Assembly (NCBI GenBank): GCA_903862955.1
Contig: CAIPAH010000019.1
Location: 1-50,756 of the forward strand
Direction of reading: 5' to 3'
Origin: an uncultured Opitutia bacterium
GTDB lineage: Bacteria > Verrucomicrobiota > Verrucomicrobiia > Opitutales > Opitutaceae
DNA: 50,756 nucleotides
The notes under the pieces are model-generated. The model had not been told where the DNA came from, searched no databases, and saw only the letters and a list, made by a program, of their open reading frames with translations. Each line of letters opens with the position of its first letter. The stretch's first letter is position 1. The translations under genes were made by a program, and so were the position numbers. Shown here piece by piece: positions 1 to 50,756 of the stretch.

Positions 1-22
1 CCCGGCCTGCGTCGTCTCCAAG

Positions 23-113
23 CTTTCGCTCTTTCGCGTTTCCGCGATAAAGATTGTTCCTGGTTTCCTGCTTGCCCGCCATAGCCTTGGCGACGGCGGG
101 GCTTCCGGCTAAG
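23..113. repeat. Partial copy (right half) of the modular palindromic repeat
   Basis: The stretch reads as the right half of the repeat family seen seven more times in the window. A GC-rich arm (CTTTCGCTCTTTCGCGTTTC) is followed by the outer arm ending in CTTCCGGCTAAG. Between TTTCCTG and CTTCCGG it carries an extra 31-base module (71-101), itself a small hairpin (CCCGCC...GGCGGG). The same module recurs inverted at 40763-40793. The left half must lie outside the window. Confidence 0.75.
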
Positions 114-130
114 ACCCGCCCCCGCGCGCC

Positions 131-204
131 AAAATACGCGGCGGTTCCACCAAGGCCTGCGTAGCCGGCAGACGCCGTTAGGCTCATGCTGTGACCTGAG
201 GTCA
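131..204 (+). promoter_or_regulatory. Candidate structured leader and operator upstream of the first cytochrome
   Basis: The segment starts with AAAATACGCGGC (131-142), includes CAAGGCCTGCGTAG (151-164) and CCGTTAGGCTCA (175-186), and ends in the perfect palindrome TGACCTGAGGTCA (192-204). The palindrome overlaps the likely Shine-Dalgarno and stops two bases before the ATG. Related motifs occur upstream of three more cytochrome genes (2720-2733, 5113-5190, 5676-5755), so a shared regulatory element is plausible. No known riboswitch consensus was recognised. Function is inference. Confidence 0.3.
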
Positions 205-205
205 T

Positions 206-2404
206 ATGCATGCATTTCGCCGTCGTTTCTCCCTCATGCCCGCGCTCGCGCTGCTGGCTTCCAGCCTGGCATTGGCGGATCCCGCCCCGGCACCGGCCGT
301 AGCCGCGGCGAAAAAGCCCGCGGTCGCCAACTCCGAGTGTCTCGATTGCCATGAGGCAGAGTTCAAGGCGCCCAAGAAAGGCGAGCCCGCCGTCTGGGTC
401 GGCGTGAAGTCCGACGCGTTCGCCCATTCAGCGCACGCCAAGCTCAACTGCGTCGATTGCCACACGTCGATCACCGAGACGCCCCACGATTCCAAGCTGC
501 CGCCCGTGCAGTGCCTCGCGTGCCACGAAAAGTCCCCCGCCAAGCACGCCTTCCACCCGCGGCTCGCGCTCAACCCCGTCCCCGCCGGCAAGGATACCGC
601 CTGCGCCGAGTGCCACACTTCCCACGACACGCTGGCGGTGAAGTCGCCCGTGTTCACGTTCAGCAGCGCGGGCCAGACCGAGGCCTGCGGCCGCTGCCAT
701 GAGTCCGCTGCCAAGGATTACCGCGCCTCCGCCCACGCCGCACGCCGCGACGGCCAGAAGCGCACCACGCCTGATTGCCTCAGCTGCCACGAGACTCGGA
801 TCTCCAGTCCCGCGGCCGGCCAGTCCAAGGTCGAGCTGAAGCTCGCGCAGGCGAAGCTCTGCGAGTCCTGCCACGTCGGCAAACCGGAGGTCGCCGACCA
901 TTCCAACCTCGGCGCCAAGTTCGTCGCCTCATTCGACCACTCCGTCCACGGCGCCGCCCTCGCCGCCGGCAAGGAAAAGGCCGCGGGCTGCGTCGACTGC
1001 CACGGCGCCCACGCCATGAACAAGGCCGCGGTCGCCGGGGCCAAGGTCAACCGCCTCCGCGTCACCGAGACCTGCGCCAAGTGCCACGCCGAGCAGGCCG
1101 CCGCCTACAACACCAGCGTCCACGCCGTCGCCCTCCGCTCCGGCAATCTCGATTCCGCCGGCTGCACCAGCTGTCACGGCGAGCACGACATCAAGCTGCA
1201 CACCGACCCGAGTTCCCCCGTGCACAAGTCCAACCTCGCCCAGCAGGTCTGCGCCGAGTGCCACGCATCCGTCCGCCTCACCCGGCGCTACGGGATGTCC
1301 AACGACACCTTCAAGACTTTCTCCGACAGCTATCACGGCCTCGCGGTGCGCGGCGGTGCCGTCGAGGTGGTCAACTGCGCGAGCTGCCACGGCTCACACG
1401 CCATCAAGTCCCAGAACGACCCCACGTCCACTATCAGCAAGGCTCATCTCGCGCAGACGTGCGGCCAGTGCCACCCGGGCGCCAACACGCGCTTCTCCGT
1501 CGGCTCCGTGCACGCGAGCGAGAACCAGCGCGAACAGTCGCCGTGGCTCTACTGGATCGCGAATTTCTACGTCGCGCTGATCATCGCCGTCATCGGCGGG
1601 ATGATCCTGCACAACATCCTGGATTTCCTGAAAAAGGCGCGGCACAAGCTCGCCATCCAGAAGGGCGAGGCCGCCGAGCTGCACGTCGCGCACCGCCTCT
1701 ACCTGCGCATGACGGGCAACGAGCGCATCCAGCACGCCGTGCTCGTCCTCAGCTTCACCGCACTCGTGATCACCGGCTTCATGCTGCGTTATCCCGAGGC
1801 GTGGTGGGTCCAAGGCATCCGGCACCTCAGCTCCGGTGCCTTCGAACTGCGCGGTCTCGTGCACCGCATCGCCAGCGTCGTCATGGTCGCCAGCGGCGTC
1901 TGGCACGTCGGCTATCTCGCCTTCACGGCGTCCGGCCGGAGCCTCTTCAAGGCGATGCTGCCCGCGTGGCGCGACGTCACCGACCCGTGGAAGGTGCTCA
2001 AGTATAACCTCGGCCTCGCCCCGACGAAGCCGCAGTTCGGCCGCTTCTGCTATATCGAGAAGGCCGAGTATTGGGCCATGGCGTGGGGTACCGCGCTCAT
2101 GACGCTCACCGGCGCCATCCTCTGGTTCGACAACGCCTCGATGGGTTACATCACGAAGCTCGGCTTCGACATCGCGCGCCTGGTGCACTTCTACGAGGCC
2201 GTCCTCGCGACCCTCGCCATCATCGTCTGGCATTTCTACTGGGTGGTCTTCAACCCCGACGTCTACCCGATGAGCCTCGCCTGGCTCACCGGCAAGGTCT
2301 CGGAGCAGGAAATGCTCGAGGAGCACCCGCTGCACCTCGAGGAATTGAAGCAGGCGGAACTGGCCAAGCAGTCCCCGCCGCCACCGCCGCCAGATCCCAA
2401 GTAA
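206..2404 (+). CDS. CbcL-like fusion: 13-heme cytochrome c with C-terminal membrane cytochrome b
   Basis: A 732-residue protein. The N-terminus is a signal peptide (LALLASSLALADPA, cleavage near residue 25). Thirteen CXXCH heme c motifs follow from about residue 45 to 420. From about residue 450 to 700 there are roughly five membrane helices with conserved histidines (NERIQH, LVHRIAS, VWHVGY, VWHFYW), which looks like a b-type cytochrome of the FdnI/HydC/b561 kind. The family logic is that of Geobacter CbcL, an inner-membrane quinol oxidase passing electrons to periplasmic hemes. The start at 206 sits just after a weak GAGGT. It is a paralogue of the next gene; both begin the heme part with NSECLDCHEAEFK and share HAKLNCVDCH...ITETPHD. 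The C-terminus is a proline tail (PPPPPPDPK). The direction of electron flow is inferred. Confidence 0.85.
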   Translation: MHAFRRRFSLMPALALLASSLALADPAPAPAVAAAKKPAVANSECLDCHEAEFKAPKKGEPAVWVGVKSDAFAHSAHAKLNCVDCHTSITETPHDSKLPPVQCLACHEKSPAKHAFHPRLALNPVPAGKDTACAECHTSHDTLAVKSPVFTFSSAGQTEACGRCHESAAKDYRASAHAARRDGQKRTTPDCLSCHETRISSPAAGQSKVELKLAQAKLCESCHVGKPEVADHSNLGAKFVASFDHSVHGAALAAGKEKAAGCVDCHGAHAMNKAAVAGAKVNRLRVTETCAKCHAEQAAAYNTSVHAVALRSGNLDSAGCTSCHGEHDIKLHTDPSSPVHKSNLAQQVCAECHASVRLTRRYGMSNDTFKTFSDSYHGLAVRGGAVEVVNCASCHGSHAIKSQNDPTSTISKAHLAQTCGQCHPGANTRFSVGSVHASENQREQSPWLYWIANFYVALIIAVIGGMILHNILDFLKKARHKLAIQKGEAAELHVAHRLYLRMTGNERIQHAVLVLSFTALVITGFMLRYPEAWWVQGIRHLSSGAFELRGLVHRIASVVMVASGVWHVGYLAFTASGRSLFKAMLPAWRDVTDPWKVLKYNLGLAPTKPQFGRFCYIEKAEYWAMAWGTALMTLTGAILWFDNASMGYITKLGFDIARLVHFYEAVLATLAIIVWHFYWVVFNPDVYPMSLAWLTGKVSEQEMLEEHPLHLEELKQAELAKQSPPPPPPDPK

Positions 2405-2422
2405 ACGCGGGGCGAAGGCCGG

Positions 2423-2643
2423 TTTAGCCGGAAGCCAGGAAACCAGGAACCAGACAGATCGCGAAAGCGCGGAGGGTTGAGGTGGTCGTCGGTTTCCACA
2501 CCGACGACATGCCTGCATGCGGACAGAGGTTAGTCGTCGGTATGGAAACCGACGACCATCCCGGCCGGCCTCCCCTCCGCGTTTTCGCCCTTCCGTGCTT
2601 TTCGATTATGATCGTTCTTGGTTTCCTGGCTTCCGGCTAAAAA
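2423..2643. repeat. Modular palindromic repeat, full long copy
   Basis: Outer arms are TTTAGCCGGAAGCCAGGAAA... at 2423-2454 and the complementary CTTGGTTTCCTGGCTTCCGG... at 2617-2643. Inside is a middle arm (ATCGCGAAAGCGCGGAGGG). Innermost is a pair of hairpin modules, GTGGTCGTCGGTTTCCACAC (2482-) and GTCGTCGGTATGGAAACCGA (2533-). The whole forms a nested inverted repeat of about 220 bases between the two large cytochrome genes. It carries no coding sequence that looks real. Confidence 0.85.
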
Positions 2644-2719
2644 ACGCTTGCTGGTTTCGAGCTGCCGGAACGCTTAGCTTCGCCGTTTCCCACTTGCACA
2701 AGAAACGCCTCTCAACGCG

Positions 2720-2763
2720 CAAGGCCTGCGTAGTCTGCGCCGGCGGGTTTTTCTATACTCCCC
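2720..2763 (+). promoter_or_regulatory. Leader sharing a 14-base motif with the first cytochrome leader
   Basis: CAAGGCCTGCGTAG (2720-2733) is identical to 151-164 upstream of the first cytochrome. It is followed by CGCCGGCGGG and a T-run with TATACT at 2754-2759. The role is unknown; this could be a shared leader RNA or a degenerate repeat. Confidence 0.25.
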
Positions 2764-2771
2764 CCAAAGCC

Positions 2772-4937
2772 ATGAACCCCGCATTGCCGCCCCATTTCCG
2801 GCTGACCCGCTGGATTGCCGTCATTTTCTTCCTCGCCGCGTCCCTGGGCCGAGCCGCCGAAACCCCCGCCGCGCCCGTGACCCCGGCCAAGGCCGCAATC
2901 GTGCCCAACAGCGAGTGCCTCGACTGCCACGAGGCGGAATTCAAGCCGAAGAAAAAGGGCGAGCAACCCGTGTGGATCGGCGTGCGCTCGGAGCTGTTTG
3001 CGAAGTCCGTCCACGCCAAGCTCAACTGCGTCGACTGCCATGCGGGCATCACCGAGACGCCCCATGACGCCAAGCTGCCGCCAGCGCAGTGCGCAACGTG
3101 CCACTCCAAGGAAACCACCCAATACGCGACGAGCATCCACAGTGTCAGCCACCAGATGGGCGGCACCGACTCCGCCTCCTGCGCCAGCTGCCACGGCACG
3201 CACGAGATGGTGCCGGTCAAGCAGCTCGATTCCCCGGTGTTCAAGCTGAACCTCGCGAAGACCTGCGGTACCTGCCACGACGATCCCAAGCTCACCAAGG
3301 AATACCGCATGGGCCAGTCCCTGGCGGCCGGCCATTACCTCGACAGCATCCACGGCCGCGCGCTCATGAAGATGGGCCTCATCGTCGCGCCGTCCTGCAA
3401 CGACTGTCACGGCGTCCATGACATCAAGCGCAGCATCGACAAGAGTTCCCACACCAGCCACGCGAACATCGCGAAGTCCTGCGGCACCTGCCACCTCGGC
3501 ATCGAGGAGACCTACAACGCGAGCGTGCACGGCCAGTTGCTGGCCAAGGGCGACAAGAATGGCCCGGTCTGCACCGACTGCCACAGCGCCCACGACATCG
3601 AGAAGCCCGCCACCGCCCACTTCAAGGCCCTCAGTGACATCAGCTGCGGCAAGTGCCACCAGGACCGCCTCGAGCACTACCGCGACACCTACCACGGCAA
3701 GGCGATGGCGCTCGGCCAGCCCAACGTGGCCTCCGATGTCGCCGCGTGCTACGACTGCCACGGCCACCATGACGTGTTCCCGGTCAGCGACCCGCGCTCG
3801 CGGCTGTCGAAGCAAAACATCGTCGCCACCTGCTCGCAGTGCCACGCCGGCGTGAACGAACAGTTCACGAAATACCAGCCCCACGCCAACCCGCTGGACA
3901 AGGTCAACTACCCGGTCCTGAACAAGGTCTTCGTCTTCATGACGGCGCTGCTGATCGGCACGTTCGCCTTCTTCGGCCTGCACACGATCTTCTGGCTGTT
4001 CCGCTCGATCTACCTGTTCCTCACCGACTCGAAGCAGTTCCGCGAGGCGGTCATCAAGTCCAACGCCGACGACGTCCAGTTCACCCGCTTCACGCCGTTC
4101 GAGCGCTTCCTCCACATGCTCGTCGTCACCAGCTTCCTGCTGCTGGTCATCACCGGCATGCCGCTCAAGTTCTACTACACCGAGTGGGCCAAGGTGATCT
4201 TCCACTTCATCGGCGGCGCCGGCGTCGCGCGGTCGCTCCACCACTTCGGCGCGATCATCACGTTCACGTATTTCGCCCTGCATCTCAGCTCTCTGGCCAA
4301 GCTCCTCTGGCGCCGCCGCCGGCTGATCCGCAACCCCGCCACGGGCAGGATCGAGCCGTTCCGCTTCCTGCGCGCGGTGTTCGGTCCCGACTCGATGGTG
4401 CCGTCCTTCCAGGACTTCCGCGACTTCGTCGCCCACCAGAAATGGTTCTTCGGCAAGGGCCCGCGCCCGCAGTTCGACCGCTGGACCTACTGGGAACGCT
4501 TCGACTACTTCGCCGTGTTCTGGGGCGTCTTCATGATCGGCGTCTCCGGCCTCATCCTCTGGTTCCCGAAGTTCTTCACGCTCTTCCTGCCCGGCTGGAT
4601 GATCAACATCGCGCTGGTGATTCACTCCGACGAGGCCCTCCTCGCCGCGGGCTTCATCTTCACCTTCCACTTCTTCAACACGCATTTCCGCATCGAGAAA
4701 TTCCCGATGGACACGGTCATCTTCTCCGGCCGCATCTCCAAGACCGAGATGCTCCACGAGCGCCGGCGCTGGTATGACCGGCTCGTCGCCGAGAACCGCC
4801 TCCAGGATTACGCCGTGAAGGATGAATGGGAGGGCCGCAAGAAGGTCGCGAAGGCCATCGGCTTCCTGTTCTTCGGCACCGGCCTCGTCCTGCTCGTGCT
4901 CATCGTCTACGCGATGATGTCCCGCCTCGGCCACTGA
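2772..4937 (+). CDS. CbcL-like fusion: 11-heme cytochrome c with C-terminal membrane cytochrome b
   Basis: A 721-residue protein if started at the ATG at 2772. That start gives a clean signal peptide (WIAVIFFLAASLGRAAE); the frame is open further upstream but runs into repeat sequence. Eleven CXXCH motifs lie between about residues 49 and 358. A membrane part of about five helices (residues 380-570 and 720 end) includes histidines in FLHMLVV, SLHHFGA and ALHLSS, the pattern of a b-type cytochrome. It is a paralogue of the preceding 13-heme gene but with a longer linker between membrane helices and an extra C-terminal helix (FLFFGTGLVLLVLIVYAMM). Predicted role: inner-membrane quinone/periplasm electron exchange. 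The two paralogues may serve different redox potentials, which is inference. Confidence 0.85.
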   Translation: MNPALPPHFRLTRWIAVIFFLAASLGRAAETPAAPVTPAKAAIVPNSECLDCHEAEFKPKKKGEQPVWIGVRSELFAKSVHAKLNCVDCHAGITETPHDAKLPPAQCATCHSKETTQYATSIHSVSHQMGGTDSASCASCHGTHEMVPVKQLDSPVFKLNLAKTCGTCHDDPKLTKEYRMGQSLAAGHYLDSIHGRALMKMGLIVAPSCNDCHGVHDIKRSIDKSSHTSHANIAKSCGTCHLGIEETYNASVHGQLLAKGDKNGPVCTDCHSAHDIEKPATAHFKALSDISCGKCHQDRLEHYRDTYHGKAMALGQPNVASDVAACYDCHGHHDVFPVSDPRSRLSKQNIVATCSQCHAGVNEQFTKYQPHANPLDKVNYPVLNKVFVFMTALLIGTFAFFGLHTIFWLFRSIYLFLTDSKQFREAVIKSNADDVQFTRFTPFERFLHMLVVTSFLLLVITGMPLKFYYTEWAKVIFHFIGGAGVARSLHHFGAIITFTYFALHLSSLAKLLWRRRRLIRNPATGRIEPFRFLRAVFGPDSMVPSFQDFRDFVAHQKWFFGKGPRPQFDRWTYWERFDYFAVFWGVFMIGVSGLILWFPKFFTLFLPGWMINIALVIHSDEALLAAGFIFTFHFFNTHFRIEKFPMDTVIFSGRISKTEMLHERRRWYDRLVAENRLQDYAVKDEWEGRKKVAKAIGFLFFGTGLVLLVLIVYAMMSRLGH

Positions 4938-4961
4938 GCCCACCATCACAGCAACCAAACC

Positions 4962-5084
4962 ATCGCGAAAGCGCGAAAGGGCGAAAACGCGAAATTTCAA
5001 ACCGGCCGGGAGCTGGTCGCCGAGGGCGACTCGCTCCCGGCCATCTGCTGTTTTTGTGCTTTCGCTCTTTCGCGTTTTCGCGAT
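4962..5084. repeat. Inverted repeat with GCGAAA-type arms
   Basis: The left arm ATCGCGAAAGCGCGAAAGGG (from 4962) pairs with a right arm ending TTCGCGTTTTCGCGAT (5061-5084). The core is a further hairpin, GCCGGGAG...CTCCCGGC. The arms match the middle arms of the larger modular repeat (for example 2458-2475), so this is an orphan module of the same family, lacking the AGCCGGAAG outer arms. Confidence 0.75.
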
Positions 5085-5112
5085 CCGGCTCGAATTCCGC
5101 GCTTCTGCGCGC

Positions 5113-5190
5113 GGACAAGATACGCGGCTTTATTGCCAAGACACGGGGAGCCTGCCGGGGCGGAATCGGCGACGCTGGGGGCGTCAGTTA
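5113..5190 (+). promoter_or_regulatory. Leader shared by the two tandem monoheme cytochromes (copy 1)
   Basis: The leader contains GGACAAGATACGCGG (5113-5127), CGGAATCGGCGACGCTGG (5161-5178) and GCGTCAGTTAAACCCCAACC (5181-5200). Copy 2 at 5676-5760 has the same three blocks in the same order. Short GC-rich hairpins such as GACGC-TGGGG-GCGTC are possible. It may be a promoter plus leader RNA. No named riboswitch fits by eye. Confidence 0.35.
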
Positions 5191-5218
5191 AACCCCAACC
5201 TCATATCAGGATTCACTT

Positions 5219-5542
5219 ATGAAACCTGTACTGTTGCTCGCGGCCCTCGCGAGCTTCGGGGTCACGGCTTACGCCTTTGATCCCGCCTCCAGCTGGTCCG
5301 AGCATTGTGCCAAGTGCCATGGCAAGGACGGCCGGGGCGAAACCAAGACGGGAAAAAAACTCGGCATCAAGGACTACACCGACGCCAAACTGCAGGCCGA
5401 GTTCACCGACAAGGAGGCCGTCGAGGCCATCAAGGAGGGCGTCGCCGACAATAAGGGCAAGATCCACATGAAGCCCATCGCGGGCTTGTCGGACGAGGAG
5501 ATCAAGGGACTGGTGACCTACTTCCGGAGCCTGAAGAAATAA
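5219..5542 (+). CDS. Small periplasmic monoheme cytochrome c (tandem copy 1)
   Basis: A 107-residue protein. The signal peptide is MKPVLLLAALASFGVTAYA. One heme motif, CAKCHGKDG, lies at residues 30-34, and a likely distal methionine in KIHMKPI lies near residue 84. This is the layout of a class I cytochrome c of cytochrome c6/c551 type with DEEIKGLVTYFRSLKK as the C-terminal helix. AGGA lies about 11 bases before the ATG. It probably shuttles electrons in the periplasm between membrane complexes or to the outer-membrane conduit. It is about 62 percent identical to the next gene by direct comparison, with no gaps. Confidence 0.9.
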   Translation: MKPVLLLAALASFGVTAYAFDPASSWSEHCAKCHGKDGRGETKTGKKLGIKDYTDAKLQAEFTDKEAVEAIKEGVADNKGKIHMKPIAGLSDEEIKGLVTYFRSLKK

Positions 5543-5574
5543 ACCCCCGGCCGGTTGCCCGGCCATGTTCTCAC

Positions 5575-5599
5575 CCTCGCTGCCTGCTCCGCAGCGAGG
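5575..5599. repeat. Short perfect hairpin between the tandem cytochromes
   Basis: CCTCGCTGC and GCAGCGAGG form a stem around a short loop about 35 bases after the stop codon at 5542. There is no T-run, so it is a weak terminator candidate. It could also be an mRNA 3'-end stabiliser or a simple REP. Confidence 0.35.
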
Positions 5600-5675
5600 C
5601 GGTCGTTATTGTGGCCGCCGTGTCCGGACTTGGCCGGCGTCTTTCCGCCTGCGACGCGCCCACTGGCGCGCCCTT

Positions 5676-5760
5676 GGACAAGATATGCGCAAACTACACC
5701 AAACCGCGACGAGCGGGGTCGCTCGGAATCGACGATGCTGGAGCCCGTTAGCTCAACCCC
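5676..5760 (+). promoter_or_regulatory. Leader shared by the two tandem monoheme cytochromes (copy 2)
   Basis: The leader contains GGACAAGATATGCGC (5676-5690), CGGAATCGACGATGCTGG (5724-5741; 16 of 18 bases match copy 1) and CCCGTTAGCTCAACCCCAAC. The tandem duplication therefore included the upstream region, and that region stayed recognisable. Stems such as GAGCG-GGGT-CGCTC are possible. Function is inferred from conservation only. Confidence 0.35.
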
Positions 5761-5781
5761 AACCCTCATTTAAGCTTCCCC

Positions 5782-6105
5782 ATGAAACGTGCCTTCCTCC
5801 TCGCTGCGCTCTCGAGCCTCGCCGTTACCGCCTATGCCTTCGACCCCGCCGCCGCCTGGACGGACCAGTGCGCCAAGTGCCACGGCAAGACCGGCGCGGG
5901 CGACACCAAGATGGGAAAGAAACTTAGCATCAAGGACTACTCCCTCACCGCGGAGCAGGCCAAGTTCACCGACGAGGAAGCCTTCAAGGCCATCAAGCTC
6001 GGCCGGACCGATGCCTCGGGCAAGGTCCGCATGAAGGCCATCGAGGGCCTCACCGACGCCGATATCAAGGCGATGGTCGCCTATTTTCGCGGCCTGAAGA
6101 AATAA
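5782..6105 (+). CDS. Small periplasmic monoheme cytochrome c (tandem copy 2)
   Basis: A 107-residue paralogue of the preceding gene. The signal peptide is MKRAFLLAALSSLAVTAYA, the heme motif CAKCHGKTG is at residues 30-34, and the likely distal Met is in KVRMKAI near residue 84. The surface differs mostly in residues 54-79, the likely partner-docking side. Such pairs often differ in midpoint potential or partner. It lies 38 bases upstream of the tetraheme cytochrome operon, so co-transcription with that operon is possible. Confidence 0.9.
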   Translation: MKRAFLLAALSSLAVTAYAFDPAAAWTDQCAKCHGKTGAGDTKMGKKLSIKDYSLTAEQAKFTDEEAFKAIKLGRTDASGKVRMKAIEGLTDADIKAMVAYFRGLKK

Positions 6106-6142
6106 GCCGCGCCAGACACGTTTCGGACCCACGCCGCCCACG

Positions 6143-6784
6143 ATGCAACCAGGCAACCGTACCCCGATGGTTCTCGCCATCCTGACGGTGGTCTTCCTGG
6201 GCCTCGCGGTGGCGTTTCTGTCCGATTCCTGGGGATATCCGGCGAAACACGCCCTGATTCCCCCGGTTGACCGATCCTTCCTGGACCCAGCGACAGTGCG
6301 GCGGTCTTACGCCGACCTGGTTCGCGCCAAGGAGGATCTTTCCGATTTCGATTGTTACGGCTGCCACGAAAAGGGCCATCCGCCGCCCCTCCACTACGAT
6401 GCCAACCAGAAGCTGATCATCCCGCCGGAACATGCCGACGTGGTGATGGGGCACGGCACGCACGGCCGGAACAACAACTGTTTCAACTGCCACAACGAAA
6501 ACAATCTCACGACGCTGCAACCCCGCGATGGCCGCGAGCTCAAGCTCGAGGAGAGCACGCAGCTCTGCGGCAGCTGCCACGGGCCGACCTACCGCGACTG
6601 GGATTCCGGTGCTCACGGCCGCATCAACGGCTACTGGAACCTCAAGCTCGGCAGCGCGGTGAAGAAGGACTGCGTCAACTGTCACAATCCGCACTCCCCC
6701 CGCTTCCCCGGCCGCCAGCCGGCCCCCGGGCCGCATCCCCTGCACCCGGCGCCTGAAACTGCCGAGGCTCCCGCCCATCCCTGA
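6143..6784 (+). CDS. Membrane-anchored tetraheme cytochrome c of an NrfD-type quinol complex
   Basis: A 213-residue protein. An uncleaved N-terminal helix (residues 9-27, VLAILTVVFLGLAVAFLSD) anchors it. The periplasmic part has four CXXCH motifs (CYGCH, CFNCH, CGSCH, CVNCH) between about residues 70 and 180. A low-complexity proline/histidine tail follows. It is the first gene of a tight unit with the ferredoxin (one base gap after the stop) and the NrfD protein. Cytochrome/ferredoxin/NrfD triads are known as Nrf-, Qrc- and Geobacter Cbc4-type modules. Expected role: accept electrons from the ferredoxin subunit and pass them to periplasmic cytochromes. Heme count matches a small CbcS-like subunit, but the family was not confirmed. 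Confidence 0.8.
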   Translation: MQPGNRTPMVLAILTVVFLGLAVAFLSDSWGYPAKHALIPPVDRSFLDPATVRRSYADLVRAKEDLSDFDCYGCHEKGHPPPLHYDANQKLIIPPEHADVVMGHGTHGRNNNCFNCHNENNLTTLQPRDGRELKLEESTQLCGSCHGPTYRDWDSGAHGRINGYWNLKLGSAVKKDCVNCHNPHSPRFPGRQPAPGPHPLHPAPETAEAPAHP

Positions 6785-6785
6785 C

Positions 6786-7736
6786 ATGTCCACGCCCGAA
6801 CTCCACGATCCCTCGGCGGCGCCCGACGCAGGCATGTCCCGGCGCAGCTTTCTCCGCACGTCGGCCGTCCTCACCGCCGGCCTCGCGGCCGTGGCCACCA
6901 GTCTCAAACCCCTGTTCGAGATGGAGGACTTCACCTCCGCCGAGCAGTTCATGCAGAAGTATTACAAGGAGATGACGCCCGAGGAGATGAAGAAGGTCCT
7001 CGCGCGCATCACGCGCGAAGTCGAAAAGCAGTATGGCGTCCGCCCGCATGTCCGCGACCTCCGCCCGATGGACGGCGTGGAGTTCGTCTACGCGCTCAAC
7101 CTTTCGCGCTGCATCGGCTGCCGCAAATGCGTCCACGCGTGCGTCGCCGAGAACAACCAGTCGCGCAATCCCGAGATCCAATACATCCGCGTGCTCAAGA
7201 TGCCGCATGGGACGTTCGACCTCGAGAAGGGTGATCACAACTACCAGCCCGAGAAGGTCCCGGAAAAAGGCTTCTTCTACATGCCGGTGCAGTGCCAGCA
7301 GTGCCACAACCCGCCCTGCGTGAAGGTCTGCCCCGTCAACGCCACCTGGCAGGAGAAGGACGGCATCACCGTGATCGACTACGACTGGTGCATCGGCTGC
7401 CGCTACTGCGAGGCCGCCTGCCCGTATTGGGCGCGCCGGTTCAACTTCACCAAGCCCTCGATCCCTGCGGACCGTCTCAATCCCGAGATGGCCTACCTCG
7501 GCAACCGCCCCCGCAAGCAGGGCGTGATGGAAAAATGCCACTTCTGCGTGCAGCGCACGCGCGCCGGCCGCTACCCCGCCTGCCTCGAGGTCTGCCCGAC
7601 GGGCTCGCGCAAGTTCGGCAACATTCTCGATCCCAATAGCGAGGTTTCCCAGATCCTCCGGACCAAGCGGGTCTTCATGCAACTCAAGGAGGACGTGGGC
7701 ACCAATCCGCGCTTCTTCTACTACTTCGACGTATGA
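6786..7736 (+). CDS. Tat-exported ferredoxin subunit with four [4Fe-4S] motifs (NrfC/HybA/CbcT-like)
   Basis: A 316-residue protein. A twin-arginine signal (SRRSFLRTSAVLTAGLAAVA, from residue 17) indicates folded export to the periplasm. Four cysteine clusters follow: CIGCRKCVHAC, CQQCHNPPCVKVCP, CIGCRYCEAACP and CHFCVQRTRAGRYPACLEVC. This is the usual set of a PsrB/NrfC/HybA electron-transfer subunit. CQQCH here is an iron-sulfur ligand set, not a heme site. The stop overlaps the NrfD start by four bases (ATGA), so the two are translationally coupled. The subunit should bridge the membrane quinol site of NrfD and the tetraheme cytochrome. Confidence 0.9.
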   Translation: MSTPELHDPSAAPDAGMSRRSFLRTSAVLTAGLAAVATSLKPLFEMEDFTSAEQFMQKYYKEMTPEEMKKVLARITREVEKQYGVRPHVRDLRPMDGVEFVYALNLSRCIGCRKCVHACVAENNQSRNPEIQYIRVLKMPHGTFDLEKGDHNYQPEKVPEKGFFYMPVQCQQCHNPPCVKVCPVNATWQEKDGITVIDYDWCIGCRYCEAACPYWARRFNFTKPSIPADRLNPEMAYLGNRPRKQGVMEKCHFCVQRTRAGRYPACLEVCPTGSRKFGNILDPNSEVSQILRTKRVFMQLKEDVGTNPRFFYYFDV

Positions 7737-9484
7737 CGACCGCGATCCGCAATTACCTCGTCTTCCTCAAGCGGTCCGGTCGCGTCGCATTCGTCGGCGA
7801 CTGGCGCTACTACACCTGGATGGGCCTGCTCACCGTCGTGATCCTGCTCGGGCTGAACGCCTACGCGAAGCAGTTCTCCCACGGTCTGATCGTCACCGGC
7901 ATGAGCAACGAGGTGTCCTGGGGCGTCTACATCGCCAACTTCACCTTCCTCGTCGGCGTCGCCGCGGCCGCGGTGATGATGGTCATCCCCGTCTACATCT
8001 ACGACAACGAGGAGCTGCACGACCTGGTCATCTTCGGCGAGCTGCTCGCCGTCGCCGCCATCATCATGTGCCTGATGTTCGTGACCGTGGACCTCGGCCG
8101 GCCGGACCGGTTCTGGCACCTCATTCCCGGGCTCGGCCAGATGAATTTCCCCAATTCGCTGCTCAGCTGGGACGTCATCGTACTCAACGGCTACCTGCTG
8201 CTCAACGTCCACATCTGCGGCTACCTGCTGTATTGCCGCTATCAAAAGCGGATGCCGACGAAGTGGTTCTACGTGCCGTTCGTCTTCATCGCCATCCTCT
8301 GGGCCATCTCGATCCACACTGTCACCGCCTTCCTCTACGTCGGCCTCGGCGGCCGCCCGTTCTGGAACCAGGCCATCATCGGCCCCCGCTTCCTCGCGTC
8401 CGCCTTCACCGCCGGCCCCGCCCTGATCATCCTAGCAATCCAGGTGGTTCGCCGCGTCACCGCCCTCGTGCCCCAAACCGGCGTCACGCGGCAAGCCGGC
8501 TACGCCCACACCGCCCACCCGGCCTCGAGCCGTCCCGCCACCCTCGCCGACCTCGAGTTGCTCACCCGCCAGTTGCCGCAATTCGAGTCGGTTTCCCTTG
8601 CGACGCGCCGCGAAGTGCTGCCCAGCCTGACCGTCCTGCAGGTTGAGGCCGGCGACATCCTTCTGCGGCAGGGCGAGATCAATCCCGACGCGTTTTTCGT
8701 ACTGCAAGGCCGCGTGGTGGTCGAGCGCCAGGAAAGAGGCCGCTACCGCGTCACGCGCACCGCCGTGCCCGGCGAACAATTCGGCGAGGTGTCCGCTCTT
8801 GCCGGCACCGCGCGCCAGGCCACCGCGATTGCGGAAGCCGACACCCTCGTCCTGCGCGTGCCCTCGGCGGCGCTGCAGCTCATGATGAAGGCCGGCCCGC
8901 TGAACAAGATCGTCCGCGCGCGCATGTCCGAGCGGCTGATGTTCACCGACCATGCGTTGATGACCCTGCGCGGCATCGTCCAGGTGGCCATGGTCATCAA
9001 TGTGTTCCTGCTGCTGTGCGAGCTCTTCACCGAGTTCTACGCCGGCGGCCTGCACATCGCCTCGTCCAAATACCTCTATCTCGGCCTCGACGGGCACCAC
9101 GCCCTCGTGCCGTGGATCTGGACCGCCGTCGGCTTCAACCTCATCGCGATGGTCCTGCTGGTGTTGCCCGTCAGCCGCAGTCTCAAGTGGCTCGATCTCG
9201 CCTGCGTGCTTTGCATCATCGGCATCTGGATCGAGAAGGGCATGGGCCTCGTCATCCCCGGCTTCATCCCCACGCCGCTCGGCGCGATCGTGGAATACTC
9301 GCCGTCGCTCAACGAGACGCTCGTCTGCTTCGGCATCTGGGCGTTCGGCCTGCTCTGCTACACCCTTTTTCTCCGCATGGCCGTGCCGATCCTCCAAGGC
9401 CGGCTGACCAAGGCCAACGAGGGCGTCTTCGAGCCCGGCCCCGGCGACAAGCTGCCCGAACTTCCCGCCGCGTCGAAATCCTGA
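7733..9484 (+). CDS. NrfD-type quinol oxidoreductase membrane subunit with inserted cyclic-nucleotide-binding domain
   Basis: A 583-residue protein. About six helices (residues 28-46, 60-90, 95-118, 142-168, 176-204, 216-240) are NrfD/PsrC-like (LGRPDRFWHL, NFPNSLLSWD). Residues about 280-400 form a CRP/PKA-type cyclic-nucleotide-binding domain. Its phosphate-binding cassette, FGEVSALAGTARQAT at 350-364, aligns without gaps to the PKA cassette pattern FGELALIYGTPRAAT, keeping the key Glu (E352) and Arg (R361). Four more helices follow (about 411-435, 457-480, 486-508, 529-550), finishing the NrfD fold. Positive residues at the N-terminus and after helix 6 (VVRRV) put the domain in the cytoplasm. 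Typical NrfD proteins of about 400 residues lack this domain. It suggests cAMP- or cGMP-type gating of quinol oxidation, which is inference. Confidence 0.88.
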   Translation: MTTAIRNYLVFLKRSGRVAFVGDWRYYTWMGLLTVVILLGLNAYAKQFSHGLIVTGMSNEVSWGVYIANFTFLVGVAAAAVMMVIPVYIYDNEELHDLVIFGELLAVAAIIMCLMFVTVDLGRPDRFWHLIPGLGQMNFPNSLLSWDVIVLNGYLLLNVHICGYLLYCRYQKRMPTKWFYVPFVFIAILWAISIHTVTAFLYVGLGGRPFWNQAIIGPRFLASAFTAGPALIILAIQVVRRVTALVPQTGVTRQAGYAHTAHPASSRPATLADLELLTRQLPQFESVSLATRREVLPSLTVLQVEAGDILLRQGEINPDAFFVLQGRVVVERQERGRYRVTRTAVPGEQFGEVSALAGTARQATAIAEADTLVLRVPSAALQLMMKAGPLNKIVRARMSERLMFTDHALMTLRGIVQVAMVINVFLLLCELFTEFYAGGLHIASSKYLYLGLDGHHALVPWIWTAVGFNLIAMVLLVLPVSRSLKWLDLACVLCIIGIWIEKGMGLVIPGFIPTPLGAIVEYSPSLNETLVCFGIWAFGLLCYTLFLRMAVPILQGRLTKANEGVFEPGPGDKLPELPAASKS

Positions 9485-9495
9485 TCGCCCGCGCC

Positions 9496-9945
9496 ATGCC
9501 GAAGCAACTGACCGCGGACGACGCCCGGATTTCCCTGAACGCCCATGTGGCCGCCAAGGGCGCCGAGATCCATGCAAAATACGGCCCCGCCATCGGCTGG
9601 CGCGAGCTGCAGCTCATCCTCGAGGACCGGACGTGCGTACGCTACCCGTGCACACTCGAGTTCAATGCCGAGTCCCTGCAGGCCGGCGAGTTTGCTCATC
9701 CCGTGGCCAAGGGCGGCAACCCGGAGGATGGTTTCACGCTCTTTGTTCATCCGTTGTTCATGACGCAGCTGCCCGAAGTTCCGCTGCTCGCGCTCTACCA
9801 GCTCGTGCTGGTGAACTACGGCGAATTCGCCTCCGGCGATGACGCGCTGGCGTTCGGGGCCGCGGCGCTGGGCCTCAGCGAAGACGACTATTACGCGCGA
9901 CTGTGCGAGCTGATGGAACCGATCAGCGAGTGCGGCTGCAGCTGA
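9496..9945 (+). CDS. Hypothetical protein in the NrfD operon, Cys-rich C-terminus
   Basis: A 149-residue soluble protein starting at the ATG at 9496, 11 bases after the NrfD stop. It has no signal peptide and no membrane helix, so it is cytoplasmic. Visible features are an acidic C-terminal part (LSEDDYYARLCELMEPISECGCS) and two cysteines in TCVRYPCTLEF. No family was recognised. Its position straight after the gene for the ligand-binding NrfD subunit suggests an accessory or regulatory partner on the cytoplasmic side. The ECGCS end could bind metal or form a disulfide; that is speculation. Confidence 0.65.
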   Translation: MPKQLTADDARISLNAHVAAKGAEIHAKYGPAIGWRELQLILEDRTCVRYPCTLEFNAESLQAGEFAHPVAKGGNPEDGFTLFVHPLFMTQLPEVPLLALYQLVLVNYGEFASGDDALAFGAAALGLSEDDYYARLCELMEPISECGCS

Positions 9946-10033
9946 GCCCTTTCACCCCCTTTCCACCCCACCCCGGAGGCGCTGACTGCTCCCGGTCCCC
10001 GCCGCTCCTCGCTCCCACACCCCACGGAGCCCC

Positions 10034-11698
10034 ATGAATGACGCTTCGCCGCCTCCGGCAGAATCTTCCCAGGACGCCGCCCTGACGCGCCTGGAACGGC
10101 GGCTCGCGCGTTTGGAGCAGCATCTCGGCCTGCCACCGCTCGAGACGCCGCCCGTTTCCGTCCCGCCGGCCATGGCGGCACCCATCGTCGCGCCGCCCGT
10201 CCCGGAGGACCTCGAATCGGTCGTCGGCCAAAACTGGTTCGCTGGCGTCGGCATCGTGGTGCTCACCTGCGGCGTCGCCTTCACGCTGTCGCTACCGTTT
10301 CCCTCGCTGCCGTCCTACGTGCCGTCGCTGTTGGGCTATTTGCTGAGCGGCGCGTTGTTTTTCGGCAGCCGCGCGGGGCGCAACTCCTTCGCGCTGGTTG
10401 CGCGTGGATTGTCCGGTGCGGCGATGATCCTCCTATATTTTGCCACGCTGCGGCTGTTCATTTTTGGCGTTACCCCGGTGCTCGCCCTCGATTCCGTCGC
10501 CGGCCGGCTGCTGTTGCTGGCGGCCGTGGCGGCAAACCTCGCCTTCGCCTTGCGCCAGCCGTCCAACGTCCTGCTCGGGCTCGCACTGCTGACCGGCTAT
10601 TTCACGGCGGCCGTGCTGAACGCGCCGGAGTGGCTCTTCGCCCTGCTGGTCGCCGGGTCGGCGATCGGCGTGCTCGCCGCGCGCCAGCGGAGCGCCCCCG
10701 CCCTGCTCCTCGTGCTCACGCTGCCCGCCAGCTACCTCTCGTATCTGCTGTGGATGATGGGCAATCCCTGGGCCGGCCGCCCGGTGCATCTGGCCACGTC
10801 GCCTTCCGCGGGTCTCGTCGCGCTGGCGCTGACATGGGTGATCATCGGCCTCGGCCCGCTCTGTCGCCGCGACCGCGCGGGCGAGGACCAGCTCGGCATC
10901 CTGACCGCGATCTTCAATTGCACGATCGGGTTCGGCCTGTTCCTCGTGCACAGCTTCCTCGCGTTTCCGGCGGAGTTCGTGACCGCCCAGCTGCTGGCGG
11001 CGCTGGCCCTGCTGGGGCTGGCGGCGGCGCATTGGCGCCGGGGCGAGAGCCCCGTGTCGGTTTTCTTTTATGCGATGACGGGCTATCTGGCGCTGACGGC
11101 CGCGATCCTGCGGGCCTTCCCGGCGCCGGAGGTGTTCGTCTGGCTCTCGCTGCAAAGCCTGCTGGTTGTGGCCACGGCGCTCTGGTTCCGCTCGCGCTTC
11201 ATCGTGATGGCCAACTTCCCGATCTTCGTGCTCGTGGTGCTGGGCTACATCGTCACAGCGGAAAGGGAAACGGGAATCAGTCTCGGTTTCGGCATCGTCG
11301 CGCTGCTGACCGCGCGGATTCTCAACTGGAAGCAGGAGCGGCTCACCCTGCGGACCCAACTGATGCGCAACGCCTACCTGGCGTGCGCGTTCCTCGTATT
11401 TCCCTACGCGCTTTACCACCTCGTGCCTCTCGCCCTGGTCGGCGTCGCGTGGGTTGGCCTGGCGCTCGCCTATTACCTGATGAACCTAGTCGTCCGGAAT
11501 GTGAAATACCGCTGGATGGGCCATCTCACGCTCCTGCTCACCGTACTCTATGTCGCGGTGGTTGGTTTAACGCAGATTGCGCCAGCCTATCGGATCGCAA
11601 GTTTTCTCCTGCTTGGCACGGTATTGCTCGTGGTCTCGCTGCTCTTCTCGAAATTGCGGGAACGCCGGCGCGCCGGCACTGGCGGACCACCTCCCTGA
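10034..11698 (+). CDS. Polytopic membrane protein, DUF2339-like
   Basis: A 554-residue protein. A short N-terminal coil (ALTRLERRLARLEQHL, residues 17-32) and a proline linker precede about 14-16 membrane helices from residue 72 to 540. The block VVGQNWFAGVGIVVLTCGVA after the coil, followed by small helices with GLSGAAMILLYFATLRLF, matches the general pattern of DUF2339 membrane proteins. Function is unknown in that family. It lies 88 bases after the 149-residue gene and may be part of the same transcript. It could be a helper for the redox island or unrelated. Confidence 0.65.
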   Translation: MNDASPPPAESSQDAALTRLERRLARLEQHLGLPPLETPPVSVPPAMAAPIVAPPVPEDLESVVGQNWFAGVGIVVLTCGVAFTLSLPFPSLPSYVPSLLGYLLSGALFFGSRAGRNSFALVARGLSGAAMILLYFATLRLFIFGVTPVLALDSVAGRLLLLAAVAANLAFALRQPSNVLLGLALLTGYFTAAVLNAPEWLFALLVAGSAIGVLAARQRSAPALLLVLTLPASYLSYLLWMMGNPWAGRPVHLATSPSAGLVALALTWVIIGLGPLCRRDRAGEDQLGILTAIFNCTIGFGLFLVHSFLAFPAEFVTAQLLAALALLGLAAAHWRRGESPVSVFFYAMTGYLALTAAILRAFPAPEVFVWLSLQSLLVVATALWFRSRFIVMANFPIFVLVVLGYIVTAERETGISLGFGIVALLTARILNWKQERLTLRTQLMRNAYLACAFLVFPYALYHLVPLALVGVAWVGLALAYYLMNLVVRNVKYRWMGHLTLLLTVLYVAVVGLTQIAPAYRIASFLLLGTVLLVVSLLFSKLRERRRAGTGGPPP

Positions 11699-11781
11699 AC
11701 TGCCTTTCGCACCCCCCGCCGGAACCGTCGGTCTCATCCCATGACAGTCTCAGCAAGGTTTGCGCGTAACTTGCCAATTCA

Positions 11782-11816
11782 TGCGCAGCCACCTGCGCAT
11801 AAATTTCCGATACTAT
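11782..11816 (+). promoter_or_regulatory. Possible operator/promoter upstream of the octaheme cytochrome
   Basis: Two TGCGCA words (11782-11787 and 11794-11799) flank GCCACC as an inverted repeat. A TACTAT -10-like hexamer lies at 11811-11816. The 160-base gap from 11699 to 11858 holds no gene and is AT-richer near the hexamer. No good -35 was seen, so this is only a candidate. Confidence 0.25.
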
Positions 11817-11903
11817 CCACCATCTAATAGTGCCATTTGCTACCAGTAAGTCCCACTAATGGACCAACACCCGACACCCAAGCAACCGCCAGAGTTTCTT
11901 CCC

Positions 11904-12701
11904 ATGAATATGCGCCCGAAAATCACCAAGCACGCCCTCCTCTTCGGAGGCGCCGCAGCCTGGGGCCTGCTTCTTATCTCCTGCGTGGTTGCCAACCGCG
12001 CAGTTCTCGCCCCACCCCAAATCGCCGGCGCACATTATGTGGGCACCAAAGAGTGCACGCAGTGCCACCAGGACGTCACCGACCATTTCAGCACCTCCAC
12101 CCACGCCAAGCTCGCCCTGGCCGACCCCAAGGTCGGTGACACCGGCTGCGAAGCGTGCCACGGCCCCGGCAGCATCCACGTCGCCGCCGGCGGCGGCAAG
12201 GGCACCATCGTCAACCCGCGCAAGTCGCCGGAGACCTGCTTCCAGTGCCACCTCGACAAGCGTGGCCAGTTCCAGCTGCCCTACTCGCACCCCCTGCTCG
12301 CCGGCCAGATCACCTGCGTGGACTGCCATGATGTCCACTCCGGCAAGGCCGTCCGCGGCACGGGCGCAGCGCTCGAGGCCCAGAACGACACCTGCACCAA
12401 GTGCCACACCCAGCAGAAGGGTCCCTTCGTCTACTCCCATGACGCGATGAAGGAAGGCTGCGTCGCCTGCCACCAGCCCCACGGCTCGGTCAACCAGAAG
12501 ATGCTCGTCGCCCGCGACGCCAACCTCTGCGTGCGCTGCCACTTGATGACGCCCGCCACCCCCAGTTCCGGCATCTTCAATCTCGGCACGTCGGACGCGG
12601 CCGGAAATCACAACTCCCGCCTGCAGCAGGGCACCTGCTGGAGCGCCGGCTGCCACGAGGCGCCGCACGGCTCGAACGTCAACAATCACTTCCGCCGTTG
12701 A
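11904..12701 (+). CDS. Octaheme cytochrome c lipoprotein, DmsE/MtrA-like, of a porin-cytochrome conduit
   Basis: 265 residues from the ATG at 11904, chosen because it gives a normal signal peptide. An upstream in-frame ATG at 11859 adds 15 residues. The hydrophobic segment ends in LLLISC, a lipobox, so lipid anchoring of Cys27 is likely. Seven CXXCH motifs (CTQCH, CEACH, CFQCH, CVDCH, CTKCH, CVACH, CVRCH) and one C-terminal CX4CH (CWSAGCH) give eight predicted hemes. The spacing and the GCEACHGPGS.H and CVACHQPHGS blocks resemble DmsE/MtrA-type cytochromes that sit in an outer-membrane barrel. The next gene encodes such a barrel, 23 bases on. Predicted job: carry electrons through the outer membrane. 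Confidence 0.82.
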   Translation: MNMRPKITKHALLFGGAAAWGLLLISCVVANRAVLAPPQIAGAHYVGTKECTQCHQDVTDHFSTSTHAKLALADPKVGDTGCEACHGPGSIHVAAGGGKGTIVNPRKSPETCFQCHLDKRGQFQLPYSHPLLAGQITCVDCHDVHSGKAVRGTGAALEAQNDTCTKCHTQQKGPFVYSHDAMKEGCVACHQPHGSVNQKMLVARDANLCVRCHLMTPATPSSGIFNLGTSDAAGNHNSRLQQGTCWSAGCHEAPHGSNVNNHFRR

Positions 12702-12724
12702 TCACCCCCAACACCATCACTACC

Positions 12725-14929
12725 ATGCAAGCCTACGCTTTTTCTCTTCGTCGGTGCGCCACCACGGTGGCTGCCCTGACGCTGATCCTCGGCGTTGCCC
12801 AGGTCAACGGAGCCGCCCCCACTGACGCCTTCCCGACCTTCGACAACTACGTCAAAATCGGCGCTTTCGGCACCGACGTCACTGGCAATGAAGCGGCCTT
12901 CCAAGCCCGCAACCGCCAGGCGACCGGCACCGTTGGCATCGAGGACATGTTCTTCGCCAAGGATCTCAACAAGGACGTCTCCCTCCAAATCGATGGCCAC
13001 GCCCTCGCCATCACCAACGACTACCTGGCCAAGTTCCTCGTCACGAAGAACGACACCGGGTCGATCGAGATGGGCTACAAGTCCTTCCGCACGTTTTACG
13101 ACGGCGTCGGCGGCTTCTTTCCGTTGAACAACTATTGGTCCACGCTCAGCCCCGAGGACCTGCACGTCGACCGCAACAAGTTCTGGGTCGAGGCCAAGAT
13201 CAACCTGCCGAACGCACCGGTCTTCACCGTCCGCTACATCAACGAGACGCGCTCCGGCCAGAAGGATTCCACGATCTGGGGCAGCAGTGACTTCACCAGC
13301 CTGTCCATCCTGGGCGCCCCCATCACCCAGTATCGCAAGCTGGCGCCGAGCTACATCAACCTCGATGAGCGGCATCAGACCTTCGAAGCCACGGCCGCTC
13401 ATACGGTGGGCAACACTTCGATCAACGTCGCGCTGACCGCGGAAACGGTCAATAACAACGACACCCGATACGTCACGAACTTCCCCGGCGAAGTCATTCC
13501 GTGGTCGATCGCCAGCCTGCCCACCGCTTCCCAGCCCGCCGCGAAGGCGCTGGTCTCCCCCGCCAATTGGAACAACCAGGCGCTGACCGTCCAAACCGAC
13601 GGCATCAACGGCAACACCTTCACGGCGCGGGCCAACTCGATCACGGTCTTCAATGACAAGATCAAGCTGCTCGCCGGGGTTAGCTACGTGAACATCAACA
13701 ACGACTTCAGCGGCAGCCGGCCCATCACGACGAATACGCCGACCGCTGTGGGCGTTGTGGCCGTCACGCCGAACACGAACCAGAACCTGCTCGGCAACAG
13801 CGACGGTGACATCTACACGGGCACCCTTGCCCTGCAGCTGAACCCCACGCCGAACTGGAACGCCACGGTGTCCCTTAAGGGCGAGGACTCCTACATCAAG
13901 AGCGCCGCCACGTTGACCAACCTCGCGGCCGCGACGAACACCACGACGGGCATCGTGACCTACACGGCCACGCCCCAGCAGGAGTATTCCCGGGTCAAGG
14001 ACGACACCTGGACGCCGGTCCTCGACGTCACGTACACGGGCTTTGCCAACCTCTCGATCTACGGGTCGGCGAGCGATGCCAAGACGAGCGGCAACAAGTA
14101 TTACGCCACTCCTTTCACCGCCGGCACTGTTCCCTCCGCCAGCGCGCTGCAATTCGAAGATTCGAATGACAAGCACGCCTACTACAACCTCGGGGCTAGT
14201 TGGCGGCAATCCGCCTTCCTGTCGCTGCGGGCGGATGTGTTCCACAAGGACAGCACCATCTCTGCTCCCGGCTACGGCATCGACATCGCGAACTACTTCA
14301 ACCTCGCCAGCCAGACCGACGGCGCAAAGTTCACCGTCATCGTCAAGCCCATGGACACCCTCACGTCCACCACCCGCTACATCTACCAAAAGGGCAAGAT
14401 GCAGGTGACGGGAATGCTGCCCACGTTCCCCGAATATGATTCGTGTGATGCCCAAACCAACTCCATCTCGGAAACGGTGGACTGGACGCCCAACACGCAG
14501 TTCTACCTCCAGGCCGACGTCAACGTGGTGTTTAACAGCATCAGCACGATCTATCCGCGGGCCGGGGTCGTCCCCGCCGCTGGCGCCACGCCCGCCTGGG
14601 ATGTCAACCAGGTGCTGCAAGACGCCAATAACAACTACATCACCGGCACCCTGCTCGCCGGCACGGTCCTCACCAAGACCGACGACCTGCTCCTCAAGTT
14701 CACCTACTACAAGGCCAACAACAACAATGCGAAACTCGCGCCGACGACCATGCCTTATGGCGCGGACGCCGAGGAAAGCGTCGTCTCAGTCGGCGTGAAG
14801 CACAAGTTCAGCCAGACGTGCGTCGGTGAAGCCAAGGTTGGCTACATTGACTCGAAGAACGTCACGACCGGCGGCAACACGAACTTCCGTGGGCCGATGG
14901 GTTACGTCTCCTGCACGTTCGCTCTCTAA
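12725..14929 (+). CDS. MtrB/PioB-like outer-membrane beta-barrel (porin of electron conduit)
   Basis: 734 residues from the ATG at 12725. A TTG at 12698 is in frame but would put nine residues before the signal peptide FSLRRCATTVAALTLILGVA. The mature part is rich in alternating polar/aromatic strands across its length and ends in GYVSCTFAL, as expected for a large barrel. Near the N-terminus, EMGYKSFRTFYDGVGGFFP, DLHVDRNKFWVEAKINLP and KDSTIWG look like the decaheme-associated barrel family. Size is close to MtrB (about 700). The N-terminal CXXC of Shewanella MtrB is not present. With the octaheme lipoprotein just upstream it forms a likely porin-cytochrome conduit. No surface cytochrome gene is seen in the window. 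Confidence 0.78.
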   Translation: MQAYAFSLRRCATTVAALTLILGVAQVNGAAPTDAFPTFDNYVKIGAFGTDVTGNEAAFQARNRQATGTVGIEDMFFAKDLNKDVSLQIDGHALAITNDYLAKFLVTKNDTGSIEMGYKSFRTFYDGVGGFFPLNNYWSTLSPEDLHVDRNKFWVEAKINLPNAPVFTVRYINETRSGQKDSTIWGSSDFTSLSILGAPITQYRKLAPSYINLDERHQTFEATAAHTVGNTSINVALTAETVNNNDTRYVTNFPGEVIPWSIASLPTASQPAAKALVSPANWNNQALTVQTDGINGNTFTARANSITVFNDKIKLLAGVSYVNINNDFSGSRPITTNTPTAVGVVAVTPNTNQNLLGNSDGDIYTGTLALQLNPTPNWNATVSLKGEDSYIKSAATLTNLAAATNTTTGIVTYTATPQQEYSRVKDDTWTPVLDVTYTGFANLSIYGSASDAKTSGNKYYATPFTAGTVPSASALQFEDSNDKHAYYNLGASWRQSAFLSLRADVFHKDSTISAPGYGIDIANYFNLASQTDGAKFTVIVKPMDTLTSTTRYIYQKGKMQVTGMLPTFPEYDSCDAQTNSISETVDWTPNTQFYLQADVNVVFNSISTIYPRAGVVPAAGATPAWDVNQVLQDANNNYITGTLLAGTVLTKTDDLLLKFTYYKANNNNAKLAPTTMPYGADAEESVVSVGVKHKFSQTCVGEAKVGYIDSKNVTTGGNTNFRGPMGYVSCTFAL

Positions 14930-14945
14930 GCTGTCCTTCCCAGGT

Positions 14946-15626
14946 TCAGCTCAACGCCTCAGGCGGCCCCGCAACGGGCCGCCTGAGTTTTTTTGCCCCG
15001 CGACGACGCTCCCAGACATCCGCCCGCAACAGCCCCCACTCCGTGTCGTGCCGGCCCGCCAGGAGAAAACCCTGCCGCTCCAGCTCCGCATCGGGCGGCG
15101 TCAGTTCCCGCGCGGGCAGCTTCGTCACGACGCGGAAAAACGCATACATCAGCGCATGCACGGCGCGCGCCCGCCAGCGGGCCAGACCCCGTGGCGGCAC
15201 GTTGAAGTCAGTGACCAACCAGACCGCATCTTCCGTCGCGCCCGCTGCCAGCTGACGCACCACGGCCGCTAATTCGTCCGGCGCAAAACAATCGAGAAAG
15301 AAACACGTGACGATCGCGTCGTAGCTCTGATCCGGCTGCTCGGCCAGCGCGTCCCGGCACTCCCAGCGCACGCGCCCCGGCATTCCGCGCGTTCGTTCCT
15401 GCGCCACCGCCAGCATCGCCGGGCTCGCCTCCACGCAGGTCAGCTCCGCTTCCGGGAAACGCGCCAGGCACGCCGCGGCGAACCGTCCGTGTCCTTCCCC
15501 CACACTGAGAATGCGCCGCCGGCCGGCCAGCGCGTCGAGCCAGTGCGTGCGCGCCCGCTGCAGGCGCCCTCCCGCCGTCAGCGCCTCGAGCCAGTCGTAG
15601 TGGCGGGCGAGCCGGTTGAAGTTCAT
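14946..15626 (-). CDS. SAM-dependent class I methyltransferase
   Basis: 226 residues from the ATG at 15626. Motif I is ILSVGEGHGRFAAACL (residues about 39-54). Acidic motif II is ELTCVEASPAML, and the DAIVTCFFLDCF block is motif IV. This is a Rossmann methyltransferase fold, with PDQSYDAIV typical of small-molecule enzymes. The substrate is unknown. The start overlaps the stop of the upstream VanZ-like gene (ATGA), so they are coupled. Its end runs into the shared terminator region. Confidence 0.85.
   Translation of the reverse strand: MNFNRLARHYDWLEALTAGGRLQRARTHWLDALAGRRRILSVGEGHGRFAAACLARFPEAELTCVEASPAMLAVAQERTRGMPGRVRWECRDALAEQPDQSYDAIVTCFFLDCFAPDELAAVVRQLAAGATEDAVWLVTDFNVPPRGLARWRARAVHALMYAFFRVVTKLPARELTPPDAELERQGFLLAGRHDTEWGLLRADVWERRRGAKKLRRPVAGPPEALS
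14958..14994 (+). terminator. Strong rho-independent terminator after the barrel gene
   Basis: A perfect 12-base-pair stem (CTCAGGCGGCCC / GGGCCGCCTGAG) with a six-base loop is followed by seven T. It ends the plus-strand redox island. It overlaps the 3' end of the minus-strand methyltransferase gene. Confidence 0.92.
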
Positions 15627-15982
15627 CGTCTCGCCCAGATCACCGTCGCGACGGCCGCCCCCGCGGCGTAAGCCACCACGTCCCAGACATCGCCCGTCGC
15701 ACGCGGGAACACGTGCGGACCCACGACCTCGGCTGCCACTGACCAGATCACCAGGTGATACAGCACCTCCTTCCAATGGGGCGGCGTGTCCACCTTGCGC
15801 AGGTCCAGGCGCCGCTCCAGCCACAGCATCAGCGGCAGCGCGGCGGGAATGAACAGGCAGTCGTTGAAATGCCCGCGCAGGAACGGCCCTTTCCACGCCG
15901 CGGGCAGTCCCCAGCGATTGGCCGCGTAAAACAAGCAGGAGATCCAGCAGACCGGATCCCACGCATAGCCGTACGGCTTCAC
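15623..15982 (-). CDS. Small membrane protein, VanZ-like
   Basis: 119 residues from a GTG at 15982. An open frame runs further upstream but the extra residues look non-coding. Three hydrophobic segments are visible (PVCWISCLFYAANRWG, LFIPAALPLMLWLERR, DVVAYAAGAAVATVIW). The end GDVWDVVAYAAGAAVATVIW matches the C-terminus of VanZ-like proteins. The GTG overlaps the TGA of a 30-codon membrane microprotein frame. The downstream gene is a coupled methyltransferase. Function is unknown. Confidence 0.65.
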   Translation of the reverse strand: MKPYGYAWDPVCWISCLFYAANRWGLPAAWKGPFLRGHFNDCLFIPAALPLMLWLERRLDLRKVDTPPHWKEVLYHLVIWSVAAEVVGPHVFPRATGDVWDVVAYAAGAAVATVIWARR

Positions 15983-16071
15983 AGCAGGCCGCAGATCAGC
16001 AATCCGATCCCGAAGGTCAGGAGGAATTTGAAAACAGGTTCCAGGTAATCGCCGGGAGGATAATATTTCAT
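15979..16071 (-). CDS. 30-residue membrane microprotein, translationally coupled
   Basis: The ATG at 16071 opens a 30-codon frame. The peptide starts MKYYPPGDYLEPVFKFLL and ends in a hydrophobic stretch (FGIGLLICGLL). The stop overlaps the GTG of the next gene (GTGA). GGCGGA lies about 15 bases before the ATG. It looks like one amphipathic-to-hydrophobic helix, like many bacterial microproteins. The alternative is that this is the true N-terminal part of the VanZ-like gene separated by a frameshift, since the joined product would add one more helix. Confidence 0.45.
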   Translation of the reverse strand: MKYYPPGDYLEPVFKFLLTFGIGLLICGLL

Positions 16072-16110
16072 GGTAAAAAATTTCCGCCACGCCCGGCGGG
16101 AATCGCGGAT

Positions 16111-16284
16111 TCAGGACCCCGCCAGCTTGCGCTGCAACTGCGGCCCGCGTTCCCGCAGGCGCTCGTCGTCGTGCCCCTTCATCCGCGCCGCGAGGCGCAA
16201 ACTTCCTGTCTGCGACAATTTCTCCCGATGCCCGCTGCCGTCAAACGGTGGCCAGAGAAATTTCGTCTCCGGTGCCGCGCCCAC
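16111..16284 (-). CDS. Possible 57-residue small protein directly after the kinase stop
   Basis: A GTG follows the TGA of the hybrid kinase without a gap, in the same frame, with GGGGA five bases before it. The product would be hydrophilic and basic (KGHDDERLRERGPQLQRKLA near the end). It might be a coupled small protein, a read-through extension of the kinase, or a decayed C-terminal piece. No family was recognised. Confidence 0.3.
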   Translation of the reverse strand: MGAAPETKFLWPPFDGSGHREKLSQTGSLRLAARMKGHDDERLRERGPQLQRKLAGS

Positions 16285-19056
16285 TCACGTCCCCAGCACA
16301 TGACCGTCCAGGCTCGCGCGCACCGCGGCCAGCAGCTTGTTCCGGTCAATGGGCTTGTGGAGATACAGGCCCAGGTCGCCAAACGGCGTGCGGGTGTTGG
16401 CCGCCTCGGCGGAATAGCCGCTGAAAAAGATCACTTTCAGGGCGGGCTTCGTCTGCTTGAGCTGCTTCGCCAGCTGCAATCCGCTCATCCCGCCGGGCAT
16501 CACCACGTCGGTGAGCAGCAGGTCGAACCGGTAGCCTTCGTCCTGCCAGATTTTCAGTCCCTCGATCGCGTTGGTCGCGGCCACCACACTGTAGCCCGCC
16601 AGTTCCAGCGAGAGCGTGGAAATCTCCCGCACCGCCGTATCGTCCTCCACCATCAGGATCCGTTCCGTGCCACCCTTGATTTCGGCGGGCGCTTCCTCCG
16701 CGCGATACTCCCGCGGCTGCTCCAGCACCGGCAGAAAAACCGAGAACGTGGTGCCCTGCCCGACTTTGCTGTCCACTTCGATCCAGCCGTTGTGCTGCTT
16801 GATGATCCCGTAAACCGTCGCCAGCCCCAAGCCGGTCCCCTTGCCCACTTCCTTCGTCGTGAAGAACGGCTCGAAGATGCGCTTCAGCGTGGCCGCGTCC
16901 ATGCCGTGACCGGTGTCGCTCACGGTCAACTTGGCGAAACGCCCCGGCCGCCGGGTGCCCGTGGCGCCGGCCGCGTCGATTTCGACGACTTTCGTGTCGA
17001 GGAAGAGCCGGCCGCCACCGGCCATCGCGTCGCGCGCGTTGACGGAGAGGTTCATGATGACCTGCTCGACCATGCCGATGTCCGCGTGAATCCAGAGCGG
17101 CGGCCGGCGCGGGTTGAAATCGAGGTCGATATGCTCGCCGAGGATGCGCTCGAGCATCTTCAGCACGTTGGCGACGACCTGGTTGAGGTCCAGGTCCTCC
17201 ATGCTGACGGCCTCGCTGCGGCTGAACATCAGCAGCTGCCGCGTGAGGCGCGACGCCTTGAGCGTGATATCCTCGAGATTCTTGACCGTCCCCTTCATCG
17301 GCGCGGGCAGGTCCGGCCGGGCGCCAAACATGTTCAAATGCATCAGCAGCACCGCCAGGATGTTGTTGAAATCGTGCGCGATGCCGCCGGCCAGTTGTCC
17401 GAACGCTTCCATCTTCTGGGCCTGCGTGAACTGCATCTGCAGTGCCTTGTATTCCGTGATGTCAGTGTCGACGCCGCCCAGCGCGTAGATCCTTCCTTCC
17501 CCGTCGCGGAGGGGAAACGTCACCGCGAGATACGTCCGCATCACCCCGTCCTGCTTGTTTTGTTCCTCCACCGAGACCGGCGTGCCGTTCTCCAGCACCA
17601 GGCGGTCGTGCGCCTCGCGCGAGTCAGCCTCCGCTGGCGGCACGAGGTCCCGGATGCCCCGCCCAATCGGGCTGACCCCTTCGCGCTGGAACCGTTCGTT
17701 GAAGAGCCGGTTCGTCAGGAGGTAGCGGCCTTCGAGGTTCTTGACGTAAATCAGGGCCGGGCTGTGGTCCAAAATCGCCTGCAGCCGCTCCTGGCTGAGA
17801 TGCAGGGCGTCCTCGATCCGCTTGGTCTCGGTCACGTCCTCGACCATGCCGACGGCATACAACGCCCCGCCATCCGGGCCTTTGATCATCGACACCGTGA
17901 GATGCCCCCAGATCACCTGCCCGTCCTTCCGCAGGTAACGCTTCAGCATCTGGTAGCTGAGCCGCTCACCCGCCACGAGCTCCCCGTAGAGCTTCAGGTC
18001 GGCCGCCACATCGTCGGGATGGGTGAACTCGGAAAAGCTCATGCGCTTCAGCGCCTCGTCGGGGTAGCCAAGCATCCGTTGAAACACGGGATTCGAGCGG
18101 AGCAGCCGGCCGGTAGGATCCACCAGCGCCATGCCGATGCCCGCGTTGTCGAACGTCGCGCGGAAGCGGGCCTCGCTTTCCTCGAGCGCAGCGGCATGCC
18201 GTTCCACCTGGCGCAACATCTGGCGCTGCCAGAAGAATATCGCCAGCACCAGCGCCACACCGAGCGCCAGCGGGATGAAATACGGCTTCAGGTCCACCAG
18301 CCGGATCGGATGGGGCTCGATCGGTCCCAGCCATTTTTCCCACAGCCGGTCGAATTCGCCGCTCTGCCGCACCGCCGCCAACGCCTCGTTCAGCCGCGCC
18401 AGCGTGGCGGTGTCGCCCTTGTGCACCGCAAAGTGAAACCGGAAGATCAGGTCGTCGACAAAGCCGCTCCGCAACCCCGGGGCCGGCGGACCCAGCCGCG
18501 CCGCCGGCAGCAGGAAAAGGGCGGCATCGCACTCCCCGCGCCGCGTCGCGTCCAGCGCCTCTGAAAACGTCGTGTAACTCCGGATGTTTCCGCCCCACCC
18601 GCCGTTGGCCACCGCGTCGTTGTAGGCCACGCTGCCCGGCAGCGCGCCGATCGTCCGCCCCGCAAAATCCGCCGTGCGGCTGATCGGGGCCCGATCCGTC
18701 CGCGTGTAAACCGCCCCGTGCACATACGCGTGGGAGATGGAAAAATCCATGTAGCCGAGCCGTTCGGGATTGATCGCCACGTTGGCCAGCACGTCGATCT
18801 GGCCCGCCACGAACTGCCGGTGAATCAGGCTCCAGGACGACGCTACGTATTCGATCTCAATGTTTCCTTCGCGCGCCACCGCCCGCAGCAACTCCGGCGT
18901 GAAGCCGGACGGCTGGCCATTGGCCTCAACGAACGAGAGCGGCTGGGATTTGTCCTCAATGCCAACCCGCAGGTGAATCTTCGGCGGCGTGGCGAACGCC
19001 GGGGCCGCCGCCACGAGCAGCGCGACGAAAAAACTGCAGCGTTGGAAAAACGACAT
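16285..19056 (-). CDS. Hybrid sensor histidine kinase with periplasmic solute-binding sensor
   Basis: 923 residues. The order is: signal peptide (VALLVAAAPAFA), extracellular SBP_bac_3 amino-acid-type binding domain (about 25-250), one membrane helix (about 258-278), two PAS domains (about 295-410 and 420-540), HisKA with phospho-His in GGIAHDFNNIL (near 562), HATPase with N-box NLSVNARDAM (near 670) and GTGLGLATVYG (near 743), and a receiver domain with LMVEDD (near 802) and the phospho-acceptor in LLLTDVVMPGG (near 849). It should sense a small periplasmic ligand. There is no DNA-binding output and no partner response regulator gene beside it, so phosphotransfer to a distant partner is likely. 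It is divergent from the ECF sigma gene with 210 bases between. Confidence 0.92.
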   Translation of the reverse strand: MSFFQRCSFFVALLVAAAPAFATPPKIHLRVGIEDKSQPLSFVEANGQPSGFTPELLRAVAREGNIEIEYVASSWSLIHRQFVAGQIDVLANVAINPERLGYMDFSISHAYVHGAVYTRTDRAPISRTADFAGRTIGALPGSVAYNDAVANGGWGGNIRSYTTFSEALDATRRGECDAALFLLPAARLGPPAPGLRSGFVDDLIFRFHFAVHKGDTATLARLNEALAAVRQSGEFDRLWEKWLGPIEPHPIRLVDLKPYFIPLALGVALVLAIFFWQRQMLRQVERHAAALEESEARFRATFDNAGIGMALVDPTGRLLRSNPVFQRMLGYPDEALKRMSFSEFTHPDDVAADLKLYGELVAGERLSYQMLKRYLRKDGQVIWGHLTVSMIKGPDGGALYAVGMVEDVTETKRIEDALHLSQERLQAILDHSPALIYVKNLEGRYLLTNRLFNERFQREGVSPIGRGIRDLVPPAEADSREAHDRLVLENGTPVSVEEQNKQDGVMRTYLAVTFPLRDGEGRIYALGGVDTDITEYKALQMQFTQAQKMEAFGQLAGGIAHDFNNILAVLLMHLNMFGARPDLPAPMKGTVKNLEDITLKASRLTRQLLMFSRSEAVSMEDLDLNQVVANVLKMLERILGEHIDLDFNPRRPPLWIHADIGMVEQVIMNLSVNARDAMAGGGRLFLDTKVVEIDAAGATGTRRPGRFAKLTVSDTGHGMDAATLKRIFEPFFTTKEVGKGTGLGLATVYGIIKQHNGWIEVDSKVGQGTTFSVFLPVLEQPREYRAEEAPAEIKGGTERILMVEDDTAVREISTLSLELAGYSVVAATNAIEGLKIWQDEGYRFDLLLTDVVMPGGMSGLQLAKQLKQTKPALKVIFFSGYSAEAANTRTPFGDLGLYLHKPIDRNKLLAAVRASLDGHVLGT

Positions 19057-19220
19057 GGGAGAAACGGGACGCCCTGACGCAGAACCGCCTAACTATCGTC
19101 AGCCATATGGGGGTTTGGTTCGTCTGGCGAGGCCAGGCTGCTGACCATGGGGCGCCAAAATCGGACCGCGCATCCCGTCCGAGGCCTCATTCCAACCTTT
19201 CGCTTTAGGCGTTCGGCCAC

Positions 19221-19234
19221 TGAAATCTCGCATT
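19221..19234 (+). promoter_or_regulatory. Motif shared upstream of the sigma factor and kinase genes
   Basis: TGAAATCTCGCATT (19221-19234) precedes the sigma gene. TGAAATTGCGCATT (19891-19904) precedes the Ser/Thr kinase gene. Twelve of 14 bases match, and both lie 30-40 bases from the start codon. This could be an autoregulated ECF promoter, but only two copies exist in the window and the -10/-35 layout is unclear. Confidence 0.25.
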
Positions 19235-19266
19235 TTTTCGGGGCCTCCGCATAACCAGCCGGCGCC

Positions 19267-19836
19267 GTGCCTGACGTCACCGCCAACCTGAATCTTGGGG
19301 ACGGCCACGGCGCGCGCACGGCCGATGAACTGCTGCCGCTGGTCTACGATGAGCTGCGCCGGTTGGCAGCGGCGCGTCTGGCGCGGGAAAGCCGCGATTA
19401 CACCCTGCAGCCCACGGCGCTCGTGCACGAGGCGTGGATCCGCCTCGGCGCCGACCATCAGCCGGCCTGGCAGAATTGCGCGCATTTCTTTGCCGCCGCG
19501 GCCGAGGCCATGCGGCGCATCCTGATCGATGCCGCCCGCCGGCGCCACGCCGTCCGCCACGGCGGCGGACTTGAACGGGTCGACGCCGCCGATGCCGCGC
19601 AGAAAGTTGTCGCGCCCGCCCAAGACGATGAACTGCTCGCCGTGCACGATTCCCTCGACCGGCTCGCCGCGGAGGATCCCCGGAAAGCGGAGTTGGTGAA
19701 GCTCCGGTATTTCGCCGGGCTCACGCTGGAGGAAGCCGCCGAAGCCCTCGACGTGTCCGTCCCCACCGTCAAACGCGACTGGGCCTACGCCCGCGCCTGG
19801 CTCTTCGCGGACATCCGCGACCACGGGCCCCGCTGA
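19267..19836 (+). CDS. ECF-type RNA polymerase sigma factor (TIGR02999-like)
   Basis: 189 residues from a GTG start. The sigma-2 region begins ADELLPLVYDELRRLAAARL, with LQPTALVHEAWIRL and FFAAAAEAMRRILIDAARRR, the hallmark of the PF07638/TIGR02999 group. Sigma-4 is in VKLRYFAGLTLEEAAEALDV with a helix-turn-helix (VPTVKRDWAYARAWLF). This group is common in Planctomycetes and Verrucomicrobia and often sits beside a Ser/Thr kinase, as here. Kinase-dependent control of the sigma factor is the expected logic. No anti-sigma gene is seen. Confidence 0.9.
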   Translation: MPDVTANLNLGDGHGARTADELLPLVYDELRRLAAARLARESRDYTLQPTALVHEAWIRLGADHQPAWQNCAHFFAAAAEAMRRILIDAARRRHAVRHGGGLERVDAADAAQKVVAPAQDDELLAVHDSLDRLAAEDPRKAELVKLRYFAGLTLEEAAEALDVSVPTVKRDWAYARAWLFADIRDHGPR

Positions 19837-19936
19837 ACCGACCCGGGAGAGTCTTCCCCCTGCCTGCCGTTTCGATGATCCATTCCAGCCTGAAATTGCG
19901 CATTGGTAGCTGGACCCACCCCAAAAAACCGCAGCC

Positions 19937-22744
19937 ATGAGTTCATCGGACCCGCGGAAGGAAAATCTCTTCGCCCAAGCCCTCCTCCTGCCCGAGGCGG
20001 AATGGCCCGCATTCCTGGATCGCGAGTGCGGGCAGGACAGCGCGCTGCGCCGGCGGCTGGAAGCGCTGCTCCGCGCCCACCACGCCGCGGGCGAGTTCAT
20101 GGACACGCCGGCTCCCGGACCGCAGCGCGAGGCGCCCGTCGCCGGCCCGGAGATGCCCGGCACGCGCATCGGGCGTTACAAGTTGCTGCAGAAAATCGGC
20201 GAAGGCGGCTGCGGCGTCGTGTGGATGGCGGAACAGGAGGAACACGTCCGCCGCCATGTCGCCCTCAAGATCATCAAGCTCGGCATGGATACCCGCGAGG
20301 TGATCGCCCGCTTCGAAGCCGAGCGCCAGGCACTCGCGATGATGGACCACCCCAACATCGCGAAGATCTTCGACGCCGGGTCCACCGACACCGGCCGGCC
20401 CTACTTCGTCATGGAGCTCGTGAAGGGGATCAAGATCACCGAGTTCTGCGACCGCTACAACCTCACCACCGCCCAGCGGCTCGAGCTCTTCGTGCAGGTC
20501 TGCCACGGCGTCCAGCACGCACACCAAAAGGGCATCATCCACCGCGACCTCAAGCCGTCCAACGTCCTCGTCACGCTCAACGACAACGTGCCCGTGCCCA
20601 AGGTGATCGACTTTGGCATCGCCAAGGCGACGACCGGGCGGCTGACGGACCGCACGCTCTTCACCGCGTTTGAACAGTTCATGGGCACGCCTGCCTACAT
20701 GAGCCCGGAACAGGCCGAGCTCAGCGCCGTGGACGTCGACACGCGCAGCGACGTTTACTCCCTTGGCGTGCTGCTCTACGAGCTGCTCACCGGCCGCCTG
20801 CCGTTCGATCCCAAAACCCTCCTGCAGGCCGGCCTCGATGAAATCCGCCGGATCATCCGTGAGGTCGAGCCGCCGCGGCCGTCCACCCACCTCTCGACGC
20901 TCAACGCCCCGGATCTCGCGAAGGTCGCGCAGCAGCGCCAGACCGACCCGGCGCGGCTCTCGCTGCTGCTGCGCGGCGACCTCGACTGGATCGTGATGCG
21001 TTGCCTCGAGAAAAACCGCACCCGTCGCTACGCGACCACGAACGCCCTCGCCGCCGACATCACTCGCCACATCCAGCACGAGCCGATCACCGCGCGCCCC
21101 GCCAGCCCGCTCTACCGGCTGCGCCGCTTCATCCGTCGCCACCGCGTCGCCTCCGCCGCGATCGCCGCCGTCGCCGCGGCGCTCGTCCTCGGCACCGTCA
21201 TCAGCACCTGGCAGGCCGTGCGCGCCACCCGCGCCGAGCAGCGCGCCCTCGAGGAACGCGCCGCCGCCGTCGCCGCCCGCAATCGCGCCGACGATCTCCT
21301 CAAGTTCATGCTCGGCGACCTTTACGTCCAGCTGGACAAGGTCGGCAAAATCGAGGTGCTCGACTCCGTCGCCGACAAAGCCACCGCCTATCTGGCTTCG
21401 CTCCGGCCGGCCGACCAGACCGATGCCACGCAATTCTCGCGGGCTCGCGCGCTGCGCCTGCAGAGCGCCGTGCGCGCGGCGCAGGGCCGGTCGGCCGAGG
21501 CCTTCTCCAGCCTGACCGCCGCATTCGACCTGGCCGCAAAATTCTCCGCGGACCATCCCGCCAGCGCCGACGCTCTCTTCGAACGCGCGCAGGTGGAAGC
21601 GCAGACGTCCGCCCTGTATTGGAGCAACTCGGACTACGCCGCCGCCGTGCAGTGGATGATGCGCTATCTCGACTCCGCCAAGGCCCTCGTCGCCCACGAC
21701 CCGTCGCGCCGCGCGTGGCAGCTGGAGCTCTTTGACGCGCATTTCAACCTCGCCTACCTCCACAAGGACCGGGGCGAGCTCGAGGCCGCGCGGCCGGAAC
21801 TCACCGCCGCAGTATTGGTGACGGACCAACTGGCCGCGTCGGGGCCGCTGGACGCAGATCTCCGCGGCAAACTTGCGCTTGTCCATCAGCTGCTCGGCAA
21901 CATCGCCGACCTCGAGGGCAACTATCCAGACGCCGCCAACCACTACGGTCAGCAGGTTGCCCAACTGGAAAAGGTGCTGGCCGCCGATCCCAAGAACGCG
22001 GTGACGAAGGAGGATCTCGCCCGCGCGCGCCTGTATGCGATGAATGCCAACTGGATCACGCGCCACCTGGAAGAAGCTGATCGCCAGCTCGCGCTGGCCC
22101 AAACGGCGTTCGCCGAACTGCTCGCCGTCGACGGGCAGAATGTCGACCTGAGGAACGGCGCCCTCACCGCCCGGTTGACCCGCCTGGGCATGACCGCGTA
22201 TGGCGGCGATCCGGCGTCGGCGCTGCACGACATCGACCCGGTCATCGCCGAGTTGGAAAAGGCAAACGCCCACGCGCCGACTGATCGCCTTGGCACGCGC
22301 CTGCTCGCGTTGGCGTGGCGGCTGAAGGCGGAATTTCAGTTGGCACTGAAGGCTGGTGACGCGGCCAGTTCCGCCCGCCGCGCCGTTACGTTGGGCGATA
22401 GCCTGCAAGGGCCCAACGCGCCGGGCACGCTGGAGGTTTACGAATGCGCCAAGGATCACCTAGTCCTCGGCCAAGTCCTGGCGCAAGCCGGCGAAGCCGA
22501 CCGCGTGCACGCCGAATGGCTCAGGGCCCACCGGCTGCTTGCCGTGCGCGCCGCCGGCAGCCGGGACTGGCACATCCTCGATCCCTACGCGCGAGCGTTG
22601 CTCCTCCTGGGCCGCTCAGAAGAGGCCGGAGCGACGATCCGTCATCTCGCGCAGCTCGGCTACGTCCCCGTGCAACCCTGGCCCGCCCCGGGGCGTTCCG
22701 CAGACTTTTCGTCAGAGAACTCAACCCACCAGAAAAAACCATGA
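19937..22744 (+). CDS. Membrane Ser/Thr protein kinase with large C-terminal TPR-like domain
   Basis: 935 residues. The kinase domain spans about residues 78-370: glycine loop IGEGGCGVV, catalytic HRDLKPSN (near 201), DFGIAKA (near 224) and MGTPAYMSPEQ (near 252) are all intact. One membrane helix lies at about 403-428. The rest is helical and alanine/leucine-rich with TPR-like pairs, probably periplasmic, and could sense a ligand or protein. It lies 100 bases after the ECF sigma gene. The stop overlaps the start of a 91-residue gene (ATGA). Sigma factor and kinase probably form one signalling unit. Confidence 0.92.
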   Translation: MSSSDPRKENLFAQALLLPEAEWPAFLDRECGQDSALRRRLEALLRAHHAAGEFMDTPAPGPQREAPVAGPEMPGTRIGRYKLLQKIGEGGCGVVWMAEQEEHVRRHVALKIIKLGMDTREVIARFEAERQALAMMDHPNIAKIFDAGSTDTGRPYFVMELVKGIKITEFCDRYNLTTAQRLELFVQVCHGVQHAHQKGIIHRDLKPSNVLVTLNDNVPVPKVIDFGIAKATTGRLTDRTLFTAFEQFMGTPAYMSPEQAELSAVDVDTRSDVYSLGVLLYELLTGRLPFDPKTLLQAGLDEIRRIIREVEPPRPSTHLSTLNAPDLAKVAQQRQTDPARLSLLLRGDLDWIVMRCLEKNRTRRYATTNALAADITRHIQHEPITARPASPLYRLRRFIRRHRVASAAIAAVAAALVLGTVISTWQAVRATRAEQRALEERAAAVAARNRADDLLKFMLGDLYVQLDKVGKIEVLDSVADKATAYLASLRPADQTDATQFSRARALRLQSAVRAAQGRSAEAFSSLTAAFDLAAKFSADHPASADALFERAQVEAQTSALYWSNSDYAAAVQWMMRYLDSAKALVAHDPSRRAWQLELFDAHFNLAYLHKDRGELEAARPELTAAVLVTDQLAASGPLDADLRGKLALVHQLLGNIADLEGNYPDAANHYGQQVAQLEKVLAADPKNAVTKEDLARARLYAMNANWITRHLEEADRQLALAQTAFAELLAVDGQNVDLRNGALTARLTRLGMTAYGGDPASALHDIDPVIAELEKANAHAPTDRLGTRLLALAWRLKAEFQLALKAGDAASSARRAVTLGDSLQGPNAPGTLEVYECAKDHLVLGQVLAQAGEADRVHAEWLRAHRLLAVRAAGSRDWHILDPYARALLLLGRSEEAGATIRHLAQLGYVPVQPWPAPGRSADFSSENSTHQKKP

Positions 22745-23016
22745 ATCCGAAAAAGACCTCGCGGCTGGCCGCCAGCCTCAAGTCCGCCGGCCCGCGCATC
22801 ACGCCCAAGAAACCCGGACCCAAGAAAATCCGCCTCGCCGGCGCCCGCGCCCTCGCCGCGGCCGCCCACGATGACTACTGGGAGATCAACATCACGATCT
22901 CCGACGCGAACGGCAACGATGTCGCATGGATGTCGCTGCGCCCGCCGCCGCCACCGCCGCCCATCGATCCCGGCCGGCTCACCGGCTGGCTGCAACGCTC
23001 GCTGGGTGGTCGCTAA
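22741..23016 (+). CDS. 91-residue protein coupled to the Ser/Thr kinase
   Basis: The ATG overlaps the kinase stop by four bases. The N-terminal 30 residues are very basic and Ser/Thr/Pro-rich (SRLAASLKSAGPRITPKKPG). The middle is alanine-rich, then DDYWEINITISDANGNDVAW, then a run of seven prolines and an amphipathic end (GRLTGWLQRSLGGR). No family was recognised and there is no signal peptide. The basic serine-rich region would suit a kinase substrate, or the protein could be a peptide precursor. Both ideas rest on context only. Confidence 0.6.
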   Translation: MNPKKTSRLAASLKSAGPRITPKKPGPKKIRLAGARALAAAAHDDYWEINITISDANGNDVAWMSLRPPPPPPPIDPGRLTGWLQRSLGGR

Positions 23017-23047
23017 GCCGGGTTTCTTCCAGCACCGTTCTCCCAAC

Positions 23048-23080
23048 CCCGGCTGGCCCGTCCAGCCGGGTTTTGTTTTT
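23048..23080 (+). terminator. Rho-independent terminator after the sigma-kinase unit
   Basis: The stem CCCGGCTGG / CCAGCCGGG with a five-base loop is followed by TTTTGTTTTT. It lies 32 bases past the 91-residue gene and closes the operon. Confidence 0.9.
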
Positions 23081-23112
23081 CGCGAAATCGCGTGGCCGCG
23101 CTTCGCCTATTG

Positions 23113-23172
23113 CCCACGGATCACACGGAATCTGCCGATCTCCGAACCCTCTGCTTCCGTGTGATCCGTGGG
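23113..23172. repeat. Inverted repeat with 18-base perfect arms
   Basis: CCCACGGATCACACGGAA (23113-23130) and its exact complement (23155-23172) are separated by 24 bases. It lies between the convergent 91-residue gene and the minus-strand CbpM-like gene. It belongs to the same style of intergenic hairpins as the elements at 42657 and 45461 but has a different sequence. Confidence 0.8.
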
Positions 23173-23193
23173 TAACCGTCCGCTCCGTGCGGG

Positions 23194-23676
23194 TCAGGGA
23201 TAGCGCAGGAAGTGAATCTCAATGTGCCGGCGCTCCGCTTCGCGCCGGAGTTCGCAGACCAACGGGAGCGCCTGGCGACTCACGGCGAGGTGCCGGCGGT
23301 AATGCTCGATGCGCCGCACCTCGTGGAGCGCCTCTTCATCGAAGACTGGCTCGCGCATTCCTTCGGCCAGGCCCGGGCCCAGCAGCCCAAGCCGGCAATA
23401 ATAGCGGAGCATTTCTGGATGCACCCCGGTAAGCCCGGCGGCCGTCTCGAGCGAAAAAAGCACGGTCCCATTGGCCGGCACACACACGAGCGTCCGTGTC
23501 AGGTTCACATGGAAGGCAAAGGCCGGCCCGGCCCCCGCCGGTTCCCCGCGGGTGTCTTGGATCGCGAGTTGGGCCGCTTTCGGGTGCGCAACGCTCTTTG
23601 GCGTGGCGCGAACGGGAGATGATCGCCGGGCCCCCGATTTTCGCGTCTGCACTGTGGTTTTGGAGTTCTTTTCCAT
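23194..23676 (-). CDS. CbpM/MerR-like helix-turn-helix protein
   Basis: 160 residues from the ATG at 23676. Residues 1-60 are a basic, low-complexity extension (KNSKTTVQTRKSGARRSS). The C-terminal half reads as a MerR-type unit: LETAAGLTGVHPEMLRYYCRLGLLGPG, a wing with VFDEEALHEVRRIEHYRRHL, then a helix (ALPLVCELRREAERR). This is also the pattern of CbpM chaperone modulators, which bind CbpA/DnaJ-type proteins. No CbpA gene is nearby. It is last in a minus-strand unit of three; the gap to the oxidoreductase is 28 bases. Confidence 0.65.
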   Translation of the reverse strand: MEKNSKTTVQTRKSGARRSSPVRATPKSVAHPKAAQLAIQDTRGEPAGAGPAFAFHVNLTRTLVCVPANGTVLFSLETAAGLTGVHPEMLRYYCRLGLLGPGLAEGMREPVFDEEALHEVRRIEHYRRHLAVSRQALPLVCELRREAERRHIEIHFLRYP

Positions 23677-23704
23677 GAGGAGAGCCTTCCTGATTTTCGT
23701 CAGC

Positions 23705-24643
23705 CTAAACCACCCGCAGCACGATCTTGCCACGCTGGTGGCCGCGTTGACTGAGTTCCTGGCCCCGCGTCGCATCGGATAAGGCGAGGGTGGTTTCCAC
23801 GACCGCCTTCAGTTTTTCGGCATCGACCAGCTTCGCGATCTCAGCCAACTGCGCGGCGTTGGGCTGGGTAAACACAAACGCCTGCTGCGCGCCGTGCGCG
23901 GTCGCGAGTTCGGCCGACGGCGGACTCGCAACTGAAACCAGGATGCCGCCGCGCTTCACGACCTTCCACGACCGCGTTTGAATGTCCCCGCCCATTGTGT
24001 CGAGGACGACATCGACCGGCTGCACGACTTCCTCGAACCGCTCCGTGTCGTAGTCGACCATTTGATCAACCCCGAGCTGGCGCAGAAAGTCATGGTTGCG
24101 GGCCGCCGCCGTGCCGATGACGTGGGCGCCCTTCCACTTGGCGAGTTGCACCGCGATGTGTCCCACTCCGCCCGCCGCCGCATGGATCAGCACCCGCTGA
24201 CCGGCGGCCAGCCCCGCCGCATCGAAGAGCGTTTGCCACGCCGTCAGTCCCGCGAGCGGCAGGACCGCCGCATGCAGGTGGTCGACGGATTTTGGCTTCA
24301 GCGCCACCTCGGCTTCCTTGATGACGATAAACTCGGCGTAAGCCCCATCCCGGAAAATGTCGGGCCGGCTGTAAACTTCATCGCCCACCCGGAGACGGTG
24401 GACGCCGGTGCCGAGCGTTTCGACCACCCCGGATACGTCCCACCCGAGCACGAGCGGCAGGGTGTGGTGCAGCATTTCCTTCAGCTGGCCCTCGCGAATT
24501 TTCCAGTCGACCGGATTGATCCCCGCGGCGTGGATGCGGACCAGCACTTCCCCCTCGCCCGGATGGGGCCGGGGCGCGTCTTCGTAGGTGAGTACCTCGG
24601 GACCGCCGTAGGAATAGATACACACCGCCTTCATCGTTTTCAT
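23705..24643 (-). CDS. NADP-dependent quinone-oxidoreductase-type medium-chain reductase
   Basis: 312 residues. The N-terminal GroES-like domain (GGPEVLTYEDAPRPHPGEGE, VLVRIHAAGINPVDW) and the cofactor motif AAAGGVGHIAVQLAKWKGAH identify the zinc-independent quinone-reductase branch of the medium-chain dehydrogenases. There is no catalytic zinc cysteine in the active-site region. It probably reduces quinones or enals with NADPH. The start overlaps the stop of the upstream gene by four bases. A second in-frame Met three residues on is an equally good start. Confidence 0.9.
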   Translation of the reverse strand: MKTMKAVCIYSYGGPEVLTYEDAPRPHPGEGEVLVRIHAAGINPVDWKIREGQLKEMLHHTLPLVLGWDVSGVVETLGTGVHRLRVGDEVYSRPDIFRDGAYAEFIVIKEAEVALKPKSVDHLHAAVLPLAGLTAWQTLFDAAGLAAGQRVLIHAAAGGVGHIAVQLAKWKGAHVIGTAAARNHDFLRQLGVDQMVDYDTERFEEVVQPVDVVLDTMGGDIQTRSWKVVKRGGILVSVASPPSAELATAHGAQQAFVFTQPNAAQLAEIAKLVDAEKLKAVVETTLALSDATRGQELSQRGHQRGKIVLRVV

Positions 24644-25332
24644 GCCGGTGACGACGCGTGGGTCGCGTAGAAATCGCGCGCTTTCGCGAGCAATTGATTC
24701 ACGGTCAAATGGCTCTCATCCACCACCAGCGTCCCGATGATCCGTTTGGCCACCTCCGGATGGTGCTGTTTGGCCCAGGCGACGAACTGCTCCATCTCGC
24801 TGCTGTGACCTTTGCCGGTTCCACAAATCAGGATGGGGCCCGGCGCTTCCAGCGCTTTCACGACTGGCCCAAAGAAACTGTTCGGATCCGGCTTATCCTT
24901 GCCGCGGGACAAATTTTGCGAGTTCTGTGCATGGCGAAAGAATTCATCGGGCTCGTGCGGCGTGATCGTTTGCGGGACCGCCCCGTGGAGTTCCGAGCGG
25001 AAAAGCCGCGCTTCGTGATGGTCGAGCACCAGCAGCCAATGCAGGGCTCCGTCGCCCGGCGTCGCCGCGGTGGGCTCGGACCGCTGGAGAAAGTGGCGGA
25101 GGGCCATCAGTTCCTCCGTTTCCGCGACATCTTTGCCGCTAGGCGGGTGCAGGACCAGGATCTGCCCGTTGCGGGTCACCCGGAGGCTGCCGTTGTGTTC
25201 CTCCTCGACCTGGCCGAGGTGGCGAAACAGCGCGTGAACGTGCCGCCATTCGAGGTTATGCGAGACCGGATGTTGGAAAATCGTGTTATAGGTTCGCAGG
25301 AGCGAACCCGTGAGTTGGGCCGTGGAGTTCAT
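24640..25332 (-). CDS. Fusion of a HicA-like domain with an eRF1-like (baeRF) domain
   Basis: 230 residues from the ATG at 25332, with AGGAG upstream. Residues about 10-85 read like a HicA/YcfA double-stranded-RNA-binding domain: HNLEWRHVHALFRHLGQVEE, HNGSLRVTRNGQILVLHPP, then a short helix. Residues about 95-225 resemble bacterial eRF1-like domains: LLVLDHHEARLFRSELHG, GPILICGTGKGHSSEMEQF and the last helix with LLAKARDFY. In the bacterial release-factor-like families such domains are linked to ribosome rescue. A GGQ-type loop is not visible. No partner antitoxin (HicB) is seen. Domain calls are from pattern reading and moderate. Confidence 0.6.
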   Translation of the reverse strand: MNSTAQLTGSLLRTYNTIFQHPVSHNLEWRHVHALFRHLGQVEEEHNGSLRVTRNGQILVLHPPSGKDVAETEELMALRHFLQRSEPTAATPGDGALHWLLVLDHHEARLFRSELHGAVPQTITPHEPDEFFRHAQNSQNLSRGKDKPDPNSFFGPVVKALEAPGPILICGTGKGHSSEMEQFVAWAKQHHPEVAKRIIGTLVVDESHLTVNQLLAKARDFYATHASSPA

Positions 25333-25750
25333 TTTAGGAGAGGTGGGTTCGGTCTGAAACCGTTGGCGTTTAGGCGTCTTGCGCTTCCAAACGCCTGCGA
25401 GGAATTCAGGAGCCCATGGTGCGCTTTGGGGCGGGTTTCTTCTATGGGGTGGAACCCTCGCCGCACTTTTTGTCCTCCCGATTCGATCCATGGCCTCAGG
25501 GCTGCCCTCATCGTGGGCCCGATGAACCCCGGGAATCACGCCGCTTGGAAAATGCTCACATTCTGGCACTTATGCCTGCCTTCGCCGAGCTGTTGCGTCG
25601 GGCGATGATTATCGTCCCCAAGGGGATTGGGAATGGACGAAACTCGCGACGCTGAGCCGCAACCAGGCGACGACTTCGCTGAGGGTTATCGTCTCAGAAC
25701 GAGCAGCAATTTACGCCATTCCCGCCTCGCACCTGGCATCGGCTCCGACG
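25333..25750. other. Gene-free 418-base gap
   Basis: No convincing gene on either strand. It holds the promoter region of the minus-strand operon and a weak hairpin (GGCGTTT 25365-25371 with AAACGCC 25389-25395). The part next to 25750 is downstream of the DapA-family gene. Confidence 0.5.
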
Positions 25751-26773
25751 TCACCGACCCTGGGATTGAATCTGGGTCACGACCGCGCGAACGATCTTTT
25801 CCAGGCCCTCGCGGGAAACGGATGGTTTTCCCAGCGGGCGCGGCTGCCGCGCTTCGCACTCGCGCGCCGCTTCGGGATAACCGCACTCACCCAGGATGCA
25901 GGCCAGCTGGCCCTTGGCCTCTTCAAGAATCTCCGCCTCATGCGGCCCCATCGGATAGCGCGGCTGCCCCGGGTCAAATCCCCGCAGCGCCACGGCCGCC
26001 CGGAATCCTTCGGGAAAGTTGCCCGCGGCGAACATGGTGCTGATCAGCTCCTGGATTTTCAGCTGCACCCGGCGGCACTCGGCATGATTGCCAGCCTGGT
26101 AGTCGTTGTAGATCTTCAGGATCACCTCCGGGATCACGCCCGAACTCGCAATGGTCCCGCCGTCCGCCCCCATCACGAGGCTGGGGTAGAGAATTTCCTC
26201 GGTGCCGCTGAAGCAAACGAAGTCGGGCCGGAGCGGCTTGACCTGGGCCAGCATTGAGCAGAACCGGGGAAAGTCCCGGCTGGAGTCCTTGATCCCGATG
26301 ATGCGCGGGCAGTCCTGCGCCAGGCGTTTCACCACCGGCAGGCTGATCTCGTTGGAATACTGCGGGATGTTGTAGAGGAGGATATCAATGGGACTGCGCG
26401 CGGCGATCGTGCGAAAATAGTGCTCGATGCTCTCCTGGCTGACCTTGAAGTAGTAGGGGCCGGTCAGGCTGACGGCGACGCACCCCATGTCCGCGTAGGC
26501 CCGGCAGGCTTTCAGCACGAGATCGATGTTGGCCTCGGCGGCGCCGGCGAGGATCGGCACCCGGCCGCGGTTCTCGCTCGCCATGATCCGCACCACCCGC
26601 AGGCGCTCCTCGTAGCTGAGGCGGATGAATTCGCCGGTGCTCCCGTTGGGGTAGAGGCCGTGAATGCCCTTCTCGATGAGCCACGAGGTCAGGCGGCGCA
26701 ATTCGTGTTCGTTGATCGTCCCGTCGCTGCCGAACGGCACGATGGTGGGCGTGTAGATGCCTTTGATCTTCAT
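25751..26773 (-). CDS. DapA/NanA-family aldolase (dihydrodipicolinate synthase-like)
   Basis: 340 residues from the ATG at 26773. The (beta/alpha)8 family signatures are present: NGSTGEFIRLSYEER, the tyrosine in LLYNIPQYSN, and the Schiff-base lysine in IIGIKDSSRDF. About 40 residues longer than a classic DapA, with a basic C-terminal extension. The substrate cannot be read off: the family includes DapA, sialate lyase and sugar-acid aldolases. No lysine genes are nearby, and given the sialate O-acetylesterase at 39 kb a sugar-acid substrate is possible. Confidence 0.85.
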   Translation of the reverse strand: MKIKGIYTPTIVPFGSDGTINEHELRRLTSWLIEKGIHGLYPNGSTGEFIRLSYEERLRVVRIMASENRGRVPILAGAAEANIDLVLKACRAYADMGCVAVSLTGPYYFKVSQESIEHYFRTIAARSPIDILLYNIPQYSNEISLPVVKRLAQDCPRIIGIKDSSRDFPRFCSMLAQVKPLRPDFVCFSGTEEILYPSLVMGADGGTIASSGVIPEVILKIYNDYQAGNHAECRRVQLKIQELISTMFAAGNFPEGFRAAVALRGFDPGQPRYPMGPHEAEILEEAKGQLACILGECGYPEAARECEARQPRPLGKPSVSREGLEKIVRAVVTQIQSQGR

Positions 26774-26984
26774 GGCTTGCATGCGGCCTGCCCGTGAGCA
26801 GCAGGAGCCGAGGATGGAACCACGGCCGGCGGAGCAGGACGAGTGAATAAATCTGCGCCGCGCGGTCGCCTCGCGGCCGAAGGTTGTTTGCCCCTCGAAT
26901 TTGTCCGGATCCGCTGAGGTTGCCACGCCAACTGACAACCTGGCGTCGCGGAAAAATTAAGTGCCTGCCGCTAAGAACTTAAGC

Positions 26985-27061
26985 TGGCGTCCCCACGGGG
27001 ATTCGAACCCCGGTTCTCACCGTGAAAGGGTGGTGTCCTGACCGGGCTAGACGATGGGGAC
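26985..27061 (-). tRNA. tRNA-Glu (anticodon TTC)
   Basis: The reverse strand folds as a 77-base tRNA. The acceptor stem is GTCCCCA / TGGGGAC, the anticodon stem CACC / GGTG holds the loop CTTTCAC, and the T-arm is CGGGG-TTCGAAT-CCCCG. The CCA end is encoded (26985-26987). The anticodon TTC reads GAA/GAG. Confidence 0.95.
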
Positions 27062-27185
27062 TAACCGCGGAGCGCGCACCCTACGGCGCACCCTTCCCCG
27101 CGCAAGGCATTTTTTGGACGCCCGCCGGCCCCGCCCCGCATCTTCCGTCGTGATTATTTCGGCCTTCCGGTTCAGACCTGACGCG

Positions 27186-28097
27186 ATGACCTACGCCGAG
27201 ATCGCCGCCGCCTTGCCGGATTCCGCCGTCACATCCATCACCGGCCTGCCCTACCCCCACCTCGCCTCCGGCAAGGTGCGCGAAATCTTCGACTTGGGCG
27301 ACGCCCTCCTTCTCGTCGCCACCGATCGCCTCTCCGCCTTCGACGTCATCCTGCCCGACGGCATCCCCGGCAAGGGCGCCATCCTCACCCAGATGAGCCT
27401 CTGGTGGTTCGCCCAGACCAGCGGCGTGATCCAAAACCACCTCCTCCCCGACCAAGCCGGCCTCCTCGCGAACAAATACAAGCTCTCCCGCGACCTCCAG
27501 CTGCGGAGCATGGTCGTCCGCAAACTCAAGCCCCTCACCATCGAGTGCGTCGCGCGCGGCTACCTCATCGGTAGCGGCTGGAGCTCCTACCAGAAGTCCG
27601 GCGCAGTCTGCGGCATCACGCTCCCCGCGGGTCTCCGCCAGGCCGACCGGCTCCCGACTCCCATCTTCACGCCAACGACCAAGGCCCCCAAGGGCCACCA
27701 CGACGAGCCCATCAACGACGCCCAGGGCGCCGCCGCCATCGGCGCCGCGCTCTACGAGAAGGTGAAGGTCACCAGCCTCGCGCTCTACTCGTTCGGCCAC
27801 GAGCGCGCCAAAAAAGCCGGCATGATCCTCGCCGACACCAAGTTCGAGTTCGGTACCGACGCCGCCGGTAACCTCTTCCTTATCGACGAGGTGCTCACTC
27901 CTGACTCGTCGCGCTACTGGCCCGCGGACAGCTACGCCCCCAACCAATCGCCGCCCAGCTACGACAAGCAGTTCGTCCGCGACCACCTGCTCGCCATCAA
28001 GTGGAACCAGACGCCCCCCGGCCCCCGCCTCCCCGCCGACGTCATCACACGCACGCAGGAGAAATACCTCGCCGCGCTGCGGAACCTGATCACCTAA
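27186..28097 (+). CDS. purC: Phosphoribosylaminoimidazole-succinocarboxamide synthase (SAICAR synthetase)
   Basis: 303 residues from the ATG at 27186. The same frame is open from 27054, but that would begin inside the tRNA-Glu gene. It joins CAIR and aspartate with ATP in de novo purine synthesis. Signatures are GKVREIFDLGDALLLVATDRLSAFDVILPD (in two parts), KPLTIECVARGYLIGSGW and LIDEVLTPDSSRYWP. Length fits the long (yeast-like) form of PurC. Single-gene unit, followed by a palindromic repeat. Confidence 0.96.
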   Translation: MTYAEIAAALPDSAVTSITGLPYPHLASGKVREIFDLGDALLLVATDRLSAFDVILPDGIPGKGAILTQMSLWWFAQTSGVIQNHLLPDQAGLLANKYKLSRDLQLRSMVVRKLKPLTIECVARGYLIGSGWSSYQKSGAVCGITLPAGLRQADRLPTPIFTPTTKAPKGHHDEPINDAQGAAAIGAALYEKVKVTSLALYSFGHERAKKAGMILADTKFEFGTDAAGNLFLIDEVLTPDSSRYWPADSYAPNQSPPSYDKQFVRDHLLAIKWNQTPPGPRLPADVITRTQEKYLAALRNLIT

Positions 28098-28109
28098 GCC
28101 GGAATTGGT

Positions 28110-28323
28110 TTTAGCCGAAAGCCAGGAAACCAGGAGCGGAAAAACGCGGATTTCGACCCTTATCGCGGAAGCACGAAAGGGCGAAAGCGCGGAGGGGAGG
28201 CAGACCGAGACCCAACGGTCCCGGCCGGCCTCCCTTTCCCGGTATTTCCGCACCTCCGCGCTTCCGCGATCCGGATTGAATATCTGTGCTTCCGAGTTCC
28301 TGGATTCCTGGCTTCCGGCTAAA
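28110..28323. repeat. Modular palindromic repeat, full copy
   Basis: Left arm TTTAGCCGAAAGCCAGGAAA..., right arm GATTCCTGGCTTCCGGCTAA.... The middle arms GAAAGCGCGGAGGGGAGG and CACCTCCGCGCTTCCGCGAT pair. The core hairpin has GGTCCCGGCCGGCC. It lies 12 bases after purC. Confidence 0.85.
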
Positions 28324-28394
28324 CTCATTCCAGTGTCGCGATTGCTTTTTCTCGTGTCCTTTCGCGCCTCTTCGTGGCAATTCTTTCTCTCCCC

Positions 28395-30323
28395 ATGAAA
28401 AATTCCCGTGACCTCTCGTCCGCTTCCTGGACCCTGATTGGCTACGCGCCCGATGCCTGGCGCGCGCTGGCCGGCTTGGAGCTCGGCGCACCCGATTTCT
28501 GCAGCGAAATCGCGCCGATGCCCGCCCGCATCCCCGCCTCCGTGCAGCAGCTGCTGCTCGAGCAGGGCCTGATCCCGGACTGGAATTTCAACATGGACAG
28601 CCGCGCCGCCGAGTGGGTGGAGAACCGCATCTGGATCTTCACCACCGTCCTCCCCCGCGCGTGGCTCGAGGGCGGCAGCGTCCGCCGTCTCCGCTGCGCC
28701 GGCCTCGACTACGCCGGCTGGATCTGCCTGAACGGCCGCGAGGTCGCCCGCTTCGAAAACGGCTTCATTGAGCACGTCTTTGATCTCTCCGGCGTCCCGC
28801 TCGCCGACGAGAACAAGCTCTCCATCGTCTTCGACCTCCCGCCACGCTGGCTCGGGCAGTTCAACTACACGTCGAAGATCAAGGACTGGAAAGCTCGCTT
28901 CAATTACACCTGGGACTGGCAGCCGCGCCTCGTGCAGATCGGCATCTGGGACCGCGTTACCCTCGAGGTCTCCGATCGCCGCGAGCTTTCCGGCATGCGC
29001 TGCGCGCTTTCGCCCAAGGGCTTCACGCTCTTCGGCACCGCGCCGGACAAGGTCGACGTGCTCCTCGAGGACGGCAACCGCTGCCTGCTGCGGGCGTCAG
29101 TCGAGTCCGCCGCGCTCGCCCGCGGCGCCGCGTTCGACAACCTGCCCGTCGAGTCCTGGTGGCCCAACGGCTCCGGCGCGCAGAAAACCTACCGCCTCAC
29201 CTGCCGGCTCGGCGGACCGTCCGGCAGCGTGGCCGACGAGTGGACACGCACCGTGGGTTTCAAGGACATCACCTGGCGCGCCTGCGAGGGCGCGCCCAAG
29301 GCCGCCGACCCGTGGATCTGCGTCATCAACGGCCAGCCCACGTTCCTGCAGGGCGTCAACTGGACGCCCATCCGACCCAATTACGCCGACGTCACCCGCG
29401 CCGACTACGAGCTGCGCATCCGTACCTACGCCCAGATGGGCGCCAACGTGTTTCGCGTGTGGGGCGGCGCTTTCCTCGAGCGCGAGATGTTCTACGACCT
29501 TTGCGACCAATACGGCATCCTCGTGTGGCAGGAATTCCCGTTCTCGTCGTCCGGCATCGACAACTGGCCGCCGGAGGACCCGAAGGTCATCGCCGAGACG
29601 CGCCCGATCGTCCGCAATTATATCGCCCGCCGGCAGCACCACGCGTCGCTGCTTTGCTGGTGCGGCGGCAACGAGCTGCAGGGCGCACTGGACGGCGGCG
29701 CCGTGGGCTCGGGCATGCCCACGCCCGCCACGCACCCGATGCTGCAGGCGATGAAGGAGGAGGTCACCGCGATGGACCCCGGTCACCGCTTCCTCCACAC
29801 CTCGCCCACCGGCCCGCGTGCGCAGGCGACGGAAAAGGAATTCGGCCAGGGATTGCACTGGGACATCCACGGCCCGTGGTGGCCGGTGCCGCAGAGCTAT
29901 TGGGACGGCGACGATTCGCTGTTCCGCTCCGAGGTCGGCACGGGCGGCGCGAGCCCGCTGGACATCCTGGAAAAATATTACGCGAAGGAGGCCTTGATGC
30001 CCTGCGACGAGAGCAATCCGCTCTGGCGCCGCTTCGGCTTCTGGATCCAGGGCGAGGCCTTCGCCAAGGACAACGGCCGGCCGGCGCGCAACCTCGCGGA
30101 GTTTGTCGCGTGGAGCCAGCAGCTGCAGGTGAAGTCGCTCGACATGGCCGCGCGCGGCATCAAGCGCCGGTTCCCGCACATCGGCGGCATGATCGTCTGG
30201 ATGGGCCACGACCCGTTCCCCTGTCCGATCAACACCGCGGTGCTCGACTTCCACGGCCGTATCAAGCCGGGCGGCGAGGCGCTCAGCAAAATCTGGCACA
30301 TGAAGCCAGAAGCGGTGCGCTGA
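28395..30323 (+). CDS. Glycoside hydrolase family 2, beta-mannosidase-like
   Basis: 642 residues from the ATG at 28395. It has no signal peptide, so it is cytoplasmic. Order: N-terminal sugar-binding jelly roll (about 1-180), immunoglobulin-like domain (about 185-290), then the catalytic barrel. GVNWTPIRPNYADVTRADYE and FRVWGGAFLEREMFYDLCDQ are typical of family 2 mannosidases. The acid/base Glu is in LLCWCGGNELQ (near 422) and the probable nucleophile Glu in LFRSEVGTGG (near 517). It is shorter than the usual 820-900 residues, missing the C-terminal beta domain. It would cleave beta-mannosides imported from outside. Confidence 0.88.
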   Translation: MKNSRDLSSASWTLIGYAPDAWRALAGLELGAPDFCSEIAPMPARIPASVQQLLLEQGLIPDWNFNMDSRAAEWVENRIWIFTTVLPRAWLEGGSVRRLRCAGLDYAGWICLNGREVARFENGFIEHVFDLSGVPLADENKLSIVFDLPPRWLGQFNYTSKIKDWKARFNYTWDWQPRLVQIGIWDRVTLEVSDRRELSGMRCALSPKGFTLFGTAPDKVDVLLEDGNRCLLRASVESAALARGAAFDNLPVESWWPNGSGAQKTYRLTCRLGGPSGSVADEWTRTVGFKDITWRACEGAPKAADPWICVINGQPTFLQGVNWTPIRPNYADVTRADYELRIRTYAQMGANVFRVWGGAFLEREMFYDLCDQYGILVWQEFPFSSSGIDNWPPEDPKVIAETRPIVRNYIARRQHHASLLCWCGGNELQGALDGGAVGSGMPTPATHPMLQAMKEEVTAMDPGHRFLHTSPTGPRAQATEKEFGQGLHWDIHGPWWPVPQSYWDGDDSLFRSEVGTGGASPLDILEKYYAKEALMPCDESNPLWRRFGFWIQGEAFAKDNGRPARNLAEFVAWSQQLQVKSLDMAARGIKRRFPHIGGMIVWMGHDPFPCPINTAVLDFHGRIKPGGEALSKIWHMKPEAVR

Positions 30324-30338
30324 GCCAGACCGGAGAGG

Positions 30339-30502
30339 TTTTAGCCGGAAGCCAGGAAACCAGGAACCAGACTGATCGCGGAAACGCGGAAGTGCGGAAA
30401 TACCGGGAAAGGGAAGCCGGTCGGGACCGACCTACCTCCCCTCCGCGCTTCCGCGATCCAGATTGGATTCCGTGTTCCTGGGTTCCTGGCTTCCGGCTTA
30501 AC
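30339..30502. repeat. Modular palindromic repeat
   Basis: Left arm TTTTAGCCGGAAGCCAGGAA..., middle arms ATCGCGGAAACGCGGAAGTG and CCGCGCTTCCGCGAT, right arm TTCCTGGCTTCCGGCTTAA. It lies between the convergent GH2 and fucosidase genes. Confidence 0.85.
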
Positions 30503-30526
30503 CTTCCGTCTCTCCCGCTTCCGCTC

Positions 30527-32305
30527 TCACCTTTCCACATCCTCGACTACGAGCTCCGAGACGGTCGCGGTTGGCTCCATCTTCAGGATGTTGAGTCGCA
30601 ATTTCCGCGTCGTGACGGGCGGGAACTCGTCGGCGTTGAGCCAGTATTCGATCTTGTCGTGCGTCAGCAGGTGCACCCATGCACTCCCGTTCCACCAGTC
30701 GAGCGAGTAGGCGCGGATGCGAATCGGCCGCGTGGACTCCTCGAACTTCACGCTCTTGATCGTGCGTTCGCGGGCGAAAGTGAACTCCAGCGTCGCGGTG
30801 CTTTGCCCCTCCGGAGCGGACCACTCGGTATCAGGGTCGTTGTCCTGCGCGAAGGCCACGGAATATTTCGCCGCCGGCTCGCGGGTCGCGGACGCCGTCA
30901 CGGTCACCTCTGGCGGCAGCGCGATCGGCGCCAGCTCCTCGGCCGAGCCTTCCAAGTCGAGTCGCACCAGCGTGTCGGGCTTCACGCGGTCGCCCGGCGG
31001 CACCGTGACGACGAGTGCCGTGGCTGTCTGCTCCACCTTCACCTGGCCACCAGTCAGCAGGGCACTCGCAGTCACGCGGCGCGGCAGTGCCGGGAGCACC
31101 AGCCGGTCGGCGTCCCAGCGGAAAATATGCAGGTAAACCGAATGCCCGCGCCGCGTGCTGGCGAGATACGAGGTCGGCTTGTAAGGGCCGCCGCGGGTGT
31201 CGTAGATGCTCTCGCCGTAGCGCGCGAGCCAGTCGCCCACTTCCTGCAGCCGGGCCACGGACTTCGGCTCGATCACGCCGTCCGCCGTCGGACCGACGTC
31301 GAGCAGCAGGTTGCCATTGCCGCCCGCGCAGTAGATCAGCGCGCGCAGCACCTTGGGAAACGGCTTCAACGTGTCGTTCGGTTTCCACGACCACTGTGTG
31401 CCGAGCATCATGCAGCTCTCCCACGGTCGGTCGTCGCGGTAGCGGCCGATGCGCTCTTCGGGCGTCACGTAGTCGCCCGGCACGGCCGCGCGGTCGTTGA
31501 TGAGGATGTCGGGCTGCAGCGCGCGCAGGAACGCCACCAGTCGCTGGCCCTGCTCCGGCCAATGCGCGCCGGCCATCGAGTCGAACCACACGCATTGCAC
31601 CGGCCCGTAACTCGTCACCAACTCCGAAAGTTGGCTCATCATGTAGTGCGTGTAGCGCTCGAGGTCGGTAGTCGGCTTCACCGGCGTGTCCGCCACGCCG
31701 CGATACGGCGTCGAATACGGGAACCACGGGTGATGCCAGTCGGCGATGCAGTAATAGACGCCGAACGCCAACCCGCCGCGCCGGCACGCGTCGGCCAGCT
31801 CGCGCACGAAGTCGCGGTGGAACGGCGTGTGCATGACGTTGTAGTCGGTCTGATGGGTGTCCCAGAGGCAGAACCCGTCCATGTGCTTCGCGGTCACCAC
31901 GACATATTTCATCCCCGCGGCCTTCGCGATCCGCACCCACTCGTCCGCGCTGAACTTCTGTGGATTGAAGCGCTCGTAGAGCCGGTCGTAGTCCGCCGCC
32001 GGCACCTTGTCACCGCGGGCCCAGCCGAGTTCGTAGCCCGTCAGTGCCACCGGCCCCCAGTGGAGGAACAACCCGTAGCGCAGTGCCTGGAAGTTCCGCA
32101 GCGCCTGCGGCGAAGCCGGCGGCAGCGCGGTCGTCGTGGGATACTCGATGCCGTGAAAGCCCGCATACGACTCGTGCACCACCGCCACCGGCCGCGGCTC
32201 GGCCGAAGAGGGAACCCCCGCAGAGAGCGCCGCAACGGGCAACGAGGCGCCGCAAAACCCGAGGAGGGCCGAAACGAGCAGTTGTTCGCGAGCGGGCAAG
32301 GGCAC
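30527..32305 (-). CDS. Alpha-L-fucosidase, glycoside hydrolase family 29, with C-terminal F5/8-type domain
   Basis: About 592 residues if started at the GTG at 32305, giving a short basic start and a hydrophobic export segment (LLVSALLGFCGASLPVAAL). The frame is open to 32377, so the start is uncertain. The GH29 barrel shows ALRYGLFLHWGPVALTGYEL, KYVVVTAKHMDGFCLWDTHQ, and the nucleophile Asp in PVQCVWFDSMAG. GGNGNLLLDVGPTADGVIEP is the family C-terminal motif. A small beta-sandwich follows (residues about 470-592, DNDPDTEWSAPEG..., typical of discoidin-like domains). It acts outside the cytoplasm on fucosylated glycans. Confidence 0.9.
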   Translation of the reverse strand: MPLPAREQLLVSALLGFCGASLPVAALSAGVPSSAEPRPVAVVHESYAGFHGIEYPTTTALPPASPQALRNFQALRYGLFLHWGPVALTGYELGWARGDKVPAADYDRLYERFNPQKFSADEWVRIAKAAGMKYVVVTAKHMDGFCLWDTHQTDYNVMHTPFHRDFVRELADACRRGGLAFGVYYCIADWHHPWFPYSTPYRGVADTPVKPTTDLERYTHYMMSQLSELVTSYGPVQCVWFDSMAGAHWPEQGQRLVAFLRALQPDILINDRAAVPGDYVTPEERIGRYRDDRPWESCMMLGTQWSWKPNDTLKPFPKVLRALIYCAGGNGNLLLDVGPTADGVIEPKSVARLQEVGDWLARYGESIYDTRGGPYKPTSYLASTRRGHSVYLHIFRWDADRLVLPALPRRVTASALLTGGQVKVEQTATALVVTVPPGDRVKPDTLVRLDLEGSAEELAPIALPPEVTVTASATREPAAKYSVAFAQDNDPDTEWSAPEGQSTATLEFTFARERTIKSVKFEESTRPIRIRAYSLDWWNGSAWVHLLTHDKIEYWLNADEFPPVTTRKLRLNILKMEPTATVSELVVEDVER

Positions 32306-32378
32306 GGGGTGACGCCTAAGGCTGACAGCTTGGTCCCTCCCGCCACTTCCGCGCAAGCCGGCAGTGGGAAGTATCAAT

Positions 32379-32508
32379 CTTTAGCCGGAAGCCAGGAAAC
32401 CAGGAACCAGACTTATGCCGAAGCGCAGAAGGGAGGCCGGCTGGGTGGTCGTCGGTTTCCACACCGACGACCACCTCCGTTCCTGGTTTCCTGGTTTCCG
32501 GCTAAAGA
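32379..32508. repeat. Modular palindromic repeat with inner GTCGTCGG hairpin
   Basis: Outer arms TTTAGCCGGAAGCCAGGAAA... (from 32379) and ...CCTGGTTTCCGGCTAAA (to 32508). The inner perfect hairpin is GGTGGTCGTCGGT / ACCGACGACCACC with loop TTCCAC. It lies between the ABC permease operon and the fucosidase gene. It has the same inner module as 2482 and 40831. Confidence 0.85.
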
Positions 32509-32524
32509 ATTCCGGCTCCTGCGC

Positions 32525-33388
32525 TCACCCTTTCACGCCCGACGCCGCCACGCCTTCGACGAACCGCCGCTGCGCGAACATGAACAGCACGATCACGGGC
32601 GCCACCATCACCGTGGCGAGCGTCATCACGAGGTGCCACGGGACCTGGCCGGCGTTGCCGCCCGTGAGCTGCTCCGCGCGCGCGATGAAGTAGAGCAGGC
32701 CGACCGGCAGCGTGTAGGTCGCCTCGTTGTGCAGGTAGATCAGCGGGTTGAAGAGGTCGTTCCAGCTCCAGAGGAAGGTGAAGATTACCACGGTCAGCAC
32801 CGCCGGCACGCTCATTGGCACGACGAGTTTCCACAGGATCGACCACTCCGACGCGCCGTCCAGGCGGGCCGCCTCGATGAAGCTCCGCGGGATCGTGCGA
32901 AAAAATTGCCGCAGCAGGAAAATGCCGAAGACGTTTCCGCCCAGCCACGCCGGCAGCACGAGCGGCAGGTAGGTGTTGACCCAGTGCAGCGCGGCGAACG
33001 CCTGGAACAGCGGGATCACGGTCACCTGCGCCGGCAGCATCAGCGTGCAGAGCAGCCCGCCGAAAAGCAGCTCCTTGTGGCGGACGTCATAGTAGGCGAA
33101 CGCGTAGGCGGCGGGACAGCAGGTGAGCACCGTGCCGGCGATGACCATCGCCGCGACGAAGGTGGAGTTGAGAAAGAACCGGTAGAACGCGAAGCCCTCC
33201 CACACCGTGCGGTAGTTCTGCCACTGCGGCGCCGCCGGCAGCCACGGCGCGGGGTTGCGCAGGATTTCGGGAAACGTCTTCAGGCTCGTCAGCACCATCC
33301 ACGCGAGCGGCAGCACCATGATCAGTGCCCCAAGGACGAGCAGGGCGACGACCAGGACGGTCAGATGGCGGGGGCGGGTGTGGTCCAT
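32525..33388 (-). CDS. Sugar ABC transporter permease, MalG type
   Basis: 287 residues with six predicted membrane helices. The EAA loop EAARLDGASEWSILWKLVVP (near residue 170) contacts the ATPase. It is the second permease of the carbohydrate uptake (CUT1) family. Third in a minus-strand unit after the binding protein and the MalF-type permease (10-base gap). No ATPase gene in this window, so a shared MsmK-like ATPase elsewhere is expected. Confidence 0.93.
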   Translation of the reverse strand: MDHTRPRHLTVLVVALLVLGALIMVLPLAWMVLTSLKTFPEILRNPAPWLPAAPQWQNYRTVWEGFAFYRFFLNSTFVAAMVIAGTVLTCCPAAYAFAYYDVRHKELLFGGLLCTLMLPAQVTVIPLFQAFAALHWVNTYLPLVLPAWLGGNVFGIFLLRQFFRTIPRSFIEAARLDGASEWSILWKLVVPMSVPAVLTVVIFTFLWSWNDLFNPLIYLHNEATYTLPVGLLYFIARAEQLTGGNAGQVPWHLVMTLATVMVAPVIVLFMFAQRRFVEGVAASGVKG

Positions 33389-33398
33389 GGCGTGTGCG

Positions 33399-34292
33399 TC
33401 AGTCCCCGTAGTGCACCCAGCGGCGACCGAGGCGGAAGTTGAGCCAGGTGATGAGCAGGATCACCGCGAACAGCAGCCACGCCATCGCGCTGGCCAGCCC
33501 CATGTGAAAATACGTGAAGGCCTGCTGGTAGAGGTTGAGCCCGTAAAACAGCGTCGCGCGTGCCGGTCCCCCGGGTGTGAGCCCTTGGGCGGCGCCGAAG
33601 GCGTAGGCGAGATCGAAGACCTTGAGCGCGCCGATCACGCCCATGACGAGGTTGAAGAAAATCACCGGCGAAATCTGCGGCAGCGTGATGTGCCGGAACC
33701 GCGCCCACGCGTCCGCGCCGTCGATGTGCGCCGCCTCGTAAAGCTCCCGCGGCACGTTCTGCAGCCCGCCGAGGAAGATCACCATCGGGTAACCAAAGCC
33801 CCAGAGGCTGATCAAAATTACCACGGGCAGCGCCCACGTGGGCGAGCTGACCCACGCGGGCCCGGCGACGCCGCCGAGCGCCAGCAGGCGGTTGAGCAGG
33901 CCGCCGTCCGACTGGAAGATGTAGACAAAAACCGCCACGCTCGCGGCCTGTGGCAGGATCGACGGCAGGAAATACACCGCGCGCCAAAACCCCCGCCCCC
34001 GCACCGGCTGGTTGAGCAACAACGCGACGCCCAGCGCCGCCGCCAGCGAGAGCGGCAGCTGCACGGCGGTGAACACAAGCGTGACTTTCACCGACGCCCA
34101 GAACGCGGGATCGGACTTCAACAGATAGACGTAGTTGCGCAGGCCGATGAAGCGCGGCGCGGTGACGACGTCATACTGGCAAAAACTCAGCCAGAGCGAA
34201 TCGAGCATCGGCCACAGGTTGAAGACCGCGAAGCCCGCCAGCGCGGGACCCGCCAGCAGCCAGAACCAGAGCAACTCGGCGCGGCGGTTCAT
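33399..34292 (-). CDS. Sugar ABC transporter permease, MalF type
   Basis: 297 residues, about six helices. The EAA loop reads LYEAAHIDGADAWARFRHITLP (first 20: LYEAAHIDGADAWARFRHIT). The N-terminus MNRRAELLWFWLLAGPALAG is typical of this subunit. The start overlaps the binding-protein stop by four bases. It pairs with the MalG-type permease to import an oligosaccharide, plausibly released by the neighbouring hydrolases. Confidence 0.93.
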   Translation of the reverse strand: MNRRAELLWFWLLAGPALAGFAVFNLWPMLDSLWLSFCQYDVVTAPRFIGLRNYVYLLKSDPAFWASVKVTLVFTAVQLPLSLAAALGVALLLNQPVRGRGFWRAVYFLPSILPQAASVAVFVYIFQSDGGLLNRLLALGGVAGPAWVSSPTWALPVVILISLWGFGYPMVIFLGGLQNVPRELYEAAHIDGADAWARFRHITLPQISPVIFFNLVMGVIGALKVFDLAYAFGAAQGLTPGGPARATLFYGLNLYQQAFTYFHMGLASAMAWLLFAVILLITWLNFRLGRRWVHYGD

Positions 34293-35593
34293 GGGCCGGC
34301 GACCGCAAGAGTCGCGAGGTAGTCATTGACCGCGGCAGCGGCGCGATGGCCGGCCTCCTCCGGGGTGATCTCGCCGAGGACCATGCGATCCACTTCGGGC
34401 TGCACCACCTGCAGCATGATCTCAATGTAGTTGGGGTGCCGCGGAATCGGCAGGGAGTATTTCAACTGCTCGTAAACCGCCGCGAGGTTGCGGGGGTTGC
34501 CGGTGCGGTGGGGATCGTGGATCTGCGCCTCGGCAATCGAGCGACGCACGGAGATGCTGCCGCGCCGCACGACCTCCTCGATCGCCGCGGGCCGCGTCAT
34601 GTATTTCATGAGCGCCCACGCCTCCTCGGGATGCTGGCAGGTGCGACTGAGCGAGTACCCCGCGATGGCGACCTCGCCGCCCGTGCGCGAGGCGGGGCCG
34701 GCGGGTAGGAGCTGCACGTCCCAGTCGAGGCCCGGCACCTGGTTGTAGTTGAGCCAGAAATTGACGTGGCCCACGACCTGCATCGCCACGCGCTGGTTGA
34801 CGAACCCATTGAGCGGCTCGAAGCCACCCGGCGCGCTGATGTGAAACTTGCTCGATTTCTCGAGGTAGAACCGCAGCCCCGTGATCGCCGCGGGTGAATC
34901 GAGCACGCAGCGGCGTCCGTCCGGCGAGAACACCGTGCCGCCCGCCTGCCGGACATACGTGAGCCATTCGCCCCACCAGCCTTCCATGCGCGAGCAGCCC
35001 CACACGCCCGGATCCGTGGCGGTGGCCGGGCGCGTGAGCTTCTGGCCGGCTTGCACGAGGTCGTCCCACGTCCAGCTGGCCGTCGGCTCGGCCACGCCGG
35101 CGGCGCGGACCAGGCCGCGGTTAAAATAGAGCAGCGCGACGTTCACCGTCTCCGGCACCACGAAATAGTGCCCCTCGTGCTGCATCGCCGCGCGGATCTC
35201 GGGAAAGTAATCGTCGAGCCCGATCTCCGCGGCGTCGCGCCGCACGAACGGCGTGAGATCGCCCGTGAACGGCCGCAGGTAGCTCGCCCACACGTCGCCC
35301 GAGTAAAACAGGTCTGGCGTCTGGCCCGCGGCCGCGAGCGTCTTGAACTTCATGTGATACTCGCTGCCCGGCACCCAGATGATGCGCACCTCAACGCCCG
35401 GATGCTGCCGCTCGAACTCCGCCACCTCCTGCTCGTAGTAGTCACGCAAGGGCGAAATAAAGACGATCCACGTGATCACCTTGTGGTTGGGGGTGGAGCG
35501 CGGTTCACGGCTGTGGCCCGCCCACCAAAAACCCGTCACCGCCATCAAGGTGAGGGCCAGCCAGAACAGGGATTCGCGGTAGCGCGGGGGCAT
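34289..35593 (-). CDS. Extracellular solute-binding protein of a sugar ABC transporter
   Basis: 434 residues from the ATG at 35593. The N-terminal helix (FWLALTLMAVTGFWWAG) has no lipobox, so it is a membrane anchor or a signal peptide. The body is a family 1 binding protein: YYEQEVAEFERQHPGVEVRI, GQTPDLFYSGDVWASYLRP, PEEAWALMKYMTRP. First gene of the importer unit. The ligand is probably an oligosaccharide, by neighbours. There are several in-frame upstream Met codons, so the start is open. Confidence 0.88.
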   Translation of the reverse strand: MPPRYRESLFWLALTLMAVTGFWWAGHSREPRSTPNHKVITWIVFISPLRDYYEQEVAEFERQHPGVEVRIIWVPGSEYHMKFKTLAAAGQTPDLFYSGDVWASYLRPFTGDLTPFVRRDAAEIGLDDYFPEIRAAMQHEGHYFVVPETVNVALLYFNRGLVRAAGVAEPTASWTWDDLVQAGQKLTRPATATDPGVWGCSRMEGWWGEWLTYVRQAGGTVFSPDGRRCVLDSPAAITGLRFYLEKSSKFHISAPGGFEPLNGFVNQRVAMQVVGHVNFWLNYNQVPGLDWDVQLLPAGPASRTGGEVAIAGYSLSRTCQHPEEAWALMKYMTRPAAIEEVVRRGSISVRRSIAEAQIHDPHRTGNPRNLAAVYEQLKYSLPIPRHPNYIEIMLQVVQPEVDRMVLGEITPEEAGHRAAAAVNDYLATLAVAGP

Positions 35594-35668
35594 GGGGGTG
35601 ATGCCAGTCGGCCCCAGCATCGCCCGTTTCATCCCCCGCCCGCAAGCCGGCAATCCGCACCGGATCGG

Positions 35669-35738
35669 TTTAAGCCGGAAGCCAGGAAACCAGGAGAATG
35701 TCAGGAAGTGTTCCTGGCTTCTTGGCTTCCGGCTAAAA
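35669..35738. repeat. Modular palindromic repeat, minimal copy
   Basis: Only the outer arms (TTTAAGCCGGAAGCCAGGAA and TTCTTGGCTTCCGGCTAAAA) around a 20-base centre. It shows that the outer arms can exist without the inner modules. It lies between the binding protein and cinA. Confidence 0.85.
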
Positions 35739-35755
35739 CTACGTCCCCGCGCACG

Positions 35756-37090
35756 TCACTGCATCACGCCCGTGCGACGCAGCGGGATGGCGCCACCCTT
35801 CTGCGCGCGGACCAGTTCACGCCGCAGCCAGTCCAGCGCCGCATTCACCGCGCGGCTCTTCACCGTCTGGCGCGGGCCCGGATAGCTGAGCGCCTTGGAC
35901 CACACGCCGTGCGGCGCGTGCAGCGCGATGAAGATCGTGCCCACCGGGTTGCCCCCGGTACCGTTCTTGGCGCTCGCGCCGGCAAAGCCCGTCACCGCCA
36001 GCGCGTAGTCCGCACTGAGCGTCTCCGCCGCCCCCGTCGCCATCGCCACCGCGGCCTCCGCGCTGACCGCGCCGTGCTGCAACAGCAGGCACTCCGGCAC
36101 GTCGAGCAGCTCCATCTTGGCATCGTTGGAGCAGCAGACGACGCCGCCGGCAAAAAATTTGCACGCCCCGCACACCTCGGTAAACGCCTGCGCGATCAAG
36201 CCGCCTGTGGCCGTCTCGGCCACCGCCAGGCGCTTGTCCTGCGCGCGCAGCAGGTCGGCGCACACCTTCGCCATCGAGTCATGGCCGTAGCCGACAAAAT
36301 CCTCGCCCAGCAACTGGGCGCACTCGGCAGCGACGTCCTCGAGCTGGGCCAACGAAAGTTTCCCGCTCGGCGAGCTGACCCGGCAGTCCACCTGCCCTTG
36401 GTGCGCGCAAAACGCCACGCTGAGCGCGTCGCCGCGCTTGTCGAAGATCGGCTGCAGCCGCGTCTCCAGCGCCGACTCGCCGATCCCGGCCGTGCGGAGC
36501 TGGATGTAAGCCTCGCGGTCGAGCAGCAACCCCAGCTTCGCCAGCCGCGGCAGCACTTGCTCGACGAACATCGGCTGCAACTCGTTCGGCGGCCCGGGCA
36601 GCATGCAGAGCACCTTGCCGTCCTGCTCGACCCAAAGTCCCGGCGCCGTCCCGTGCGCATTCGGGAGCACTTCGCCGCGCTCAAATTTATAGGCCTGCTT
36701 GAGGTTGTTCGGCGTCATCTTGCGTCCAAACGCCACAAAACGCTCCGCAATCGCCTGCTCGATCGCCGGGTCAAACACCAGCTTCTGCCCCAGCACCTCG
36801 GCCAGCACCTCGCGGGTGCGGTCATCGCAGGTCGGCCCGAGTCCACCGGTCGTGATGATCACGTCCGCGGACGCCCAGCTCTCGCGGAACTGACGCGCAA
36901 TCGCGTCGGCCTCGTCCGTGATCGTCACATTGCGCTGCAAAAGTACCCCACGGCGGCCCAGTTGCGCGCCGATGAAGGTCAGGTGGCCGTTGGCGGTCAG
37001 GCCCAGCAGCAGTTCGTCCCCAAGCGTGAGCAGCTCGTAACGTTTGGAGACGATGGGCGTGGCGGGAGAGGTGGACGGGGATGAAACCAT
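35756..37090 (-). CDS. cinA: CinA family nicotinamide-nucleotide amidase/MoCF-like protein
   Basis: 444 residues. The N-terminal MoCF-like domain (residues 1-170) has the sugar-phosphate binding block IITTGGLGPTCDD. The C-terminal domain (residues 280-440) has TATGGLIAQAF and FAGGVVCCSNDAK, then AVTGFAGA and NPVGTIFIALHAPHG, which fit the PncC amidase fold. The usual ESCTGG motif is ETATGG here. The role is pyridine-nucleotide repair (NMN deamidation), with a historic link to competence. It is divergent from the P-loop kinase gene with 37 bases between. Confidence 0.92.
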   Translation of the reverse strand: MVSSPSTSPATPIVSKRYELLTLGDELLLGLTANGHLTFIGAQLGRRGVLLQRNVTITDEADAIARQFRESWASADVIITTGGLGPTCDDRTREVLAEVLGQKLVFDPAIEQAIAERFVAFGRKMTPNNLKQAYKFERGEVLPNAHGTAPGLWVEQDGKVLCMLPGPPNELQPMFVEQVLPRLAKLGLLLDREAYIQLRTAGIGESALETRLQPIFDKRGDALSVAFCAHQGQVDCRVSSPSGKLSLAQLEDVAAECAQLLGEDFVGYGHDSMAKVCADLLRAQDKRLAVAETATGGLIAQAFTEVCGACKFFAGGVVCCSNDAKMELLDVPECLLLQHGAVSAEAAVAMATGAAETLSADYALAVTGFAGASAKNGTGGNPVGTIFIALHAPHGVWSKALSYPGPRQTVKSRAVNAALDWLRRELVRAQKGGAIPLRRTGVMQ

Positions 37091-37127
37091 ACTTGCGAGC
37101 CGAGGAGACTAGGCGGATTTTGGAAAA

Positions 37128-37667
37128 ATGCCAGCCGCTCCGCGCCCTTCGCCGCCCCTGCCCGCCGACGTCATTCTGCTCAACGGGACGTCCAGCGCGG
37201 GCAAATCCAGCCTGGCACGGGCGTTGCAACGTCGCGCGGGCATTCCACTGCTGCATGCGTCGCTCGACACGTTCACCGACATGTTCCTCTGGGACGCGGT
37301 GACGGGTCCCGCCGAGCGCGCTCGCTGCCACGCCGCCGGGGTCGATCACTTTCACCGGGCGCTGGCGATGTTCGCGGCCGGTCCGTTCGGGATCGTCGTC
37401 GATCACCTGATCCTCGGCCCCGAGTGGAACACCGCCACGTGGGCCGCCTTGGTGGGACGCCGCGTGCATTTCATCGGGGTGCGCTGCCCGCTGCCCATCC
37501 TGCTCGCGCGCGAGCGCGCCCGGCCTGACCGGCAGGCCGGACTGGCGGAGCGCCAGCTTGCGCACGTGCATCGCAACCAGACTTACGACCTCGAAGTGGA
37601 CACGTCCGTGGCCACGCCCGAGGAATGCGCGGATCGCATCCTCGCATTCATCCGCCAGCGCGCCTGA
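37128..37667 (+). CDS. Chloramphenicol-phosphotransferase-like P-loop kinase
   Basis: 179 residues. A Walker A motif lies in LNGTSSAGKSSLARAL (residues about 18-34). LLHASLDTFTDMFLWD, then GIVVDHLILGP and FIGVRCPLPILLARERAR (lid arginines), follow the pattern of the chloramphenicol 3-O-phosphotransferase family. The true substrate is not known; most homologues outside Streptomyces are of unknown role. The stop is one base before uvrC, so the two are coupled. Confidence 0.8.
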   Translation: MPAAPRPSPPLPADVILLNGTSSAGKSSLARALQRRAGIPLLHASLDTFTDMFLWDAVTGPAERARCHAAGVDHFHRALAMFAAGPFGIVVDHLILGPEWNTATWAALVGRRVHFIGVRCPLPILLARERARPDRQAGLAERQLAHVHRNQTYDLEVDTSVATPEECADRILAFIRQRA

Positions 37668-37668
37668 C

Positions 37669-39183
37669 ATGAGCGACCCGGCTTCAACTCTGAAAGAAAA
37701 AATCCGCCGCCTGCCGGACAAGCCGGGCGTGTATCTGATGAAGGACCGGCTGGGACGCATCATCTACGTCGGCAAGGCCAAGAGCCTCAAGAAGCGCGTG
37801 TCGTCGTATTTTCAGCGCGGGCGGGTCCGCACGATCGCGCAGCCGAAGATCCGCGCGCTGATCGATGTGATCGCGGACCTCGAAACCTACGAGGTGAAGT
37901 CCGAGCCCGAGGCCCTGCTGCTCGAGGGCAAGCTGATCAAGCAGTGGCGGCCGCGCTACAACACCGACTTCACCGACGACAAGCGCTTCCTGCTCGTGCG
38001 TGTCGATCCCGGCGAGGTGCTGCCGCGCTTTCGTCTCACGCGCATCAAGAAGGACGACCGCTCGCGCTACTTCGGGCCGTTCGCCCACAGCGGCCTGCTG
38101 CGCAAGACCCTTGCGCAAATGCGCCGGCAGTTCGGCATCCTGCTCGGCGACGGCACGCCGCAGCAGCTGCCCGACGGCCAGTGGCAGCTCTACGACGACG
38201 TGCGCTCTGAACTTTACGGCGCCCAGACCATCGTCTCGGCCGCCGATTACCGGCGCCGCGTCGAGGAGGCCAGTGCGTTCCTCGAGGGCAAGTCCCGGGA
38301 GTGGCTCGCCACGCTGCGGCAGGAAATGACCACCGCCGCCGAACGGCGCGAGTTCGAGAAGGCCGCCGAACTGCGCGACGTCGTGTTCGCGCTCGACCAG
38401 ACGCTCGCCAAGACCCGCACGTTCACGCGACTCGATCCCACGCGCCCCTCCGGCGACCAGGACGCGCTGCGCGCCCTCGGCGAGGCACTTTCCCTGGCCG
38501 GCCCCCCGCGCACGATGGAGTGCTTCGACATCTCGCACATCTCCGGCACGTTCGTCGTCGCCTCGATGGTCCACTTCGCCGACGGTCGGCCCGACAAGGA
38601 CCAGTATCGCCGGTTCTCGATCAAGAGTTTCATCGGCAACGACGACTTTCGCGCGATGGAGGAGGTCGTCGGGCGCCGTTACCGCCGGCTCACGGAGGAG
38701 GCCAAGCCGTTCCCTGACCTCGTCGTGATCGACGGCGGGCGCGGCCAGGTCGCCGCCGCGCTGAAGGCGTTCGTGGGCCTCGACGTGATGCCTCCGCCCA
38801 TCATCGGCCTCGCGAAAAAACTGGAGACCGTGGTCTTCCCCGACGCCCGCCCGCCGCTCAATCTCCCGCTGAACCACCCCGCGTTAAACCTCCTCCAGCG
38901 CCTGCGCGACGAGGCCCACCGCTTCGCCAACACCTACAACGCCGACCTGCGCTCGCGCAAAATCCGCGAAAGCGTGCTCGAAGATTACCCCGGATTGGGG
39001 CCCGTCCGCCGCGCTGCGCTGCTCGCGCATTTCGGCTCGATCGAAAAAATCCGCGCCGCCACCGCCGCCCAGCTCGGCGAGGCGCCCGGCTTCGGGCCCA
39101 AGCTCGCCGCCGAGCTGCACGCGTTTCTCCACGCGCCAGCTCCCGCCAATCCGCCGCCGGAGGAAATGCCCGCGGCCGAATGA
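37669..39183 (+). CDS. uvrC: UvrABC system subunit C (excinuclease)
   Basis: 504 residues from the ATG at 37669. It makes the two incisions in nucleotide excision repair. The GIY-YIG nuclease is at the N-terminus (GVYLMKDRLGRIIYVGKAKS). The UvrB-binding UVR motif is RREFEKAAELRDVVFALDQ. The RNase H-like endonuclease has MECFDISHISGTFVVASMVH and DLVVIDGGRGQV. Two C-terminal helix-hairpin-helix units close the protein (DYPGLGPVRRAALLAHFGSI, FGPKLAAELH). About 100 residues shorter than the E. coli enzyme, yet all domains are present. Confidence 0.96.
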   Translation: MSDPASTLKEKIRRLPDKPGVYLMKDRLGRIIYVGKAKSLKKRVSSYFQRGRVRTIAQPKIRALIDVIADLETYEVKSEPEALLLEGKLIKQWRPRYNTDFTDDKRFLLVRVDPGEVLPRFRLTRIKKDDRSRYFGPFAHSGLLRKTLAQMRRQFGILLGDGTPQQLPDGQWQLYDDVRSELYGAQTIVSAADYRRRVEEASAFLEGKSREWLATLRQEMTTAAERREFEKAAELRDVVFALDQTLAKTRTFTRLDPTRPSGDQDALRALGEALSLAGPPRTMECFDISHISGTFVVASMVHFADGRPDKDQYRRFSIKSFIGNDDFRAMEEVVGRRYRRLTEEAKPFPDLVVIDGGRGQVAAALKAFVGLDVMPPPIIGLAKKLETVVFPDARPPLNLPLNHPALNLLQRLRDEAHRFANTYNADLRSRKIRESVLEDYPGLGPVRRAALLAHFGSIEKIRAATAAQLGEAPGFGPKLAAELHAFLHAPAPANPPPEEMPAAE

Positions 39184-39235
39184 TTCGCTCGCATCTCCGC
39201 CGTCCCTCGGCGCAGGCTGTTGCTTTCACGCCTTC

Positions 39236-40744
39236 ATGAAACTCCTGCGCCTATCGTTCCTGTGGCTGTCCCTCGCGGTTTGCGGACGCACCGAGGTCAC
39301 CCTCGCCCCGCTGTTCCAGGATCACGCCGTGCTGCAGCGCGACCAGCCCGTGCCCGTCTGGGGACGCGCCGCGCCCGGCGAACACGTCACGGTGGCGTTT
39401 CAAGGCCAGCTCGTCGGCACCACCGCCATCGCGGACGGCCGCTGGATGGTTTACCTCGCGGCCCTGCCTGCCTCGGCCGAGTCCGCCGACCTCGTCGTGA
39501 CCGGCGCGAACGTCATCACGCTGCACGACATTCTCGTGGGCGAAGTCTGGCTGGCCTCGGGCCAGTCCAACATGGAGTGGCCCCTGAAGTGGGCCGTCAA
39601 CGGTCCCGCCGAGGTCGCCGCGGCAAATCATCCCCAGCTGCGACTGTTCAGCGTCGTGCACCAGGTCGCTTCGGAGCCCGCCATCACCGTGAAAGGCAGC
39701 TGGCAACCGTGCACGCCGGAGTCGGTGCCGATGTTCAGCGCGATCAGCTATTTCTTCGCCCGCGATCTGCAGAAAAAACTCGGCGTGCCCGTCGGCGTGA
39801 TCGGCACCTACTGGGGTGGCACCCCGATCGAGTCGTGGACGGACAGCGTCACCCTCCGTGGCACCAAGGCCTGGCCGGAGATTGAGGACCGCTGGCAGAA
39901 AAGCCTGCCGGGCTCCGCCGAATACGCGGCACGCTATCCCGCCCTCCGCGCCGCGTGGGGCGTGGCCGAAGAACACGCCATCGCGACGCACACCAAGAAT
40001 CCCCTCACCTGGCCGCCGCCGCCGATGGGCCTCGGCACCCCGTTCCAGCCCAGCGGCCTGTTCAATGGCATGATTGCGCCGCTCCAGCCCTATGCCTTGC
40101 GCGGCGCGATCTGGTATCAAGGCGAGCAAAACTGGCCGCGGCCGGACGCCTACGCGGAGCTGTTCCCCACGTTGATCCGGTCGTGGCGCGCCCAGTGGGG
40201 CGAAGGCGATTTCCCGTTCTATTTTGTGCAAATCGCCAATTACGTCATGGCCGACGATCACACCGGTCGCGCCTGGGCCCGGCTGCGTGATGCGCAGACC
40301 AGCGCCCTCAGCCTGCCCGCCACCGGCATGGCGGTCGCGATCGACATCGGCGATCCCAAGGACATTCACCCCCGCAACAAACAGGAAGTCGGCCGCCGGC
40401 TGGCTCTCATCGCCAAGACCCAAGCCTACGGCATCCCCGGCGACTTCCAAGGGCCCACCTTTTCCTTTGTCACGGGTGAAAAGAGCTCCCTGCGCGTGCA
40501 CTTCAAGCACGCGTCCACAGGCCTCATTTCCGCCAACCGTCCGGTCCAGTCCCTCGAAATCGCCGGCGCCGACAGGATCTTCCATCCCGCCGTCGGCAGG
40601 ATCGAACGCGACACGCTCGTCGTGTCCGCCCGCGAAGTGAAGCAACCCCTCGCCGTGCGTTACGCGTGGTCCAACGCCCCCGTCGCCAATCTCTTCAACG
40701 GCGCCGGCCTCCCCGCCGTGCCGTTTCGCTCCGACGATTGGTGA
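39236..40744 (+). CDS. Sialate O-acetylesterase (SASA/GDSL-like)
   Basis: 502 residues with a signal peptide (LLRLSFLWLSLAVCG). The catalytic serine is in EVWLASGQSNMEWPL (near residue 108). The oxyanion block is AIWYQGEQNWPRPDAYAELF. The catalytic His/Asp are in DPKDIHPRNKQEVGRRLA (near 379). It removes O-acetyl groups from sialic acids or other sugars outside the cytoplasm. It fits with the fucosidase, beta-mannosidase and sugar importer nearby as part of glycan use. The start at 39236 is supported by the signal peptide. Confidence 0.9.
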   Translation: MKLLRLSFLWLSLAVCGRTEVTLAPLFQDHAVLQRDQPVPVWGRAAPGEHVTVAFQGQLVGTTAIADGRWMVYLAALPASAESADLVVTGANVITLHDILVGEVWLASGQSNMEWPLKWAVNGPAEVAAANHPQLRLFSVVHQVASEPAITVKGSWQPCTPESVPMFSAISYFFARDLQKKLGVPVGVIGTYWGGTPIESWTDSVTLRGTKAWPEIEDRWQKSLPGSAEYAARYPALRAAWGVAEEHAIATHTKNPLTWPPPPMGLGTPFQPSGLFNGMIAPLQPYALRGAIWYQGEQNWPRPDAYAELFPTLIRSWRAQWGEGDFPFYFVQIANYVMADDHTGRAWARLRDAQTSALSLPATGMAVAIDIGDPKDIHPRNKQEVGRRLALIAKTQAYGIPGDFQGPTFSFVTGEKSSLRVHFKHASTGLISANRPVQSLEIAGADRIFHPAVGRIERDTLVVSAREVKQPLAVRYAWSNAPVANLFNGAGLPAVPFRSDDW

Positions 40745-40749
40745 GGCCG

Positions 40750-40897
40750 TTTTAACCGGAAGCCCCGCCGTCGCCAAGGCTATGGCGGGCAAGCAGGAAA
40801 CCAGGAACCTTGTAAAGCGGCCAGTCCGGGGTGATCGTCGGTGCGGAAACCGACGACCACCTCAGTCTTGTTTCTGGTTTCCTGGCTTCCGGCTAAA
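40750..40897. repeat. Modular palindromic repeat carrying the extra CCCGCC hairpin module
   Basis: The left arm GTTTTAACCGGAAG is interrupted by a 31-base module (40763-40793, AGCCCCGCCGTCGCCAAGGC...) before GCAGGAAACCAGGAACC. The right arm is uninterrupted (CTGGTTTCCTGGCTTCCGGC). The inner hairpin GTCGGTGCGGAAACCGAC occurs as at 2482 and 32440. The module equals that of the partial copy at 71-101 in reverse orientation. Confidence 0.85.
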
Positions 40898-40954
40898 CAA
40901 ATCTTCCTAAGATTCCGCCGCCGGCCCCGTCTGTCATGGAGATCCCTCCCCTCC

Positions 40955-42619
40955 ATGAAACGTCTCCTCGCCTCCTTCGGCGCGCTCACTGCCGCCGCTC
41001 TCATCTCCGCCGCGCCTGTGCCGGTGGACTCCGCCATCACGGCCGTCACAGTCTACACTGACCGCGCCGTCGTCACCCGCACCGGCAGCATTGAGCTGCC
41101 CGGTGGCATCACCGAACTCGTCTTCGCCAACCTGCCGGAGGCGCTCAACGAGCACTCGCTCCAGGTCACCGGCAAGGGCACCGCGCAGGCCGTCATCCTC
41201 GACGTCGCCAGCCGGCAGACCTACGTCGACTTCACGCCCAATGCGCGCGTGAAGGAACTCGAGGACCAACTCCGCGCGTTGCAGAAACAAATGCGCGCCA
41301 TCGACGACCGCGGCGGCGTGCTCACCGCCCAGGGCGCCATGCTCGACCGGATGGAGGCCGCACTGTTCGCACCGCCCACCAAGGACGTGCCCCGGCCCGA
41401 CCTCGCGCAGTTCACCAACTCCCTGACCTTCCTGTCCGAGCAGAAAACCCGCCTTGTGACCGAGCGCGCGACGCTCGATGAGCAGCGCGAGGACCTGCAG
41501 AACAAGCTCAACACGACCTCAAATCAGCTCAACGAACTGCGCGGCGCCGGTGGGCGCAGCTACAAGACCGTGACGGTGCGCGTCACCGCCTCGCAGCCGG
41601 GCAATCTCGCCGTCGCGCTGTCCTACACCGTCCCCGGCGCCAGCTGGGTGCCGAGCTACGATGCCCGCGTCCTCAGCAGCGAACACGCCGTCGCCCTCGG
41701 CTACTTCGGCGTCGTCCACCAGAGCACCGGCGAAGACTGGAAGGACGTCGCGCTGACGCTCTCCACCGCGCGTCCCGGCTTCGGCGGCGCCGCGCCGGTG
41801 CTTTCGCCGTGGAACCTCGATGTCTATCTCCCCCGCCCTGCCTCCGTCATGTATGAGGCCCGGCGCGAGGACCTGCTCCAGGCCAAGCTCGCCGGCGCCG
41901 TGAACATGCAGACCCTCACGAGTAATGCGCCCGCGGTCGGTTTCGGTCTCGATATAAAGGAAAAAGACGCCGAGCTGGCCGCCGCCACGATTGAAGCCGG
42001 CGCGACGAGCGCGTCGTTCAAGATCGCCACGACCGCCAGCGTGCCGAGCGACAATTCGCCGCAAAAGGTGCCGATCACCAGCGCGCGCCTGCACGCCAAT
42101 CCCGAATACCTCACCTCGCCCAAGCACCTCGCCACCGCCTTCCTCACCGCCAAGGTGTTCAACACGTCCGAGTTCCCGCTGCTCGGCGGCGCGATGAATG
42201 TCTTCCTCGACGGCACCTTCGTCGCCACCAGCGGCCTGCGCACCGTCATGCCCGGCGAGAAATTCGACCTCGCGCTCGGCGCCGACGAGGGCATCGCCGT
42301 GAAATACAAGCGCGTGAACAAATTCACCGAGTCCACCGGCCTCACCAACTCCGGCCAGCGCATCACCTACGAGTATCTGATCACCGTGCAGAACAACAAG
42401 CGCACCGCCGAGCACGTGATCGTCGCCGACCAGGTGCCGGTCTCGCGCAACGAGAAGATCACCGTGAAGGTGCTCGCGCCGGATGCCGAGGACGTGAAGC
42501 CCACCGAAGAGGGCATCCTCAAGTGGCCCCTCGACCTCAAGCCCGCCGAAAAGCGCGAGCTGACCGTCAAGTTCACCGTCGACTACGCCAACGCCGTGAA
42601 CGTCGTAGGCTTGGAATGA
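40955..42619 (+). CDS. MuiA-like protein of the DUF4139 family
   Basis: 554 residues from the ATG at 40955, with a signal peptide (LLASFGALTAAALISAAPVP). N-terminal DUF4140-like part SAITAVTVYTDRAVVTRTG, then a coiled coil (KELEDQLRALQKQMRAIDDR). The C-terminal DUF4139 domain has GASWVPSYDARVLSSEH and ITYEYLITVQNNKRTAEHVI. The family is named after mucoidy inhibitor A; its biochemical role is unknown. Secreted or periplasmic. Single gene after the repeat. Confidence 0.88.
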   Translation: MKRLLASFGALTAAALISAAPVPVDSAITAVTVYTDRAVVTRTGSIELPGGITELVFANLPEALNEHSLQVTGKGTAQAVILDVASRQTYVDFTPNARVKELEDQLRALQKQMRAIDDRGGVLTAQGAMLDRMEAALFAPPTKDVPRPDLAQFTNSLTFLSEQKTRLVTERATLDEQREDLQNKLNTTSNQLNELRGAGGRSYKTVTVRVTASQPGNLAVALSYTVPGASWVPSYDARVLSSEHAVALGYFGVVHQSTGEDWKDVALTLSTARPGFGGAAPVLSPWNLDVYLPRPASVMYEARREDLLQAKLAGAVNMQTLTSNAPAVGFGLDIKEKDAELAAATIEAGATSASFKIATTASVPSDNSPQKVPITSARLHANPEYLTSPKHLATAFLTAKVFNTSEFPLLGGAMNVFLDGTFVATSGLRTVMPGEKFDLALGADEGIAVKYKRVNKFTESTGLTNSGQRITYEYLITVQNNKRTAEHVIVADQVPVSRNEKITVKVLAPDAEDVKPTEEGILKWPLDLKPAEKRELTVKFTVDYANAVNVVGLE

Positions 42620-42621
42620 AA

Positions 42622-42652
42622 GGTGGGCCATGCGCTCCGCGCGCGGCCCATC
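42622..42652. repeat. Hairpin just after the MuiA-like gene
   Basis: GGTGGGCC and GGCCCATC flank a GC-rich centre (ATGCGCTCCGCGCGC). There is no T-run. It is a possible 3' end structure or REP. Confidence 0.4.
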
Positions 42653-42656
42653 TGTC

Positions 42657-42726
42657 AGCCACAAAGAGGCACAAGAAGCACAAAAGGGATTTCCTGCTTC
42701 TTGTGCTTTTTGCGCCTCTTTGTGGC
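42657..42726. repeat. Inverted repeat AGCCACAAAGAGGC family
   Basis: The left arm AGCCACAAAGAGGCACAAGA... (42657-42684) and the right arm ...TTTTGCGCCTCTTTGTGGCT (42695-42726) are complementary over 14 perfect bases and a weaker extension. The centre is only about 10 bases. Part of this arm (CGCCTCTTCGTGGC) also occurs at 28365-28380. It is A-rich, unlike the surrounding genome. Confidence 0.8.
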
Positions 42727-43544
42727 TATCCCTGTCCGGATCCTCCCGACCCCACCATCCACTGCAGCATCGGCCCCGTCCGCGCGGCCCAGGCCGCCTC
42801 GTTGTGCTCGGCACCGTCCACTTCGAGGTAATGCAGGTCGTCACCCTCCCGCCAGCCGCGCGCCGTGAGCGCCTCGCGCAGCCGCCGCGCATTTTCCCAG
42901 CCAGGCTCGGCCGTGCCCGTGTCGAGCCAGAGCCGCACCGCGGGTTTCTTTTTCAAGCCTTCGACAAATCTCATCGGCGCACCGTCGTCCCACCACGCCG
43001 AGGGTGACATCACACCCGCCGCACCAAACACCCGCGGATGCCACAGCGCAGCATACAGCGCGACCAACCCGCCCATCGAGGAACCCGCGATGGCTGTGTC
43101 GGCGGCGCCCGGCCGCGTGGGATAGCGGGCGTCGATGAACGGCTTCACTTCGGTCGCGACAAAGCGCGCATAAGCCCGCGCGCGCCCGCGACTGCGACAG
43201 GTCTCGCCGTCCCAGCCGGCAAATTCGCCCCGCGTCGGCGCGTATTCGTCCATCCGCGCAAAGCCCGTGTTGTAGATGCCCACCATGATCGGGGCGTCCA
43301 GTTCGCCCGCCCGGATCAGCTCGGCCGCCGTGCGACCCGCGTGCCACGCCTGCCCGAGAAACGCCGTCAACGGGTCGAACAGGTTTTGCCCATCCTGGAA
43401 ATAAACGACGGGGTGCCTCCGTCGCCGTCCGTCCATCCCGGGCGGCAGCCACACCACGAGATCCCGCTGGTTGCCGAGCACGCGCGCCGCAAACCGGCGG
43501 TGCAGCCGGAGCGTGCCATCGGGCGATGCAGGGCGGGCGGGCAT
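42726..43544 (-). CDS. Putative esterase (esterase D/PF00756 type alpha/beta hydrolase)
   Basis: 272 residues. NLFDPLTAFLGQAWHAGR and VGIYNTGFARMDEYAPTR are typical of the family. The nucleophile serine is in AIAGSSMGGLVALYA (near residue 153). The acid is probably Asp in LWLDTGTAEPGWEN, and the His lies in VDGAEHNEAAW. There is no signal peptide. It may act on sugar esters or siderophore esters. It is convergent with the MuiA-like gene across the hairpin repeats. Confidence 0.87.
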   Translation of the reverse strand: MPARPASPDGTLRLHRRFAARVLGNQRDLVVWLPPGMDGRRRRHPVVYFQDGQNLFDPLTAFLGQAWHAGRTAAELIRAGELDAPIMVGIYNTGFARMDEYAPTRGEFAGWDGETCRSRGRARAYARFVATEVKPFIDARYPTRPGAADTAIAGSSMGGLVALYAALWHPRVFGAAGVMSPSAWWDDGAPMRFVEGLKKKPAVRLWLDTGTAEPGWENARRLREALTARGWREGDDLHYLEVDGAEHNEAAWAARTGPMLQWMVGSGGSGQG

Positions 43545-43591
43545 GGGAAAAAGATCGGCCAGCTAGCGCGGACAAATTGCGGAAGCCAAGT

Positions 43592-43662
43592 GGTATTTGC
43601 CAATGTCGACCCACCTGCCGGGCGACGTAGCGAGCCCCGATGGCTCCCCCATTGCAAATACC
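43592..43662. repeat. Inverted repeat GGTATTTGCCAATG with a GC-rich centre
   Basis: GGTATTTGCCAATG (43592-43605) and CATTGCAAATACC (43650-43662) are complementary except for one missing base. The centre contains GTAGCGAGCCCCGATGGCTC (43627-43646), a GTAG-headed palindrome like the REP units at 48871 and 50686. It lies in the divergent gap between the two esterase genes (43545-43739) and could be a mobile palindrome with defined ends. Confidence 0.65.
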
Positions 43663-43739
43663 CTGCCTCATGCCGCCCGACGTCGCGGAATTGCCAGATG
43701 GCGCAAAGCTTGCTCTCCTAGACACCCCGACCGGCCCGC

Positions 43740-44462
43740 ATGAAGGAAGAACACATCCGCTGGTTCACCCCGCACCTCAGCCGGGAATTTGACATGCTGG
43801 TCTTCGGGCATGCGGGCTACCCGGTGATCCTTTTCCCCACCTCGCTCGGGCGCTACTACCAGAACAAGGATTTCCACCTGATCGACTCCGTCGCCGCGCT
43901 GGTCGACGCCGGCCGCGTGAAAATCTACTGCCCCGACGGCATCGACGAGCAGAGCTGGTATAACAAAGCCATCCATCCCGCCGACCGCGTGCGCACGCAC
44001 CTCGCCTACGAGAACGTCATTCTCCACGACGTCGTGCCCAAGGCCCAGCGCGACACCAGCCGCCACCAGGTCTGCGTCGCCGGCGCCAGTTTCGGCGGCT
44101 ACCACGCGGCCAACTTCGCCTTCCGCCACCCCGACCTCGTCGGGGCCATGATCAGCCTCAGCGGTTCCTTCGACATCAAGCCCTTCCTCGACGGCTACTA
44201 CGACGACCACTGCTATTTCAACAACCCCGTCGACTATCTCCCGGGCCTCCCCGAGTCGCCCCTGCTCCAGCAAATCCGCGCGATGGGCATCGTGCTCGGC
44301 ACCGGCGACCGCGACAGCTGTCGTGACCGCAACCTCGCGCTTTCCGCCCTCCTGCATGCCAAGGGCATCCCGCATTTTCTCGACGACCGCAAATGGTGCG
44401 GCCACGACTGGAACTACTGGCGCGACATGTTTCCGCAATATCTCGCCCTCCTCAAAACCTGA
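43740..44462 (+). CDS. Esterase-family alpha/beta hydrolase, first gene of the ligase cluster
   Basis: 240 residues with no signal peptide. The nucleophile elbow is VAGASFGGYHAANFAF (near residue 122), the likely acid is in LGTGDRDSC (near 185), and the His is in KWCGHDWNYWRD (near 222). GHAGYPVILFPTSLGRYYQN is an unusual oxyanion region shared with the enterochelin-esterase-like group. It lies 24 bases before the ATP-grasp gene, so they are probably in one operon. In such a cluster it could release or cyclise the product, which is inference. Confidence 0.82.
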   Translation: MKEEHIRWFTPHLSREFDMLVFGHAGYPVILFPTSLGRYYQNKDFHLIDSVAALVDAGRVKIYCPDGIDEQSWYNKAIHPADRVRTHLAYENVILHDVVPKAQRDTSRHQVCVAGASFGGYHAANFAFRHPDLVGAMISLSGSFDIKPFLDGYYDDHCYFNNPVDYLPGLPESPLLQQIRAMGIVLGTGDRDSCRDRNLALSALLHAKGIPHFLDDRKWCGHDWNYWRDMFPQYLALLKT

Positions 44463-44486
44463 GCCGTCCGTCACCCCATCCTCCCC

Positions 44487-45443
44487 ATGAAAAAAATCGG
44501 CATCCTCCACGGCAAGGAACGCACTTTTCCCCAGGCCTTCGTCGAGCGCGTCAACGCCCTGCGGGAACCCGGCATCGTCGCCGAGCCCGTCACCATCAAC
44601 AAGGTCATCCAGGGCGACCCGACCGAATACGCCGTCATCCTCGACCGCATCTCGCAGGACGTGCCGTTTTACCGCGCCTACCTGAAGAACGCCGCGCTCA
44701 ACGGCACCGCCGTCGTCAACAACCCGTTCTGGTGGAGCGCCGACGAGAAATTCTTCAACAACTGCCTCGCCACCAAGCTCGGCGTCGAGGTGCCCAAGAC
44801 CGTCCTGCTACCCTCGAAGGAGCACCCGGCCGATTGCTCCGCCGGCTCGTTCTCCAACCTCGCCTACCCCCTCGATTGGGACGGCATCTTCGCCTACATC
44901 GGCTGGCCCGCGTATTTCAAGCCGCACTCCGGCGGCGGCTGGAAAAACGTCTACAAGGTCCGCAACCCGGAGGAGTTCTTCAAGGCCTACGATGAGACCG
45001 GGCAGCTCGTGATGCTGCTGCAGAGCGAGGTGACCTTCGACGACTACTTCCGCTGCTACTGCATCGGCGGAACCGACGTGCTCATCATGCCCTACGAGCC
45101 GCGCAACCCGCACCACCTGCGCTATGTCGTGGACCGGCCCTCGCCGTCCAAGGCGCTGCTCGAGCGCGTGCACGAGGATGTGCTCACGCTCAACCAGAAC
45201 CTGGGCTACGATTTCAACACCGTGGAATTCGCTGTGCATGACGGCGTTCCCTACGCGATCGACTTCTGCAATCCCGCGCCCGACGCCGACCGCGCCTCCG
45301 TCGGTGAGAAAAATTTCGCCTGGGTCGTCGAGGCCGCCGCCAAAATGGCCATCCGCAAGGCCAAGGAACACCAGCCCGGCAAAAACAACCTGACCTGGGG
45401 CAAGTTCGCGAAGAACTTCGCCAGCAACCAGGGTCTGGAGTGA
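44487..45443 (+). CDS. ATP-grasp ligase (RimK/glutathione-synthetase-like)
   Basis: 318 residues. The N-terminal domain starts MKKIGILHGKERTFPQAFVE. The ATP-grasp core has YFKPHSGGGWKNVYKV (phosphate loop), LMLLQSEVTF-like strand residues (QLVMLLQSEVTFDDYF) and the metal-binding end VEFAVHDGVPYAIDFCNPAP with the E...N/D set. This superfamily joins a carboxylate to an amine or thiol with ATP. Homologues of this type are often next to YbdK-type ligases, as here. Substrates are unknown. The end DADRASVGEKNFAWVVEAAA is family-like. Confidence 0.85.
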   Translation: MKKIGILHGKERTFPQAFVERVNALREPGIVAEPVTINKVIQGDPTEYAVILDRISQDVPFYRAYLKNAALNGTAVVNNPFWWSADEKFFNNCLATKLGVEVPKTVLLPSKEHPADCSAGSFSNLAYPLDWDGIFAYIGWPAYFKPHSGGGWKNVYKVRNPEEFFKAYDETGQLVMLLQSEVTFDDYFRCYCIGGTDVLIMPYEPRNPHHLRYVVDRPSPSKALLERVHEDVLTLNQNLGYDFNTVEFAVHDGVPYAIDFCNPAPDADRASVGEKNFAWVVEAAAKMAIRKAKEHQPGKNNLTWGKFAKNFASNQGLE

Positions 45444-45460
45444 AGGCCATTGGATTTTTT

Positions 45461-45536
45461 GCCCGCGAATCACGCGAATGAACCCGAAACCAAGAGATCC
45501 CTCCGGAATTCGCGCTCATTCGCGTGATTCGCGGGC
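45461..45536. repeat. Inverted repeat with 21-base perfect arms
   Basis: The left arm starts GCCCGCGAATCACGCGAATG (45461-45481) and is matched exactly by the complement ending ATTCGCGTGATTCGCGGGC (45516-45536). The 34-base centre holds GAAACCAAGAGATCC. It lies in the 108-base gap between the ATP-grasp and YbdK-like genes. This is a hairpin family different from the AGCCGGAAG one. Confidence 0.85.
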
Positions 45537-45551
45537 TCTCCTCCCGAATCC

Positions 45552-46712
45552 ATGAGCGCCGCCTCCTCCAAATCCTCCAGCCGCGCCCCGATTCCCGGCA
45601 AGGGCGCGCCGAAGCTGTTCACCCTCGGGATCGAGGAGGAATTCCAGATCATCGACCCGGAAACACGCGAGCTCCGGTCGCACGTCGAGCAGATCATGGC
45701 CGACGGCAAGATGATCTTCCAGGAGCGCGTGAAGACCGAGATGCACCAGTCCGTGGTCGAAGTCGGCACCGACATCTGCCGCAACGTGCAGGACGCCCGC
45801 ACCGCCGTCACCAAGCTCCGCAGCGATCTCTGGCGGCTCGCCCGCAACCGCGGCCTTACCATCGCCGCTTCCGGCACGCATCCGTTCTCGCACTGGATGG
45901 ACCAGAAGATCACCAAGGGCGAACGCTACGAGGGCATCGTCGAGGACATGCAGCAGGTCGCCCGCGCCAACCTCATCTTCGGCCTGCACGTCCATGTCGG
46001 TATCCCCGACCGCGAGGTCGCCATCCAGGTGATGAACATGGCGCGCTATTTCCTGCCGCACATCTTTTCGCTTTCCACCAACTCGCCCTTCTGGCTCGGC
46101 CGCAACACCGGCTTCAAGAGCTACCGCGTGAAGGTCTTCGAGCGCTTCCCGCGCACCGGCATTCCCGACGCGTTCGAGAGCCTCGCCGAGTATAACGACT
46201 ACCTCGACCTGCTCGTCAAAACCAAGTGCATCGATAACGCCAAGAAGATCTGGTGGGACATCCGCCTCCACCCGTTCTTCGACACGATCGAGTTCCGCGT
46301 CTGCGACATCCCCATGCGCGTCGACGAAACCATCGCGCTCGCCGCCCTGATGCAGGCGCTCGTCGCCAAGCTCCACAAGCTCCTCAAGCAGAACCTCAGC
46401 TGGCGCAATTACCGCCGCCGCCTGCTCGACGAAAACCGCTGGCGCGCCTCGCGCTACGGCCTCGACGGCAAGCTCATCGACTTCGGCAAGCAGGAGGAAG
46501 TCGACACGCGCCGCCTCATCCTCGAGCTGCTCGAACTCGTGGACGCGGAGGTCGACGAGTTCGGCAGCCGCAAGGAAATCAACTACATCCACGAAATCCT
46601 GAAGCACGGCACCGGCGCCGACCGCCAGCTCGCCGTCTGGCACAAGACCCACGACACCAAGGCCGTCGTCGACCTCATCGTCGCCGAAACCACCTCCGGC
46701 CTGAAAAAGTAG
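45552..46712 (+). CDS. Carboxylate-amine ligase of the YbdK/GCS2 family
   Basis: 386 residues. Glutamate-cysteine-ligase type 2 fold: FTLGIEEEFQIIDPETRELR (metal and gamma-carboxylate site), IAASGTHPFSHW, GLHVHVGIPDREVAI, WWDIRLHPFFDTIEFRVCDI and ENRWRASRYGLDG are all intact. These enzymes use ATP to make an amide with an amino group; the true substrates of YbdK-type members are mostly unknown. It lies between an ATP-grasp ligase and an M29-like aminopeptidase. The 20-residue N-terminal extension is Ser/Lys-rich. Confidence 0.92.
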   Translation: MSAASSKSSSRAPIPGKGAPKLFTLGIEEEFQIIDPETRELRSHVEQIMADGKMIFQERVKTEMHQSVVEVGTDICRNVQDARTAVTKLRSDLWRLARNRGLTIAASGTHPFSHWMDQKITKGERYEGIVEDMQQVARANLIFGLHVHVGIPDREVAIQVMNMARYFLPHIFSLSTNSPFWLGRNTGFKSYRVKVFERFPRTGIPDAFESLAEYNDYLDLLVKTKCIDNAKKIWWDIRLHPFFDTIEFRVCDIPMRVDETIALAALMQALVAKLHKLLKQNLSWRNYRRRLLDENRWRASRYGLDGKLIDFGKQEEVDTRRLILELLELVDAEVDEFGSRKEINYIHEILKHGTGADRQLAVWHKTHDTKAVVDLIVAETTSGLKK

Positions 46713-46790
46713 GCTTCCAAATGTCGGGCTTTACGCCGGCCGCCCCGGCATAACCCCGATACATCACCCGGATCCCACCCACGATTCCGC

Positions 46791-46821
46791 ATTCGACATT
46801 CGTCATTAGTCATTCGTCATT
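46791..46821. repeat. Short tandem ATTCGTCATT-type repeat
   Basis: The words CATTCGACATT, CGTCATTAGT and CATTCGTCATT follow each other (46791-46821) just before the aminopeptidase gene. On the minus strand they read as repeats of AATGACGAATG. The role is unknown. It is AT-rich against the local GC-rich background. Confidence 0.5.
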
Positions 46822-46830
46822 TTCAGCCCC

Positions 46831-47856
46831 GTGTCCGTCATCGACCTCCCTCCTTCCACGACCTTCGATCCCGCCCTCACGCCCGGCGCGTTCAACGCGA
46901 TCCACGTTTGCCTGAAGCTGCAGGCGCATGAGCGCATGACGCTCATCACCGACCGCGCCTGCGCCGAGATCGCCGCCGCCCTGCGCGCCGAGATCGAAAA
47001 GACCGGAGCCGACTTCTCCGTGTTCATCCTCGAGGACCACGGCCCGCGCCCGCACCGCGACATGCCGCCCGAGATTCTCGCCGACCTCGCGCAGTCCCAG
47101 GTCAGCATCTACGCCGCCATCACCCAGACCGGCGAGCTGCGCACGCGCATGCAAATGATGGACGTCATCAACCCGCACCGCATCCGGCACGGGCACATGG
47201 TGAACATCAACAAGCAGATCATGCTCGAGGGCATGCGCGCCGACTTCGCCGAGGTGGACCGCCTCTCCCAGAAGCTCATTGAGCAAGCCCGCCAGGCGAA
47301 GCGCATCACCTGCCAGACCGCCGCCGGCACCGACTACGTCGCCGAATTCTCGCCCAACTTGAAGTGGGTCAAGACCTCCGGTCTCATCGTGCCCGAGAAA
47401 TGGGGCAACCTCCCCGGCGGCGAGATCTTCACGTCCCCGTTCAACTCCAACGGCCGCTTCGTCGTGGACGGCGTCGTGGGCGACTACCTCTGCCAGAAAT
47501 ATGGCGACATCGGAGCGACGCCGCTGACGATCGACATCAAGGACAACCGCATTGCCGGCCTCGCGTGCTCGAACCAGGAGTTGCTGAAGGAATTCGACGC
47601 CTACTGCCACACCGACGAAAACTCCAACCGCGTGGGTGAATTCGCCATCGGCACCAACCTGGCCTGCACGCGCATCATCGGCCACATCCTGCAGGACGAA
47701 AAGCTCCCCGGCATCCACATCGCCTTCGGCCACCCCTACTCCGAGCACACCGGCCAGCCCTGGAAGAGCACGACCCACATCGACTGCGTCGGCCGTTTCT
47801 TCGACATCTGGCTCGACGACGAGCAAGTCATGGCGAAGGGGAAGTTTCTGATTTGA
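46831..47856 (+). CDS. M29/AmpS-like metalloaminopeptidase
   Basis: 341 residues from a GTG at 46831 (an A/T-rich stretch precedes it). HVCLKLQAHERMTLITDRAC and the C-terminal metal site GEFAIGTNLACTR, then HIAFGHPYSEHTGQPWKSTTHID with Glu and His ligands, follow the thermophilic aminopeptidase T (COG2309) pattern. GLIVPEKWGNLPGGEIFTSP supplies another Glu ligand. It would remove N-terminal residues or hydrolyse an amide. Inside this ligase cluster it may recycle or trim the product. Confidence 0.82.
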   Translation: MSVIDLPPSTTFDPALTPGAFNAIHVCLKLQAHERMTLITDRACAEIAAALRAEIEKTGADFSVFILEDHGPRPHRDMPPEILADLAQSQVSIYAAITQTGELRTRMQMMDVINPHRIRHGHMVNINKQIMLEGMRADFAEVDRLSQKLIEQARQAKRITCQTAAGTDYVAEFSPNLKWVKTSGLIVPEKWGNLPGGEIFTSPFNSNGRFVVDGVVGDYLCQKYGDIGATPLTIDIKDNRIAGLACSNQELLKEFDAYCHTDENSNRVGEFAIGTNLACTRIIGHILQDEKLPGIHIAFGHPYSEHTGQPWKSTTHIDCVGRFFDIWLDDEQVMAKGKFLI

Positions 47857-47889
47857 AGCGCGGAGGAGCGGGACCACCAAGCAGGGGAA

Positions 47890-47960
47890 CTTAGCCGGAA
47901 GCCAGGAAACCAGGAACAAAGCATTCCAAAGATTCTCTCCTGGTTTCCTGGCTTCCGGCT
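47890..47960. repeat. Modular palindromic repeat, minimal copy
   Basis: TTAGCCGGAAGCCAGGAAAC at the left and TGGTTTCCTGGCTTCCGGCT at the right, around about 25 bases. Followed by GCGCTTCCGCCCCTCCGCGC (47986 on), which resembles the middle arm of larger copies. It lies in the 162-base gap between the aminopeptidase and the second ATP-grasp-like gene. Confidence 0.85.
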
Positions 47961-48018
47961 TCAATTCGCCTTCCAAAATTTTCCGCGCTTCCGCCCCTCC
48001 GCGCTTCCGCGATAAAAA

Positions 48019-49242
48019 ATGATCCCCGCCCTTCGCCAGCGCTATAACGCCGCTTTCACCGAGCAGCGCTATGCCGCGTTTCTGACGGAACTGAACTCGG
48101 CGGTGTACTGGCCGGTGGATTTCCGCGTCGCGGAAACTCCCCTCTTTCTCGACGCCGCCACCGCCCAGCGGCTCACCCAAGCCGCCACGGACATCGTCGG
48201 CCAGCTCTCGACGCCGGCGTTTCGCAAGCACGCCGCCACCGCCGTGCCGAAGGATCTCGTGGTGCCCGCCGAGACACCCTTCCCGCACTTCCTCTGCATC
48301 GACTTTGCCCTCTGCCACGACTCCGCCGGCCAAGTCGTCCCCCAACTCATCGAACTGCAGGCCTTCCCCACCGTCGCGTTTTTCCAGGCACTCCTGACTC
48401 GCACCTATCCCAAACACCTCGAATTTCCCGCTGGCTTCACCTCGTATTTCGGCGGGCTGGACGAGGCCGGCTACTTCGCCGCCCTGCGCCGCGCCATCGT
48501 CGCTGACGCCGACCCGCTCGAGACGGTCCTCCTCGAAATTACGCCGGACCAACAGAAAACCCGCGTCGATTTCGCCGCCACCGACCAAGCCCTCGGAGTC
48601 CGCCCCGTCGACGTGAGCAGCGTCCGCAAGTGCGGCAAGAAGCTCTTCTACGACCGCGACGGCGTCGAGACGCCCATCACGCGCATCTACAACCGCGTCA
48701 TCTTCGACGAGCTCCTCCGCAAGAAACCCGCGATGGCGTTCAGTTTCTTCGACGATCTCGACGTCCAATGGGCCGGCCACCCCAACTGGTATTTTCGCGT
48801 CAGCAAGCACACGCTGCCCTTCCTCCAGGGCCCCGCCATTCCGCCCTGCCATTTCGTCTCTGACTTCGTTGTAGGAGCGGCTTCACGCCGCGATTCCCCT
48901 CCCCTCCCGGCCGACCTCGAGAACTACGTGCTCAAGCCGCTCTACTCCTTCGCCGGGCTCGGCGTGGATATCACGCCCACGCACGAAAAAATTACTGCGC
49001 TCCCGAATCCTTCCGAGTGGCTGCTCCAGCGCAAGGTCGCCTACGCGCCGCTCCTCGCCACGCCTGACGGTCCGGCCAAGGCCGAGGTGCGGCTCATCCT
49101 CGTCGGCGACGGCACCGGCTGGCCCAAGCTGGTCAACAAGCTCGTCCGGCTCAGCAAGGGCGTGATGCACGGCGTCGATTTCAACAAGGGCCGCACCTGG
49201 GTCGGTGCGAGCGCCGGCTTTCACCCAACCGGCTCGGCCTGA
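48019..49242 (+). CDS. ATP-grasp-like protein, last gene of the ligase cluster, with in-frame REP insertion
   Basis: 407 residues, cytoplasmic. VPQLIELQAFPTVAFFQ, then RIYNRVIFDELLRKKP, LDVQWAGHPNWYFRVSKHTL, ENYVLKPLYSFAGLGVDITP and WLLQRKVAYAPLLATPDGPA resemble the order of ATP-grasp proteins of the circularly permuted type, with Lys/Gln and AEVRL near the end. This call is moderate. Residues VVGAASRRDSP (near 285) are encoded by a GTAG-headed REP palindrome (48871-48896) that keeps the frame. It follows the ligase and peptidase genes in the same direction. Confidence 0.65.
   Translation: MIPALRQRYNAAFTEQRYAAFLTELNSAVYWPVDFRVAETPLFLDAATAQRLTQAATDIVGQLSTPAFRKHAATAVPKDLVVPAETPFPHFLCIDFALCHDSAGQVVPQLIELQAFPTVAFFQALLTRTYPKHLEFPAGFTSYFGGLDEAGYFAALRRAIVADADPLETVLLEITPDQQKTRVDFAATDQALGVRPVDVSSVRKCGKKLFYDRDGVETPITRIYNRVIFDELLRKKPAMAFSFFDDLDVQWAGHPNWYFRVSKHTLPFLQGPAIPPCHFVSDFVVGAASRRDSPPLPADLENYVLKPLYSFAGLGVDITPTHEKITALPNPSEWLLQRKVAYAPLLATPDGPAKAEVRLILVGDGTGWPKLVNKLVRLSKGVMHGVDFNKGRTWVGASAGFHPTGSA
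48871..48896 (+). repeat. GTAG-headed REP palindrome inserted inside a coding sequence
   Basis: GTAG (48871-48874) is followed by GA and then the hairpin GCGGC-TTCAC-GCCGC (48877-48891). This matches the shape of REP elements used by REP-associated tyrosine transposases. It adds about ten codons in frame to the ATP-grasp-like gene. Similar units: 43627 and 50686. Confidence 0.7.
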
Positions 49243-49250
49243 GCGCGCAA

Positions 49251-49282
49251 AAGCCACGGCGCAGGTCAGGACGCCGTGGCTT
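49251..49282 (-). terminator. Shared hairpin between convergent genes
   Basis: The stem AAGCCACGGCG / CGCCGTGGCTT (11 pairs) has a ten-base loop. On the minus strand it is followed by TTTT, so it can terminate the barrel gene. For the plus-strand gene there is no good T-run. Confidence 0.7.
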
Positions 49283-49319
49283 GCCTACAACGCGCGGCCG
49301 CCCCCGCGGCCCGCGAAAC

Positions 49320-49970
49320 TCAGTAGTGATAGGCCACGCCCAGCGTGAACCCGCGGCCATCCTTCTGGTGCATCACGGCCTCATACTGCGCGCTGGCCGT
49401 GAGGCTCCACGCCTTGTTGAGCCGGTAGGCCGCCTTCGCACCGTAGTCGAATTCGCTTTGGTTGAAGGACGTCGCGCGCACGAAGTTCACATACGGCGTC
49501 AGCACCAACGTCGGCGCCACTTGGAACTCGACGCCCGCGCCCAGCGTGTAGGCGAAGGAACTGCCCGTGAAGCTGTCGCCTTTCCGCCAGTCCCAACCCG
49601 CCAGTCCCTGCACGTAGGGCCGACCCCACTCGAGCGGCGTGTAGGCGGTGACGCCCGCGCTGAGATTCTGCTGCGTCAGGCGTCGCACGTAGTCGTCGGC
49701 GCGACCCCAGTCGTAGGCGAAGTTAAAATCGAGCCCCGCCTGCAGGGGCTGGTTGTAGTCGAGCGCGAAGCCGCGCCAGACGCTCGGGGAGAGGCTGTCG
49801 ATCTGGTGATAGGTGAGATCCGCCTCGCCGTAGGCGGAGCCCAGCTGGCCCTGGCCGGTCGTAGCCGCCGGGACAGTGGCCTCCGTGCTTTGGGCCCGGG
49901 CGGGCAACGCGAGGCCGAGCGCGAGCGCGGCGGCCGGAAAGAGAAGTGCGAGTCGAGTGTGCTGTCTCAT
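49320..49970 (-). CDS. Small outer-membrane beta-barrel protein
   Basis: 216 residues with a signal peptide ending ALGLALPARAQS. The mature part alternates polar and aromatic residues in about eight strands (for example YGEADLTYHQIDS, PYVQGLAGWDWRKGD, KAWSLTASAQYEAVM) and ends GFTLGVAYHY, with the C-terminal aromatic expected for barrel assembly. Resembles OmpW/OmpA-barrel-size proteins but no specific family was recognised. Role unknown. Upstream is an inverted pattern and the divergent peroxiredoxin gene. Confidence 0.75.
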   Translation of the reverse strand: MRQHTRLALLFPAAALALGLALPARAQSTEATVPAATTGQGQLGSAYGEADLTYHQIDSLSPSVWRGFALDYNQPLQAGLDFNFAYDWGRADDYVRRLTQQNLSAGVTAYTPLEWGRPYVQGLAGWDWRKGDSFTGSSFAYTLGAGVEFQVAPTLVLTPYVNFVRATSFNQSEFDYGAKAAYRLNKAWSLTASAQYEAVMHQKDGRGFTLGVAYHY

Positions 49971-50147
49971 GTGGATGGTCCTTTTGGTTTTTTCGCCGTG
50001 AGCTGGACCACGACTGCGCGGTGTGACCGCGAATTTCCGCGGTGTTCCACATGAATTTCTTTCCTAAAATTTCCGGCCGCGCGGAACTTTTCGCCGGTTC
50101 CATTCCCGCTCTTGCAGATCGGGCCCAGCGGGGTATTTTTGCGTGGT

Positions 50148-50663
50148 ATGAAACTCCGCCCCTTCCTCCTCCTCGCTTCCTTCCTCGCCATGTTCTCCTT
50201 CGCCCGTGCTGAACCGCTCAAGGTCGGCGACGCCGCCCCTGCCGTCACCGGCATCACCGAAACCGGCGCGACGCTCAACTTCGCCGACGCCTACGCCAAG
50301 CAGACCTACACGCTCGTCTACTTTTACCCGAAGGCCGACACCCCCGGCTGCACCAAGCAGGGCTGCTCGCTCCGCGACGGGTACGAAGCGCTGACCAAAC
50401 AGGGCGTGGCTGTCATCGGCGTGAGCCACGATGACGTCGACGCGCAAAAGGCCTTCAAGGCCAAGTATGCGCTGCCGTTCACCCTGATTGCCGACCATGA
50501 CGGCCGCGTCATCAAGGCCTTCGGCGTGCCAACGTATCCCGTCGTAGGCTTCGCCCACCGCCAGGCGTATCTCATCCGCGGTGGCAAAGTCATCTACGCG
50601 GACTACGACGGCACGACCGACAAGCAGGCCGAGACCATCCTGAAGGTCCTCGCCGCGCAGTAA
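50148..50663 (+). CDS. Periplasmic peroxiredoxin of the Bcp/PrxQ type
   Basis: 171 residues from the ATG at 50148, with a signal peptide (FLLLASFLAMFSFARA). The thioredoxin fold starts VGDAAPAVTGITETGATLNF. The active site is YFYPKADTPGCTKQGCSLRD: peroxidatic Cys and resolving Cys five residues apart, as in Bcp. VSHDDVDAQKAFKAKYALPF and KAFGVPTYP follow. It reduces peroxides and needs an exported thiol reductant. Unusual in being exported; most Bcp are cytoplasmic. Confidence 0.92.
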   Translation: MKLRPFLLLASFLAMFSFARAEPLKVGDAAPAVTGITETGATLNFADAYAKQTYTLVYFYPKADTPGCTKQGCSLRDGYEALTKQGVAVIGVSHDDVDAQKAFKAKYALPFTLIADHDGRVIKAFGVPTYPVVGFAHRQAYLIRGGKVIYADYDGTTDKQAETILKVLAAQ

Positions 50664-50685
50664 GCCGCGTCGATCGATTGTCTTT

Positions 50686-50716
50686 GTAGGGCGGGGTCGC
50701 TGACCCCGCCTTTTTT
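50686..50716 (+). terminator. REP-type hairpin with T-run after the peroxiredoxin gene
   Basis: GTAG (50686-50689) precedes the perfect stem GGCGGGGTC / GACCCCGCC with loop GCT and six T. It is both a GTAG-headed REP and a rho-independent terminator. Confidence 0.85.
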
Positions 50717-50726
50717 GTGCCATGAA

Positions 50727-50756
50727 GTAGCGCAGGCGTCCCCGCCTGCAGTGCAG
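50727..50756. repeat. Second GTAG-headed REP at the window end
   Basis: GTAG (50727-50730) is followed by GCAGGCG-TCCC-CGCCTGC. Together with 50686 it forms a pair of REP units, cut by the window end. Confidence 0.6.

Follow-up and report, generated by a model that had tools for sequence, protein, structure and literature searches.

In many Verrucomicrobiota, a respiratory membrane subunit carries within its chain an intact-looking cyclic nucleotide-binding domain (CNB) that close relatives lack, a pattern that hints at direct switching of the enzyme by a second messenger. The gene lies in a 50,756-nucleotide stretch of DNA from an uncultured Opitutia bacterium, the whole of which we call the window. 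In the reading that we favor, at a probability of roughly 60%, the complex is a periplasm-facing quinol:cytochrome c oxidoreductase of the DsrP/ActC type, and a cyclic nucleotide tunes it allosterically through a CNB located in the helix 6–7 loop. Gating of electron flow by a second messenger, which we infer, fits the observations. The gene and its parts are as follows:

7733..9484, + strand: DsrP/NrfD-type quinol-interacting membrane subunit with an inserted cNMP-binding domain (CNB), 583 aa, ATG start
7733..8461, + strand: NrfD part, residues 1–243, helices 1–6, with quinone-site counterparts D120, S142, and D147
8462..8941, + strand: insert, residues 244–403, missing from 35 relatives
8639..8890, + strand: cNMP_binding core, residues 303–386 (Pfam PF00027)
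8780..8827, + strand: phosphate-binding cassette, residues 350–365, with Glu352 and Arg361 identical in 64/64 covering rows
8942..9481, + strand: NrfD part, residues 404–583, helices 7–10

What kind of protein is this? Residues 54–243 match NrfD (PF03916; E 4e-37, 128.9 bits against a curated Pfam cut-off of 25.8) and residues 303–386 match cNMP_binding (PF00027; E 1e-15, 57.8 bits against 27.5), bearing out the initial annotation of a complete CNB inside an NrfD-type protein. These are the sole Pfam domains of the 583-aa chain at E ≤ 0.01; the chain has no DNA-binding helix-turn-helix (HTH), which rules out a transcription regulator of the CRP/FNR type. The DsrP equivalog model of NCBIfam (NF045798) scores 415.6 bits, above its cut-off of 350, with the match split into two stretches on either side of the insert, and the N-terminal half matches four solved chains (6f0k, 6btm, 8k9e, and 6lod) named alternative complex III subunit C or NrfD. 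The original label "NrfD" therefore stands as far as the PF03916 match goes, but as a generic name it is less apt than DsrP/ActC-like.

By family-averaged hydropathy, the part ahead of the insert has six hydrophobic segments; in the part behind it, the automatic pass fuses two segments, and four helices were assigned by hand, for a total of ten. The CNB is located between helices 6 and 7 of the ten (5 and 6 if only the eight conserved helices are counted), as had been proposed. The positive-inside signals claimed for a cytoplasmic domain also held: among insert-bearing rows, the mean number of K+R residues summed to 12.9 in cytoplasm-assigned loops (insert excluded) vs. 5.0 in periplasm-assigned ones. 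Because this topology is accompanied by a Tat-type Fe-S partner gene, the CNB is strongly predicted to face the cytoplasm. On the other side of the membrane, D120, S142, and D147 align with His139, Ser164, and Asp169 of ActC (6f0k chain C), given as P-side quinone-site residues in a review of the NrfD family (PMC8076601), and are identical in all covering rows (61 with the insert and 34–35 without it). The acidic/His residue and the Ser of the P-side site are thus kept, and the subunit is predicted to bind quinone.

With which partners would this subunit work? The neighboring genes of the window are:

206..2404, + strand: CbcL-like protein, multiheme c (13 CXXCH) fused to a b561-type membrane domain
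2517..4937, + strand: CbcL-like protein, multiheme c (11 CXXCH) fused to a b561-type membrane domain (its b561 match falls short of the cut-off)
5219..5542, + strand: monoheme cytochrome c
5782..6105, + strand: monoheme cytochrome c
6143..6784, + strand: tetraheme cytochrome, 4 CXXCH, hydrophobic N-terminal segment (by eye)
6786..7736, + strand: 4Fe-4S subunit with Tat-type signal, DsrO-like (DsrO model 173.5, below the cut-off of 200)
9496..9945, + strand: small conserved protein 3' of the NrfD gene, without a Pfam match
11859..12701, + strand: DmsE/GSU2203-like multiheme cytochrome, 7 CXXCH (decaheme models below cut-off)
12698..14929, + strand: putative outer-membrane porin, without a Pfam or NCBIfam match, so read because it adjoins the DmsE-like gene

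The genes for the 4Fe-4S and NrfD subunits overlap by 4 bases. The complex would consist of the NrfD subunit, the Tat-exported 4Fe-4S subunit, and membrane-anchored tetraheme and monoheme cytochromes; electrons of the quinone pool would enter it on the periplasmic side and be handed to the periplasmic/outer-membrane cytochromes encoded nearby. The direction of flow, outward from the quinone pool, is the presumed one, and the neighbor genes make extracellular electron transfer the likely pathway served. The system resembles the DsrP/ActC branch (DsrMKJOP and alternative complex III) in its match to the DsrP model, its ten helices, its ActC-type quinone site, and its Tat-type Fe-S partner, and differs in the CNB between helices 6 and 7. 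A true DsrMKJOP complex is rejected, as the DsrO model scores below its cut-off and no DsrM- or DsrK-type domains were found among the neighbor genes scanned; moreover, the partner cytochrome is tetraheme, whereas DsrJ is a triheme cytochrome.

How widespread is the insertion? A search for homologs sharing it, set beforehand as the test that could refute the idea, turned up 65 distinct proteins in which the insert sits at this point, alongside 35 relatives without the insert (three loci, L162, L163, and L165, were dropped as not NrfD; L005, L020, and L021 duplicated later loci; the N-terminal fragment L099 and the fragment L083b were excluded from counts; and alignment A1 holds 21 of the 65). 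Since 65 nonidentical proteins share the junction, an assembly artifact, a chimeric contig, or chance is ruled out. Genome contigs were also scanned with two peptide patterns, a method that would miss NrfD-CNB fusions of distant or independent origin; 63 of the 66 loci recovered carry the insert, the titles being mostly Opitutae, Limisphaerales, Akkermansiaceae, or Verrucomicrobia. A draw across the phylum (387 genomes, with up to three candidates scored per genome and a match at E ≤ 1e-30 in 16 of them) showed no insert outside the family.

The CNB has been gained or lost repeatedly. On a tree built without it (93 of 100 rows kept, those with under 300 NrfD columns being dropped), insert status changed at least nine times, with five changes forced by well-supported branches; such a tree shows changes only, gain and loss being indistinguishable on it. 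One genus holds orthologs 93% identical with and without the CNB, and in the window's own genus orthologs without it share 85–89% identity over residues 1–243. That the domain is optional makes it more likely that it tunes the enzyme than that it enables it. Its repeated absence, even in the window's genus, counts against the favored reading. DNA identity profiles along NrfD, compared between insert-bearing and insert-free genes, gave no clear recombination breakpoint. Among the positions listed, two residues differ with insert status—V239 (47/59 insert-bearing vs. 0/20 insert-free) and K407 (2/59 vs. 17/20)—in a comparison of 79 rows (13 deep paralogs and L098 left out) that is underpowered once corrected for kinship, with significance unreachable on only five kinship-independent pairs.

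Is the inserted domain itself maintained? The CNB is under purifying selection. Relative to the nearest relative (L100), its dN/dS is 0.08, that of the N-side linker is 0.92, and the cassette shows zero amino-acid changes. At the C-side join, M398, R401, and L402 are kept in 63/63 covering rows; the N-side linker is variable. Distances in the CNB and in NrfD correlate (r 0.576 over 57 rows, with 0 of 999 permutations as high). The conserved cassette and the low dN/dS rule out a decayed domain. They also speak, together with co-inheritance, against a neutral or slowly decaying functionless module tolerated in the loop, an already disfavored explanation that we regard as very improbable even though the insert is repeatedly absent and the CNB diverges faster than its host (mean pairwise identity 0.587 vs. 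0.835 and 0.79 for the NrfD parts).

The Glu and Arg of such cassettes bind the cyclic phosphate and ribose. Here the cassette, FGEVSALAGTARQAT, aligns without gaps with those of PKA and PKG, Glu and Arg in register, so that the PKA-type assignment made at first sight is upheld. E352, R361, G351, S354, and A365 are identical in all 64 covering rows, a figure partly selected for at 350–352 and 354, since 44 of the 65 rows were fetched with two peptide patterns, one of which contains the FGE and S of the cassette; R361 and A365 lie outside both patterns, and all five residues are also identical in the 21/21 rows fetched without the cassette pattern. The CNB likely binds a cNMP, although which nucleotide cannot be named, because position 362, directly after the Arg, varies (M 17, T 17, V 14, A 6, E 4, Q 3, L 3).

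That same variability would suit a regulatory CNB with a noncanonical ligand, a nucleoside or other small molecule, in which case what the enzyme reports would be the state of metabolism, not cyclase signaling. CNBs for other ligands exist, as in the reported binding of nucleosides by trypanosomatid PKA. We consider this unlikely, given the invariance of both phosphate/ribose-binding residues and the cyclase genes that adjoin the nearest non-NrfD relatives found. Somewhat less probable still is a role in assembly, oligomerization, or partner docking without ligand-dependent gating: a docking surface could be formed by conserved residues outside the cassette (R339 65/65, R342 64/64, R332 63/65, and E334 59/65; T341, at 46/64, is not invariant), and the core partner genes are identical in kind with or without the insert, but this does not account for the ligand cassette ranking with the best-conserved regions.

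Where would the ligand come from? The genome encodes five class III cyclase homologs. No cyclase gene was found in the window or in any of the NrfD neighborhoods retrieved, which counts against the favored reading. At least one cyclase occurs in 21/21 insert-bearing genomes vs. 103/129 others (150 genomes searched), a co-occurrence that hardly discriminates because cyclases are common in insert-free genomes. A search of the genome found four CNB proteins, and only NrfD-CNB and a stand-alone CNB of 159 aa retain both Glu and Arg. The best profile matches of the CNB are PCR12, EPAC, PKG, and PKA-R, and MloK1 matches as well; its nearest non-NrfD relatives found are in two Chloroflexi loci (33–35% identity), as C-terminal domains of MFS permeases with a class III cyclase gene downstream. 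The PADLOC model PycTIR also hits the CNB (E 1e-11), and all five cyclase domains match PycC models, as would be expected of a Pycsar-like antiphage effector in which a cyclic pyrimidine shuts or uncouples the membrane enzyme on infection. We judge, however, that such models probably pick up class III cyclases and CNBs in general; the gene belongs to a conserved respiratory operon, and an effector of this kind is the least probable of the explanations weighed. Pycsar membership proper, an effector adjoining a pyrimidine cyclase, is rejected, no cyclase having turned up in the window or the NrfD neighborhoods retrieved.

Bacterial cAMP is best known for acting through transcription factors. Our literature search found, among the matches listed, no description of an NrfD-CNB fusion; the cAMP route to extracellular electron transfer among those matches was Crp acting on genes in Shewanella. 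The available part of the NrfD family review (PMC8076601) makes no mention of cyclic nucleotides. The domain shares a PKA-type cassette with PKA/PKG/EPAC, the MloK1/SthK channels, and CRP; unlike in these, it lies within the chain of a redox membrane subunit, flanked by two helices and without an HTH. CNBs added onto other proteins have been noted in MFS fusions (PMC10710835) and in family 2b encapsulin (PMC8049743), where the host is a transporter or a shell rather than an electron-transfer enzyme. The porin–multiheme cytochrome clusters of He et al. 2017 (PMC5615132), likewise verrucomicrobial, resemble this gene neighborhood in general kind; a legend there labels inner-membrane electron transfer just "ET in IM," and neither NrfD nor "cyclic" appears in the main text as available.

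How might binding be felt by the enzyme? In the favored, cyclic-nucleotide reading, a class III cyclase of the cell would make the nucleotide, which would bind the CNB in the cytoplasm. Ligand-driven helix movement is known in other CNBs. As the last helix of the CNB enters helix 7 without a variable spacer, such movement would tilt helix 7 and alter turnover or coupling, making an allosteric effect plausible. A more specific version, in which the nucleotide acts via helix 7 to set how fast electrons are exported to extracellular acceptors or how this export is coupled to protons, the CNB being an optional Verrucomicrobiota cassette, is a tentative proposal that we hold somewhat short of even odds.

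The matched orthologs that nature provides, 93% identical with and without the CNB, make the idea directly testable. If it is true, a second messenger directly controls a bacterial respiratory enzyme, and a receptor inside a quinol-oxidizing subunit would let respiration be controlled rapidly, at the level of the enzyme itself, in parallel to cyclic nucleotide-gated channels.

The protein is encoded by a single gene:
7733-9484, + strand, complete NrfD-CNB open reading frame, 583 residues
Residues 54-243 match NrfD and residues 303-386 the cyclic nucleotide-binding domain (CNB), both over the Pfam cut-offs, and NCBIfam assigns the chain to DsrP (415.6 bits where 350 is required, split into two stretches). 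With helix limits placed by hand, family-averaged hydropathy puts six hydrophobic segments ahead of the insert (residues 244-403) and four past it, helices 7-10, of which the automatic pass fuses 8 and 9. The resulting ten helices bear out the initial annotation, which had placed the CNB between helices 6 and 7. Ten-helix NrfD members are described, in the available text of a review (PMC8076601), as a conserved core of eight plus extra helices A and B; in that numbering, we take the CNB loop to connect core helices 5 and 6 within the second four-helix bundle.

How widely is this architecture shared? A family search of 150 genomes gave 54 with an NrfD match at E ≤ 1e-20, and the insert was present in 21 of these, the window's genome counted (in genome G027 the gene is divided over two contigs). 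An insert-profile scan of genome contigs, using two peptide patterns, returned 66 loci. In 63 of them the domain occupies the same place of the same NrfD type; the remainder are two Chloroflexi MFS-CNB proteins and one protein judged by eye to be CRP-like. Once 19 duplicates were dropped, there were 65 distinct insert-bearing proteins, 35 insert-free relatives, and one more fragment of indeterminate state. The insert-free set takes in the fragment L083, 13 deeper paralogues and a paralogue from the window's own genome (48% identical). Helix 6 ends directly on helix 7 in all 35 insert-free chains (e.g., RHVT-HYRITDK), and the inserts at this junction are 153-164 residues long (62 rows; three truncated rows excluded). 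An insertion point common to homologues, which the initial annotation had proposed to look for, was recovered: 65 distinct proteins share the junction. L083 (genome G092) is interrupted by an in-frame TAG near residue 128, which may be a sequencing error, decay or recoding. Three NrfD-CNB loci titled Klebsiella pneumoniae or Proteobacteria (L141, L143 and L148, from MAGs) nest in a clade otherwise titled Verrucomicrobia or its subgroups, and their organism labels are doubtful.

The insert behaves as an optional cassette, even among close relatives. Seven genomes drawn from the window's genus comprised one insert-bearing, four whose orthologue lacks the insert (85-89% identity in residues 1-243) and two that gave no match at E ≤ 1e-20. 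A different genus contains proteins with and without the insert that share 93% identity across the NrfD part. On a tree of 93 NrfD parts, built without the insert columns, presence and absence require at least nine state changes, of which well-supported branches force five. Among 57 full insert-bearing rows, CNB distances correlate with those of NrfD (r = 0.576, 0 of 999 permutations as high), so the CNB has mostly been passed on along with its host gene. A single origin followed by repeated loss or swap for insert-free genes would be the simplest history, but the tree leaves its direction unfixed.

On which side of the membrane does the domain lie? With the insert left out, mean Lys + Arg counts of insert-bearing rows add up to 12.9 for the loops assigned to the cytoplasm versus 5.0 for those of the opposite side. 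The Fe-S partner gene (6786-7736) opens with a signal of the Tat type (21.2 bits and E = 3e-4 for Pfam TAT_signal, slightly below the cut-off of 22.7 bits), and D120, S142 and D147 align with P-side quinone-site residues of ActC (6f0k chain C; site residues according to the available text of PMC8076601). Because of these three features, we infer a cytoplasmic CNB.

The phosphate-binding cassette is well conserved. E352, R361, G351, S354 and A365 are identical in 64/64 covering rows. As a caution, the two peptide patterns together fetched 44 of these rows, and one of them includes the cassette FGE and S, although rows could enter through the other. Neither pattern covers R361 or A365, and the same residues recur in 21/21 rows not fetched by pattern. 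Compared with the nearest relative, L100, the cassette has no amino-acid changes, and dN/dS values are 0.034 (residues 1-243), 0.92 (linker, 244-268), 0.082 (CNB) and 0.015 (residues 404-563). The C-terminal join lacks a variable spacer, with M398, R401 and L402 identical in 63/63 covering rows. Since the CNB is floppy on its N side and rigid on its C side, it would couple to the membrane part through helix 7. R339 (kept in 65/65), R342 (64/64), R332 (63/65) and E334 (59/65) form a candidate contact surface.

What might the domain bind? The window's genome encodes five class III cyclase homologues, which by eye retain both metal-binding Asp residues and the GD.VN.A.R signature that we take to be the class III motif, L037 being the most divergent. 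Among its four CNB proteins (E ≤ 0.001), inspection by eye finds both cassette residues only in the NrfD fusion and in a 159-residue stand-alone CNB (L040); the cassette Arg is missing from the CRP-like L039 and from a membrane protein with two CNBs. Of the 150 family genomes, cyclases occur in 21/21 with the insert, yet also in 103 of the 129 others. Searched with a model of the five cyclase domains (E ≤ 1e-8), neither the window nor any NrfD neighbourhood showed a cyclase; the sole matches among 122 loci were in two Chloroflexi loci:
L162, 4615-6540, MFS permease with C-terminal CNB, followed by a class III cyclase/AAA gene
L163, 4630-6546, MFS permease with C-terminal CNB, followed by a class III cyclase/AAA gene
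These permeases share the lead-in RPA..DL..L...LPEL with the NrfD insert and are the nearest non-NrfD relatives found for its CNB type. The adjoining cyclase gene, by analogy, favours a cyclase product as ligand.

Among the open-access papers searched (most subscription journals and preprints lying outside this scope), NrfD and a cyclic nucleotide(-binding) domain co-occurred only in PMC13332983, in whose available text the CNB protein belongs to a hydrogenase cluster but the NrfD protein to a formate dehydrogenase cluster; NrfD together with "cNMP" gave no match there. Broader searches yielded no description of an NrfD-CNB fusion among the matches listed (titles and abstract starts). NrfD and CNB are each known already; what appears new is that they are combined, and that the cassette is optional.

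Genes around the fusion include:
206-2404, CbcL-like multihaem-c/b561 fusion, 13 CXXCH
2517-4937, CbcL-like multihaem-c/b561 fusion, 11 CXXCH
11859-12701, decahaem-like cytochrome, only 7 CXXCH, decahaem model matches below cut-off
16285-19056, - strand, hybrid histidine kinase close to the respiratory cluster; domains are SBP_bac_3 (solute-binding), PAS and receiver
19937-22744, + strand, Ser/Thr-type protein kinase domain protein
The Fe-S gene was matched in 95/100 neighbourhoods, the other five beginning inside the NrfD gene. Matches in insert-bearing versus other neighbourhoods were 59/64 and 34/36 for the tetrahaem gene, 56/64 and 22/36 for monohaem cytochromes, and 56/64 and 24/36 for the small downstream gene; the decahaem-like cytochrome and putative porin were both matched in 24/64 and 12/36, among neighbourhoods of very unequal length. 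In the window, the two CbcL-like genes precede the NrfD operon in tandem. CbcL homologues have been proposed to act as quinol oxidases in extracellular electron transfer (PMC6295460), a process also proposed for verrucomicrobial porin-multihaem clusters (PMC5615132), in the available text of both papers. Given these neighbours and their proposed roles, the NrfD-CNB complex probably feeds, or receives from, an extracellular electron transfer route.
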